A stretch of 64,000 nt of DNA, taken from NCBI GenBank assembly GCA_944989445.1, contig CALYLW010000424.1, positions 204,001-268,000 of the forward strand, read 5' to 3'. The notes below the pieces were generated by a model that saw only the letters and a program-made list of their open reading frames with translations, was not told the origin of the DNA and searched no databases. This document shows positions 1 to 64,000 of the stretch, piece by piece. Origin of the DNA: Ampullaceana balthica (taxonomy: Eukaryota; Mollusca; Gastropoda; Lymnaeidae). A program made the position numbers and the translations under genes. The first letter of the stretch is position 1; the number at the start of each line of letters is the position of its first letter.

Positions 1-342
1 TTCACAGTCAAATTTGACGATATTCCTGAGACAGCACAGGAGAACTTCATCGAACTCATTAACAGTGATGCAGCGCGAAATTATTTCTCTTCAATGTCAG
101 TTACAAAATTCTGGATCAAGTGTTTACAGTCATATCCTGTTCTGTCCGAAACTGTGTTGCGCCTTCTTCTTTCTTTTCCAACAACTTATCTTTGCGAAAC
201 AGGGTTTTCCAGCTTGCTGGTTATCAAGTCTAAATACAGAAGTAGACTTGTTGTGGAAGATGATCTTCGTTGTGCTCTCGCAAAGACTGTCCCGAGAATT
301 TCTGATCTTGTGAGAAAGAAACAACCTCAACCTTCACATTAA
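1..342 (+). CDS. hAT transposase C-terminus (ZBED5/GTF2IRD2-like), open but cut by window start
   Basis: The frame starting at base 1 is open for 113 codons and stops with TAA at 340-342. It carries the C-terminal hAT dimerisation signature: residues around FPTTYLCETGFS, then IKSKYRSRL, then a VEDDLRCAL segment, ending near KKQPQPSH. In this family that region lets transposase subunits multimerise in the nucleus. No stop or frameshift is seen in the visible part, so this copy may be younger than the others in the window. The DDE catalytic part lies upstream of base 1. It is related to domesticated genes such as ZBED5, but the nearby hAT terminus at 662-676 argues for a transposon copy. Confidence 0.82.
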   Translation, partial: FTVKFDDIPETAQENFIELINSDAARNYFSSMSVTKFWIKCLQSYPVLSETVLRLLLSFPTTYLCETGFSSLLVIKSKYRSRLVVEDDLRCALAKTVPRISDLVRKKQPQPSH

Positions 343-676
343 TTGACTTTGGCTTTCTTACGTACTTGTAATTAGATATAAATACAAATAACTTGTATTT
401 AATGTATGACATGTATGTAATTGTAATCATTGTTACATATTGTGTTTTTTATTACTAACTAAGTTACTACGAGAACGGTGTCTGTGCTTTAATTACATAA
501 AATTGTAAAAATGAGAATACAATGTCATTCTGCATATGAGATATAATTAAATATATTATAACAGTAGCAAAAGTACAGCTATGAGGTAGATACCAAAAAA
601 ATTTGACGGCGGGGGTCGCCACAGCACGAATAATTTATTAAAAGGGTCGCGACACAAGAAAGGTTGAGAACCGCTG
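1..676 (+). mobile_element. hAT (Charlie/ZBED5-like) DNA transposon, 3' part
   Basis: The left end lies outside the window. The right end is GGTTGAGAACCGCTG at 662-676, the complement of the hAT terminus CAGNGGTTCTCAACC. Between the transposase stop (342) and this terminus is AT-rich sequence ending in a GGGTCGCGACAC motif typical of this group. The duplicated target site cannot be checked without the left end. Confidence 0.85.
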
Positions 677-1460
677 TGTTATTGCATAACTAATGTTAAC
701 TTTAATTCTACTTAGCACAAAATATCAGTAGTAGATATTCGGCGAGACCAAGCAAATCTAAATTAAATAATTTATGAGTTTTTTCCTAAAAAATAACCTC
801 AACTAATAAAATAATCAAATGCTAGTTAAGTACTAAATTAAAGAAAAGTTTTACATAAAAAGAAAGCTTTTTAAATAAAAACTGAAGGTCATAACCTATA
901 AAGTATAAAAAAGAAACTAACAAATAAAACTTTAGAATCAAAGATTAACTGAAATCTCATAAATTGTAATTTCTAAAGACAACTATATTAAGTAATGGTA
1001 TTTAATAAGTCTAAAGAACAAGAATAAAAAAAACATGAAAAATAGCCTTACGAAAAGGCCCTGCCAATAAAACCTATATTAATATTGAGACCGAAACTAA
1101 TATCCTAAAAAACCTATGTAGCATTTTCAGCTCAAGTTTACAAGAACATCTCAATAAACGTATTTAAATAGAAGAAGTTGGTATTATTACTGTAAAAAGA
1201 GCCATAAAAAAATCATTTTAAAAACAACATAGTTTTGAAATGTCGAGATAGACTGTTAAACGGCGAATCAATGAAGTCTTGAAATACTTTACATGCGTCC
1301 TGAAACCAAGGATTGGAAACAACTAATGAAAAACACTTTTTTCAAAATTAGACAAAAAGAACGTGATAACTTAACATATTTTCATTCATTTTAACTTAAA
1401 AGCATTGCTCGTAAATTACGACAGAAAGTATTTTTTTGTTATTTTAGCTTGTCAACAAGA
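677..1460. other. AT-rich gap, nothing recognised
   Basis: This stretch has no long reading frame and no terminal repeat I can match. It has scattered poly-A/T runs. A segment near 814-842 (aaataatcaaatgctagttaagtac) recurs at 3932-3960, so part of it is dispersed repeat. Confidence 0.5.
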
Positions 1461-2904
1461 CAAGTGGTAACCAAACTGCCGACCGCGGCCCACTGCCGGG
1501 GAAAAGGGGCGCGTTGATTGCTAATTCATGTATATTAGATAGCTTTGATTTTATAGATTTAATTTAATTTTACTTAAACATGCCTTTAAAACTAAGATAC
1601 ATTTACACCAAAAATGAATTAAAATTATTTAATATTTTAAATTGCTAGAACGCAAATCAGTTATAACCCTGAGCTTGTTTCTCTGCAACGAGACGGTTCA
1701 ATCTGGTGGTAAAAGGAGACAGAGGAACCCGAAGTGTGCTGCTTATTATGTCCAGTTTATTCCGTTGTTTTGGTTTGGTTGCTGTAACTGCATAAACCCC
1801 GTTGCACACTGATAAAATGTCGAAAATTATTTAATTGCTCAGGATATTCCGCCGTGCCTTTAATCCAGAAGACTGGAAGAGTTGTTTTCTCGAACGTAGT
1901 TTTAAGGCTGCCGTTAATCTCAATCTGGAGTAGTTGAATTTCTTCTTGCACATACATGCACGAATCGCCTGGACTATTGACTAATGGGTCAAGGATCGAT
2001 TCCATACCAGTTCGTGGGTCTTCTGTGATTGGGAAGTAGTGCTCAAACTCTTTTAAAAAGCAAAGATAGGTGATTGTGCACCATGGGACTCAGGCTCAGT
2101 CTCGCTAGAATGACCGCTAATGTTTGAAACATATCCAAATGCATCTGTTCACGCACCGTCCCCAAAACTCCACTTTGGCTTTAAACGCAGCTATTTTGTC
2201 TTCCAACATGAAAACAGTTGTCATTTTTCCTTGAAGAAACAGGTTAATGCCCTTTGAGCTAGTTAAATATGTCACACAGGTAAGCAAGTTTTACGACCTT
2301 GTCCCTGAAATGTGCTGCCAGCGGTTACTTCATTTCCTTTTCTGAGGGAAATCTTTCCAATTGCTCTCGTAATTCAAATACTCTGTTAGTGATTTCTTCT
2401 GGATAGCCATCTTATTTATGAGTGTAAAAATAAGACATCTATGCGCTATGCCATTCTCTTCACGAAGCTGCTCAAACAAGCCTGAGTTTAGGGCGTGTAC
2501 TTTGATGTGTTTAATAACTTTAACGACATCAATCAATACACTTTTTAATTGTGGAGACATTTTTCGGCCTGCCATTCAAATGTGAACGATACAATGTGTA
2601 GATTCATTCTCAGGTGCAAAATTGCGCACGACTAAAGAGCGCCGAAATAAGAGAGCTGATAAGAGAACGCAACAATTGATTGTAAGCGGTTGTTCCGATC
2701 TGCGCTGTGTCATTGATATTCTTTTGACGGGGTATCGCCAAAACGGGTTACAAGATACTGCCTCTCATGTGGAAAGACGCACAATCCAGAGAGTTAAAAC
2801 ATCACTGTAAATAAAATGTAAATAATTTAAAGTTCTTTTGGTGGCCCTTTACCATTTGTTCCATGAACAAGTACCGGTCCACGGCCCGGGGTTGGGGACC
2901 ACTG
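1461..2904 (-). mobile_element. Decayed hAT (Charlie-like) transposon
   Basis: The right end GGTTGGGGACCACTG (2890-2904) is the complement of the hAT terminus CAGTGGTCCCCAACC, followed inward by the GGCCGTGGACCGGTAC type sequence (in complement). The left end at 1461-1500 is a degraded match, CAAGTGGTAACC followed by GACCGCGGCCCACTGCCGG. Transposase remnants inside run on the minus strand, from 2575 down to 1757. No matching 8-bp flanks are visible, as expected for an old copy. Confidence 0.75.
1757..2575 (-). pseudogene. hAT transposase remnant (GTF2IRD2/FAM200-like)
   Basis: Two minus-strand pieces belong to one dead transposase. The upstream piece (2575-2330, 81 codons) has the KVIKHIKVHALNSGLFEQL signature of the GTF2IRD2/EPM2AIP1/ZBED family, followed by a degraded hAT segment that normally carries a W-L-S-R-G-K motif. 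The downstream piece (2005-1757, 82 codons) continues toward the C-terminal half. The region between them (about 2006-2329) is out of frame. Length is about half of a usual 600-residue transposase, so it cannot be active. Confidence 0.72.
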
Positions 2905-3057
2905 ACCTAAACCAAAAAATATTTTGTAAATTTAACAGGCATAATTATACCGATCTACAAATTTTCATATTTTTTTTTGAAAACTGCAGACATGTAAATA
3001 AGTGTTTCTTATACAACTTTTCATGCTGATGCCAAATATGTAATCCTAATTTTTGTA
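2905..3057. other. AT-rich spacer between hAT end and GC island
   Basis: Short AT-rich sequence with no reading frame that looks real. It ends at the first of two 10-bp direct repeats, CCACGTCAGG. Confidence 0.5.
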
Positions 3058-3782
3058 CCACGTCAGGCTGTCGAGAAGAGCTTGCATCTACGGGGCTCGA
3101 CAGACGAGTAGGGTCGTGGACTTGACCGCGACCTGAAACCGACAACGCCTGGCAGGCAATGCCGAAGTCCGTTAAGCTAGGTGTTCGGTGCTAGTCGCAT
3201 ATGATTACAGCCGATGTATGGATCTTAGACAGAGCATCTAGATGCAAATCCGATGATGAAAACTAAAGCACCCGTTGAGGGTCTGGTTATTCCGAAGCGA
3301 CTGTTCGTCCCCCTCAGTTTACTAGCAACGCCATTGCGCGATGCCGGTTTAGGGCTAGGAGCGCCAGTACAGATAAGCAAAAGGTACCGCGAAGAACGTA
3401 ACGGATGCCAGCTCTGAGAAAACCTTCCGGTGGAGGTTACGCCCTAGGTAGGTCATTGATGATTCCCCGCTTTGCGGCAGTCCTAACCATAGAGACTCGT
3501 GTGCTTTGCCGCGGTGGCGCCGAAGTGGAAGCGAGTCACAGTTGGGAAAATTCCAACCCTACTTGTGAGGTCACTTTAGTGGGAGGCATTTTCGACTTTA
3601 TGTTTTGGATTCCCCAGGCGGCCGCTTCAGAAGTGACCGTTCGGGGGAGGGGGGGTTCTCAGCTGTTACGTTCCTTTGGGGGCCAGATAACTGAGAACAT
3701 ATTCCGGGAATACCCATGAAGAGCACTAAGCTCGAGGCTTCTGACATTCTACCACATGTAGGATATTGAGTTCCACGTCAGG
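3058..3782. other. GC-rich island flanked by 10-bp direct repeats
   Basis: CCACGTCAGG occurs at 3058-3067 and again at 3773-3782. Between them lie about 705 bp of markedly GC-richer, low-repeat sequence unlike the AT-rich surroundings. It contains a 104-codon open frame (3405-3719, +) that I do not recognise. I see no tRNA box, poly-A tail, terminal inverted repeat or rRNA core motif. The direct repeats look like a target-site duplication, so this may be an inserted piece of unknown origin. Confidence 0.5.
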
Positions 3783-4770
3783 ATTTTTTGCACTTCGACA
3801 TTTAATAATTATATATTATACTAGAAATATCCCCGCATTCTGCAGCGGGAGTGTACTACCTCAAAAGTTTTATTATATAGTTAGAATATGATTTTTTTTT
3901 GTTTTTAAGTATTTATGTGCATGCGATATTAAAATAATCAAATGCTAGTTAAGTACTAAATTAATTTCACCCTTCTGTATATGAAATGACTAAATTTTAT
4001 GCTGAGATTACCCTTAAGAATACAAATTACAGTTGGTTAGAAATATACATATGAAAAATGTAATTTTCTCAATCTGAGACGATTATACTTTATATAAAAA
4101 CGCTATAAAACAATCAAACAATTCAATCGGATGTTAATTTAATTTAAAAACCTGCATACAAAATTCAAATAGCTATAATTCATTGTAGCAAGGAATGGCT
4201 TTCGGAATAAAACGCATACGCTGATATATCTTAACGAAAAAAGTCAAATTAATAATTTTTAAAAAGCCCCAATTAAAATACATTAAGACTATATTTATAA
4301 ATATTGTGCTCCGCTTTTTCCCTTTCAACAAAATGGTCCTTTATACCGATTGATTCCCATACCTAATATTTTGCTCTTTTACTAAGGAATACAACTCTTT
4401 TTTTGTTTTCTTTTTGTTTTGTTTTTTGTTCATGTTTTCGGATAAGACATCATATTTTATAAATTGTATAACTTAGTACTTTTTTCTATTAACGCCCCAT
4501 TTTCCCCACCGACGTTAGAGAATTTATTTGCCAAGTATATTTAATATTGATCTATTCACTTAAAAAATATAAGCAACTTAAGAACAAAATTATTTTGGTA
4601 TCGTGCACAGAAAAGAGTGGACATTGTAAGTTCAAATTAAAGTAAACAGAATCATGTAGTTATCCGGTTCATGTGAACCTAATTATTTTCTAGATTGAGC
4701 CTTTAGTCTAGTACCCGATGATTAGATTACATTAATTTTTCTAATATAAGAGAAAGATTTTATTCCATAT
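3783..4770. other. AT-rich region with dispersed repeat fragments
   Basis: No coding signal is seen. At 3815-3850 the text tatactagaaatatccccgc followed by attctgcagcgggagtg resembles the start of a Helitron-like repeat, but no matching end was found. Poly-T/TTTTG runs lie near 4390-4430. Confidence 0.35.
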
Positions 4771-5810
4771 GCGGCGTGGTGCGTATTATATTAAACATAC
4801 TTTTAGTTATGTCTCAAATATAAAAGATTTGTAGTCAAAAACTTAGGTTTTAAGGTTTTTAAAAATAAATTATATTTTTTTAAAAGAAAAAAGTTAGATA
4901 TATAACTTCTACTTTTCATTAAGCATGAGTTGTTTTTACTTTTTTTTATAATAAATTTACTCAAAATGTGTAGGGTACTAAATAAAGTTAAATTGACGTT
5001 TTTACAAAATTGACAACAACCGTTGTCAAATAAAAACCGTTTATATTTCCTACACAAAACTTTAACAATTTTAAAAAATGAAACATTTGTAACACCAGAT
5101 ATAACATAAAGAACTACGCCACACTTCCTCCCAAAAAGGCAAGAGCTACTTATCAAAGCACCCATAAACTGAAATATACATTTTGAAAATATAATGTCGT
5201 TTCCAAAATAATTTAAAGAAACTAACACAATCTTATTGAAAAGGCTTGGAAGACAAATTGCGCACTTTTTTAAGCAATAAAAGATTTTAATATAAAGTCT
5301 AGTAATAAAATAAAAAGAACCCATAAAAAACAAGTTTTTGACTATAAATGCTTTATGTACGAGACATAACTGAAAGAATGTTTATTATAATACGCAGCGC
5401 AAGACAATCCAAAAATATAAAATTTTAGTTATGTCTCGTAAAACTTGTTTAATATATTGCGCACCGATCGGGAATATGTTTATAAAAAGTATTGTCAATA
5501 TAATACGCACCAAATCGCGCAACAGGAAAGTATTAATAAAAAAGTCTTTCAATAATTAATACGCACAGCGACACTCAAACTCAAAAATTTAACATGATAC
5601 ATAGAGATAAATAAAATAAACTAAAAATTATATAATTTAATTACAGTACATGCGATCGATCTGAAATTTTCACACATCGTTTTTATCATGGGCACGAGTC
5701 TGCCTGTAAAATTTCAGCTCGCTATCTTGAAGTGGGTTAAAAATTGATCCAAAGTTTTTTGACAAACAAGCAAACAATCAATCAGACACTACGAGTTAAT
5801 ATAAAGGATT
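4771..5810. repeat. Dispersed repeat with inverted GCGTATTATA arms
   Basis: A segment at 4776-4867 (GTGCGTATTATATTAAAC, then TTTAGTTATGTCTC, then ...AGTCAAAAACTT) is repeated inverted at about 5325-5400, leaving a 455-bp loop. The sequence 5325-5810 is also present in the opposite orientation at about 60950-61440, at high similarity, including the boundary motif GATCGATC next to CATGTAC. A related copy lies at 55940-56110. The ends are not defined well enough to assign a class. Confidence 0.6.
4803..5333 (-). CDS. Unrecognised 176-codon AT-rich ORF, probably spurious
   Basis: A 176-codon frame lies in the loop of the inverted repeat. Its product is rich in F, I, K, L, N and S, as expected from AT-rich DNA, with several hydrophobic stretches but no motif I know. 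A similar DNA segment recurs near 6310-6410 (compare AAAAAGGCAA followed by AGCT), so the sequence is at least repetitive. I list it because it is long for DNA this AT-rich; it may be a chance frame inside a repeat. Confidence 0.2.
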   Translation of the reverse strand: MFFMGSFYFITRLYIKIFYCLKKCAICLPSLFNKIVLVSLNYFGNDIIFSKCIFQFMGALISSSCLFGRKCGVVLYVISGVTNVSFFKIVKVLCRKYKRFLFDNGCCQFCKNVNLTLFSTLHILSKFIIKKSKNNSCLMKSRSYISNFFLLKKYNLFLKTLKPKFLTTNLLYLRHN

Positions 5811-6711
5811 TAAATAATGCACGTAAATCACTTATTTTGAATTTCTGTTTAAATAGTTTAAAATAGAAATGACATTATTTTTTTGAATATGTTTGTGTCT
5901 ATAATTAAACATACTTAAATTTACACATTCGAGACAAAAACCATAATTTTCTAATAAGGATTCAATTTACCGATTATAAATTGTGTATGGTTAGTTCTAC
6001 ACTAACTCCAACTCTCAGCAGTTGTTTCTGGATAATGAAGAAATTATAATCAGCGTATTTTTTCCCTTAAGAATCAGTCTGTATATAAAAGCATGTGAAA
6101 TTGTTCTTTAAACATGGTTTTATTTTAACTGGCTACAAAGGAATGGATATGTGATGTTCAAGTGGATAAAGAATTTTGTATCTTAAATAATGAATTTTGA
6201 CCAACTTACACATTGAAATAACAATTTTATTCCCACATCTACTTAATAAACTTAATTTACAATTTTTCAAAAAATATCTATCTCCATAGTAACTAAAAAG
6301 AGTATATATTTACGACACTGCATCCTAGTCAAAAAGGCAACAGCTTCTTACCCCATCGTACCAATAAAGTAAATTATGGACTCTATAAATAAAATGTTGT
6401 TTTGAAATTGAAATATATGTTAGGAATAAAAAAAAACACACACAGCACAAACAGACACTACAAATTTAAAAAAGAGACATCCGCATAAAAAATAAATTAA
6501 AAAATTCAAAGTTCTTCTTTACTACGCGTGTACTTAGGCTTGTGTCAACGCTTTCAAGATAAAATTCACTTACTATTTACATAATTATACTTTTATTAAT
6601 TAAATGTGGAGTAATAAAACACAATTTTTTTTAAAAAATGCATTCTGTTCATACATGTAAAATTCAAAATTCCATGTTTCAAGTGACAATTATAATGAAA
6701 TATTTTTAGAC
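5811..6711. other. AT-rich gap
   Basis: No gene is recognised. The segment at about 6300-6410 resembles 5090-5200, which makes it another fragment of the preceding repeat. Confidence 0.4.
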
Positions 6712-7311
6712 ATACTATTTAATAAAAGGCAAATTTCTGTCCTTTCTGTCCCGTCATCTATAGCGATTGGTCCCTTAAACACATATGACTCCTACAGCCA
6801 ATCACTAGCGGAGAAAAATTTACATATTACGCGGAGGTTCAAAACGAGTTATTTTTGGTGCAGTTTTTTTGTCATAATTCATTATGTTGTTCCCATCTTG
6901 AAGTGATGACTGCCGTTTATTCCAATGACAATTCTGCTTTTTCCTTGATGGTCCTGGGGGGTAGTGGCAAGAGTTTTAAGTGTTGTTTGTTTTTTGTTGC
7001 TGTTATTGTTGTTGTTTTTTGTTGTTGTTTAGTTGTTGTTGTTTTGTGGTTGTTGTTATTGTTGTTTTTGTTTGTTGTTGTTGCTGTTGTTGTTTTGTTG
7101 TTGTTTTGTTGTTGCTGTTGTTGCTGTTGTTGCTGTTGTTGCTGTGTTTGTTATTTTTGCTGTTTTTGTTGTTGTTGTTGTCCACATCCCTTGCCCTGCG
7201 ACGACAATGTCCTGCAAACGCTTCAGCATAACAACTACCAAAACATAGCGTCCAAGAACTTCACAGGTCACCCTACACTTATTCCCGTCCTTGGGCCGGA
7301 TTTGTTACTAG
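6712..7311 (+). mobile_element. Non-autonomous Helitron-like element with TGT array
   Basis: The 5' part (AATAAAAGGCAAATTTCTG, then GCGATTGGTCCCTTAAAC, then ACTCCTACAGCCAATCA) is shared with 23478-23610. The 3' part CCGTCCTTGGGCCGGATTTG ending in CTAG (7308-7311) before a T is shared with 23786-23806. A GC-rich short hairpin just before a CTAG terminus is the Helitron 3' signature. A long TGT/TGC array (about 6976-7180) has expanded inside. Confidence 0.6.
6976..7180. repeat. (TGT)n / (TGTTGC)n microsatellite
   Basis: About 200 bp of TGT and TGC triplets. It gives misleading open frames of poly-C/V/L/F on one strand and poly-N/Q/T/K on the other; none should be read as a gene. Confidence 0.95.
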
Positions 7312-7392
7312 TCTATTATAAAGAAATAACCCGTAAACAAGGCCACTGCTTTGTACCGCAGAGCAAATCCAACTTTAAATAGTATAATTGTA

Positions 7393-9763
7393 TCTATACT
7401 AATAAAAGCCTAAGCCGTGACTGACTCACTCACTGACTGACTCATCACGAATTCTCCAACGTCCCGTGTAGGTAGAAACATAAAACTTTGGGAAGTTGTT
7501 GAGTAACCTATCGCGACGATAATTGGAGTAAAATAATTTTAAAATTTACACTCATGGGGGCCGAGGGCCCAAAATGTTTTTTTTTCTTATATGGAGTGTA
7601 TAAAATATGAAAATCCCTAATTCTCCTATTTCCCGAGTAGGCAGAAGCATGAAACTCTGGAAAGTTGTTAAGTACAATCCCGCGATGGTAACAGGCGAAA
7701 AAATATATAAATTATCACTTCCTGGAGGCCAAGGGCCAAAATTAAGTTTTTTTCTTATATGAGCTATATACAAACTGAAAATCACTAATTCTCCATTTCC
7801 TGTGTAGATAGAAGCATGAAACTTTGGGTAGTTGTTAAATACACTTCTGAGATGTTAACAGGCGAAAACAATATTTGAAATATCACTTGCTTGGGGCCGG
7901 GGGCCCAAATGTATTTTTTTCTAATATTATAAACTGACTCATCACTAATTCTCCAGGTTCCCATGTAGATAGAAGCATGAAACCTTGGGAATTTGTTAAA
8001 TAGCCTCTCCCGAAGATAATTGTCGTAAAATAATATTAAAATTCACACTCATGCGAGCCGGGGGCCCTAAAAAAATTTTGTTCTTACCTGGGCTTTATGA
8101 AAATTAAAATTCACTAATTCTCCTATTTCCCGAGTAGGTAGAAGAATGAAACTTTGGAAAGTTGTTGAGTACGATTCCGCGATGGTAAGAGGCAAAAATA
8201 TATTTAAAGTATCACATACTGGGGGCCGGGGGCCCAAATGTAGTTTTTTCCTTATATGAACTTTATAAAATATAAAAATCCCTAATCCTCATAATTCCCG
8301 TGTAGGTAGAAGCATGGAACTTTCGTTAGTTGTTAAGTAAAATTTTGCAATGGTAACAGTAAAAAAAAGTATTTAAATTTTCACATACTGGGAGCCGGGG
8401 GCCCAAACATAGTTTGATTCTTATATAAAAACTAACTCATCACTAATTCTCCAACTTCCCGTGTAGGAAGAAGAATGAAACTTTGGGAAGTTGTTGAGTA
8501 CACATCCGCAATGGTACAGGCGTAAAAGAATTTTTAAATTCAAACTCATGGGGGCCGGGGGCCAAAAAAAAGTTTTCCCAGTAATATGGGCTATATAAAA
8601 ATTAAAAATCCCTCATCCTCAAATTTCTCGAGAAGGTAGAAGCTTTAAACTTTGGGTAGTTGTTAAGTAACATTCCGCGATGGTAACAGGTACAAAAAAG
8701 TATATAAATTATCATTTACTGGGGGCCGGGGGCAAAAACATTTTTTCTTATATTTAAAACTGACTCATCACTAATTCTCCAATTTCCCGTGATGGTAGAA
8801 GCATGAAACTCAGGGAACTCACTTAGTACACACTTATGACGATAACTGGTGATAAAGAATTAAACAATTTTCATTCATGGTGGCCGGGGCCCATAACCGA
8901 TTTTTTCCTCATATGGGCTATATAAAACTGAATCAACACTAATTCCTCATCTTCCCGTGTAGGTAGAAGCATGAAAGTTTGGAAAGTTTTTGAGTACTCT
9001 CCCGCTATGGTAACAGTCGAACAAAAATATAAAATTATCACTTAAAGGGGGGGGCCTGGGGCCCAAATGTAGTTTTTTCTCTTAAATGAGCTATATAAAA
9101 CAGGCTAATCATTAAATCTCCACTTTCCCGTGAAGGTAGCAGCATGAAACTTTGGGATTTTTTTAGTACCCTCCCAAAATGGTAACTTACGAACAAATAT
9201 TTCATTTATCACTCAATAGAACGGGGGCCTGAATGTAGTGTTATTTTCTTATATACAACTGACTCATCACTATTTCTCCAACTAACCGTGTAAGTAGAAG
9301 CCTGAAACTTTGGCATGTTTTTAGTTCCCTCCCGCGATAGTAGCAGGCGTAAAAATTATAAAAGTATCACTCTCTAGGGGGCCGGGGGCCCAAATGAAGG
9401 TTTTTTTCCTTATATGAGCTATATAAAACAGACTCATAGTTAAATATCCAACTTCCCGTGTACGTAGGAGCATGAAACTTTAAGAAGTTTTTGAGTATCC
9501 TCCTGCAATGGTAACATACGAAAAGAAAATTTTAATTATCGGCTCGATAGGATCACGGGAAGTGTGTCATTTTTTACTTTTCAATTTTGTTTTTATGCCG
9601 GACCACGACAGACAGACAGACAGACAAAACGATGAGATAAATATATGTAGTATATCCATCATGATCCAGATTGAAATCAATTGGTGTTTTGAATTTGTGT
9701 TATGCGGGTTCTCAACGGTAGCTGAAATCCTAATTTCCGCAGCACATGTGGGTATTTTGCTAG
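7393..9763 (+). mobile_element. Helitron/Helentron-like element filled with a satellite array
   Basis: The element starts TCTATACTAATAAAAG at 7393, directly after an A, and ends ATTTTGCTAG at 9763, directly before a T. 5'-TC, CTAG-3' and insertion between A and T are Helitron hallmarks. The head (GTGACTGACTCACTCACTGA) is followed by 13 satellite monomers, then a unique tail containing a CAGA microsatellite (9609-9628). There is no Rep/helicase gene, so it is non-autonomous. Confidence 0.75.
7440..9500. repeat. Satellite array, 13 monomers of about 166 bp
   Basis: The anchor GTAGAAGCATGAAACTTTGG (with variants) recurs near 7470, 7637, 7803, 7965, 8133, 8302, 8463, 8630, 8790, 8959, 9134, 9290 and 9460, a mean spacing of about 166 bp. 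Each monomer has CACTAATTCTCCAACTTCCC upstream, GCGATGGTAACAGGCG in the middle and a GGGGGCCGGGGGCCC near-palindrome downstream. Monomers differ by many substitutions and small indels, so the array is old or poorly homogenised. Confidence 0.93.
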
Positions 9764-10261
9764 TCTACTATATAAAAGACACAGTTCAATTTAAAATTCG
9801 TACACGAAAAATTACGCACCATAAATAAAGAGTTTTGAAAGTGCTACCTGACAATAAAAGAGTATAGACTGCCCACCACTCCAAATGAATTCATGAAAAA
9901 AATACTGAACAAAAAAAACACACTATTTTTGAACATCCGCCTAAAGTTGTTCAATATGGAAATGAGATTTAATTGTTCACTTTGTCTCTACATTATCTTT
10001 TTTTTCAAATTTACGGCTTTCAGGCAAAAGGGACAATTACAAAAGCCATACTAAAACCATCTGCACGGTAAAAGGAACCCTTCTGCCAAATTCGGTCCTT
10101 GTCCGTTATTTGGTTTTTCAGTGAAAGCGGGACACAGAGTTGGTACAAACAAACATACAAACACCAACTGAGCTTTATATAGTAGATATATATCATTAAT
10201 AAAATATAATTTATGAAAAAGTCAATAAACCAGCAAAAAAATATACGATGTATAAAAAATT
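9764..10261. other. Intergenic DNA with a hairpin-bearing repeat end
   Basis: No gene is recognised. AGTTGGT (10138-10144) and ACCAACT (10163-10169) form a 7-bp perfect stem around an ACAAACAAACATACAAAC loop, followed by GAGCTTTATATAGTAGATA. This resembles the 3' end of a Helitron-like or other rolling-circle repeat, but no start was found. Confidence 0.35.
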
Positions 10262-11340
10262 TCATTCCTGCAGAAAACTATTGGAAGTTACAAAAGTATT
10301 AACCAAAGCGCAATATAAAAGCAGACTTATATATTCCATAATTATCCATGACTCTGTGAATGGTCTTTTCCGTGATTTTCGTTTATGATCAGCACCAGGA
10401 TTATGACGTTTCAATGACCAGCAATAGTCGGTCAAAATATTAACATTCCATCGACCTTGGTATCGACTCTCCATTGCACAAATGTTCTGATGTAAGTTTT
10501 CATCCTGCTATTCACTGTATGCACCAAGATTTGCAGGAAATTAGTCAAAGTGGGAGTCCAAAAAGTGCAATTTTACACTCATGCGACAACCCAAAACCCG
10601 AAATTTTCTTAACAAGACTTTTGTAACTGTCTGACTTGAAGTTGCCTAAGAAATTGTTGACAACATCTCTGAAAGCATTCCAGGCTTCAAGTGTGGCCAA
10701 TATAGATCCAACAAAGATACCTGCAGTCAAATTTGCTTAATTTATATGTGGAAATTTTTCTGACAAATATAGAAATCCAGAGCCAGTATGGTTCATACTC
10801 TTGACAGAAGCTTTTATTAACCGAATTTTATATGGAGTGGTGGAAGGAGAACTCGATATACCTCTACCAAAGGCTGTAACTTGACACCTTAGCTTTCTGG
10901 GATGAATTCTTCTCTTAGGGGCCACAAATTCTTGGCATAATGCTCAGAGTCTACTCTGAAATCCCCGAGGCCCAAAAATTTTGAAATTTTGCATAGCCTC
11001 ATGGGAGCCCTAATATGATGGCTATGACCTTTAAATCCCCACATATAAACCACTTGTGCTGGTCATAATTCAAAGATCTGAGCAACAGCTTCATGTTTTC
11101 AGACATTTCTTTCAGTGTTAACGAGTGTGCCACTGGAAATGATACTGTGTTTCCATTAAATAGAAAAACTGCTTTCATACTGCGTTTTGATGAATCAATC
11201 AACTGATTGAGCGTGGTCCTCTTGTTGAATTTAACAACAATTATCATGAAGCCTCTCACATGATTTGAAGGCTCACGCCAAATCATGGAAATACCATATG
11301 GCATACTTTTCATATATATTATTCTTAAATGGTATGGCAT
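10262..11340 (-). pseudogene. Broken copy of an unnamed metazoan repeat-associated protein family
   Basis: Four minus-strand pieces keep the order of a protein family found as many uncharacterised copies in insects and cnidarians (from memory). 11340-10999 has EPSNHVRGFMI..., KLLLRSLNYDQHKWFICGDL; about 10925-10737 has KSMNHTGSGFLYLSEKFPH; 10730-10545 has AGIFVGS... and NNFLGNFKS; 10474-10262 has MESRYQGRWNVNILTDYCW and HKRKSRKRPF. Between the last two, out-of-frame stops interrupt FLDSHFD-FPANLGAYSE. The usual P-P-L-H-I-K-L-G segment is frameshifted. It is dead by stops and shifts. The high copy number of the family suggests a mobile element, but its superfamily is unknown to me. Confidence 0.7.
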
Positions 11341-11343
11341 CCG

Positions 11344-14300
11344 TCCGTCCTCATGAGACTATGACGTTTACTCCTGCTCCTCTGCCCCCTTCGCCTTTCT
11401 CCTGGCCGTTCTTTCTTCATTCCTATCTAAGAAGGATGCTTCCACGACTTGAATACCCTCGAACACTTTTGCCCGCCAGGAGGTGCGCTCCTCGGCATTA
11501 GTCTCCAACGTTTTATGGTCTATCTGCGACAGTGTCATGTCTTTCTTACAGACGTCCTTGAAGCGCAAGCAGGTGCGATCTCTTTTCCTCATACCAGTTG
11601 CCAGCTCATCGTAAAGCAAGGCTCTTGGAATGCGCTCCGAGCTCATCATGTGGACATGACCCAACCATCGCAGGCGCCTCTCTGTCAGGACTGAGTGCAT
11701 ACTCAGCATATGGCTCCTTCTGAGAACCTCGACATTGGTGATCTTGTCCTGCCATTTGATGTGAAGAATTCTAAGCAATTATCGTAATTGGAAGCTGTTG
11801 AGCTGCTTTGTTTGCTTGGCGTAGATCGTCAAGCACTCGCTTTTATAGAGGAGTGTGCTGAGCAAGCAGGCCTGGTCCACAGTGATTTTTGTCCTATCAG
11901 TGAGCTGAGCATTGTTTCACACTCTTTGATTCAGCCTAGAAATTAAAGATGCGGCCTCGTCGATTCTGGTTTCTATTTCCTTTTCCAGGGAGAGTGTGCT
12001 TGTTATGTTACTGCCAAGGTAGTTGAAATCCTCGACGACATCCAAGGTGTTTCCCTCAATGGACATTGCTGGGAGGCAGTCAGTGCCTTGTCTCATAATG
12101 TTGTTCTTTTTTAGGCTAATCGTTAAACCAAAATCCTTGCATGCATCTGAGAACTTATTGAACAACTGTTGGAGTCCTATCTCTGTATGTGAGGTAAGGG
12201 CTGCGTCATCCGTGAAGAGCAAGTCTCTGATTAATACTGTTTCCACTTTGCTCTTCACACGGAGTCGGCTGATGTTGTATAAGTTTCCATCCTTCCTGGT
12301 ATGAATGTTCACACCCTCGGAGCAGTCCTCGAAAGCATGTCGCAATAGCATCGAGAAGAACATATTAAAGAGAGTTGGAGCCAGTACGCATCCCTGTTTG
12401 ACTCCACAACAAACTTGTGGCACCATCGAAGAGAACTGTGCTGTGCATATTGGTGTGGAAGGACTCGATAATGGTGAGAAGCCGCGGAGGAGATCCTTTT
12501 TTCCAGTCTACGTAGCAGATCCTTGTGGCTGACAAGGTCAAATGCCTTTGTTAAATCTATGAGGGCAATGAAAGGGGCTTTGTGATGATCCTGATATTTA
12601 TATTGTAGCTGACGGAGTGAGAAAATCAAGTCCATGGCTAATCGGCCAGCCTGAAAACTGAAATGTGATTCCGGGGTAGACATTTTTGTGCCAGAATTTG
12701 CAGGCGTGCAAAGCTCTTTCACACAATATTCAGTAAGAAGATGCCACGTTAGTTATTGCAATCGCAGCGATCACCTTTGCTTTTGTAAAGCGTGAATATT
12801 TTGGCGTCTTTGATCATCTCACCTGGCTTTGACTTAAATGGAGCTGAAATTGTGGTTCCATTGGCCTTTTTAACACTTTCGTACATTTTTTTTATATCTC
12901 CTTGATCGGCAGAAGATTGAGTGCTTTTACCCCATAAGTTTTGGCGCAAAAACGTGCAGTCTTCCAGGCTGTTCTGGCATTTCTGAAACATTGCAGTGTG
13001 TCAGGTCATGGGAAGCCTTGTAGACCAATAGGGCTTTTCTCTTGGTCTCCGTCGCGGGCTTCATTGTAACCCAGTGGGTCTCAAACCAATCTGCATTTTT
13101 TCTTTCCTTCCTCCCGAGTACGGCAGGAGAGGTGTTGTAAATAATGTCTCGAAGATAGAGCCATGTCGCATCAATTCGTTCTGTCACTATAGCATCATGA
13201 AGATTGGGGATTTCTTTCTGCAAGGTATTGGCCTTAAGATCTGTCTCAAGCCTGGTGTTAAGCTGATCCGTGATCTCAGAGCAGTTGATATGTTACCTGT
13301 TAATTTGAGGTTTACCCTTGCTCTTAGAGTAACACAATTTCTTTGGTATTAATTTAATTCTACTTGCGACCAGAGAGTGGTCTGTGTCACAGTCCACACT
13401 GTGGTAACTGGGTGTTTGGAGCACACTGGCCAGTTCAGAGAGCCTAGTGAGAACTAGATCAAGCTGGGGCCAGTGCTTGGAGCGAGGATGTCTCCATGAC
13501 ATTTTGTGGGATGTTCTTGCATTTGAAGAATGTGTTAGTTACACACCGATTGTGAGCACTGCATAGCTTGAGCAGTCGCTGGCCGTTGTCATTCATTTTA
13601 ACAATGCTGTGTAAGCCAATGTAGGTAGACCAGGCTTTGTGATCCGCGCCTACCCAGGAGGTATGACTCTCATGTGTGTGTATATTTGCTACTGCGGAGT
13701 CTAGAGCCTCTTAGAGGTTGTCTTTTAACTCAAAGTGGAGAGTTGGTGCATACAGGCTAAGGATATGAGCTGCGCCCGATTATGTTGAAAGTTTAATGCC
13801 GATTATCCTCTCATTGACATGTGCCGCCAGTTCAACATATGACATAAAACGTTTTTTATAGCAAAACCAACGCCATGCTACCTTGATCTATCTTATGTTA
13901 GTCATTGCCAGACAAAGGTGTAGTTGGCCTCAACAACTTTGCCCTTGTCAGCCAGCCGTGTCTCCTGTAGGCATGCAATGTCGATGCTGAAACGAGAAAA
14001 TTTCCTGTCAATGATCTCTGTCTTCCTCAACTCTTCTGCACATCATGGTCAGAGTCAAAACATGTGTACAGAGTTCGCCGAACATAGTGCTGGTAACTTC
14101 TTTCTTATTATTTTTCCATTGGTGTTTGGGTTTTGGCTCGCTTGTTGAGTTGATCACTCTGATCCTCATGCACCCAATGGGGCAAGCGAGCCATCGCGGA
14201 ACATCACCTTACTGGCTGGGGGCTGCCCAGCTTAAGGCGGATGGTAGATGCTCAATGAAACATGGCGATCTGTCCCACCGTCTGGAACGACCACTGGTGC

Positions 14301-14560
14301 CTAGCTCTACGCCAATTATTGCAATGGCTTATAAACGGCAACTGCCGTTCCATGTGTTGTGCCTACGCCTTGCAGCGAAGCTGGAGTGACCTCTCCAGGT
14401 TTGGGTTGAGGAGGTAGAAAAAAGTAGGCCACAATAGCCTGGGCAGTGCTTTGAAGAAGACCAGCTGTTGCTGAGGCAGCAGGCCCTCTCTCTCTACACA
14501 GATGGTTGATCCAGGGGAACAGCTTAGCTGATTCTATCTGCATAGAAAGAGTTGCCAGAG
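11344..14560 (-). mobile_element. Decayed APE-type LINE (RTE/Nimb-like), near full length
   Basis: Read on the minus strand, the element runs from a 5' leader (about 14560-14060), through an AP-type endonuclease (about 14050-13293) and a linker (13223-12749), into reverse transcriptase (12722-11917) and a C-terminal region with an RWLGHV motif (11778-11368). It ends near 11344. A copy of its 5' leader lies at 60288-60440. Frameshifts and stops separate every block. Confidence 0.88.
11368..14050 (-). pseudogene. LINE endonuclease / reverse transcriptase polyprotein, broken
   Basis: Endonuclease: DIACLQETRLADKGKVVEAN near 13980-13920 (E is the metal ligand), and DCDTDHSLVASRI near 13400 (D and H of the catalytic end). 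Reverse transcriptase: HFSFQAGRLAMDLIFSLRQL and ALIDLTKAFDLVS (12660-12550), GVKQGCVLAPTLFNMFF (12400), then LLFTDDAAL (about 12220), where the usual F-A-D-D is F-T-D-D, followed by DFNYLGSNI. The C-terminus has RRLRWLGHVHMMSSERIPR and CLRFKDVCKKDMT. Multiple frameshifts and the A-to-T change in the active-site box make it non-functional. In life such a protein nicks target DNA and primes cDNA synthesis there. Confidence 0.88.
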
Positions 14561-15664
14561 TTATAGCGCACTCGCAATAAAACTGCCTAAGGGATTCCGT
14601 CTCCTGATTTTCTGTTAGGGTTTACTCCCTTAGTCTCTCCATGAACAGGTGCGGCCGCGAGACAGCAGAGGTTTGAGATTGGAGTTTCCCTATCCTAGAT
14701 GAGCTACCTATCAACGTTTACGAGCCCCATCTGCACGAAGCAGCTGATTTTAAGGTGCCAGCGGGCCGTATTTACCCCCTCTCCGCCAGATTTGGTTACA
14801 AGTCAGACGAGAAGGCCAGGAGTTGGACTTTGGTTAGCAGATGCTATTTTGAAGCGCAAGCCATGCATGGGAATATTTCGAGAGGAGTGAGTTCTCATTT
14901 TCCATTCCCACCCCCGGCATTACTAACCTTGAACCACATACTATTCTTGGACCACATACTAACCTTGGACCACTTAACACCTATAGCCTTTCAAAAACAG
15001 TACTTTTAAAGTGTCGGCAAAAAACAAAGAAAATACTTGAATTTCAAATGTTTATAAATTTTTTATTTATGAAGATATATGGACCAATGTGATATACACA
15101 TTCTTAGAATTGCTGGTTCTTTAAATATAAAAAAAAATTATAAAGGTTGTAAGAGCATTTTGAAATTTTGGTTTGTGGCACCTACTTTAAAATAATAAGT
15201 ATGAGTAGTAGTAGTAGTAGTATGGCTGAGTATGAATTATTCTGAATAATGTCTGTGCAATTGAAATTGAAATTATTAACTGTTTATATACATCTGAGTT
15301 GAATTGTTAGTATTGTGTTTCCCTATTTAGCAAAAATCTCTATCGGAGCTAGTAACGTCTCTCCCCCCCCCCTCTAAATGTTCATCTCATCCACGGGGTT
15401 CACAGTCACGGGTCCGGTTGCCAGCAACCTATATTCACTTACCAAAACATCCTTATAATGATGCACGATTTCCCACCGTGACATAGAGATCCAAGCAATG
15501 TTATTAACTTTTACTACATGCGACCCACGGTGTAGCATACGCCGCAGACCTGCACTACCCTGGCTTGTCAACCATAAACTGTGATTCACCGACCCTAGCG
15601 AGGATCATTCGTCATGTTTATTTGCACTCGTCTTGTGCTTGTTCTCATGAATTATATATATACT
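14561..15664. other. Intergenic DNA with LINE leader remains and simple repeats
   Basis: 14640-14890 is GC-richer and may still be LINE 5' leader. 14925-14985 has three imperfect 20-bp units of the type TTGGACCACATACTAACC. 15208-15222 is (AGT)n. A GC-rich block at 15374-15605 holds a 71-codon minus-strand frame (15589-15374) starting with GTG and closed upstream by a stop; I do not recognise it. Confidence 0.4.
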
Positions 15665-15766
15665 CAGTGGCGTAACAACGGGTTGGCATCGGGGCAGTTG
15701 CCAAGGGCGCCAGCTCAAAAGGGCGCCACTAAATCTCTAATTTTTAAATTTGTATTTAAATAAATA

Positions 15767-16866
15767 CAGTCGGACCTCTCGAAGTCGAACAAAAAGGACC
15801 CGAAAAAAAAATTCGACTTAGGGAGTTTTGATTTAGTTAAAAGGGCGTAATAGGTACCAATTAATCAAGGACCATGCACATATTGAGAGGTGAGGGGGCC
15901 ATACCGGCTAGTAGGCTTGACAGGAAAGAGAGGCGGTGTCTATGTTTCATATGAAAGGAAGTCAACTTGCTTTGACATGCCGGCACAAGCCCGTGAGAAG
16001 AGACGCCTTCCATCCCCTCTCCCACTTTACTACCTCCCCAGTGGGATGGGGGTGTAAGATTTTTCTTTTAAAAGAGTCACAGCATGCAGCAAAGGGACGC
16101 GAATTAGTTACTACTCTCATTTCTTGTCTATGTCTTTTTTTGTACTTGTAATGGTCGCTTAATCCCTCATGGAATGCACTAAGATAAGATTTTACGTCCA
16201 TTTACGTAGCTCTGCGGAACACGTGTTCTGAAATGTTACTCCAGAATAATAATCCAAACGCCTTGGAAAATTCGACTAAGGGAGGTTGGAAGCCAAAAAT
16301 CTTGGAGTTAAGGAGATCTAAAATACATTAGTCTTATGGAATTTGGCCGGGACCTAACAATTAATTCCATATAGGGAGGTTTTCGACTTAGGGAAGTTCG
16401 ACTTAGCGAGGTCCGACTGTATTTCTTTTTTATCCTCGAGTAAAAATAAGTTATATTTAAATATATTTCATTTAAACCATTATAATATTTTTATTATGTT
16501 TGGGGCCTTTGCGGGGCTTCTTATCATACACATCTTAATATGATTTTACAGTCTTTCTTTTAAAAAGAAAATCTTACTATCCCCATCCTACTGTCGAGGG
16601 AGTAAAGAGGGGGAAGGAAGGGAAGGTTTCTTCCTCTCACGGGGTTGTGCTGGTATGTTTAAGCAAGTTGGCTCCTTTCATATGAAACATCACCGCCCCT
16701 CTTTCCTGTCAAGCTTTCTAGCCACTATGGTTGTTCACCCCCCCCCCACTCTCAATATCAACATTGTCCTTGATTAATCTGCGCCTATTACGCCAGTTTC
16801 CCTAACTCGTAAACTCCGTAAGTCGATTTTCTTACCCCTTGAGTTCGACTTAGAGAGGTCCGACTG
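15767..16866. mobile_element. pogo/Tigger-like foldback element
   Basis: It starts CAGTCGGACCTCTCGAAGTC (15767) and ends GAGAGGTCCGACTG (16866), with TA on both sides (15765-15766 and 16867-16868), the Tc1/mariner/pogo target. Inverted arms of roughly 300 bp (15767-16090 and about 16545-16866) include a shared TTTCATATGAAA motif. A third terminus, GGTCCGACTG followed by TA, lies at 16419, so it may be two nested or fused copies. There is no transposase. Confidence 0.78.
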
Positions 16867-17499
16867 TATTAGCAACACGCCAATACGCCAGGTAACGGAA
16901 GTGGTGAGCTGTAGTCGGTGGAGTGTTACTAAAATTTACTTTTAATTGTGAGTTTCTATCGTTATGTATGAGATAATGTGAATGACACATTGACACTATT
17001 GTCAATTAATAGTAAAGTAGATGTATAAATATGTTTACATACTAATGTAAACAATTTCTTTGTTTGTTAAAAAAAATCATTAATCTATAAATACAAAATA
17101 AAAGCATATTAATTGGTAATATATTTGGTAATGTTTTTGGGGTGTAAATTTTGAAAATGTTTTGTTTCATTGGGGGAGGGGGGGGGAACCAGTGACCCCA
17201 AAAACTTTCTTGTGGCCTTTAAAAAAAGTATCTTGTATTTTTATAAGTGTGTATTTATAGGTATATCATTTTATGCGGCCTCTTTTACTACTCTTTACAT
17301 AAATATGGCATGCAATGGTAAAAATGTTTCTCACCTTTACTTCGCTGCAATTACAATTATTTATTCATTTTAATTAATTTATAAAATCCATCATAAGATT
17401 GAGTTAAGGAGCCATCCATAAATGATGTCACGCTATTTTAGCTGATTGTTCATCCCCTCTGTAACAACTTTGTTATGTTTTTACTTATTAATATAAACC

Positions 17500-17645
17500 C
17501 TCCAGGAGATGTCGCACTCGCCCCCTGTCCCTTCTGTTCCCGAACCTTTCGTGCAAGGATCGGCCTAATCAGCCATCTGCGCACGCACAGAAAACCCTCG
17601 GATGACTAGAGTGGTCCTCGTCGTATCGACGGACGAACGAACTTA
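17500..17645 (+). pseudogene. LINE 3' end with C2H2 finger
   Basis: The frame encodes CPFCSRTFRARIGLISHLRT followed by H, a C2H2 zinc finger (C-x2-C ... H-x3-H), and stops at TAG a few codons later. Several LINE families end their reverse-transcriptase protein this way. The following GTCGTATCGACGGACGAACG tail also fits. Everything upstream is missing. Confidence 0.65.
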
Positions 17646-17980
17646 TTAATATATCTTGTAGGCGTTCTCTCAATACATAACCTTGCATACAATAATCCTC
17701 TGAAGAACTGGTTTCAATAAAACAACTTTAATATCTACACTATGCACATAACATATAGTTTGAGGTTATACAACGTGGAATACTCAGACATACGTCCGCC
17801 ATGACACACAGAATAATCCAACACTGATCATACTCTCGAACCTTCTGCCCCCATCTATTCCCACGCTTTCACTCACGTGATCTCTCCGTCATCCAACACG
17901 CGATTCACACGTGACATCCTCGTCACCATAAAAACTTAGACCCTTTTTCAATATGACTTCACAAATTTTTGCCCCCCCCC

Positions 17981-18299
17981 CAGGGTTGCCAACTCTCCCG
18001 TTTTTCGCCGGGAGTCTCCCGGAATCGGCTTTCATGTCCCGTCTCCCGGTTAACATATGACCCGGGAGATAAAAAAAATAAATAGCATGCTTTGCAAATT
18101 GTAATATGTTAAAATAATTGTTTTGTTTAAATCTTTATGTTATTAATTGTCATATAATTTTACAACTTAGTTGAAATCACCAACATGTGTAATTACAATG
18201 TAATAAAAAAGTGAACAAACACCTGTTATATTTGTTAAATGTTATAATGTTTGCAATTCTATAATCTCCCGGGTTCGAGGTTGTTCGAGTTGGTAACCC
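17981..18299. mobile_element. hAT-like MITE (CAGGGTTGCCAACT ends)
   Basis: The left end is CAGGGTTGCCAACTCTCCCG; the right end is GAGTTGGTAACCC (18287-18299). It has an AT-rich core and no gene. It sits in a C-run, so its duplicated target is probably poly-C and cannot be placed exactly. Confidence 0.65.
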
Positions 18300-18713
18300 A
18301 CCACCCCCCCCCCATAAAAACCGTATTTTCTATTTGAAAATAAGCATGTTTCAAATCAATTATTTTTAATTTAAGTATGTTTTTAGTGTAAAGCTGCACT
18401 ATAATATCGTAACACGCGTGAAGCCATGTAAAACGTTTTTAAATAAAGTGTCAGTAATCAAATATTTAAGTGAAATCTTTATTTACAGTTGCGCGTTTTG
18501 ATGTGACGTCATATTTATTAAACACCCCCCCCTCTTCACACATCGTCACAAAGGTGTGAATCCCTCCCACCACCACCCCCACCCCAGGTGCGGGACATCA
18601 TTTATGGACGGCCCCTAAAAGGGGCGGCGAATTGGAGACCGCCCCGGGCGCAAAATTTCTAGCTACGCCACTACTATAATTCCAACTTAATTTATATACT
18701 TCATCTAGAGACC

Positions 18714-18843
18714 ATGAATAACAATAATAATGACATCAAAGAAAGTGATGAGCATGCTACTGACACTGATGGCACTGGTAACTACGATATAGTACCAGTA
18801 CCGGCAATGAACACTTCATTGAGTATCATTAGAAAGCTAATAT
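18714..18843 (+). CDS. Possible first coding exon, unrecognised
   Basis: ATG at 18714 in ACCATGAAT context opens a frame of 43 codons starting MNNNNNDIKESDEHATDTDG and leads to an AATAT|GTAAGT donor at 18844. A plausible acceptor with an open, basic frame follows at 19077 (after CTTATAG; contains CCKLFKKLFSKSQYRPDRF), but the phases do not agree with this donor. The low-complexity start is not typical of the TE proteins nearby. The function is unknown; it may be chance. Confidence 0.25.
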
Positions 18844-19159
18844 GTAAGTATAGTTTTAGTTCAATAAAAATGTTTTTAATGTTTAAGCATTGACTTCAAA
18901 CACTTCCTTACCAAAGATTACACTTAATTCTAATTCTGATGGTATATTAATGAAATGTTTTAATAGTATATTCCTTATTCCTCAGCCGGGTAGAGGCTTG
19001 ATGGCCTGTGTGAATCATTTCTAGCGAAAGGAAAAGGGAGAAGACCACAGCCTCCACCAGTTCCTACAACTTATAGTTTGATTTTCATGTTGCACATCAT
19101 CAAGCTCCAGGGCAACAAGAACAAGGATGTTGCAAATTGTTCAAGAAACTGTTTTCTAA

Positions 19160-19528
19160 AAGTCAGTACCGACCAGATCGATTTGTCAGAAAATGGAACG
19201 TGTGGTTTCTAGAGTTGTGAAACTTTCTGGGACTGATTCTTTGATGGATTATTTAGCAACGCCATTGAACCTGGATTCCTTGTCTCCAGCCTTGGATAAG
19301 TGTGGTATTACTTTAGCAAATGTATTTACACCTATTTATTTTGATAAAACAACCTGTAGTAAAGTTAAATTGACTAATCAAATTGTTATAGATTTAGAAC
19401 TGTTCAGATCTAAGGAATGGCTGTGCAAATCACAATTTATTGTGCAGTGGCTATTAAATTTATTACATTATTATGAAAATGATTCAGAATATAACACTAT
19501 AGTTTGGATCTCTGACATTTATGATTGA
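19160..19528 (+). CDS. Unrecognised ORF near a hAT remnant
   Basis: A frame open from about 19160 contains ATG at 19193 and 111 codons (MERVVSRVVKLSGTDSLMDY...). Composition is balanced and not obviously AT-driven. I do not recognise it. It may be part of the hAT-like element whose C-terminal-half motif appears at 21145, or a lineage gene exon. A second open frame overlaps it at its start. Confidence 0.3.
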   Translation, partial: KSVPTRSICQKMERVVSRVVKLSGTDSLMDYLATPLNLDSLSPALDKCGITLANVFTPIYFDKTTCSKVKLTNQIVIDLELFRSKEWLCKSQFIVQWLLNLLHYYENDSEYNTIVWISDIYD

Positions 19529-19689
19529 CTCTTTAAAAATAATCTGTGATACTTCATCTGAAGTATCACATTCATCAACTTCCTGTGGTTATAAAAGGAA
19601 AGGCCTTAAAAAATTATAGTTTTGTAATACTAATATGATGTTATTTGAAAAGAAGAGAAAAAATATAAAATTTCATCAATTTTTAAAAT

Positions 19690-20940
19690 AATAGTGTACT
19701 AGTTCTGTGGTGGTTCTAGTTAAAAGGATTTTATGAATGAAAGTGCCTGAACTATTTCTTTTTGCTATTTATTCACAGAAATTGTAAGGATTATTAAAAA
19801 TTACCTTTAATATGATGTTTGATATGTTGATTTTAATAATAAGGAGACATTTATTGTTAAATTTTTTGTATAATTCCATGCTACTTTTAAACAGTGGCGT
19901 CACTAGGGGGTGCGGACCGCCCCGGTGACACCATCAGGGGGTGACACAAAAATGTAAAATTCTGTATGTTCCCATTATTTGACACTGGAAAACTCGGAGG
20001 ATTTCTATGGGTTAAGTGGTGAGGGGTGACACCAAGGGCCGGGTGACACCACCCCTAGTGACGCCTCTGCTTTTAAAATCTATTTTTATTGGGTTGAGAA
20101 TTTATAATATTTCTATAAGTTAATTTTGTTATAATTAGATATATCGGAGAATATTTAAAAACGCTTTTGATCCCATTGAGTTATGCCAAGCATTTTTATA
20201 ATTTAAAAAAAAACTTCATTATTTAAAAATAACGTGGTGTGGGTAACTTTGAATTTATTTTAAAGCATGTAAATGTACTTAACTGCTATTGATTAATATT
20301 GCTTGTTGTGCTGATGAAGATTATCTTTTATTTGATGTATGGTATGATTATTTATATCATTTGCATAATTTATTATGAATTTTGTAAGTTTTGTATTTTT
20401 TATAATCATTTACTAGTACTATAGTGGGTACTAGTTTGAAGGAATTCATGAATTAAAGTGATTAAACTGTTTCTTTTGTTTAATTCATGCACATAAATTG
20501 TTATGCTTATTAAAGTTACCTTTAATTTGATGTATGATGTTTACTATATTGATTTTTTGTGACGAGGTGACATTTTTATTGTTTCTATTTTTGTATCATT
20601 TCATGCCACTTTTAAAATCTATTTTTATGGGGTTGAGCATTGATAATATTTCTGTAAGTTCATTTTTTTATAATTAGATATATCTCAGAACATTTTAAAA
20701 TGCTTTTGATCATATTGTGTTATGACAAGCATTTTTTATGATTTTTAAAAAAAATATTAAATTTTTAAGAATAACATGGGGCGGGTATGTTTGAACTTAT
20801 TTAAATTAAAGCATGTAAATTACTGATTATTGATTCACATGGCTTATTGTGCCGATTAAGAATATCTTTAATTTGATGTAAAGTATGTTTATTTATGTCA
20901 ATCGCATAATATTTTATGAATTTTTTTATTTGTGCATTTT
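19690..20940. repeat. Tandem duplication, about 530-bp unit
   Basis: Copy 1 (about 19690-20411) and copy 2 (about 20412-20940) align along their whole length, for example ATTAGATATATC and the TTATGMCAAGCATTTTT segment in each. Copy 1 is longer only because it contains the MITE at 19892-20069. Divergence between copies is substantial, so the duplication is old. Confidence 0.85.
19892..20069. mobile_element. 178-bp hAT MITE with exact 8-bp target duplication
   Basis: It starts CAGTGGCGTCACTAGGGG and ends CCCCTAGTGACGCCTCTG, a near-perfect terminal inverted repeat. CTTTTAAA flanks it on the left (19884-19891) and right (20070-20077). The same site stands empty, with one CTTTTAAA, at 20609-20616 in the other tandem copy. 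The interior has GGTGACACC repeats and no gene. Confidence 0.95.
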
Positions 20941-21144
20941 ACGCTTTTTTGGTCGAAAAATAAAAAAAAGTAAATTGTGAATTTTTAATTATTTTTTTTT
21001 CCTTTTGAATGAATCAATGTAGCTCCCTGAAAAAAATTGGGCTGCTACATTGTATACTTTGTAGTAAATTGACCAGTTCCTAGAAATCTCAGTCACTTAT
21101 ATTAGAAAATACAGGTCTTTGAAAATTGAAACAATTCAAATAAT

Positions 21145-21441
21145 GTGAATGTTGTACGAAACACAATAGGAACAATCAAGTCAATTATAGTGTTTTTCCG
21201 AGAAGGTAATCAGCAAAGAAAATTAATTCCAAATGTTCCTTTGCTATGTGAAACTAGATGGACACATAAATGTAAAAGCTTGCGGAATTTTGCTGAAAAT
21301 GTGACAGAAATTGTTAAACAACTGGAATATTTAGAACAATCAGTAATGTTATCAGTTATACTTGCAGATATAACTCTTTTTTATTTTTCATATAATATAT
21401 ATGTAAACTATCTTCAATGTAATAAACTTTCAGGAAATTAG
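21145..21441 (+). pseudogene. hAT transposase fragment (ZMYM1/P52rIPK-like)
   Basis: The frame contains an IGTIKSIIVFFREG segment, then RKLIPNVPLLCETRWTHKCK, the characteristic L-L-C-E-T-R-W of hAT transposases with a THAP/TTF-type origin, and continues RNFAENVTEIVKQLEYLEQS. Upstream and downstream parts are missing or out of frame. The GGGGGGCAAATGCCCCCCTG near 21497-21520 may belong to the element's right end. Confidence 0.65.
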
Positions 21442-21541
21442 GTTCAGTTTTATTGTAACATTGTTATGATATTTTTCTCAAATGAAAAAAGGAGGGGGGG
21501 GGGCAAATGCCCCCCTGCCTTCGTCCATGTTGACAGCCATA

Positions 21542-22480
21542 GTTTTAATTAAAATAAGCTCTTTCTAATAATACGAAAGAACTGAAATTACCATTATAAT
21601 TAGCAGTCTTAGTGTTTATCAGTAACAGATTGCTGGCATAAAACTACTCCGTCATATTACCGCCAGTCCCAGTCAAAATTATTCCTGTAACGTGGAAACA
21701 TTGCTTTCACTTTATATGTTAAAGATTGTTTGATATTCCAAGAAATTTTTTTCTCTGTAAAGATTTGCTATTATTTTCCATCATGTTTTCAAAATGATTA
21801 AGTAGAGCTGATATAAAACTCGACTAGAAAAAGAATAGAAGTTGCGGTCATTAAGGAAAAGCAAATTAAAAATAAACACATTTTTTAAAAAAGGACACTC
21901 AAAGCATATTATTTATATAGTTTATTATAATTGGTTTCCCATCTATGCAACTCGCATTAAGACGCAAATAGAGACTTTTATAAATATTTTCTATTTTCTA
22001 TTATTTTTAAAAATTGTTTTCCTCTTTGGTTTATCTTTTTTTTGGCAATTAAACATTTTCCCAATTTCTATTCTAACACATAGTGGTGTTTCTTGACTTT
22101 TGGTAATTCTTTGTTTGTTAGCCAACCAGTCTTCATAAACTTTGCAGGAAAGGCGATATTTTGCTCTGAAATGAAAATAAAAAATAATAAATCATTTTAA
22201 TACTGGCTATTTGTTATTATTTTTTTTTAAACAAAAACTTTTGTTTGTAGCAAGATTGATTTTCAGCAAAGAATATTAGTATTGTAGAGAAACTATCCTC
22301 GTATGTGACTAAACTCTCTGCATTGACTCAATTCTTCTTAATTACTCGTCACACTTGTCTTCTCATAATCAAACACCAAACTCCAAGACTGCATGAACAC
22401 TGAACACTTATGATTACTTTATTGCTTCACTCATTGACTACAACATACACTGTAATCTAACTTCACATTTGTAAAATTAA
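21542..22480. other. AT-rich gap
   Basis: No gene, terminal repeat or RNA gene is recognised. One AT-rich frame (21842-22096, +) has hydrophobic stretches and looks like chance. Confidence 0.4.
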
Positions 22481-23070
22481 TTTTTAAAAAACTGTCCTAA
22501 TCAATTCTACTCTCTTTGTCTACCATCTACTGTCTTCCCTAGTCTCCTCTCCAGTCTTCCCTCTACGTAGTTGGTCCCGTCCTATAACTGACCCCCAGTC
22601 GGGAGACCACGTCTATGTCTAAACAACTTCCATCACAGTTCATTTGTCTCCAGTCCATCACTCATCAAGTCCCGCCCTCCTGGATGAAGACTGGAGGTGG
22701 GGCCGGTTTGACATAACCGTCTTTGGTGAGACCCCCACCACTTACCTACCCCTACCCAGACCACCTGCGCGTCTGGTCATCCTATCTACCCTGGCGCATT
22801 TAACACCTCCGGTCTCCTCGCTCTGCTACCTCTTTGATTTCCCAATTCAAGCGAGATAACATTTTGTGCCAGAACGTCACATTTCGCACCTCCAGTCCCA
22901 CGGACTCTCAGTCATTGGTCAGAAGTCGGCTTCCGTTTCATGTCCCTGTCTTATCTCAAGACCTTCTTACCGCTCTAGATCTAAAGGCCCACGCTCAGCT
23001 CCGCGCCAGTGGCGGACAGTCTTTGATCTCAGCTCCTGGCGGTCAATGCAAGTTAACCTAAATTCCTTAC
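22481..23070. other. GC-rich block of unknown origin
   Basis: This stretch is pyrimidine- and GC-rich (for example GTCTCCTCTCCAGTCTTCCC, and ACCACCTGCGCGTCTGGTCA). Overlapping frames of 71-75 codons exist but match nothing I know. It could be part of a long terminal repeat or a captured sequence; no ends were found. Confidence 0.3.
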
Positions 23071-23309
23071 AGTATTTTGAATCGAGGTGACTTGGCATTT
23101 TTTTAACATAATGAATAATATCAAGCACTTAAATGTTATTGAACTAAAGAGAGATGTCCACTTCATGGAAAAGTACTGCTCCAGGGTCGGGCTTAGGCAA
23201 TCTAGGAAGCCGCATAGTGCCTCCGATTAGTAGGGGCCTCGCACAGGAATCAAAGAGAAAAAAATATATATATATTTAAAGAGCGAACAACGACCAAGGT
23301 CAACAAATA

Positions 23310-24970
23310 TTAAATTTTTTGGTGATTGGTTGAATTGTTAGGAAAGTACGATTCATGCCTAGAAGATCATTTACGACATCTAAAAAACGTAGAAATTCAT
23401 GATCGTTACTTGGGTAAAATAATTCAAAATCAGGTAATTAATCATTAATCTGATCGGTGATAACGCCTTGAAACAAATCCTATATAATAGAAGTCAATTT
23501 TCTGTCCGGTCATCTATAGCGATTGGTCCCTCAAACACATATGACTCCTACAGCCAATCATATTGAACACGCATATGCGGACGTTCAAAACGAGTTATTT
23601 TTGGTGCAGTATTTCTTCCAAGACTTTATTTTGAGTTATGCGCGTTGGGATTTATAGCTCTGTTTTTACGAGTTATTTATTTTAACTATAATGAATAGTA
23701 TTTTTGACGTGATGCACATGTATGCCGGTCGAGGCGGCTGTTGGAGGGGAGTTACAACATGCCAACGAACAGTGGCGGAACGTCCTTGGACGGGCTTTGT
23801 TGCTCGTTATAAATAATTTTCAAAATTCGAAATATTATTCCATCATTTCAGACTGCACACCTGATGCTGGTCGCCAAGAGCAAATGACTATGATTTTGCG
23901 AATATGCAACAGAGTACGCCAGTATAAATCAATAAATAGTTTGTGGGATTCATTGCTGTCGATGACAGCACTGGTTTAGGTCTCACGGAATCATGAAAAA
24001 GCTTGAAGATCTGAATATATGTTTCCATAACTGCAGAGGCCAAGGATATGATAATTGAGCAAATATGAAAGGCTGCAATCGTGGTGTACTTGAGCCAATC
24101 TGAAATTGTATGTACCATGTGGATGACACAGTCTTAATCTAATTCTTGGAGACATGGCGAAATCTTCAGTGGTTGCAACGACACTCGTTGGAGTTTTGCA
24201 TCAAATTTATGTTTTGTTTGGTGCTTCAAAACAGCGCTGGAAGATCTTTAAAACTCATGTAAAAGATCTGACAGTAAAGCCTATTTCCGATACTACTGGG
24301 AATGCAGGATCGATACGGTTAAAACTGTTCGTTATCAAACAGCAGCACTGTACGATGCATTGGTGGAAGTGTCTGAAAATGTCAACGATCCAAAAGCAAG
24401 GACCAAAGCAACTGGATTGGCGAAACAACTAAAAAAATCATTTTCTGGTAACTTTGGTCATGTGGTACGATTTATTGTTTCAAATTAATATGATCAGCAA
24501 ATTGGTGCAATCGAAAGACATGCAATTTGAAATTGCACTGCAATGTATAAAGAGTTCATGAAAAAATACAAAGGAAATGGATTTGTATTCACTCAAATTT
24601 CGGCCAGAGAATTGGCTCAAGAATTAGAGATGGAACCAGATGAAATCATATTTCCAGCTTCCACACGTTTGAGACGACGGAAAGTGCACAAACAGTTCGA
24701 ATATGAAAGCATAGATGAATCATTGACAGATTCAAAAGAAAAATATCTAGTGGAATTTTTTAAATATTTTGTTAGATCAAGCAGTTATGTCATTGACTGC
24801 ACGTTTTGAGCAAATGGAACGTCACTTTGGTCTTTTTAGATTTCTGCATAACATTAAAAAAAATGCAGAATTCGACCAAAATGATTTGTTGAAATTTTGT
24901 ATGGATTTGAATATTTTTCTATTACATTTAGGGCGACCAAATTCACTTCGCCTAGGGCCTCCAATTCCCT
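23310..24970 (+). pseudogene. hAT transposase, ZMYM1-like, broken
   Basis: Pieces in order: LVELLGKYDSCLEDHLRHLK and YLGKIIQNQ (about 23325-23440); KYYSIISDCTPDAGRQEQMT with the catalytic-region D (about 23828-23890); CRGQGYDN (about 24035), where R-G-Q-G-Y-D is the second conserved block; PCGCHSLNLILGDMA-type sequence (about 24110-24160); ASKQRWKIFKTHV and KPISDT (24225-24300); then ISARELAQELEMEP and FEYESIDESL, and finally LDQAVMSLTARFEQMERHFG (24770-24840). Stops and frameshifts occur throughout. A 329-bp Helitron-like copy interrupts it between the second and third blocks. Confidence 0.85.
23478..23806 (+). mobile_element. Non-autonomous Helitron-like element inside hAT gene
   Basis: It starts TCCTATATAATAGAAGTCAA and ends CGTCCTTGGACGGGCTTTGT followed by TGCTCG. 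CGTCC-TT-GGACG is a perfect short hairpin just before the end, as Helitrons have. It shares both ends with 6712-7311. It lies between A and T within the transposase reading frame. Confidence 0.62.
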
Positions 24971-24983
24971 AAGGCCGGCGCTG

Positions 24984-25050
24984 AGTGCTCGGTGAAAGTA
25001 TTGCTCGTTTAAATACTGCTTCGTTAAGTACTGCTCGGTTTATGTTTCAG
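24984..25050. repeat. Four 15-bp tandem repeats
   Basis: Units of the type AGTACTGCTCGGTTA occur four times with changes. A unit start also lies on the left side of the hAT element (23172-23181). Confidence 0.6.
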
Positions 25051-25713
25051 GATGGTAGGACTTAAACACATGCATAAACATGAACACGTTCTGTAAATAT
25101 TAAATTTAAACTCTTCAATATCAGAGGTACAATATGTTATCATAAAAATAGGTTAGAAATGTCCACATACTCTTCTGAATTCCATTAAATGTTCTTTCAA
25201 GAATTAGCAATGTTGTTATCTTATTCCATTTTTTCAAATTATTTTGATTTTAAATCTTTTCACGGTTTTACTTTCGATAACACAAATTAGCATATTGACT
25301 CCGGTTAGTTCTCGCAACTTTCTATCCAATATATTTTAAGTGCTACCTTTGGCACCAGAGAGGCTTTTTTGTTGTTTATTATTTTTCTTTCAATGTTCAA
25401 AGCTTTGTAGTTAGATTTCGAAGAAGTCTTCTAGCTCATTCCGTAAGCACTGAAGTAATGAAAAATGACCATTAAGGTACAATCTATGACTAATTTTGTG
25501 ATGCTTTGATTGCTGGTTCAGTGGAAAAGGCAATTGCTCGTCTTTATACAATTACCACAAACAGCATTTTTAAGTTTAAATCTTATTGCACTCTCCATTT
25601 TGACACGTAACAGTAACAATCATGGGCGTAGGCCTAATGTGACAATACTTTTGTCACCCACTTTTACGAAAAAAAAAGCTCGCCTGTTGCTGAAATAACT
25701 TTTTTTTAGGATT
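25051..25713. other. AT-rich gap
   Basis: Nothing recognised; one short plus-strand frame at 25510-25698 has no motif. Confidence 0.45.
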
Positions 25714-25800
25714 GGGGCCGTCCATAAATGTCGTCACGCACCTAGGAAAAAGGGGGGGGGGAGGAGTCACACATTTGTGACGAGGGGGAGGGGGCAGAGC
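25714..25800. mobile_element. Harbinger-like MITE, left-end fragment
   Basis: GGGGCCGTCCATAAATGTCG then TCACGCACCTAGG, a G-run, and CATTTGTGACGAGGGGGAGG match the left end of the family also seen at 31040, 57526 and 61838. The right half is missing. Confidence 0.8.
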
Positions 25801-25967
25801 CGCCGATAGGGAGAGAATCCAAGAATTTATTCATGGGCCAAAACGGAAGGGGGGCCCGTCAGCCACACTTGATTTTTTTTAATGCTGATGCTGTGCGCGT
25901 ATATATATATTCGGACAATTATTCAAGTGACAATAGTGACATGTAACAAAAAAAGATTTTAAAAAAT

Positions 25968-26720
25968 TAGGGCTGTTAACGAATTAATTCAAATTTAATC
26001 ATTAACTATTGAAAAATAGTTAATTTCGATTAAAGCCAAAAATTAAAATTTATGATTTCAGAAGTACCACTTATTAAACGTTCTTGTTGAAAATCTAAAT
26101 AACAATAGAATGTCTCCTTTATGTGTCATCTTTTAACCAACTACGCAAAAAGAAAAGTGTGTTGACATTATTTGGTTCAAGTGATGAGCGGGTCTAATTG
26201 ACAATTTAACCAGCCCAGCTGAACAATCATTAACATGGAACTGAGGTAACTGGTAGGCACAAAACGGTATTGGCAAGGAATGACATAATCGGATATCGGT
26301 GTTCATTAAGTTTCCACCATTGTAGATGGTTAATGAATTCAGGAACTTTCATCTCCATTTTGTAACGCAGTAATTCATCAGAAGAGCTGTCAATATTATC
26401 TGTCTCTGCGTCAGACTCCATTAATGCCATTAGCTTAATACGAATTTCATTTGGTTTGATAAGTAGGCGAAGTGTTAGAACCATGGTAGGCAAACTTTAT
26501 CAACATGCCCGTCAGTCAATAGTTTAAAACCAAAATGTTCGTGTAATCATCAGGAAATTTGTTATTATTTATCGGCCGCTATTTTTTTAAATTATTTTTT
26601 TTTAAATTTTGACTTGCAATAATTTTTAAGTGATGGGTCGATTAATCATTAAAAAATAATTTTATCGATAACATTTTTAACGATTAATCGAGAAATTAAT
26701 CGATAATTTCCTCAGCCCTA
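25968..26720 (-). mobile_element. ZBED-like hAT element with transposase C-terminus
   Basis: The ends are TAGGGCTGTTAACGAATTAA (25968) and TTAATCGATAATTTCCTCAG followed by CCCTA (26720). The minus-strand frame 26493-26230 carries the hAT dimerisation motif: INHLQWWKLNEHRYPIMSFL, then CLPVTSVP, corresponding to the usual W-W-K...L-A...P-A-T-S-V-P-S-E. The rest of the transposase is deleted. A second, opposite-orientation copy is at 34866-35585. Confidence 0.8.
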
Positions 26721-26860
26721 AAAATTTTAGCTTACAACAAAAATTGACGTAAAAAACTTTTCTGCTAAATTAACGGTTCGCTAAATGTGTTCCTCGGAAT
26801 TTCGTGTTTTACGTCACTTTTCTAAAAATAATACAATTTAGTCATCAAATACGTCACATA

Positions 26861-27014
26861 CAATGTTCCCTTTAAGCTGCGCGCCTGCGCAGTAGTTTAA
26901 ATTTACCGCGCAGCAAATTTGGTAAAATATTGTATAAGAAATGGATGCTGTGCATCTTTGCACACGAGTTTTTTCACTTTGCACACGGACCAACGAACTT
27001 TAGAAGGAACATTG
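26861..27014. mobile_element. 154-bp hAT MITE with exact 8-bp duplication
   Basis: The ends are CAATGTTCCCTTTAAGC and GAAGGAACATTG. GTCACATA flanks both sides (26853-26860 and 27015-27022). The interior includes GCGCGCCTGCGCAG and two CTTTGCACAC motifs. The same family is at 35125-35305. Confidence 0.93.
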
Positions 27015-28854
27015 GTCACATATATACCTTCTGGTGACTCTCTTACTTTTTTGAGTGCATGTAAACGTTGGAACTTTTTTCTTCACTTTTACGATCCGGA
27101 AAGCTGTAAACGTCTTAAATACTTTTTTGTAGTTATTGAAACCTTCAAAAAATGAGTTAAGCATTGTATTTGATTGATTAAAAACATCAACATTGTCAGT
27201 TTACACTTTGCTGGGAACTGGTACAAGTTCCAAGACGTCATCACCCCCTCAAGTCTTTAAAAAAAAAGGGCACTGATCGTATACCGTTTAATCTTCGTTG
27301 TTTTCCTGGGGTTCAGGTGTAACAGGCCAGATTAAACCCCCGACCAGAATATACCCGGGTATAAACTGGCCTAGGCCAGAATATACCCCGGGGGTTAAAT
27401 TGGCCTAGGCCAGATTATACCCCTCCAGGCCAGAATATACCCCTTTGACAACATGAGGATATATAGTAAAAAATGACTGAATGACTATTTAGACATTCTA
27501 TTGGAGTTTTAGCTTTGTCATAGAGGTTAAACTTATTTCTTAAGTAGGAAAGATGTTTTATTAACAATAAAAAAAAACAATTTCTTTTATTACGATGTCT
27601 AAAGTTGAATTATTCAAACAATAGATGAATTTATTATTTTAAAAAAAAAGTAATTTAAGCGCGATAGGGACTATAGTTGTAGCTTTTCAAACACTTGCGA
27701 ATATTTTTTTCGTGTACCTCGCTTATTAATCCAATCATTGTTTAATTATTTTGAGTATGGCAATAAAGATTTTTTTAAAGTATTGAATTAAATTATGCAT
27801 GAATGTTTTTTCATGGCATACATTTTAAATGTTACTGGCAACCAAGGTTTAGAGCTATCTTCATTTTATTTTTGAAATAAACATATCATGGCACTTTTCC
27901 TTTTTAAAAAAATCTATCTGAATACACACTGATCTGCAAAATAATTAAAAGAATGGGCCGAATAAAGTGTGGGAAACATCGTTTGACTTCACCCCATGTT
28001 GCTTGTCGTATTTCCGAACCTTTATCTGTAGCTCGGTTTGACATTGCGGCGTCTTAAGACATTCAAAAGAAACCTTTGTTCCAGTAGCGCAAATTATTGT
28101 TATTTTTTAAATCAGCGTAATTCAGTTACCTGTGTTACCCTTAAAACAGTACGGTCATCCTTATGGATTTCGCCAAAGTTGGATTGTCCACTTTCCATGC
28201 ATTTATCTATTGTAATGAAGCACGGATTGCGTTCCGTTTTATCTGTATTCAAAAGAACCTCTGATCTCGTCGCCCACTATTATTATATTTTAAACCAGCC
28301 TAATTTATTTTGAAAGCCGTAAATATAAATCATGCAACCCTGATGGATTGGTCCCTACCTCGTGGTAGAATCATTAAACAAGAGAAGAGTTTAGCTAAAA
28401 AATATATCGACTGACAAAATACTAGGAAACACCGACAATGTCAGTAACGTAAAAGTTTACAGCAATTAACAGGTTTCTTCACCCAATCAGTTCCCCGATG
28501 ACTCTGTTAAAGGTAATGTCAATTGGAGCATACAACAAAAGGAACAAGAAAGCACAGGTGAATAAACAGATATCATCGTAAATACAACCTGTCTCAAAAC
28601 AAAAGCAGATCAGGACTTTTAAGCCACTAACAATTTCAAGAAGAAAGCGTCTTAGCACAACTCTTGGCCTTACTTTAGACAAGTTTTCATATTATGGCCG
28701 CACTCGAGATCTTAAAAAACCAAGGTGTACATATTAAAAGGGGGAGGGAAGGTACCTTCAGGGCCATACGTCCATAAGCTACATTCTGACAGGAACAGAG
28801 GACAACCATATCCTCCTTAGCGATAAAGTAATTCAACACATGAACACTGGCAAT

Positions 28855-29190
28855 ACATAACATACAACCACATAATAACTACATAACTACATAACAACTA
28901 CATAGCTACATAACAACTACATAACTACATAAAAACCACATAACAACTACATAACTACATAACAACTACATGACAACTACATAACTACTACATAACAACT
29001 ACATAATAACTACATAACAACTACATAACAACTACACAACTACATAACAACATAACTACTACATAACTACATAAATAATACATAACTACTACATAACTAC
29101 ATAACTACTACATAGCTACATAACTACTACATAACTACATAACTACTACATAACTACATAACAAATACACAACTAGATAACAACTACATA
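28855..29190. repeat. ACTACATAAC minisatellite
   Basis: About 330 bp of short units made from ACTACATAAC and ACTACATAACTACATAACA-type combinations. No coding value. Confidence 0.93.
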
Positions 29191-29199
29191 ACAACCAGG

Positions 29200-29535
29200 A
29201 AAACCAAAACTATCAACATTTGAAACCAAAACTATCAACATTTAAAACCAACATTATCAACATTTAAAACCAACTATATCAACAGTAAAAACTAACATTA
29301 TCAACATTTAAAACCAACACTATCAACATTTAAAACCAACACAATCAACATTAAAAACTAACACTATCAACATTTAAAACTAAAACTATCAACATTTAAA
29401 ACTAACACTATCAACATTTAAAACCAACACTATCAACATTTAATTTAACTCTATCAACATTTAAAACCAACTCTATCAACATTAAAAACTAGCACTATCA
29501 ACATTTGAAACTAACAATATCAACATTTGAAACGT
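29200..29535. repeat. 22-bp minisatellite, 15 units
   Basis: Units of the type ACTATCAACATTTAAAACCA occur fifteen times directly after the ACTACATAAC array, with one- or two-base changes and a few indels. Confidence 0.93.
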
Positions 29536-29812
29536 AAAATGTTTTATAAATATTATTTTATTTTAATTAAAACAATTTTGCTACTTAAGAAAAGAGTTTA
29601 ATTTCTTTGACACAGCTAAAACATGAAGAGAAAGTCTAAAAAGTCATTTATCCATTTTTTACTATATATCCCCATGTTGTCAAAGGGGTATATTCTGGCC
29701 TGAGGGGGTATATTCTGGCCTAGGCCAGTTTAACCCCGGGGGTATATTCTGGCCTAGGCCAGATTATACCCGGGTATATTCTGGTCAGGGGTTTAATCTG
29801 GCCTGTTACACC

Positions 29813-30196
29813 GGTTAAGATTCTCAATAATTTTTCACTCTCTAAACATCCAAATGGTAACACATTGTACGAATAAATAAGATGATTACAAATTGTAAAT
29901 TTCAATCCAGAATATTATTAAATGTACCGCTACTTCAAAATAATATTGAACAATTAATTTTAATATGACTACGACAATTTAGCATTTTACTTTAGCAATA
30001 ATAATAAAATTTGGTTTTGATTTACACTGCTACTTCTAGCACTGTTAACAACAGTCATAATAAATAGTATTAGTATATTAATTCTAAACCAAACTTAAAA
30101 TACTAAATTTTAGTTAATAGTCTTTTATAATTTATAGTTATATCCTTTCTTAAATCTTTGCAGCAGGCCTATTCTTTATTTCACTTTACTTTACTA
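29813..30196. other. AT-rich gap
   Basis: Nothing recognised. Confidence 0.5.
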
Positions 30197-30629
30197 GGGG
30201 CCATCCATATATTACGTACGCAAGGAGGGGGGAGGGGGGTCTTAAATTTTCGGCATTTTGCGTATGCATGCGTACGGGGGGGGGGTCTCGACTGAATGTG
30301 TACGTACGAACACCAAATTTAAAGTTGCATAATACTAAGTTAGTACTAAGCATAGAAACGTAAACCGCTCTGACTGCAAACGTCATTCGAGACCAACTGA
30401 GTCAATACTGATATGCAATAATGTTTTAAAACTGATTGTAAACGAAATTTTGATTTTTAATTACTTGGAAGTAATTAACATTTGATTCAGACCAAACGTG
30501 TACACATTATTCATTATTAAAATATATCCGTCGGATTTATCTGTCCATTTCTTGAAATTAGATGAAGTTTCTCTTTCGCCCACCGGTGCCTTAGCCGTTG
30601 TAAACACACAACGGGACGGGGATTTCACG

Positions 30630-31034
30630 CAACTAGTGGAAAAGGGGGTGGAGGGGGTTGTCGACATATTTGTGGTGATGTGGGGAAGGGGGTGTTTGAG
30701 AAATGTGACGTCACATCAAAACTTGCAACTTTAAATAAAAGTTCCACTTAAATATTTGATTTGTTACATGGTGTTTAACATGACTTCACACGTGTTACGA
30801 TATTAGAATGCCAGCCTACACTAAATAAATACTTAAATGACAAAAAAGGTGATTTTAAACATGCTCTTTTTCAAATAGAAAGTACAGCTTTTATGGGGGG
30901 GGATGGGCCCGCAAAGCTTTGTGGCGTCATATTGGGGGGGGGGTGGTCTAAGTGTTTGTGACGACGCGTGACGAGGGGGGGAGGGGGAGTGAAAAATCTG
31001 CCAAATTCGCGTGACGTCATTTATGGATGGCCCC
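30630..31034. mobile_element. Harbinger-like MITE (GACGTCA subfamily), left end eroded
   Basis: It shares GAAATGTGACGTCACATCAA, CGTGTTACGATATTAGA and the right end CGTGACGTCATTTATGGATG followed by GCCCC with the other copies. The exact left border is not clear. Confidence 0.7.
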
Positions 31035-31039
31035 TTCTT

Positions 31040-31445
31040 GGGACCGTCCGTAAATGACGTTACGCACCTAGAAGGGGGAGGGGGTCGACCATTTGCGACG
31101 AAGGGGAGGGGTAGTTTAAGAAATGTCACGTCACATAAAACGCGTAACTTAAAATAAAAGCTGTACTTAAATATTTGTTTGTTTACAATTTATTTAATGA
31201 CGTTTTACATGGTCTTCGCGCGTGTTACGATATTAAAGTCCAGCCTTACACTTACACTACTAAATATATACTTAAATTTCAATGACAAAAAAGTGCTTTT
31301 TTAATATATTTTTTTTTGGGGGGGGGGCATTTTTATGACGTAATATTGGAAAAGAAGGGGGGTGTCTAACTTTTAGTGACGACGCGTGACGTAAGGGAGG
31401 ATAAAAATCGTCTATAATCGGGGAACGCAATTAATGGACGGCCCC
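31040..31445. mobile_element. Harbinger-like MITE, complete 406-bp copy
   Basis: It runs from GGGACCGTCCGTAAATGACG to AATTAATGGACGGCCCC and keeps all family landmarks: G tract, GTCACGTCACATAAAACGCG, GCGTGTTACGATATTAAAG and GACGACGCGTGACG. Confidence 0.82.
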
Positions 31446-31613
31446 AAAGCTTTGAACCCCCCCCACCCCAAAAAAAATCCGCATTTTCAAATATTTTAGT
31501 GCGCATTTTCATGTGACGTCTCATTTCTTAAACACCCCTCTCCCCCTCGTCACAAATGCGTGACCTTCTCACCCGCCCCCTTTTTAGGGGTGTGACGTCA
31601 TTTATGGACGGCT
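31446..31613. mobile_element. Harbinger-like MITE fragment, opposite orientation
   Basis: The end GTGTGACGTCATTTATGGAC followed by GGC, and internal CATGTGACGTCTCATTTCTT, match the complement of the family's left half. The other end is missing. Confidence 0.65.
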
Positions 31614-31785
31614 TCAAAGAGTAAAACCAATATCTTCTTTTTGACTCCGGCTTAAAATATTTTTTTTTCAAAAACGAGCGAATTTTTACGTACGCATGGG
31701 GGGGGGGTCCGGAAAATGTACGGGATGCAACGGGGGGGGGGTCAAAAATACGAATTTTGTGCCTACGTAATATATGGATAGCCCC

Positions 31786-32860
31786 CTATTTACTGAATAT
31801 AAATGACTTCAAGTAAATAAATAAACTCTTAATAATCAATAATTTAATTATCATTTAATTGACCTAGTAAAGTTAGTTAAGAGTATATTATATAATATAT
31901 ATATATTTATGTACTAAAGTGTATAAAATGTATACTTAGTAAGTTAGCTAATAGTGACATGAAGATTATCATAGTTTATAGCCTCATGTTCATGCATTCA
32001 ATTAATTTTTTTTTAATTCTATTCTACTTATCTTTCATACAATCAATATTAATATTGATTGAACATTTACTTCACATATTTTCAATTAAAATCCAATAAA
32101 CGTGTTATTTTATTTTTTTTTATTTGGTTTGACTGGCTTGAGACAAATTATTTTTTAAACTTTTAAAATAATTATAAATAACGCGACCTTTAATTTGTTT
32201 TATTTAAAAAAAACTAATATTTGTTGTAAAGTATCAGGTTAGTGTTGTAAATTAGATTGTGATTTTCTTCTGAAAATTTGGTGCAATTATCTTTAAAGTA
32301 ATTGGTGAAAAGTTAAAAAATCGGTAACACGTTTTAAAATAAAAATAAATATATAGTTTATCTAAATATAAGGGGCTTAAAAAATTCATTAAAAAGAACA
32401 ACATTAAATTTCTTGGCAAAGTAACTACCACTACAAGGTTGGTTGAGATAACATCTTTCTAAGTAAGTTGTTACATAGTCGAACGTTTGAATAATTAACT
32501 GTAAAGTTATCATTATTTGCCAAACAGATCAAAGAAAAACATAAAATAAATCGAAACAAGTTTAACAAGTCTGGTTCTCAAAAGTGACGGGAAAAGAAAC
32601 ACAGGTAGAGACGGGAAAAATAATTGAAATCCTAAAATGTAATTGCCCAATTTTTTTAAACATAGGGATTTAAGGGATGCTCCTAAACCTAATATCTCTG
32701 CTAAATCTGAAGATGTTTCCTTTCCATCAATATTCCGCCAGGAATTGCCACATACTGATATAGTTAGCATGTTAGTGTATAAATACAGAATCCAACCTTA
32801 CCAATGGTAATACCATACAGATTATACACCATTTAGGTAACCCCAATAGTGATAGTTGGG
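31786..32860. other. AT-rich gap
   Basis: No element ends recognised. One minus-strand frame of 85 codons (32770-32513) has a hydrophobic C-terminus and no known motif. Confidence 0.4.
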
Positions 32861-33080
32861 CTGCGGCGCGGTGGTCTAGCGGTAGCGCGCTGGACCGTCA
32901 AACCGAGGCAAAAGATAATCACGGACTCTAGCCTCGGTGCTGGCAAGGCCCCCCCGGGCATTGTGCTAGCCAAACAATCCCTTGCTCGTTAGTAGTGGCT
33001 TAATGAAACTTGTGAACGCTACTTCACTTGCATCATAGGCCGTTTAAGTAACTCGTTGCATAGGCCTATCTCATTAATGT
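32861..33080 (+). mobile_element. tRNA-derived SINE
   Basis: GCGGTGGTCTAGCGGTAGCG is a clear tRNA A-box region (polymerase III promoter), followed by CTGGACCGTCAAACCGAGG. The B-box is badly degraded (GGACTCTAGCCTCGG). The body continues through CATTGTGCTAGCCAAACAAT and ends near CGTTGCATAGGCCTATC. It is not a functional tRNA gene. Confidence 0.75.
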
Positions 33081-33364
33081 ATTATTTCAATCCCACCATC
33101 TACTTTCGCTTCTTTCCGATTTGAAGTCAAACTTTTACTTTTATATGCGAGAAAATTCAACTCATCAAGTATGGTATTGGTATTAATAAAAGCAGCCAGA
33201 ATTGTTGCTGTCGGAAAAGCTGCATTTCGGCCATATTGTATACATATTTCAAGTTTTTTGGACAATGGGGACCTGGGAAACGCCTTCAGGCACGAGGTGG
33301 AGCCCAGAGGGACCCACACGTACCCAGTTGTCAGGAGCCCAAACATTTCTAGCGGCGGCCCGGG

Positions 33365-34762
33365 GGGGGGGAGTGTTTAAAGAAATGTGACGTCACATCA
33401 AAACGCTTAACTTTAAATAAAAGTTTCGCTTAAATATTTGATTGCTTACAATTTATTTAGTGACGTTTTTCATGGCTTCACGCGTGTTACGATATTAGAG
33501 TGCATCCTTACATTAAATCATGGGTGTCCAAACTTTTTGCATGGCGGGCCATATTTCATGAAGGAAATAATATGCGGGGGCCGGATTACGAGTAAGATAA
33601 TAAACAAAAGGGAAGTTTTTTTATTGCAACATTTTAATGTGAAGTGTGAAACTTAAATCTTGACTGCAGTAAATATGTGAGGTAAGTCTCAATACCACTA
33701 GTGTAATACGTATGAAATCACATATGTGAGAGTCACTAATCACTAAGTATCGTCCTCACACGATTCTTTAAAAATTCATATCTGATAATGTTTGCCCATA
33801 CATCCTGAGCCAAACAAGCTAACATTTTCTTAGAAACTGCTGGAATTTCTTGGAATCTGTCATAATCCAGCTGACAGAAAAAAAGCTTTTTTTGTCTTCC
33901 ATGAATTCCAGTTGCAGATGGCCTTGAGCATTTTCGGGATCCATCGAGAAAGGTAAAGACAAAAAAAAATGTCCTCAACAATAGTTGCTAAGTCCTGAAA
34001 GCGTCTTTGAAATTCATCAGCCATAGATATGACTTCTGCAACTTACCTCTGCCTAACTTCTCATTGCAGTTTCTTTCTGGAAAACATGTCATGATTTCGT
34101 GTAGTCGGGCGAAATACTTGGTATTAGGCTGCATTTGAGACAGTTGCCTTTAAAACATTTGCATCTTTCCAAAATGCCTTGATTTACGAATATAATTGGA
34201 TAATCACTGTTGTTCATCCTTGAAGATTTGTGTTAAGAAAGTTTAGATGTCTTGTCACATCAAATAAAAATCCAACATCTGCCATCCAAGCAGGATCAGT
34301 TTATAATCTTTGGCAGCCCCTTAGCTGACTTTGTTACAGAAAGTTTTGGTAGTCAACTGTGCTCACCAGTCATGGCAGGGGCGCTACCAGTAATAAATAC
34401 AGAGATTGTTTACTAGGCAATTTAACGTCATCGACAGCAGAACAACAGAAGCAACTTAATTTGATCCCCTTGTTTAGTCTTTAAGACTGAAAGTCTAGTA
34501 ATTGAAATTGAAAAAAAAACAATAACATTTTATTGATAAAAATCAATCCTTTGAGGTACTCAAAAACAGTACGAAATTTCGACTTCTAAAAATAAATATG
34601 ATATATGTCCTTACAGAAATAATACGCCCGTCAAGTAGCTATTTAAGATGAAGCCGCGCAAAGCTTTGTGACGTCTTATTGGTGGGGGGTCTAAGTTTTT
34701 GTGACGTCGTGTGAAGAGGGGAAATCGGCCAAAATCGCATGACGTCATTTATGGACGGCCCC
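33365..34762. mobile_element. Harbinger-like MITE split by a hAT insertion
   Basis: The left part (33365-33518) has GAAATGTGACGTCACATCAA and CGTGTTACGATATTAGAG; the right part (about 34650-34762) has AAAGCTTTGTGACGTC and ends GACGTCATTTATGGACGGCC then CC. The intervening 1.1 kb is a hAT copy. Confidence 0.75.
33519..34650 (-). mobile_element. hAT element with broken transposase, nested in a MITE
   Basis: The left end CATGGGTGTCCAAACTTTTT then GCATGGCGGGCC resembles the hAT terminus CAGGGGTGTCCAAACTTTTT. On the minus strand, about 34290-34200 reads WMADVGFLFDVTRHLNFLNT then NLQG, and about 34025-33970 reads DEFQRRFQDLATIVED, both GTF2IRD2/EPM2AIP1-type hAT transposase blocks. A 81-codon piece follows (33981-33736). 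Stops and frameshifts show it is dead. Confidence 0.75.
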
Positions 34763-34865
34763 ATTTGCAATTGTAACTATTGCATTAATTAGAACACAAA
34801 TTACAAAATGTACAATGATCCATTGTTCTTCAGTGGTGCTCTACATTATTTCCTATTGTCAATTT

Positions 34866-35585
34866 TAGGGTTGAGGAAATTAATGATTAATTTCCCGATT
34901 AATCGTTAAAAATTTTAACAATTACATATTTTTTAAATGATTAATCGACCCACCACCTATAAATGTACTGGAAGTCAAAAAGTATAATATTGAGGCCGAT
35001 AAATATAAAATAATTTCCGGACGATTACACAAACACTTTAGATTTGAACTATTGACTGACGTTAATGTTCATAATGTTGATAAAGGTTATTGTGTCAATT
35101 GAGAGAAGTCGTTTGCCTACCATGCAAGTCTCTAAGTCTAAGCTTCGTTGGTCTGTGTGCAAAGTTAAAAAGAAACTCGAGTTCAAAGTTGCATAAAGTC
35201 CATTTTTTGTGCAATATTTTACAAAATTAGCTGCGCGGTGATTCTAAGTTCCTGCGTGGCATCGGTCAAATATATGCGCAGTCATGCTACTTAAAGGGAA
35301 CATTGCTACCATGGCTCTAACACTTCGCTTACATATCAGCTGCATACTAAACATCCACTACAGTATCGGAAACTTCAGCTGAGACAATCTAAAGCTATGT
35401 GAAGGATTGCTCAGCTCGGTTGATTATATTATCAATAAGACCCGCTCATCACTTGAACCAAATAATGTCAATACACTTGTCTGTTTGCGTTGTTGGTTAA
35501 AAGATGTCATATAAAAAAGACATACCAGTGTTATTTCGATTTTCGACAAGTATTTTAATAAATGTTACTTATGACACAGTTTAAA
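34866..35585 (+). mobile_element. ZBED-like hAT element, second copy
   Basis: It begins TAGGGTTGAGGAAATTAATG and matches the complement of 25968-26720 over most of its length, for example GTCGTTTGCCTACCATG and ACCCGCTCATCACTTGAACC then AAATAATGTC. The other terminus is lost. A MITE (35125-35305) interrupts it. Confidence 0.75.
35125..35305. mobile_element. 181-bp hAT MITE with exact 8-bp duplication
   Basis: CTACCATG flanks it on the left (35117-35124) and right (35306-35313). The right end ACTTAAAGGGAACATTG matches the complement of the left end of 26861-27014. The interrupted sequence is intact in the other ZBED-like hAT copy, which confirms the borders. Confidence 0.92.
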
Positions 35586-36039
35586 CTCTCCATGCAATAG
35601 AACGGAAAGAAAAAAGTTCTCATAATAAAACAGTATTAACAGGAACATAAAACTTAATTGCTTCTTTAAAATACAGTTTCCATTGGGCATCACATCGAAT
35701 TATTCTTCTCCGTTTTATCGCAATTTCAAAGCTGCCTAACAGCACTTCATGAATGCTAAATATATCATATATTCCTCCAGCTATCGGTTGCTTATACATA
35801 CATGTAAATAAATCTCAATTTATATACATGTGAGTCAATCTATAACTATAAGAAAACGATTTTCCTTGTTTCAAATCAGCTGTATACATTCTTCCAATGC
35901 AGGGTTACATGATTCTTTCTGTCTCCCTCTTTCTTGCACAGAAATACATTAATTTAATCAATTTAATTTGATTCTGGAATCTGAACAATGATAATTTTGC
36001 ATGTGCATGTTTATCAATTTTTTTTAAATTTCGGCATTT

Positions 36040-36215
36040 GTTGTAGATGGAAGGAACGTTTACCTAACAGCGAGGTCCTGGAACGGGCAAATCTACATAG
36101 TATCACAACTCTCCTCCGCCAATATTGTCTCAGGTGGCTAGGCCATGTCCAAAGAATGGAAGATGGGCAAATGCGAAAGGATTTGCGAGATCCAAAGGCT
36201 AAAGGTATGGAAATG
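36040..36215 (+). pseudogene. LINE C-terminal fragment (RWLGHV motif)
   Basis: The frame reads RWKERLPNSEVLERANLHSI, TLLRQYCLRWLGHVQRMEDG and ends in KDLRDPKAKG. This is the region after reverse transcriptase in an APE-type LINE, related to but different from the 11.4-kb element. Only this piece survives. Confidence 0.75.
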
Positions 36216-36654
36216 GAAAACTGAGAAAAGCTGGTTCTGAACAGAGGCAGCTGGAAGAGTTTCATCAGGGCAGGACTAAAAAACTGGTGAGGAACAAATA
36301 TGTATTGCTGGGGATCACAAAAGAGAAACCAGGAAAGTAAAAGACAAAATTCTGCACAACATACTGGTCGAGTTGAAACAGAGGAGGCTTCCTTAGTCAA
36401 AGGAAGTGTGACTTGACCCCGTTACTTGTTATCTCTTCAGAGTATGGAGCCAATGATGATCAAATTTGTTTTAAACGAAATCATGCTGCAAATACAGCGT
36501 GCCTTGTTTAAGCATTTTTTTCCAGTTTGTCTGTACCTGCATATTTTTTTTAACCCAGTTATGTACAACTTGTTTGTCAGGCAATGCAAATTCAATCTTG
36601 TGACAGTATGACCATTTTTAATTGAATTTCATACACAAATCAATCAAAACGTTT

Positions 36655-36925
36655 CATGTCAACCAACTTCTTTAATTATCTTATCTGTTACAGTCGCTCC
36701 TTCTGTAACAGAAGATTATTGCAGCCTACGCTTATCTATGGTTTGTGTCTAGTCCTGCATTCTTTTAGAGTTTTAAATGTTGATAAACTATTGGTTTTCC
36801 TTGTTTCTTCAGGCATCCCATTTCAAGCCAGAATTCCGGACGGTAAGAACGAGAATTTCGCATGTGTTTGTTCTTGCATTAGGAATAAGAAATGTGTTTA
36901 TTTCCTTATGTCTATCTGAGGGTTG
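36655..36925 (-). mobile_element. CR1/Jockey-like LINE 3' end, truncated copy
   Basis: On the minus strand it matches the 3' end of the LINE at 52210-54270: CAAGAACAAACACATGCGAA, GTCCGGAATTC, TTTATCAACATTTAAAACTC, ACAAACCATAGATAAGCGTA and the tail CAGAAGGAGCGACTGTAACA then GATAAGATAA. It is a normal 5'-truncated insertion. Confidence 0.85.
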
Positions 36926-37434
36926 ATCTGGTAAAAAATTTAAAAATAAAAAAGCGGCTGATTAAGGCCATTTTGAAAAAAAAATCAAATAGAACATAGT
37001 CTTGTGTTTTTCAATTATTTTTTAAAGTAATCATTAATCCCTTTTTCCTGTCTAAGAAAATGAGACATTCCAAAAGAATTGGATTATTTTTTGAACCAAT
37101 ATTTGGAAATATAAATAAAAAATATTTTGATCAATAAAAGAATGAAGGATGAGTTATATTGAGATATTATCTCAGACCAAAATATCATTTTAAAGTTACT
37201 TAAACGTCCACATCTCAAGGTAAATGCTTAAAAAATATTTGGCATGATCTATATAATAATGTAATAAAATGTGAGCTATTTTTAAAGTTAAAGGATGTGT
37301 TTTTTAAGAAAATTATTTTAACTTTCTAAGTAATTATTTTAAATTTAAATAGTTTATTATTTTGAATTGTAATTAATTAAATTAATGATTCCAATCATAA
37401 AAGACTAATAAATATAGGAAACATAAAAAAATTA

Positions 37435-40400
37435 CTACTTGAAAGTAAAATTCAGAAGGATATAATATAATGGCTTTATATAATAATCATACTTTTCCTT
37501 CTCCCGTTTCTTCAAATTTTTTAGGTTAAGGACAGTTTTTCTAAATGAACTCCACATAGTTATACAACGGCCTTGATCTTTTGGTTGCACAGGAACACTC
37601 ATAGCATTAACTACAGCAACACAATTATCGCAAGCATGGACTTTTATCTTTTTAGGCCCATTCAACTTTTGTGCAGGTTTGAGGCTTTTTCTTTTCCTAG
37701 ATTCTACATTCGGTATGTTGTTAGAAGACTCTGATGTTGTGTCAGAAGATGCTGAAGGCACTGGGTGCTAGGATGGAGAATATCTGAAGTTACAATTTCT
37801 ATTTGTATATAAAATAGAATAAGCTGAAACTAAGGGCAAATATGTTAAACTTTAACAATCAAGATGTATACACCATGATGATCCAATTAAACACAGAAAT
37901 GTCGTAAAATTAGATTGAATATTTTTTAAAAGCAATTTCATTTAAATAAAACTTTGTATACATAAAGTAAGTTACATGTTGTACTTACATTCCCATTAGT
38001 CATTCCATATTTGGCAGATACTTCATCTGTAAAGGAAAAAAAATATCTACACATGTGTTGATGGACAAAGGAGTAGCTAAGGGGATGCAGCTATACCTGG
38101 TGAAACCATTCAACGTGGTGAAACTATTAAGGTGATGAAACCAAAGTGAAAAAAGCACGTTTACAGAGCACACACTAATTTGTCAGGAATTTCATACGCG
38201 GTTGTCCGATCACATTACATTTTGTACTGTTTTAACCAATCCCAATGTGTGCGTAATTAAATTTTTAAATGTTGAAGTTTGATGCGTAGAGAATGAAATG
38301 ATCCCTTATGATATTGATCAGAAAAAGCATAATTTATTTATGAATAAACAACGATTGCAGTAATTTGTCATTTCTCTTAGTGACGGGACTAGATTTTTAT
38401 CTAAATTCTTTGTAATCAACTCTCCACTGAAATAAATATGATGTAGTCTGGCAATTTCAGTAGGAATTTGGTTAAAACATACCACATAACTTGATATCAA
38501 TGTATGGTTATTTCATAAGTTTAATATTTTTTTTTAAATTTTAAATACTAGGCCAAATGCGAAATTCAAAAGGGGATACACCAGCTAATATGCAATGATT
38601 CTAAAAGATGATGCTAAACGGACAGAAGTAATGTGGCCTGCGCTTCAATACAGTGTTGGTGGTGAGCATGGAACAAGACAGGGAAGGCATGTTTGACCAC
38701 ATATATTAATTTGACCACATTTTTTAAAGTCTAAAATGAGACTTCCTTGGGGCACACTTTATCGAGCATCAGCGATGTGCAGCAAAAATGGAGACTAGAT
38801 GGAGAGATGTTAATGATGAAGAAGATCTGTACTGATGAACTGTGAGCAAATCACTGTATCTCAGGGGTTGGCAATTGTTTTGGCTTGGAGGCCACTTGGT
38901 GGTAGAGGATTTTAGTGGAGGCCCGCACCTTGTAAAACGAATTTGTTCGTTAGTAAACATTTTAGTTGAGAAAATTGTTATGTTTTAGTTTGTGGTGTAG
39001 TTTGAGAGTGTACTCATTAAATCCGGCAATCATTTCATGCTAAACAAATTGCTTTCTTGCCTGCATTACCAAAGAAATATTCTTGTGTCCATTCTTTACT
39101 AAGCACACAGGATTCATCACCAATTTTACACTTTTTTGGAGAGTTCATGGCCCCAACAAATTTGGGAAATTAGTGTACTGTTACAAAGACACAATATAAA
39201 TAAAAATAACAAACCGGAAACTGCATATTTACACTGCCTGTTCACGTGCAATGACATTATTGACATAGCTGCTTTCATGGAAAAACAGAAGGTGAACTTT
39301 CGGTCACAGACATATAGCGATCTCTGTTCAAGGAGTGTTTTTTGAACGTCTGGGGTGCCACAAGAATCTCTGTGGAGGGCGGCATATGGCCCACACTTTG
39401 TCCATCTCTGGTGTATCCTGCATCAAGGTTTGTAGTGTGGTAATCCTCCTCAACATGGGAGGTATAATTAGTAATGTAACAAAACCTATCAAAGGTATAA
39501 ATCAACGCCATTTTAATTATTTTTTGCAGGAGTTTGATAGCACGTTTTAGTTTTATCATACACCCAGGCGATGGTGAAATCTGAGGAAAGCTCACAGATC
39601 ATTTTCAAGCTAATCAAGTACATGTGTCAATTCATTGAAACTTTAATAGCAAATATAAAGACTATATAACTTTTCGGAATAAAAAGATAACATGTTAGTA
39701 GGCTATTCTGTCGGACATTACCACTTAAAACTTCAGCTCAATAGAGTGTCCCACTTGATAATTGATATGCATAATGCCAGGAAGAGACTACAAATGAAGC
39801 TGCTTTTTTTGGAAGACACAAATACACCAAAGCAAAGTGACTCATTTTTTTGTTGTCATGCAATGTTAAACCAAGTAAAAGCTATGTTTCCCAATGCAAA
39901 CTTTGAAAAAGTTAGAATACTTCACTTCGAGTCCGCACTGAGATTTAGTGTTAGAAATAAAAATAAAAAACAGTTGAAATGTTTTGTATACCTTTGGAAA
40001 CTGCACTTGTAAATTTTCATATGAATTTAATTACTAATAGATCTGCAGTATGTTGAGACACTAGAGTCTAGAGGCTTAGTACAACCCAGTGGGACCTGCA
40101 CAGATAACTAAAGATTTCTTTTTCATAAGAGATTCCCCAGCTTTATCAGCAATTTCAATTACATCAAACAATGTTTATATTTTGATGGAAAATGTGTTTT
40201 TAAAAAGTAAGATTTGCAAAACATAACTCAGGAGTCTTCTCACATGCAGTCTATCATGAGAATATCAATGACAAAGAAGATAATGTCATACGCATTCAAA
40301 CATATAGCCATTGAAAAATGACAATCATCTAGTTCTGACAAACTGGCATATGAGCAAAAATGAGTTTTCCAATGACTTTTTAACATAAAAACTTTTTATG

Positions 40401-43400
40401 CATAGTTTTAAGTTGAAGTTTAAATACAATGTTTTATTTTCCACATATTGAATTTGTATCTTGTTCGCCCCTCAGCCATGGGTATGATTTGAGTTTTATC
40501 CCGCTTAATGATTGAATTTGACACCCCTGCTTTATGTGATCCTCTTGAAAATGTGTGCAAAAGGTCATTTACAAGCTGTCTTTGATTTCACATTTATTTT
40601 CCATATTTATACATGGGCTGATCTTTATGAGAAAATAAATTAATATTACATAGCAGAATATAACATTGATAACATCACAAGTTTACTGCACTGGGTGACA
40701 CCAACACAAGCTACACCACTATGTTAAAGTATTTACTAATTTTGATAGGTTTAATAAAAGTTATTCTAAATAGTAATAAACATTATTTGGTAAATAATAC
40801 CTTTCAAATGTCAATGAATCAATTAAATAAATTATCATACACATAGAATTCATTTAAAAAAGAAAATATTTATAATTTACTATATAATTATGTTTGTTCA
40901 GCTAATTATAATTTTAATGAAGATTATAACGAATTAAAAAATACAAATTATTTAAGTTAAACATAAAAGAACATAATATCCATGTTTCATTTTGTTCTGA
41001 TTATTTATTTAGATTGCAAATTATCTTTTTCTTATTGCAATCTCATATCATGACTTTATCATTCCTTGATGTTGTCTCAAATACTTAATATTATCTAGAA
41101 ATTGAGATACATTTCCATTGTTTTTCATTTTTAAAGACATAATTTACAAAAATACATGCAATAAAGATAAAGAATTACAAAATACCTTTTATTTTGTTCA
41201 GCTCAATTACCAAAGATTCCTGGCAAAGATCAGGATTCGACAGCACTTGTATTATAATTTCAAACCAGTCTGGCTTTAACTGTAAGGCATTAAGAATTTC
41301 ATCATTGCCAAGGGTAGGAAACTTAGTCCCAGAACTTGACTTTTTATGTAGTTTTGCCTGTACATCGTAAAATAATTGCACAAATCCCACATTAATTATA
41401 AACATTGTAATTTAAACTATTTGCTTGATAATCATTTCTTATAAAAGAGATATCTATAACATTAGCTATTAGCAGGAAAGGTAAAAAAGTTGCAAGCATC
41501 TCAACAGTAAATTATTAGGTTCATAATGTGACTTTGCATAGATTAAGATACTATTATTCACATAAAATTGTTTCATACAGTATGTATATGGTAAATAAGA
41601 ACATTAAATTGCCTAAACACAGTTAATCAGTATACATGCAACTTATTGGAGCCCTTAATTAAGGTGACCAGATTTTTCGACCTCAGGTTTCTGGAGCAAA
41701 AATTCAGGACGTCTGGTCACTTTAGCGGGACATGAAGTTTGAAATCAGGATGTCTGGTCACCTTACGTATCGGGATCACCGACAAGCCACGGGAAAGCGG
41801 AATCAAGGAGTAAAATGTAAATAACTACAGAAATTGACGCACCAATCGGCTTAGCTAATAATAAAGCAATTTAAATGTATTAAAAAATCACTGTTTTGAA
41901 TATATTATTAAATTTAAGAAAATATTAATTCATTCTTACCCAAAATCACAATAAAACCAATTGTATTTATTTTATCAAATAAAGTATTGATTAGATCAAC
42001 TCTCCTCAATCGCAAATGGCGTTATTTTTGGTTACAAAATAACTCGTCAGTCTGTGAGGTGTTTAAAATGTTTTCGTAATCTCAGAATGGATTAACATTT
42101 AATTCTTTACGTGTTTCATTTATGTGTTAAAAATATAATTTATAAGGAAATAACATTTTTTTTTAATGAAAATTTTTTTTAATGATATTTCAGCGAGGCC
42201 ACGGCTAGAAATCGAGTTCATTGAAGTGTAAAGTCTCTTTCACAGAAAAAGCGGGCCAAACGGGTGTCCTGCCCGTACAAGTGAGGGACCGGGGGACATG
42301 AAGTCTGAAATCAAGACTGTCCCGCCTAAATCAGGACGTCTGGTCATACTTACCTTAATGAATACGTATGAATAGACATAGGGAAAGGAAATTTCATTTA
42401 TACTTGAGAGAAATTCTGAACTGGCCTTCCAGACCCTGACGAAAAATTAAGCAGCATATGCCTTGAGCCAAACAAGAAATCAAGCCTCAATAAGCGTTTC
42501 TGCCATATTTTGAAATTTCTTAATATATTATGAAAGCGAATGTTGCTCTTTTGGGAATCAAAATTGTCTCCTTCTTAAGGATAGTTCCAAAACTCACCAA
42601 ATGACTTGGTAACTTGGTACAAAACATGAAAATGACGATTTTTTTAAAATGCATAAGCAGACTCTTGACTTCGGCCAGAACTCACCTTTCTCCAATTAAT
42701 AGGGGACCTTCTTAATCATACATAGTTTAAGGTTAAATGTATATGATTATACTTATACAGTCAAACCCACTTAACTCGAGCCCGGTTAACTCGCCAACCC
42801 TATTAAGTCGACGATTGTTATTGGGACCGCCAAATTCTCTCTTTGTCTTAGCATTTTCTCATTGGTTAATTCGATTTTTTTAAGCCGCCGAAACCTAATA
42901 CCTCGAGCACAGAAGAGGGCCAAATTTGAAACTTAACGTTGGTTAACTCGATCCCCGTCTGTTGGCCTAAAGACGCACTCTGGCATTTTTAGTTCAAAAT
43001 AGTGTCGACATCTTGCTTTCCTCGAGACTTCCAGCTATTGTGTGATTCTACGAGATTTCAATAAAAATTACCGGATGTTTTTACTTGTTTCAATTCGTGT
43101 GTGAATTAGTTTGACGTGTCTCCGTGGAGTATGTATTCACCCGAGGTGCTCGAAAATCACGTTAGCTGTCTTTAAACGTCATTATTTCGCAGTGCATGTT
43201 ATATTATTATTAAACTTAATTCATTATCTGATGCATTAATCATTTTATTTTTTAAGATAAACGAATATCTTTAGAAAAGAAAATAAAGGTTTGTATCGAG
43301 AATCGACGGTGGTTTTTATTTAATTATATAAACAATTATTATTCTTTTAAAAATTTGTTGTTGCTTTGTTACCATTAAGATACGGGACTAACACGCGCGT

Positions 43401-44505
43401 GACGATGAAATCAAATCATTTTCTTAATTTTCCAGCATATATATATAATATACACGTCATCACTGTTGTCGGTCGAATTCTGAATTATTATTTTTTTTAA
43501 TTCGCTTAGTTGCCGAGGTCTAACAAACAGCGTGCTGTGATCAACGGTCAAGGCCACAATAGTTACTATTCATATTACAAGTTTGATTGACTGAGGAATT
43601 TCGAGTGCGGTCTCGTAGTGACAGATATCCTGCATGTCAAAAGCATTAAACTTAAAATTACCATATTGATATGTTTATTTTTTTTTAATGTGGTGATTCG
43701 ACGGGCATTGCAAACACGAGCGGGGGTGACATGCCATGCCACACGCGCCATGGGGCGAGGCGAGGCGAAAAATTTGACCTTAATGTTAACGCATGCGCAG
43801 ACAATTATAAACTGGTAACTTTTTTATTAATTAAATGGAATCGAAACATGACCACAGAGACGTAATCAAAGTCATTTACTTCGGCATAAAAAAATACGTA
43901 TACAAAAATTCCCGACTAGACATAACTTTTCCCGACTTTCAAGACAGAGAAATTTTTTTAAAGAATTCCCGACTTTTTCCCGACTGAGGTTATATTTAAA
44001 CGGTCCTTAAAAACAAACGGTCTTAACAACCTTAGGAAAGAGTGAAGAAATATTAGGGTCCCAATATTCTGATACGATTCAGATTAATCGTTCAATCACT
44101 AATTGACGCACATCATGTACATAAAGAAATTTCAAGCACATGTTAATATTTTGCCGCAATATTGGTTTTCGTTTAACTCGATCATCGGTTATCTCGACGC
44201 CATTTTTCATACCCCAACGCCGTCGACTTAAACGGGTTCGACTGTACTATATAAATTTAACTCTTTTTGAAATAACATTATGATAATTATGAGATTAAAA
44301 TGGTAATTTGGTTGTGATGCATATTTAATTATATTTGTATTACTAATAGTATTACCAAAATTTTAACCGACAGCACTGGTGGATGCAACGTTCGGAGATG
44401 GTCTACAAACTCTGATGCATAGTTCCTCGCCTTAAATACATGCCCAACTTTTTGAAAAAGCTCCTCATTAAATTCATCTTTTAAACTGCGTTTACGCTTG
44501 GGCAT
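37435..44505 (-). CDS. Putative four-exon gene with a 38-nt micro-exon; nuclear-type basic protein
   Basis: Four minus-strand exons splice into one open frame of about 226 codons. Exon 1: 44505-44368 (or to 44356; both donors phase 0), starting with ATG at MPKRKRSLKDEFNEELFQKV. Exon 2: 41357-41186, acceptor GATGTACAG, donor AAAG|GTATTT. Exon 3: 38026-37989, 38 nt, acceptor TTTCCTTTACAG, donor GTAAGT. Exon 4: 37767-37435, acceptor CCATCCTAG, ending in TAG. Phases agree at every junction; exon 2's last G plus exon 3 encodes DEVSAKYGMTNGN. The product has PKRKR at the N-terminus, a Ser/Thr-rich stretch, then a bipartite basic cluster (RKRKSLKPAQKLNGPKKIKV), followed by CDNC, suggesting a nuclear protein. 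The two long introns (about 3.0 and 3.2 kb) contain TE copies. I do not recognise the family; it may be a lineage gene or a gene of an unknown element. Confidence 0.62.
38862..39410. mobile_element. hAT-like non-autonomous element in intron 2
   Basis: The left end CAGGGGTTGGCAATTGTTTT then GGCTTGGAGGCCAC and the right end GGCCCACACTTTGTCCATCT then CTG both follow the hAT CAGGGGTGGGCAAAC / CAGAGGTGGACAAAG patterns. The flanks CTGTATCT (38854-38861) and GTGTATCC (39411-39418) agree at six of eight bases. Confidence 0.62.
39690..40529. mobile_element. Decayed hAT fragment with right end
   Basis: The right end GAATTTGACACCCCTG (40514-40529) is the complement of the hAT terminus CAGGGGTGTCAAATTC. 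A plus-strand frame (39692-40012) with MFPNANFEKVRILHFESALR is reminiscent of hAT transposase but too short to be sure. The left end is not seen. Confidence 0.45.
41663..42355. mobile_element. MITE with GGTGACCAGA ends, in intron 1
   Basis: The left end AAGGTGACCAGATTTTTCGA, internal GGACGTCTGGTCACTTTAGC and GGATGTCTGGTCACCTTACG, and the right end CAGGACGTCTGGTCATACTT form repeated inverted terminal motifs. A shorter copy lies at 58345-58804 with the same order of blocks, including GGCTTAGCTAATAATAAAG. Confidence 0.82.
42758..44244. mobile_element. pogo/Tigger-like element without transposase, in intron 1
   Basis: It starts CAGTCAAACCCACTTAACTC (42758) and ends GACTTAAACGGGTTCGACTG (44244), with TA on both sides (42756-42757 and 44245-44246). 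GTTAACTCG-type motifs repeat near both ends. The core is AT-rich with a GC-rich patch (43690-43770) and no recognised gene. The right end lies 112-124 bp from exon 1 of the minus-strand gene, depending on the donor used. Confidence 0.82.
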
Positions 44506-46260
44506 CTTGCTGTCAATTATTAATGAATAATTAATGCATGGTGTTGAAAATAAAAAAAGCAATATAATCTAAGAACGAAAAACATCGAGCCTCCAGATGG
44601 TAAATTTAAAATTATAGGCAATTTTTCTAGACTCTTACTTTCACATAATTTTGTCTTTTCTTATAAATAAAATGCAGTAACAGAAAAGACATTTGAGTCA
44701 ATTAATTATTTAACTTGAGACCAAAAGACAGTTAAAATTTAAATACAGATAGGACTTTGTACATCCTGGTTAAGTAAGTGAAACAGGCCTATAGTTACCA
44801 GGACCTTTTTATCTTATTTTTTAAATGGAGAGGTATCGTTTGCTTTTCTTGAATGCCAATTATGACAAATAACTTATTTTTCTAGCTACACAATTAAATA
44901 TCATTATAACAATATAGTGTATATAAAGAATAGTTATTGCCTGAAATTCTTAAAGTTACTGAATAAATGTGATACTGTCACACTAAAAACACTGGTAATT
45001 TATTTTAGTAATAGCAATTGTTAACTATTACAGTCTGCATTGTGTTTATAATATTTATATCAATTTATTTTCAGTTAAGTATGGACTTATTTAAATACAC
45101 TGGTAACACAAGATATGAAATTAATTAGTTTCGGGGTGGCCTTAGTATTCTGGATTTTTCGTATGTCAAAGCAAGTTTTACATATAAAATGCCTAATCAA
45201 TTTAGCCTAATCCATTCAAAGCCACACAGAAACAACACTAAAATGTGAAAATAATGGAAAACCAGAGAAAAATGAAGTAGGATTCTTCAATCCTTAACAG
45301 TAAACGTTATAAATCTAATAAATAATAATGAAATAATAAATAGGGAATAAAATAAAGGAAAAATAATATGTTCACAAATGTGAAACATTTACTTTCAAGT
45401 GTGGCAAAGTGTAAGAGGAGGTGCTACGGGAGGAGAATGGATGGCAGAAAACATTAAGGCACTATGTACGAAATACTTAACATGATGAAAATAATATGTT
45501 ATGTACAATCTTTACATGAATTAATGATAAATTACTCAGATAAATAACACTTACAATTAGTACAAATCTACACTAAACATACTTAACATAAACTCAAACT
45601 TATATTAATTTATTTTTGTTGCTTTATAAAAAATGTGTAATTCTTTTTTTTACTTTTTGTTTTGTTCATTCTAATTTTCTGTTTCCCTTTCATTTTCTTC
45701 ACCTCACATCCACCAACATCTTTGCTTACTAATGGTTGTGAGTTGAGTGCAATCATTTGATGCCCAGTGTTGTCAGCTGAGCGTTTTTCGTATCATGGAT
45801 TTTTGTTCAAATCATGGAACAAAATATTCTTCGATTGGCCTTTCGTATTTTTTAAAACTATTTAGATATTTTTAGAGTGATTGGAAAGTGCTCACTCAAA
45901 GCAGAATTTATTGTTCTACAAAATAATAGGCCTAATCTATCATCTTTAACACTTTAAATCTCCCCCCCCCCGCCCCCAAATCATTTTAAATTAAAAGAAA
46001 TATGCTACTTTGGATTAATGTCGAGTATTATCAGAACGGGTCGTCGCGCATGCGTATATTAGCGGCTGATCACGTTTTAAAAAAACGCACCCGGCGTATA
46101 CAAAATAATTGCCGATATCCCTCGATTTAGGCTAAATGTATAGTTTACATGTTAATACTAATTAAAATATTATGATTACTGAAATTTTAAAGTAGAGCTC
46201 CCATAAAAATTGATTGGTGTTCAATAAATAATAATTACTTAGTTTTAAAATAACATGTCT
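44506..46260. other. Upstream region of the minus-strand gene; AT-rich
   Basis: Nothing recognisable beyond a possible 5' untranslated leader just before 44505. No promoter element can be named with confidence. A poly-C tract lies at 45961-45975 and a GC patch at 46030-46100. Confidence 0.4.
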
Positions 46261-46261
46261 A

Positions 46262-46350
46262 TATATCAGCTCCTCTAGGGCAGTGGTTAGTCTAGGAATA
46301 GTGATAGTGCATTATTGGCTAATGGATCGAATCCTAGGACGGTCCTAATT
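46262..46350 (+). repeat. Possible tRNA-like SINE segment
   Basis: CTCTAGGGCAGTGGTTAGTC followed about 40 bases later by GGATCGAATCC, a fair B-box, resembles a degenerate tRNA-derived head. No body or tail is defined. Confidence 0.35.
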
Positions 46351-46784
46351 TTATTAATTTTTTTTAGTTTTAGTTTTTTTGTTTGTTTCACAACCACAGT
46401 GCGGATGCTTGCAAACACTCAAGCAGGCTCATTTCCAGAAACATTTTATTATTCCCCTCTCCCCCCAGCCCCATGTCTGTCTTATCTATTCTGTTAGTCA
46501 CTGTTACAGTTACAGACTCTCACTTTTAAATTTAAATATTTATGCTATACCATTATATCGTCTTTCGCATGCTTAAAATTCAATTAACTTAATGGATTTA
46601 TGATGCGGAGGCAGGTACAGTGCTAGTTATGGGAATAATAATAACGGAGTGGTTATCCCCAGAATTCTGTGAATAATATCCGTTATCCCGAGAATTCTGC
46701 GAATAACGTTGAACGTTATCCCCAGAATTCTGTGGCTATTCGGAACCAGGGTCTTTATGCTTTAGAAAGCTTAAATTCCATAAC

Positions 46785-46860
46785 CTCTTCATGGCCGTAT
46801 GTTAGAGTGAAGGATAATTGACGTTGAGGTTCAGGGTTCAATTTTCGCTTGTGGAAATTT
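46785..46860 (+). repeat. tRNA-like segment inside inverted-repeat element
   Basis: ATGGCCGTATGTTAGAGTGA (A-box-like) then GAGGTTCAGGGTTCAATTTT (B-box-like) lie at tRNA spacing, followed by a T-run. It is just inside the left terminal inverted repeat. Confidence 0.38.
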
Positions 46861-46982
46861 TTTTTTCAATTAATTATTTTTACAGGATTCGATTTTTAGA
46901 TGGGGAATCTTTTTTATATTTTTCGTTTTAATTTTTAAAAAATAATGATATTTTAACCCTTTTGTTATTGCATAATATTTAA

Positions 46983-49452
46983 CCCTCTATTACACAATGT
47001 GACCATTTGGTAACAAAGCGAAATAATAATTATTTCACTAATGCTGGATTAGTTTTTAATTTTTCAGACTGATTCCCCTTTTATTTTATCATGTTTTGAA
47101 CTTTTATACCGGAGAACTCTTCACTTAGACCATTTTCGTATTTTTGTAAGAGCAACTTTTATTTGGTCACAGTGGGCTACACTTTTGTCTACCGAATCTA
47201 GTAAGTACAAGTGTTCGTTTTTTATCGCATAATGAAAATTTATGTTCAAAAAAATGTTAAATGGTAACATTAATGTTTATACCATAATTATGTGAGCTTA
47301 TGTTTGATATTTGTCATCAACGTTCGATAAAATTTGAAAAAAAATGGTATGTGACCATTTGGTAACAGTGCGTCTATGTGGTTATTTTTTTTTGGTGGTT
47401 TTTCTTGTTGGGAAAATGACAACATACTAAAGCTAACATTTTTATAAGCGATATAAATAATGTTTTATTTATAGAATATTTATAAATATCTAATATTTAT
47501 GTTAGCCTTTTATACTTTTATAAAATTAGCAAGTTTTACAATCTTTAACGTTAAATTAAAAACTAATTTTAAAATTCTTTTTATAAATAGAATTAGAAGT
47601 ATGGATGATTATAATCAATGATATACAACATATATATTTTGTACATTTTTTATGTTTGTTTTTTTTCCTCTCAAGAATTCAAATACCAAAGTCATGTATC
47701 CATCAAGGTTTCATGGAAAAAATAAAGATGTACATGTTTGTGCCATTCCTGAGGACCCAGATGATAATGAACTATCTTAGGAAGATGACGATGACGTAGA
47801 TGAAACTTTTAATCCAGAATCAGAGCACAACAGAGATTCAGGTAAATTTACATATTTTTCAAAAATAAAATATTATGTCTTATATCTTTTGAAAGAATAA
47901 TTAAATATCATTCAATACAATTGTTGACGTAAACACTAAAAAATAATAATTCAATTTGTCCTTTTCAGACTCAACAACACCAGTCTCTGAGAGTGAAATG
48001 AATGAAGCACCTGGTAATTTTTTAGGTACTGCAGTCCAACCACAGGCAAAAGTATCAAATAGAAATTTTCTTTGCAGCAGACATCTTTCCTCAAGATCCT
48101 GTTTTTTTGTTGTTTTTTTCTGGACATGTCGCTGTTGCAAAAGAGCCTCAAAAACCCTATAGACTACTTTAGGGAAATTATTGATGAATAAATAATGGAT
48201 AATTTTGTAATACAATCAAACATGTACAGAGCTCAGACAAATATGAACCAACCATTGCATTTGGATGCTAATGAACTGGAGCAGTTTACTGGAGTTTATT
48301 TATGATGAGCATCATAGTTCAAATGCCAAAAGCAGGTGTTACTGGGGAATTGATACTCGTTTATGACAAGGTGGCTAATAAAAAAATATATATATAACAA
48401 TATAACCCCAAAAGTTTTTTAAAAAATGTGTGTGTTCTTCTGTTACTGGAGTGATTCATAACTTTGAATGATACTGCTGTAAAATTCTGCCATGTAAAAT
48501 AGAATTGGTTATATGAGCTTCTGGAAACATTGTGCTCCGTCTAGTTAGCAATGTTACAAGTAAGAAATAAACAACACGCAATGATTGTTTTCAAGTGGAT
48601 ATTATGAATATGGCAGTAGTTCAGGCATGACTGATCTATAGGAATGCCTGTAGTAATGCAGATTGGGACCAAAAAAATATCCTTGCTCTACTTGATTTCA
48701 AGACCAGATCGCAATATGCCTAATGAAAAAAAGGTAAAGTAGGGGTTTAGAAAATGTGCGCATCCTTCTTTTGGATATAGAGCCAAAGAAATGAGAGGTC
48801 CTACTGCAGCTGTTCCACCCATACCAGTAAGACCTGACTAAGTTGGGCATTTTCCTGAGCCAATTTACAAGAAAGAAAGACGCAAGAGATCAAATTGCAG
48901 GGGATTTTTTAGAATTAAATGTGTAAAAATGAGTAGCATGTACTGATGTAATATTCAACTTTTCAAGACGCAAAAGTCAAACAGTTTCACTAGACTAAAA
49001 CTAGATTTGTATGTAGGTGTATAAATGTTTACTGGCCTTTATGTAGCTATTTTATTAAAAAATATTATTAGATTTTCCTTTACTTTTTTTTTATGTTGTA
49101 AAATAATGATTTTTATTATTCTTATTATCATTTTCATGAATTATAAAAGCAGTATATTCAACATTTAAAAATGTACTTGTAATCAAACTTAATATTTACA
49201 CTTATTGGTGTTCACAATTAAATCATCATCTCTTAAAATTATTATAGTTTGTCATGTTCTTTTATATTCTGTTTTACTTTTTTTTTAACCTTTTAGACGC
49301 ACAGTTACCATATGGTAACATACCGTTAAAATCATACTTTTATAAAAAATAGTATATTTTTCTTCCATATTATGTTTATATATGTCCAATGCACATATAA
49401 TATCCAATCAATATTTTTTTCCCATGAAAACCTAAAAGTGCGTAATAGAGGG
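46983..49452 (+). mobile_element. piggyBac element, complete ends, dead gene
   Basis: CCCTCTATTACAC (46983) and GTGCGTAATAGAGGG (49452) are terminal inverted repeats bordered by TTAA at 46979-46982 and 49453-49456, the piggyBac target. Subterminal inverted motifs GTGACCATTTGGTAACA (47000, 47352) and GACGCACAGTTACCATATGG (49297) are also typical. Size 2470 bp. Confidence 0.92.
47690..48960 (+). pseudogene. piggyBac transposase, broken
   Basis: Pieces in order: MYPSRFHGKNKDVHVCAIPE then an acidic EDDDDVDETFNPESE run (47695-47840), with an intervening stop; an AT-rich, intron-like gap (47841-47966); DYFREIIDE then MDNFVIQSNMYRAQTNMNQP and ELEQFTGVYL (48160-48300), where E-L-E-Q-F is the family block; MPKAGVTGE / CYWGIDTR (about 48320-48355); QVDIMNMAVVQA and ACSNADWDQKNILALLDFK (48595-48705); then a degraded cysteine-rich tail (EPIYKKERRKRSNCRGF). 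Stops are frequent and the central catalytic aspartate region is deleted. Confidence 0.82.
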
Positions 49453-49646
49453 TTAAATGACTCACCTTCATCCCACTGCGACGCGACCTTGGTTTGGTAG
49501 CGGCGCACGCAATTAACATATACTGCCGATATTGCTAACACTACTAATAATAATAGTACTAATACCCTATCCTACATTATTATAAATAAATATATTGGCC
49601 TATATTCTACAATACGTCATGGACTGTAAAACCTATATTACTACAG

Positions 49647-49790
49647 GACCGGCCTAAGGGAATTGGAGGCCCTAGGCGAAGTGAGTTTGGTGGCCCTAAT
49701 TGCCCTAAATAAAATGTATTAGAAAAATAAAATAATAAATATGGAAAAATGATTGTGATTGTGCAAGGCCCCCATTAATGATTAAACCAA
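49647..49790 (-). mobile_element. Solo ends of the ZMYM1-like hAT family
   Basis: AGGACCGGCCTAAGGGAATT then GGAGGCCCTAGGCGAAGTGA matches the complement of 24905-24983, and GTGCAAGGCCCCCATTAATG matches the complement of the family's left end (23200-23240). The interior is almost wholly deleted, making a MITE. Confidence 0.72.
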
Positions 49791-50253
49791 TCGGAAACTG
49801 ATATATATATATATCAAAATTGAATCTGAATATATATGATAAATGTATTGGCCTATGCCTATCCTGAGTATCCTATATCATATATCCAATACGCAATGGA
49901 CCATGGACTATACTTATACCAGTGAGCTAGATAAAAATAACTCAGTGGACTGAACAGATTCTAAAATATAAACTTAAAATCAATATGAAAAACAATAAGG
50001 CTGGTACTGTTTTCTTATACTTATTCAGGTCAGATATAATCAACGTGAATTTACTTGATATTAGATGATATACATGATATAATGATGAATAATGCTCAAA
50101 GTTAACTTTGAGAATAGTTCACTGAATTCTCCCATCAACGTCGAGTCATTCATAGAATGCTGGGGACAACGTTCAACGTTATTCGCAGAATTCTGGGATA
50201 ACGTTGAAAATTATTCGCAGAATTCTGGGGATAAAGCTTTCCTAATAATAATT

Positions 50254-50871
50254 AGCCTTTTTAAATACAGATTACAGAGTTTCGTCCAATTATGAATGAA
50301 AGTTAATAAATTTACTTAATAATATATACATTATATACAAAGTTGAGTGCACTGGAAGGCGCGAAGTTTTAATAGTTTTATAACAATAAGTGAATAACAA
50401 CTAAATTGACTAAATCCATGGTCCATAGTCTAGCCCTAGCATTAAAATTAATAATTAATTAATTAATGATTAATCATTAACTAACGGTATGCAGTATGCA
50501 GGTTTAATTGATTACATTTTAAAAAAAAGATTTTATAGCATACTATTACTGATAGTTATTTATTATTAGTATTAGTATCTAAGTATACTTAGTATAGTTT
50601 TTAAGTTTAGTATAGTATAGTTTAGCCAGCTGGGAATACTTCTGAATACTGAAACTGAATTGAATAGACACTACGACTACGTCTTTTTATAAACTCAAAT
50701 TGCTAGATTTGTGTTATCTATAAAAAATATATATTTTCGATTCTTCAATTGGTTGCCATATCTGATTTAAACTTTTAAATAATGAGCTACTTAGTTTAGG
50801 CTACTTACTTTAGCAGGACATATATCATATATCTCCCGGACGGAATTGTTTTCAAAATATGCCAAATAAGT
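50254..50871. other. AT-rich gap
   Basis: Runs of TTAATTAATTAATTAATGAT and TATAGT-type repeats; nothing else. Confidence 0.5.
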
Positions 50872-51014
50872 CAGTGGCTATTGAGACGCTAACGTCTTAA
50901 TAGCCCACAGGCTATTGAGACGCAAATGAATAAATAGATCATGTTTCTAAAATTCAAGAGCTACAAATAAGCCCTAATATTAAAGAGTTTTATAAATAAG
51001 TTTAAAAATTACAA

Positions 51015-51110
51015 ATCTCATCGAGGTTTTCTGGTCGCATGGATAGAGCTGTGGACAGCTGAACTTGTGGTCCAGGGTTCGATTTTCATTGAGTAGCATT
51101 TTTTTCCATA
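51015..51110 (+). repeat. tRNA-like segment inside MITE
   Basis: TCTGGTCGCATGGATAGAGC (A-box-like) and GGTCCAGGGTTCGATTTTCA (B-box GGTTCGATTTTC) are spaced as in tRNA genes, followed by a T-run. It resembles the segment at 46785-46860. It is not convincing as a working tRNA. Confidence 0.45.
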
Positions 51111-51164
51111 ACATAAATTGATAATTAATAATATTTTTTTCATGGTTTCTCCCTGACAGAATCA

Positions 51165-51440
51165 CATTTTAGGTTTAGTGATATGTTTAAGGTTTTGGGT
51201 TAGGTTTAGTGATAGGTTTTAGTGTTTGGGTTAGGTTTAGTGATAGGTTTTAGGGTATGGGTTAGGTTTAGTGATAGGTTTTAGGGTTTTAGTTAGGTTT
51301 AGTGATAGGTAAAATAGGTTTTATGGTTTGGGTTAGGTTTAGTGATGGGTTTTAGGGTTTGGGTTATGTTTAGTGATATGTTTTAGGGTTTGGGTTAGGT
51401 TTAGTGATAGGTTTTAGTTTTAGTGTTAGTTAGGCATAGG
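51165..51440. repeat. TTAGG-like minisatellite, 8 units of about 31 bp
   Basis: Units of the type TTTAGTGATAGGTTTTAGGG followed by TTTGGGTTAGG. The TTAGGG-like words are part of a longer unit, so this is not telomeric repeat. Confidence 0.9.
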
Positions 51441-51545
51441 TTTAAGGAAAGTTACTCCTTTCTTCAATTTTTTTATCCCCCTTTTTTTTATTTGCGTCTC
51501 AATAGTCTGTGGGCTATTAAGACGTTAGCGTCTCAATAGCCACTG

Positions 51546-52209
51546 CCAATAAATTATCCGGGTTATAAAATGATTTCATCCAGATTAAAATGAATTCTCC
51601 CCCATCCTTTAAAATAATGTCTCCCACAAAATTAATCCGCCCCACATAACCCTTTTATTACCAATCAAAATTATCACTAAAAAACAAGAATGGTAATAGT
51701 CACAAATGTTTATCTAATACTAATACATGTTTATAGTTTATGGTAGTGCGTAGATAGACATGATATATGATGAGGGTGAGGAGTGAGGACTATACCGTTT
51801 GACACAATCTCAGGGCGTGACAATTTTATATTTTTTTGTTAAATCCACTTAATTTACTTAATTTTACTTTAATTTTTAACAGCGTACTATATTTTAAGTC
51901 AACTTAAAAAGTTTTATTTTTATAAATTTACAAACCTTGGCTACTTGGATTTGTTAAATTTTCTTCTGGAAATTTTGTAAACGCTACTGGTGAAGGACGG
52001 TCAAAACATTTTCGAATTGTTCTATGCACACTTAAAATTTAAAAAATCGCAAATTTCGTTTAAGTCCTTACCATAGATGGTGCTCACAAATGTAAAGAAT
52101 GAATTACATTACTTGTTCCAACACATCGGTGTCACGTTCTCATACTACTTTATCGTCTTTGTTTTTTAATTTAAAGCAATGAACTGTCCCCCAATCCTTG
52201 TAGTTCTCT
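51546..52209. other. AT-rich gap
   Basis: Nothing recognised. Confidence 0.45.
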
Positions 52210-52235
52210 TTTAAGCCTCTCTAAACCAGGGTAAA

Positions 52236-53860
52236 GTGCTCCAGGATTGGAAATTAGCTAACGTAACTCCACTCTTTAAGAAAGGGGGTAAATCAGACCC
52301 TGGTAATTACAGACCTGTATCACTTACTAGTATCACCTGTAAATTACTAGAACACATAATATATAGTAGAATAGTTAACCACCTTGACAAATATAATGCC
52401 CTGTGCCCATATCAACACGGCTTTAGAAAAAATAGATCATGTGAAACACAATTAATAGGTTTAATACTTCAATAAATAATAGACGAACTATCAAAAGGCT
52501 TAGACAATAATGATCAAATAGATACAATATTACTAGACTTCTCAAAAGCATTTGACAAAGTTCACCACCTTAGTTTACTTAAAAAACTTAACTACTTTGG
52601 AATCTCAAATGCCTTACATCACTGGATCCAAGACTTCCTTTTGGGCAGGGAGCAAACTGTAATAATTAATGGATCTAAATCTGCACCAATAAAGGTCAAT
52701 TCAGGAGTTCCACAAGGAACTGTGCTAGGTCCCTTACTCTTTTTAATATATATAAGTGATTTACCAAACAACATCTCAACAGGAACAAAAGTTAGGTTAT
52801 TTGCTGATGATTGTATAATCTATAGAACAATTAAATCAGAACAAGATAGCAAAATTTTACAAAAAGACCTAGATGAATTGATAAAATGGGAAACTAACTG
52901 GAGTATGAGTTTCCACCCAGAAAGTGTCAACTGTTAAGAGTAACAAAGAAAAAGAAACAAATAAATTCAAAATATTTCATTCATTGAAAGGAACTAAACC
53001 AAACTAAAGATGCAAAATTCTTAGGAGTCATAATAAATGAGAAATTATCATGGAATCCCCATGTCAATGAAGTTATTAAAAAATCAAACAAAACCTTAGG
53101 CTTTATAAAAATAAACTTTAACAAATGTAATAGAGATATAAAACTAAAATGCTTCCTCACTTTGGTGAGACCTGTACTAGAATATGCATCTTCTGTATGG
53201 GACACATCCACCAAAGAAAACATTGATAAACTAGAACAAATCCAAAAAAGAGCTGCCAGATTCATTACTGGAGAATATTCAAAACTGACTAGAATAACAC
53301 CATTAGGGGCCGTCCATAAATTACGTCACGCTATTTTTGACCATTTTTAACTTCACTCCTCCCCCTGTCACAAACTGTCACAAATCTCGCCCCCCCCCTT
53401 AAAGTACGTCACACTTTCCAACAAAAATGTTGTTTTTTATTAACAAAATAATTAAAATTTAATATAAAACACCGTGACGTCACACATGGCCGGACCCCCC
53501 CCTCCCCCCTGTCACAAACTGTCACACTTTCGTACACCCCCTCCCCCCCTCTGGATCGTGACGTAGTTTATGGACGGCCCCTTAGTTAAATCATTAAACC
53601 TTGAAACACTAGAGGATAGAAGAACCAAGAGTAAAGCAGTAATCATTCATGAAGCAATTAACTCTAATTTAGAAATACAACACAAAGATAACTTAATACA
53701 ACCCTCAGATAGACATAAGGATGTTTTTTTATCCTTCTTATTCCGTATGCAAGAACAAACTCATACAAATTTTCGTTCTTCCCGTCCGGAATTCGGGCGT
53801 GGAAAGGGTTGCCTGAAGAAACCAGGAGAGCCAACACTTTATCAACATTTAAAACTCTAA
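52236..53860 (+). pseudogene. LINE reverse transcriptase, broken
   Basis: Blocks: DWKLANVTPLFKKGGKSDPG then NYRPVSLTSITCKLLEHIIY (52245-52370), HGFRKNRSCETQL (52420), a stop at 52473, LLDFSKAFDKVHH (first catalytic D, 52530), SGVPQGTVLGPLLFLIYISD (52700-52760), LFADDCIIYR (F-A-D-D active site, intact, about 52800), a frameshift near 52935, then AKFLGVIINEKLSWNPHVNE, RPVLEYASSVWDTSTKENID and KRAARFITGEYS (53010-53280). After the MITE the frame resumes with VKSLNLETLEDRRTKSK and ends at 53860. It makes cDNA at the target site in live relatives; this copy cannot, because of the stop, frameshift and insertion. Confidence 0.92.
53306..53581. mobile_element. 276-bp Harbinger-like MITE with exact TTA duplication, in LINE ORF
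   Basis: The ends are GGGGCCGTCCATAAATTACG and CGTAGTTTATGGACGGCCCC. TTA lies on both sides (53303-53305 and 53582-53584). Removing the MITE and one TTA restores the LINE frame (ITPL then VKSLNLETL), so the duplication is certain. The TTA target supports PIF/Harbinger. Confidence 0.95.
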
Positions 53861-53904
53861 TAAGAATGCAGGACTATACACAAACCATAGATAAGCGTAG
53901 GACG

Positions 53905-54206
53905 CAATATCTTATCTTATCTTATCTATACAGACGCTCCTTCTATGCAGAAGATAGTTGCGTCCACAGACCATGACAGATGATCTGTTGGCAAGTGATG
54001 CAGCATTCACAGGCCACGGCTTTGTGGGTTCCACGCATTACCCAGCCGCCTAACTACATGTAGTGTTAGGTACCCATTCGGAGCGGGGTGACTCAGGGAC
54101 GCCCTAGGCCCCGGGAACAAACCCTTGCCTTCACACGGATTCGAACCCGTGACCATCGGTACGACAGTCCAGTGCGCTGCCACTCGACCACTAGGGCTGT
54201 GGAAAT
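53905..54206 (-). mobile_element. tRNA-derived SINE sharing its tail with the LINE
   Basis: On the minus strand: AGTGGTCGAGTGGCAGCGCA (A-box), CACGGGTTCGAATCCGTG (B-box, with a perfect T-arm hairpin), a body with GGGTACCTAACACTACATGT, and a tail AGAAGGAGCGTCTGTATAGA then (TAAGA)n. The last 40-60 bases are nearly identical to the LINE 3' end, so the SINE can borrow that LINE's machinery. Confidence 0.9.
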
Positions 54207-54270
54207 TATCAATAATCTTCTGTATAGAAGGAGCGTCTGAAACAGATAAGATAAGATAAGATAAGATGTC

Positions 54271-55036
54271 TGTTATTTTTAGAAATAAATCTGGCAATTA
54301 GCAATCCCTAAAAACGTGCGTTTCAGGGCATGCACACCCCACCCTGATTTAGGTTATGATTGTTGAATTTCAAATAATCATACACAAATGCATGTAGAAG
54401 AAATACAAAATATATAGTGTGTCATAAACGTTAACAAAACACTTATTTTTATTTTCAAATAAATAAGGGCAGGTTTCATTTTTACCCTGGAGACTTTATT
54501 ATTAAAAGTCGAAAGTTTATTTATGGAGAGACATTATTTCCTGACACCGGAACAAAAGATCTAGCAATTTAAATTATTAACCAATCAGAAACCAATCGCT
54601 CCCTTCAACTTGTAAATTGAAATCAAGTTCATGCCAAAATTAATTTCAACCTTTTGTTTTTCGTTCAAGATTTTTTAAATAAAAACTATCATATTATTAT
54701 ATTATTAATTTTGATATTTTTTTTAACGAAAAGTTTAATTTCATATATTGTTAGTGTGCCACAATATGAACGCAGAAGAGCCGCGTTTGCCCACCTTTGC
54801 CGCCTTTGGTCTTGCTAAACTTGATTGCCTTGTCTGAGCAAAGAGTCAGAGATGAAACAGGAACGGTGGTCGTGACCTGAATCATGAATCAAAATGTCAT
54901 TCTTGGAATTACTATTGAAGAATCCGAGTTGAATGTTAAGGAAATATTTCTTTAACACTAATAACATTATTATTATTATAGTTTTAATGTCATACGTAAT
55001 TACCATTAATAACACTGATAAATTAATACTAAATAC
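54271..55036. other. AT-rich gap
   Basis: No gene or clear repeat end. Confidence 0.45.
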
Positions 55037-55145
55037 TAGGGCTGTGGAAATTATCGATTAATTAAACGATTAAAATTCGCTAAAAAATTTAATCGATTCA
55101 AATTAATTTGATGGATTACAACAATTCGATTAAAATTTAAGAAAA
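55037..55145. mobile_element. ZBED-like hAT terminus, solo
   Basis: TAGGGCTGTGGAAATTATCG then ATTAATTAAACGATTAAAAT matches the terminal motif of the 25968 and 34866 elements. No transposase or partner end is recognised; ATTAAT-rich sequence near 55360-55400 may be the other side. Confidence 0.55.
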
Positions 55146-57522
55146 CATTTCTAATGTTTTTTTTTCCAATTTATTATATTTTTTGTTACTATATTATATA
55201 CTTTTCCCTCATATTATTATTATTTATTTAGACGTGCATACGTAAACAAAAAGGTTTTACTTATTTATTTCTTGCATAACAGAACGAATTTGCTTTGTTT
55301 CGTGAAATAATGAATCGCAACTTAACGGGATCTATATATGCGTTATAAAAATATAATTAATGGAAATTAATCAATTAATTTTGTTTTCAATTAATTGAAC
55401 ATTTTAAAAAAAATATCAGTTTCAAATACTTGTCTTATACTATGGCTAATACTTAAAATTAAAATTAATAGCCTACTCATTAGATATACTCTAATTACTA
55501 ATTGTGAGTCTAATTCTGATACTAAAATACTATACTATTAAGATTACTTTAATTAAGTAATACTATTAATTATTAATACGAAAATTCATGCCAAATAAAA
55601 AGGGATAATACAAATAAAATTGATATCTAATTTGGTTTTCACCAATTGGACTTGAAATAAAAATAATAAATAAAAATTAATAGTAAAAGGACAGAGGCGT
55701 TGTTGCTATTGCTTTGGACACAATGTATAATATTTAAAAAAAAATAATTTTATAAACAATTCATCTTTTCAATATAAAATCTTGTTTCTGAAAAGTAGTA
55801 TAGTATAATATTATTTTTATAATAAAATTACCGTTACAGTATTTTTATATGTGGAAATATTAATTTGGTAAATTATAAATCTTTAATTAACCACGTTGTA
55901 TTAACTCGCTTTCGTTCCTGTTTGTCCAAGATTTTTTCAAATCTGCCAACGTATAATTGAATCACTTCTGATAATCCTACAGATCTGAAATTTTTACCAC
56001 AGATAGATCTTGGATGACAATGCATTGTATCAAAATTTCAGATCGATCGAATGTACCGTTATTAAATTATTGAACTTATTAGTTTATCTATAGTCTATAT
56101 ATAAGCATCTGTACCGCCTGCTTTTGTTGACATCCGTGAGTTCACCCCGTGACCACATCACAATGTTTTTAAAACGTTGGGCGGGCGCTTGTGAGGTGTA
56201 TGGTAAAAAAAAAGAGGTAAAAAAATATTTTAAAAAACCAGGTTGTTATAAGTGGACTAAAAAGAATAAAATAAATAGAAGTAAAAAAAAAGATTTTTAA
56301 AAACCACGTTTTTATAAGCGGACTAAAAAGAAGAAAATAAGTTAAAACTTATTAGTTCAAGTACTTCGATTTAATATGACTAAAAACGTGGGGCGGGTGT
56401 TTGGTATAAAATTAAAGATTTCTAATTTAGAAGGCAAAAGAGAGATCTATAGTGAGAGAATGAGTGAACCGCATATGTTATACCTCATAAGCGCCGCCCC
56501 ACTCGTAATTATAAGAACTGTGTGTCAATCTCTGTCCACATACAACAATTTATCAAGCATATTACTATGGTTATGATATTTTATATGTGCATTGTGTCTC
56601 CGAAGTACAATGATTGAGGAGAGTACACAAGAAAATGTTACAAGAAATCTTTATTTTTGTAGACAGAAATTGAAAGGAAATTGAAGTGTGTGCGAATAAT
56701 TTATTTTGTCATTTTTAGTGTATTGAAATAAAAGCGTGTTTTAAAAAATCCTATTTTTACCCTTCTTTTAAAAATTTGAATTTATCCCAAATGCTTATTG
56801 TTTCATCTTATTACCTTATATAGCCAATTATTAGCATAAAAATAAATGCTAAACCAACTAAATTAATGTACCGAAAATCTCGCTTGTTAAATAAAAATAT
56901 ATAATAAATAAGTGAATATATGAATGTGATTTCTTCAGTCTTCATCTTGAAAAATGGAAGGTTCAAAATATGTATCTTTGTTAAACTATACAACAATAAC
57001 CTTTACAAAAATATTGTATGTTTTTTTAGTGCATCTTAATGTAATCGTTTCAGTTATAAATAGCAAATCAAAAATTGATAGCATAGCCTACGCCATGAAC
57101 AACATTATCAAAAACTTATGGCAAAATCCTCAATAATTTGGTGGGGCACAAGATAGTGTTGTGCATATGCTACTTTAAAAAAAAAGCTTTTTGCCGAAAA
57201 GTTTATTGTTCTGTGACATCTTGTCAGATCCATATATATCCTGTTTAAATAACACATATTTATTTTAATAGAACCATACAAATATTATCCGGATAATTTC
57301 ACACATCATCAAAATGTTAAAGTTAAAGCTTAAGCTTTGACATTTAAATAAAGATTATTTTTTTTCTTCTGAAAAATATATATATACTGGTATTTGGTAT
57401 TTCTGCTTTTCATTTAATGTAAGAAATATTTTTTTTAAATACTGTTATTTTGTTACTGTAACCTTTCGTAACATTTAATTAAATTAAAATTACCACAAGA
57501 GTTCATGTCACTAACTAATGAC
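55146..57522. other. AT-rich region with dispersed repeat and a short tandem duplication
   Basis: About 55940-56110 is a copy of the 5.3-kb / 61-kb repeat (CAGATCTGAAATTTTTACCA, CAGATCGATCGAATGTACCG). 56205-56340 contains two copies of an about 70-bp unit with TTATAAGTGGACTAAAAAGA. No gene is recognised. Confidence 0.5.
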
Positions 57523-57525
57523 TTA

Positions 57526-59300
57526 GGGGCTGTCCATTTGACGTCACGCACCAGGGGGGGGAGGGAGGGGGGTCACACTTTTGTGACGAGGGGGAGGGAG
57601 GGGTGTTGAAGAAATGTGACGTCACATGAAAAGGGTAACTTTAAATAAAACTTCTACTGTAATATTTGGTCGCTTACAATTTATTTAATGATTTTTTGTT
57701 AATTTTTTTTTAAAAACCATCAGTGCTTCTCAAAGTGCCAAAGAAATGCAATATCGGTAGGCCATCAAACGCCGGTTGGCGTAAGTTAACAAGAAATGAA
57801 AATTAAAGCTAATTATAATCCTTCAGTTTGAGAACTCATAAGAGAACGTATAAAAGCGTCGTTTGATGTTGACATCAAAGCATTTGTGATGTAGCCGCAG
57901 CTCCGTTTGGTTTTCTTACGGTAGGAGTCGCCGAACTTTTTTGCCCGTTACCCCAAAATACAAGTTTATGTGTGCGTCCCCCCCCCAGACTCAAGATCCT
58001 GCCCTCATGACTCGGGCAGGGATTTGAGGGAGCGTCCTTAGCCCCCCCCCCGGTGAGTTTTACAAGCATGATAAGTGTCTAAAGAATTATATGAATAGGA
58101 TTATGTGTAGATATTTTAAGTCAAAACGACACGGAATATCAATTTTTATATTTTATTATTTTATTTTTTTATTTTTTTATGGGGGGGGGATCTGTATGCT
58201 ACAATTATAAACGTTTTAAGCTTGATATAATTGTTCGATTGGTTTTGGGTCTAACGCCCCTGGCCATTCTAGATATAATAGTATTCATTAACGTTTTTGA
58301 ATGCATCAAATTATTGACATCGCAATTCGAGATTAGCACAAAATGAGGTGACCAGATTTTCCGGGGGGCAAAGCGGGACGGGGCCCCTCGGACGGGGGAT
58401 GGGGACCAGGTTTCTGTAGCAAAAAATCGGGACGTCTGGTCACTTGAGCGGGATATGAAATCTGAAATCGGGACGTCTGGTCACCTTACGCGTCGGGATC
58501 ACCAAGTCACGGGAAGGCCGTATCATGGAGTAAAATGTAAATAACCACAGGAATCGACGCACCAACTGGCTTAGCTAATAATAAAGTAATTTAAATTTAT
58601 AAAAATATCACCGTTTTGAATATTTAATTAAATTTAAGTAAATATTAAGTCATTCGTACCCAAAATCTAAATAAAACTAATTGTATTTAAAGTATTGAAA
58701 AAAGCGGGACAAACGGGCGTCCCGCCGGGACAAGCGAGGGTCAGCGGGACATGAGGTCTGAAATCGGGACTGTCCGGCCTAAATCGGGACGCCTGGTCAC
58801 CTTACACAAAACAACTTTTCTTCTTAGCTCAGTTTTTAAGGCATTAATTTTAAATATCATAGAAAGGATGGTTGATACAGTGAAGTCATGTGGATTAAGA
58901 TTATTGTCACTCGTGTCAATATAAATGAAAGTAGGGTGGATTTAGGTGTCTTCGTATAGTACGTAGGTAAGAAATCTACATAGTAGTCAAATTTAAAAGA
59001 TGCATCTTCTGAAAGGAACTGGTTCAATAGTGGACATATGTTCGAAGCGTAAAAGTACAAATTACGGTACACATGACGTATTTTAATATATCTAGTGAAT
59101 CTAGTGGATAGAAAATGAGGTGGGTTTTTGTTGTTGTTGTTTTTTTATGTTTTTGTTTTTGTCTTTTTTTTTGGGGGGGGGGTTCAAAGCATTGTGACGT
59201 ATTTTTGGAGGGGGTCTAACTTTTTGTGACGACGCGTGACGAGGGGGGGAGGGGGTGAAAAATCGGCCAAAATAGCGTGACGTCATTTATGGACGGCCCC
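57526..59300. mobile_element. Harbinger-like MITE with TTA duplication and nested insertions
   Basis: The ends are GGGGCTGTCCATTTGACGTC (57526) and GCGTGACGTCATTTATGGAC then GGCCCC (59300). TTA flanks both sides (57523-57525 and 59301-59303). Family landmarks occupy 57526-57700 and 59150-59300; the middle is foreign, including the MITE at 58345 and a hAT-like start CAGTGCTTCTCAAAGTGCC at 57721. Confidence 0.82.
58345..58804. mobile_element. MITE with GGTGACCAGA ends, second copy
   Basis: From GAGGTGACCAGATTTTCCGG to GACGCCTGGTCACCTTA. The same block order as 41663-42355, with a 230-bp internal deletion. Tandem terminal motifs GGGACGTCTGGTCACTTGAG and GGGACGTCTGGTCACCTTAC suggest a second copy of the terminus inside the left end. 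Confidence 0.82.
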
Positions 59301-59401
59301 TTATTACATGTAGTAATAATGTTACATTTATATTATAATTATATTATTATTATAATTATAACCATTGCTAGAAGATTGTTGCACATGACATATTTTTTAA
59401 G

Positions 59402-59432
59402 TATAAAAGGAGCGTCTGTATAGATAAGACAA
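59402..59432 (+). repeat. LINE/SINE tail fragment
   Basis: AAAAGGAGCGTCTGTATAGA then TAAGACAAG matches the shared LINE/SINE tail; nothing else of the element is present. Confidence 0.6.
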
Positions 59433-59578
59433 GTTTTAGTGAGCTTGAATTAATATATAAATAGAATTATTGTAAATTAAAATAAGTGATTAAGTAGCAA
59501 GGATTTAAGCTTTAAATTAAGCTGTCTTATAAATCATTAACCATGATAGTGATTTGATTCTAGTATACGATAGTAATA

Positions 59579-59973
59579 ATGGAGCAAAAATATAAATCAG
59601 GTCCATACATGCCCAGTTTGAATAACATATATTTATTTATCTATAAGCCTGATTGCAGTCTCACCCAAACTTTGTACGGTTCTGTTATTAGGAATTGTCT
59701 TAGTCCCATATTTGAGAGAATATACTTGGCCTTAGAGCCTAATCATACAGTTAATGAAGTGAGAAAGTGACACAAAATTTAGATATGGTTTGTGAAGTAT
59801 TCATTTTTTAAGACAAAGTAAAAAACTTAGATTTAAAATTCTCAATTCTATTTTTGCAGATAATCATGCCTAACTACTTTTCAAGCTACATGGATCTGGC
59901 TTTAACAACTGGAGTTCAAACAATGGTTTTCCAACGACAAGTTAAAAAGAAAAAGTGCATTTATTTGCTGTAA
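59579..59973 (+). CDS. Possible two-exon ORF, 97 codons, unrecognised
   Basis: Exon a (59579-59758) begins with ATG and encodes 60 residues (MEQKYKSGPYMPSLNNIYLF...). It ends at AATGAA|GTGAGA, a good donor, in phase 0. Exon b (59860-59973) follows a strong acceptor, CTCAATTCTATTTTTGCAG, and stays open for 37 codons to TAA (IIMPNYFSSYMDLALTTGVQ...). The intron is 101 bp. A further candidate acceptor with an open frame rich in C and P lies at 60526. I do not recognise the family. It could be a small host gene, an exon pair of a larger one, or chance. Confidence 0.38.
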
Positions 59974-60287
59974 ATCTATTATATTCAATCAGTGGGCAGA
60001 ACAGCATTTGTCACCCACATAAAAAAAGGATAAAATCATGAAGATAACTCACAAAATTAGATAGGCTTGAGACAATGTAAACTAACTTTTGCTCATAAAA
60101 AACTATGAAATATAGATACGCCAACTAATTTACAAATATTGCAAAAGTCACTTTTAATGTTGTTAGACAGAACTTTAGACCCCTGATCGAAGCAATTGTA
60201 TTGACGAATTTCGTATTATCTTTATATATCACGCAAGAAGATATTGTGTGGTTATTTTGGCTTCCTTTTTGTCTACCTCATCTATCC

Positions 60288-60440
60288 AAATCTGGAGAGG
60301 TCACCTGAGTTCGCTTCAAGACTTAGGCACAACACGTGGAACGGCAGTTACCGGTTATAAGCCATTGCTCAATTTGCGTAGAGCTAGGCGCCAGGGATCG
60401 TTCCAGGCGGTGGGAGTGATAACCATGTTGACTGATCATC
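60288..60440 (+). mobile_element. LINE 5' leader fragment
   Basis: GGCACAACACGTGGAACGGC, GGTTATAAGCCATTGC and GCGTAGAGCTAGGCGCC match the complement of 14270-14395, the 5' leader of the LINE at 11.3-14.6 kb. No reverse transcriptase follows. Confidence 0.82.
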
Positions 60441-60949
60441 TACCGAACACGTTATTGGAAAAATGAAATTGCACAATTTAATATAGCTTAGGGGTAACTA
60501 AAATGTCTTGTTTTTGTTACTTCAGTTGAAGAAGTCTGTCCATATGTTGAAATCTGCTGCTTTAAACCTGTAGAAAAACCTCAGCCATACAGCAGCTAAA
60601 TATCTTCTGGAAGATTCCAAGTAATATTCAGGCAGTAAGAGATTCTTGTAAAGATATCTTGAAATGAGTTTAATTCAGTCATGAGACATGAGCAGATGAT
60701 TTGATTCACTGGCAAAAGCAAGCTAACCACCTCTAGTGAGAGTGAAACATCTTAATCCATTTGGATCCTGAGAAAACTCTGTTCAATACCTCAGTCTGCT
60801 TAACACATGGCTTTGCTTCGGCTCTTGTAATATGAACATTGATTTTAAGTGGTAACATCAAAAAACAATTCAATGGACAGTGTAGTGTTTCCAATAGAAA
60901 ATGGGTCTTTTTTAAATCATTTATATTAACTCGTGGTGTCTGAGCCCTT
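60441..60949. other. Intergenic DNA
   Basis: No element recognised; see the possible exon acceptor at 60526 noted under 59579-59973. Confidence 0.35.
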
Positions 60950-61440
60950 GATTGCTTGTTTGCCGAAAAAAACTTTGGATCGATTTTTAACCCACTTCCT
61001 CGTAAGCTAGCAAGCTGAATTTTTTCAGGCAGACTTGTTCCGATGATAAAAACAAAGTATAGAAATTTCAGATCGATCGCATGTACTATAATAAAATTAT
61101 TGAATTTTAGATTATTTTATTGATCTCTATGTATCATATTAATTTTTGTGCTAGAGTGTCGCGGTGCGTATTATAATAAATTATATTGAACGACCTTTTT
61201 AATACTTTCCTTTTGCGCGATTCGGTGCATATTTTATTGACGATACTTTTTATAAAATATTCCTGATCTGTGCGCATTATATTAAACATGATTTACGAGA
61301 TATAACTACAATTTTGTATTTTTGAGTTGTCTTGCGCTGCGTATTATAATGAACATTATTTTAGTTATGTCTCGTATATAAAGGATTTATAGTCAACAAC
61401 TTGGTTTTTTACGGGTTTTTAAAAATCTAAAATCCAACTT
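60950..61440. repeat. Dispersed repeat, inverted copy of 5325-5810
   Basis: It shares with the 5.3-kb copy, in complement, the order AAACTTTGGATCGATTTTTA, GGCAGACTTGTTCCGATGAT, TTTCAGATCGATCGCATGTA, GGTGCGTATTATAATAAA, TTACGAGATATAACTA and TATAAAGGATTTATAGTCAA. Similarity continues for about 480 bp. Class unknown. Confidence 0.8.
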
Positions 61441-61778
61441 ATGTGTTGTATACTTGTGTCAAGTTAGTTAGCTATTGCAAAACACATTTTTAAGATGTGG
61501 AGAAAAAAAACCAAGACAGGGCTTTACAAAACGTATTTGTTCGGAAAGTTCAACCATTTTATGCTGCATAGTTCTTGAGTTGAATTTTTCCCATAATCAA
61601 AGTTATCATTATAGTATAGAGAAATTAAATCAACATTACTGCCAGATCGATGGTTCATAAAAACATGTTTATTTAATTTATTTTCCCATTATTTTTGGTC
61701 AAAAGTAAATAATAGTATAACCTCCCTTTGCTAAACGTTTGGGTTTTCATTGTTAAAGTTTAAATCGGGTGTGTTTTA
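61441..61778. other. AT-rich gap
   Basis: Nothing recognised. Confidence 0.45.
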
Positions 61779-61837
61779 CAGTGGCGAAGCTAGAACTTTT
61801 GCCGCCCGGGGCGGTCTCCAATGTGCCGCCCTTTTTA

Positions 61838-62017
61838 GGGAATGTCCATAAATGACGTCACGCACCTGGGGGGGGTGGGGGTTTGAGAAATGTGACATCA
61901 CGTCAAAACGCACAACTTTAAATAAAGGTTCCACTTAAATATTGATTACTGACACTTTATTTAATGACGTGTACGTAAAACTCGTGTTACGATATTACTG
62001 TGCAGCCTTTATGGACG
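61838..62017. mobile_element. Harbinger-like MITE, internally deleted, inside element B
   Basis: It runs from GGGAATGTCCATAAATGACG (after TTA at 61835-61837) through GAAATGTGACATCACGTCAA and CGTGTTACGATATTACTG to TTTATGGACG. The right half and the final GCCCC are lost. It lies at the same internal position of the hAT as the MITE at 17408-18615 in element A. Confidence 0.78.
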
Positions 62018-62689
62018 CAAATTAGTCGATTATATGATGGTTTTTATAAATTAATATTAAACATGAATAAATCATTTTAATTGAAACGAAGTACAGGTGG
62101 GGAACATGTTTACCATTGCATGCCATATTTATGTAAGCTGTAATAAAAGAGGCCGCATAAGATGATATACCTATAAATACACATTTATAAAAATACACTA
62201 TATATTTTTAAAGGCACCAAGAAAGTTACTGAGGTTGCAGGCCCCCCCCCCAATGAGACAAAACATATTCCAAATGTACACCCAAAAATCAAAAACATTA
62301 TCAATTACTATTCTTTTATTTTATATTTATAAATAAATGATTTTTTTTACAAACAAAGAAATTGTATACATTAGTAGTATGAAATCATATTTTTACATTT
62401 ACTTTCCTAACTTTCAAAATAGAAAAATCGTGTATTATGCTATCAAAATTTAAATTATTTGTAATGTCTTGTTCTATGGACAATATTGGAAGATTTTGTT
62501 GTCTAAAATCGCTCATTGTGGAACGAAGATAATTTTTATCAACTTCACTTTGGAGAAGCTCATCTCACAACTAGCGACACTGATAGCAATTGTTGAAAAA
62601 AATCATAGCAAAATTACAATGCTGGGTACCGAATATTCCAATCTTACTGTTGAATAAATTTTAATAGATCAAGGGGGGCCTTTTCCCCT

Positions 62690-63100
62690 ATTTTAACTAT
62701 AATGCATATTCTTGTAGTTAGGTACATCCATAAAAATCTGGAACCTTTTTCTTTCAGTATTTAACTGTTCTTTATCAATGTCAATAAGGTAAATTAATTG
62801 GATGTTCAGATGCTTCATTTAGTAGGTTACATGGTATTATATACGAATATTTTCTTGCAAGGACTTGCAACTCATCAAAGCTTTATTTTGTATTTCCTGT
62901 TATAATTCCATCCATGGATAAAAACCTTTCCTGTTGTACTGCTCGTTCTAAAGATAGAACCGCGTCTTCTTAATTTTCACCACTCACATTTTTTCCTTCT
63001 AACTCAGCGTTCAGTTGATATCTCCAACTCATCGCAAATTGTTTGACTGATATAACAGCGTTTTTTATTAGCACATCTCCTTGTTCCACGCAATTGGTTT
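62690..63100 (-). pseudogene. Possible hAT transposase remnant in element B
   Basis: The minus-strand translation from about 63060 to 62790 reads RRYQ-type sequence: VKQFAMSWRYQLNAELEGKN, a stop, EDAVLSLERAVQQERFLSMD, then FDELQVLARKYSYIIP with interspersed stops. This resembles the zinc-finger-MYM/hAT middle region, but identity is weak. Confidence 0.4.
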
Positions 63101-64000
63101 GCATACATTTTAAAAATGACGGGTGCCCATAAATTGAGATAACATAGAAAAATAAAAGGATTGCATTGAATTGAGTAAAATTTAGGCATCTTAACTCGTT
63201 TTACTAGTTTTTTCTTCATATGTCAATTAAAAAATATGTCTTTTTCGAAATTATTTATGCCTGTTGTGGTGTTTATTAACGGAGAAATTTGAATATTTTC
63301 ATGTTCTTGCCATAAATCTTAATAATTTTTCCATAAAAAAGACGAATTACAATTATTTACACATTACTTTAATTAGATAGGCGTAACATTTTTAATGAAT
63401 AACAGTATTTTAATGAAAAACATAAGTTATTTGTGTTACTTTAATGCAATAAAAAAAAATAATTTTTTAGTAACGTACCTTACAATAATTTTCTTAAAAT
63501 TCAAACAGTAATATAAATTACCCATATTTTATATAAATTACTACTTGCAAGTTAAACACTATATTTGAACCAACATGAATTGTAGGTACGTTTCGCGCAT
63601 CATTCTGCGAATGTCGAAATTCCACACAAAAACCATCGTGACGATATTAATAGCACATTTTTAGGCCAAGCGGTGATGTGTTTTTGTGTAGTTTTCATAT
63701 AAAAGCGTCATCTGGTCGTATACCGCTTAAATTTCCAAACGAATCCATACCTTTTTTTGAGTAATTTTAAATTTTTGCTTTACTTATAACATGCACACAT
63801 CAACTATGTAATCAAACAAATGTTGTGGGAATCCGTTAATTAGGACTAGAAATTACTTATATTTTTGTATATTTTTGTTTCACCTTGGTTTTCCCCCTTC
63901 AAAAGAAAAAGGGTGGTTGTCGGAATGGGTTGCACTTTTCAAATGCCCAAAAATGCCGCCCCTAAATGTGTGCTGCCCGGGGAGGACCACCCCAACCGCC

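What the first reader, a model, noticed from the sequence alone, without database searches (positions are those of the whole stretch)
37435..44505. A spliced minus-strand gene with a 38-nt micro-exon survives among dead transposons
Four exons join in matching phase into one open frame of about 226 codons. The micro-exon (38026-37989) has a near-ideal acceptor and a consensus GTAAGT donor, and works only with the leftover G of exon 2, which is hard to get by chance. Nearly all neighbouring coding traces are broken, so an intact spliced frame suggests selection. The product has basic nuclear-localisation-like clusters and a CDNC pair, but no family I know.
Basis: partly seen in the sequence, partly recalled or inferred. 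Interest (0 to 1): 0.75.

Follow-up and report, generated by a model that had tools for sequence, protein, structure and literature searches.

The report
Snail CARD gene with transposon-type tail

Summary
The four exons are real and in phase, and the gene is real: a 268-aa Lymnaea stagnalis protein matches at E 1.9e-59. The model is wrong at its 3' end. Exon 4 stops at 37493 (the last 58 nt are intron) and a fifth exon lies at 22165-21991. The corrected protein has 269 aa; 152 of 259 aligned residues are identical to Lymnaea.

It is not familyless. The N-terminal half looks like an MDA5/MAVS-type CARD; the C-terminal half like a degenerate P2X7 'ballast', a fold that Kolobok transposons also encode as KolX (PMC9587614). 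Support: fold searches, a PDB profile search, crossed shuffle controls and split CARD exons in the same genome that start after an intron of the same phase at nearly the same place. Pfam scores stay below cut-off.

The only other copy found, 161 kb away, is broken; dN/dS between the two is 0.47/1.11. Best explanation: a domesticated CARD-ballast fusion, probably a soluble CARD adaptor or regulator. That matters because MAVS and STING could not be found in Aplysia, also a heterobranch (PMC9334734). The immune role is inferred.

The parts
44356..44505 (-). exon 1, 150 nt, start ATG at 44505; first half of the CARD-like domain
   Evidence: 26 of 48 aligned residues identical to Lymnaea
41186..41357 (-). 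exon 2, 172 nt; second half of the CARD-like domain, with the NALQxKPDWFEIIIQVL segment
   Evidence: phase-0 start 31 residues before the conserved W
37989..38026 (-). exon 3, 38-nt micro-exon, part of the linker
   Evidence: 5 of 12 aligned residues identical to Lymnaea
37493..37767 (-). exon 4, 275 nt: acidic/Ser and basic linker, HACDNC and GRCITMWSSFRKTVL, first part of the ballast-like domain
   Evidence: Pfam P2RX7_C E 0.0091 for this exon alone, 16.4 bits, cut-off 23.5
   Evidence: homology to Lymnaea stops here at a GT donor; phase fits exon 5
22166..37492 (-). intron 4, 15,327 nt, rich in inverted repeats
   Evidence: coordinates; 82 inverted pairs of 22 nt or more, the longest with 260-nt arms
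21991..22165 (-). exon 5, 175 nt with TAG stop; end of the ballast-like domain (TPLCVRIEIGKMF) and a basic tail
   Evidence: 34 of 54 aligned residues identical to Lymnaea
21921..21926 (-). AATAAA, possible polyadenylation signal
   Evidence: pattern scan only; not tested further

Best explanation
A host gene of a snail, five exons over about 22.5 kb, encoding a 269-aa protein without a membrane segment: a CARD-like domain of the MDA5/MAVS type (residues about 12-112), a flexible basic linker, and a degenerate P2X7-ballast domain (about 155-255) of the kind that Kolobok transposons encode as KolX. The ballast part was probably captured from a transposon, as proposed for vertebrate P2X7, but here joined to a CARD instead of a channel. 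Likely mechanism (inferred): the CARD binds or co-polymerises with other CARD proteins of the snail, the ballast holds one zinc through the remaining cysteines (C166, C169, C188, C241) and makes a docking or oligomerisation platform, and basic clusters bring the protein to the nucleus or to nucleic acid; the net effect is a soluble adaptor or brake in innate signalling. Shown: gene structure, orthologue, selection signal, broken paralogue. Strongly suggested: both domain assignments. Inferred: zinc number, partners, location, immune role.
Confidence: 0.6

Rival explanations
1. A nuclear nucleic-acid-binding regulator in which CARD homology is ancestral but signalling is lost; the basic clusters and zinc domain do the work, as might be the case for zebrafish nanor-like ballast proteins.
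For: 54 K+R against 27 D+E and several basic clusters; ballast-only proteins exist in other animals (PMC7016195 sections 10-11). A related CARD-like N-domain in the same genome sits before dsRNA-binding-type zinc fingers.
Against: The CARD-like half is as conserved as the rest: 55 of 102 aligned residues in exons 1-2 identical to Lymnaea. GDP-site residues are mostly not retained (by hand from the alignment), which says nothing for or against nucleic acid.
Confidence: 0.27
2. The gene is: four exons ending at 37435, exon 5 being a dead remnant or alternative.
For: The 4-exon frame is open; Lymnaea has nine more residues at the exon 4/5 junction that the window lacks, and no micro-exon for them was found.
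Against: Exon 5 is intact, in phase, 34 of 54 aligned residues identical, ends where the Lymnaea protein ends, and has a good acceptor.
Confidence: 0.05
3. A protein of a transposon (Kolobok KolX-type), not a host gene.
For: KolX proteins of Kol0 transposons carry the ballast fold (PMC9587614 passages); the surroundings are repeat-rich.
Against: The own-genome search found eight rows: four exons of this gene, three of one paralogue on the same contig, one other CARD-like ORF; exon 4 DNA is single-copy.
Confidence: 0.04
4. A recently dead gene whose frame has not yet decayed.
For: The paralogue on the same contig is broken; no expression data; the exon 4 donor has shifted relative to Lymnaea.
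Against: No stop or frameshift in five exons; six of six C-half Cys kept; dN/dS below 1.
Confidence: 0.04

Closest known systems
Lymnaea stagnalis unnamed protein P0001 (268 aa) and partial paralogue P0002 (191 aa)
   Same: Orthologue: same length and order of segments, 59% identity; the second gene matches the broken paralogue here better than the window gene's orthologue does (97 vs 50 bits)
   Different: Lymnaea has nine extra residues (FCKSPCTTE) at the exon 4/5 junction; both are unnamed and without Pfam domains
CARDs of MDA5, RIG-I and MAVS (Pfam CARD_2)
   Same: Six predicted helices, MAVS CARD best by Foldseek, MDA5 best by PDB profile, phase-0 intron at nearly the same place as split CARD_2 exons of the same genome
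   Different: Below the Pfam cut-off; single CARD, no helicase, no C-terminal membrane anchor (highest 19-residue hydropathy 0.95)
P2X7 cytoplasmic ballast / ZCD, nanor proteins, KolX of Kol0 Kolobok transposons
   Same: CxxC, GxCIT....FR..VL, A..xY..W and P.C....I...F in order; fold match to P2X7 residues 477-587
   Different: No LCC pair, first Cys of CxCxxC replaced by His, no P2X channel, CARD at the N-terminus, split over two exons
Other proteins with ballast plus another domain (Ixodes TolA and THAP fusions, PMC7016195 section 11)
   Same: Ballast at the C-terminus behind an unrelated domain
   Different: Partner domain here is CARD-like

Membership tests
MDA5/RIG-I/MAVS-type CARD | six-helix death fold | tested here: inconclusive
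MDA5/RIG-I/MAVS-type CARD | sequence above the Pfam CARD_2 cut-off (28.2 bits) | tested here: not met
   13.8 bits for P0001; window protein no hit; hence called CARD-like
MDA5/RIG-I/MAVS-type CARD | sequence similarity beyond shuffled controls | tested here: met
   Window vs MAVS 0/2000, Lymnaea A 2/2000, Lymnaea B 22/2000; vs own-genome exons L034 1, L035 2, L038 0 of 2000, but L039 373 and L042 1637 of 2000
MDA5/RIG-I/MAVS-type CARD | homotypic CARD binding or filament | not testable with these tools
   needs protein
MAVS | C-terminal transmembrane anchor | tested here: not met
   maximum Kyte-Doolittle over 19 residues 0.95, in the CARD-like part
P2X7 ballast / ZCD | cluster 1 PxWCxCx2C | tested here: not met
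   HACDNC: C..C kept, first Cys is His
P2X7 ballast / ZCD | cluster 2 LCCRx3GxCITT/S | tested here: not met
   GRCIT kept, LCC absent
P2X7 ballast / ZCD | cluster 3 (L/I/V)PSC(C/S)x3IRx2(F/Y)P | tested here: not met
   TPLCVRIEIGKMF in the window gene; the broken paralogue reads IPSCVLDEIGKRFP, off at two positions of this stretch
P2X7 ballast / ZCD | overall ballast fold | tested here: inconclusive
P2X receptor | P2X channel domain and two membrane helices | tested here: not met
   no Pfam P2X hit, no hydrophobic segment
Kolobok transposon | many copies | tested here: not met
   one other copy found in 1.097 Gb; only best candidates are scored, so a lower bound

The most novel reading that the evidence does not exclude
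In heterobranch snails, where MAVS and STING could not be found in Aplysia and RLRs lack CARDs in Aplysia and Biomphalaria (PMC9334734), stand-alone CARD proteins with swapped zinc modules form a replacement RNA-sensing pathway: a CARD joined to dsRNA-type zinc fingers (L029) is the sensor, and the CARD-ballast protein is its adaptor. A transposon ballast would then have been recruited to immune signalling twice, once in vertebrate P2X7 and once here.
Probability: 0.15. Interest if true: 0.88.

Novelty: new variant of a known kind. Interest (0 to 1): 0.62.

Why it matters
PMC7016195 (section 11) reports ballast proteins as mostly lacking other conserved domains; a CARD-ballast fusion would be a new architecture and would tie a transposon-derived module to innate signalling a second time. 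It also gives one concrete, testable candidate for the question left open in PMC9334734, which asked whether a highly divergent MAVS-like protein or a new axis exists in heterobranchs. The function of the ballast in P2X7 is itself described as unclear (PMC9859053, passages), so a free-standing relative is a simpler test object.

Tried and rejected
Micro-exon for the nine extra Lymnaea residues: 162 open candidates of 18-36 nt in intron 4, best score 9; the opposite strand gave a better one (16), so none accepted. Rfam: no match in the window. Wider homologue search: only two proteins at E<=10 among 3178 candidates, both Lymnaea; the database reaches only relatives sharing 5-residue words. Human P2X7 tail as query: 27 proteins; the four or so with an organism name are mammals, no invertebrate ballast protein named. 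P2RX7_C in the own genome: no row, controls silent too, so inconclusive. P2X7 tail in the own genome: two rows at E 2.6 and 3.2 that look like reverse transcriptases by eye. P2X7 profile against real, reversed and shuffled sequences (906 in all): Lymnaea first, a shuffle second, window third, P0002 ninth. Snail CARD profile: not discriminating. Alignment-free fold: poor. L029 N-domain vs human MAVS directly: 1839 of 5000 shuffles reach it. Literature searches for CARD with ballast or P2X7-like: no paper describing a CARD-ballast protein seen in the listings.

Full report
The observation. The four exons exist as described, with GT-AG introns, matching phases and a 230-codon open frame plus stop. 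By itself such a chain could be chance. What settles it is an unnamed 268-aa Lymnaea stagnalis protein (P0001) matching at E 1.9e-59, 57% identity over 87%. Lymnaea is a heterobranch gastropod, so the window is very probably from a snail or near kin; the assembly has 1.097 Gb in 3363 contigs and the window is C424:204001-268000.

The corrected gene. tblastn of P0001 on the window gives exons 1, 2 and 4 and a further exon at 22167-22030. The protein similarity ends at GGAAAA|gtatgatt; joining to the acceptor at 22166 restores phase and yields 269 aa ending in TAG, with 152 of 259 aligned residues identical to Lymnaea. Lymnaea has nine extra residues at this junction; no micro-exon for them was found here. 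The second Lymnaea protein and the broken paralogue here also extend past this point, so a shift of the donor upstream by 27 nt in this lineage is my inference. Identity per exon is 26/48, 29/54, 5/12, 58/91 and 34/54.

Paralogue and selection. The own-genome protein search gave eight rows: four exons of this gene, three of a second gene on the same contig about 161 kb upstream, and one other ORF. This second gene has a stop in exon 1 and a change of frame in exon 5. Between the two, over 206 codons, dN is 0.47 and dS 1.11; in 0 of 1000 bootstraps pN reached pS. No third copy was seen within 100 kb on either side (264,000 bases, 5,000 of them N).

The snail's own CARDs. PF16739 gives 12 rows at E<=1, six above cut-off. 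Five rows (L034, L035, L038, L039, L042) cover only the second half of the domain; reading their acceptors, each exon starts in phase 0, 26-29 residues before the aligned W or its stand-in, and window exon 2 starts in phase 0, 31 residues before its W. I picked the acceptors by eye. Window exon 2 is similar to L034, L035 and L038 (1, 2, 0 of 2000 shuffles) but not to L039 and L042 (373, 1637 of 2000). The remaining ORF (L029, 390 aa) is colinear with the window N-half over about 104 residues (score 87, best of 5000 shuffles 57); its Pfam matches are zf-met, zf-C2H2_jaz and, weakly, CARD_2.

C-terminal half. Structure comparison aligns residues 157-260 with P2X7 477-587. Against human P2X7, 2, 12 and 2 of 2000 shuffles reach the real scores; the crossed comparisons (C vs MAVS 611, 396, 100; N vs P2X7 1590, 1775, 854) are unremarkable. 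The motif G.C[IL]T....[FL]R..VL occurs in all four sequences that hold this exon and in 1 of 200,000 shuffles of the window protein, but it was written after seeing the match. Of the three published Cys clusters (PMC7016195 section 9) none is met in full; the paralogue's exon 5 reads IPSCVLDEIGKRFP and comes closest to cluster 3. The Cys set left (C166, C169, C188, C241, perhaps H164) would suit one zinc rather than two; this is inference.

Where the ballast comes from. PMC9587614 (abstract, outline and passages) reports that the KolX protein of Kol0 Kolobok transposons has the ballast fold, that P2X7 arose from a P2X4-like gene plus KolX, and that nanor is a domesticated KolX. PMC7016195 (abstract, sections 9-11) says ballast proteins mostly carry no other conserved domain, with TolA and THAP exceptions in Ixodes. 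The window gene thus looks like another capture, joined to a CARD.

Function. PMC9334734 (passages) reports no MAVS and no STING in Aplysia, CARD-less RLRs in Aplysia and Biomphalaria, and CARD proteins of the RIG-I/MAVS type without helicase in Aplysia, and asks whether a divergent MAVS-like protein exists. The window protein has no membrane anchor, so it would not be a MAVS; a soluble CARD adaptor or brake is the reading I commit to, at about 0.45 for the signalling step alone, within an overall 0.6 for the package of gene, domains and adaptor-or-regulator role. No expression, partner or location is known.

Noticed in passing
L029:1393-2565 (C204:261522-262043 region): 390-aa open frame: CARD-like N-domain related to the window gene's, followed by zf-met/zf-C2H2_jaz fingers of the dsRNA-binding kind. 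A possible CARD-type RNA sensor.
   Followed up: partly
L030:5318-8896 (C424:409318-412896): Broken paralogue of the window gene, stop in exon 1 and frame change in exon 5; nearer to Lymnaea P0002.
   Followed up: yes
L034, L035, L038, L039, L042: Five CARD_2 half-domains on separate exons with a phase-0 start; two on C46 about 18 kb apart and two on C432 about 45 kb apart.
   Followed up: partly
window 42755-44240: Intron 1 seems to hold an element with terminal inverted repeats like TACAGTC(G/A)AACCC flanked by TA (by eye; the repeat finder at 22 nt did not list the pair).
   Followed up: no
window 27316-29812: Inverted repeat with 260-nt arms, 88% complementary, inside intron 4, with short tandem arrays between the arms.
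   Followed up: no
window 11920-12722 and 52641-52934: Reverse-transcriptase fragments (RVT_1) on both strands of the window.
   Followed up: no
window 7436-9540: Degenerate tandem array, period about 168 and 328-497.
   Followed up: no
window 51169-51424: TTAGGTTTAGTG-type minisatellite, period about 31.
   Followed up: no
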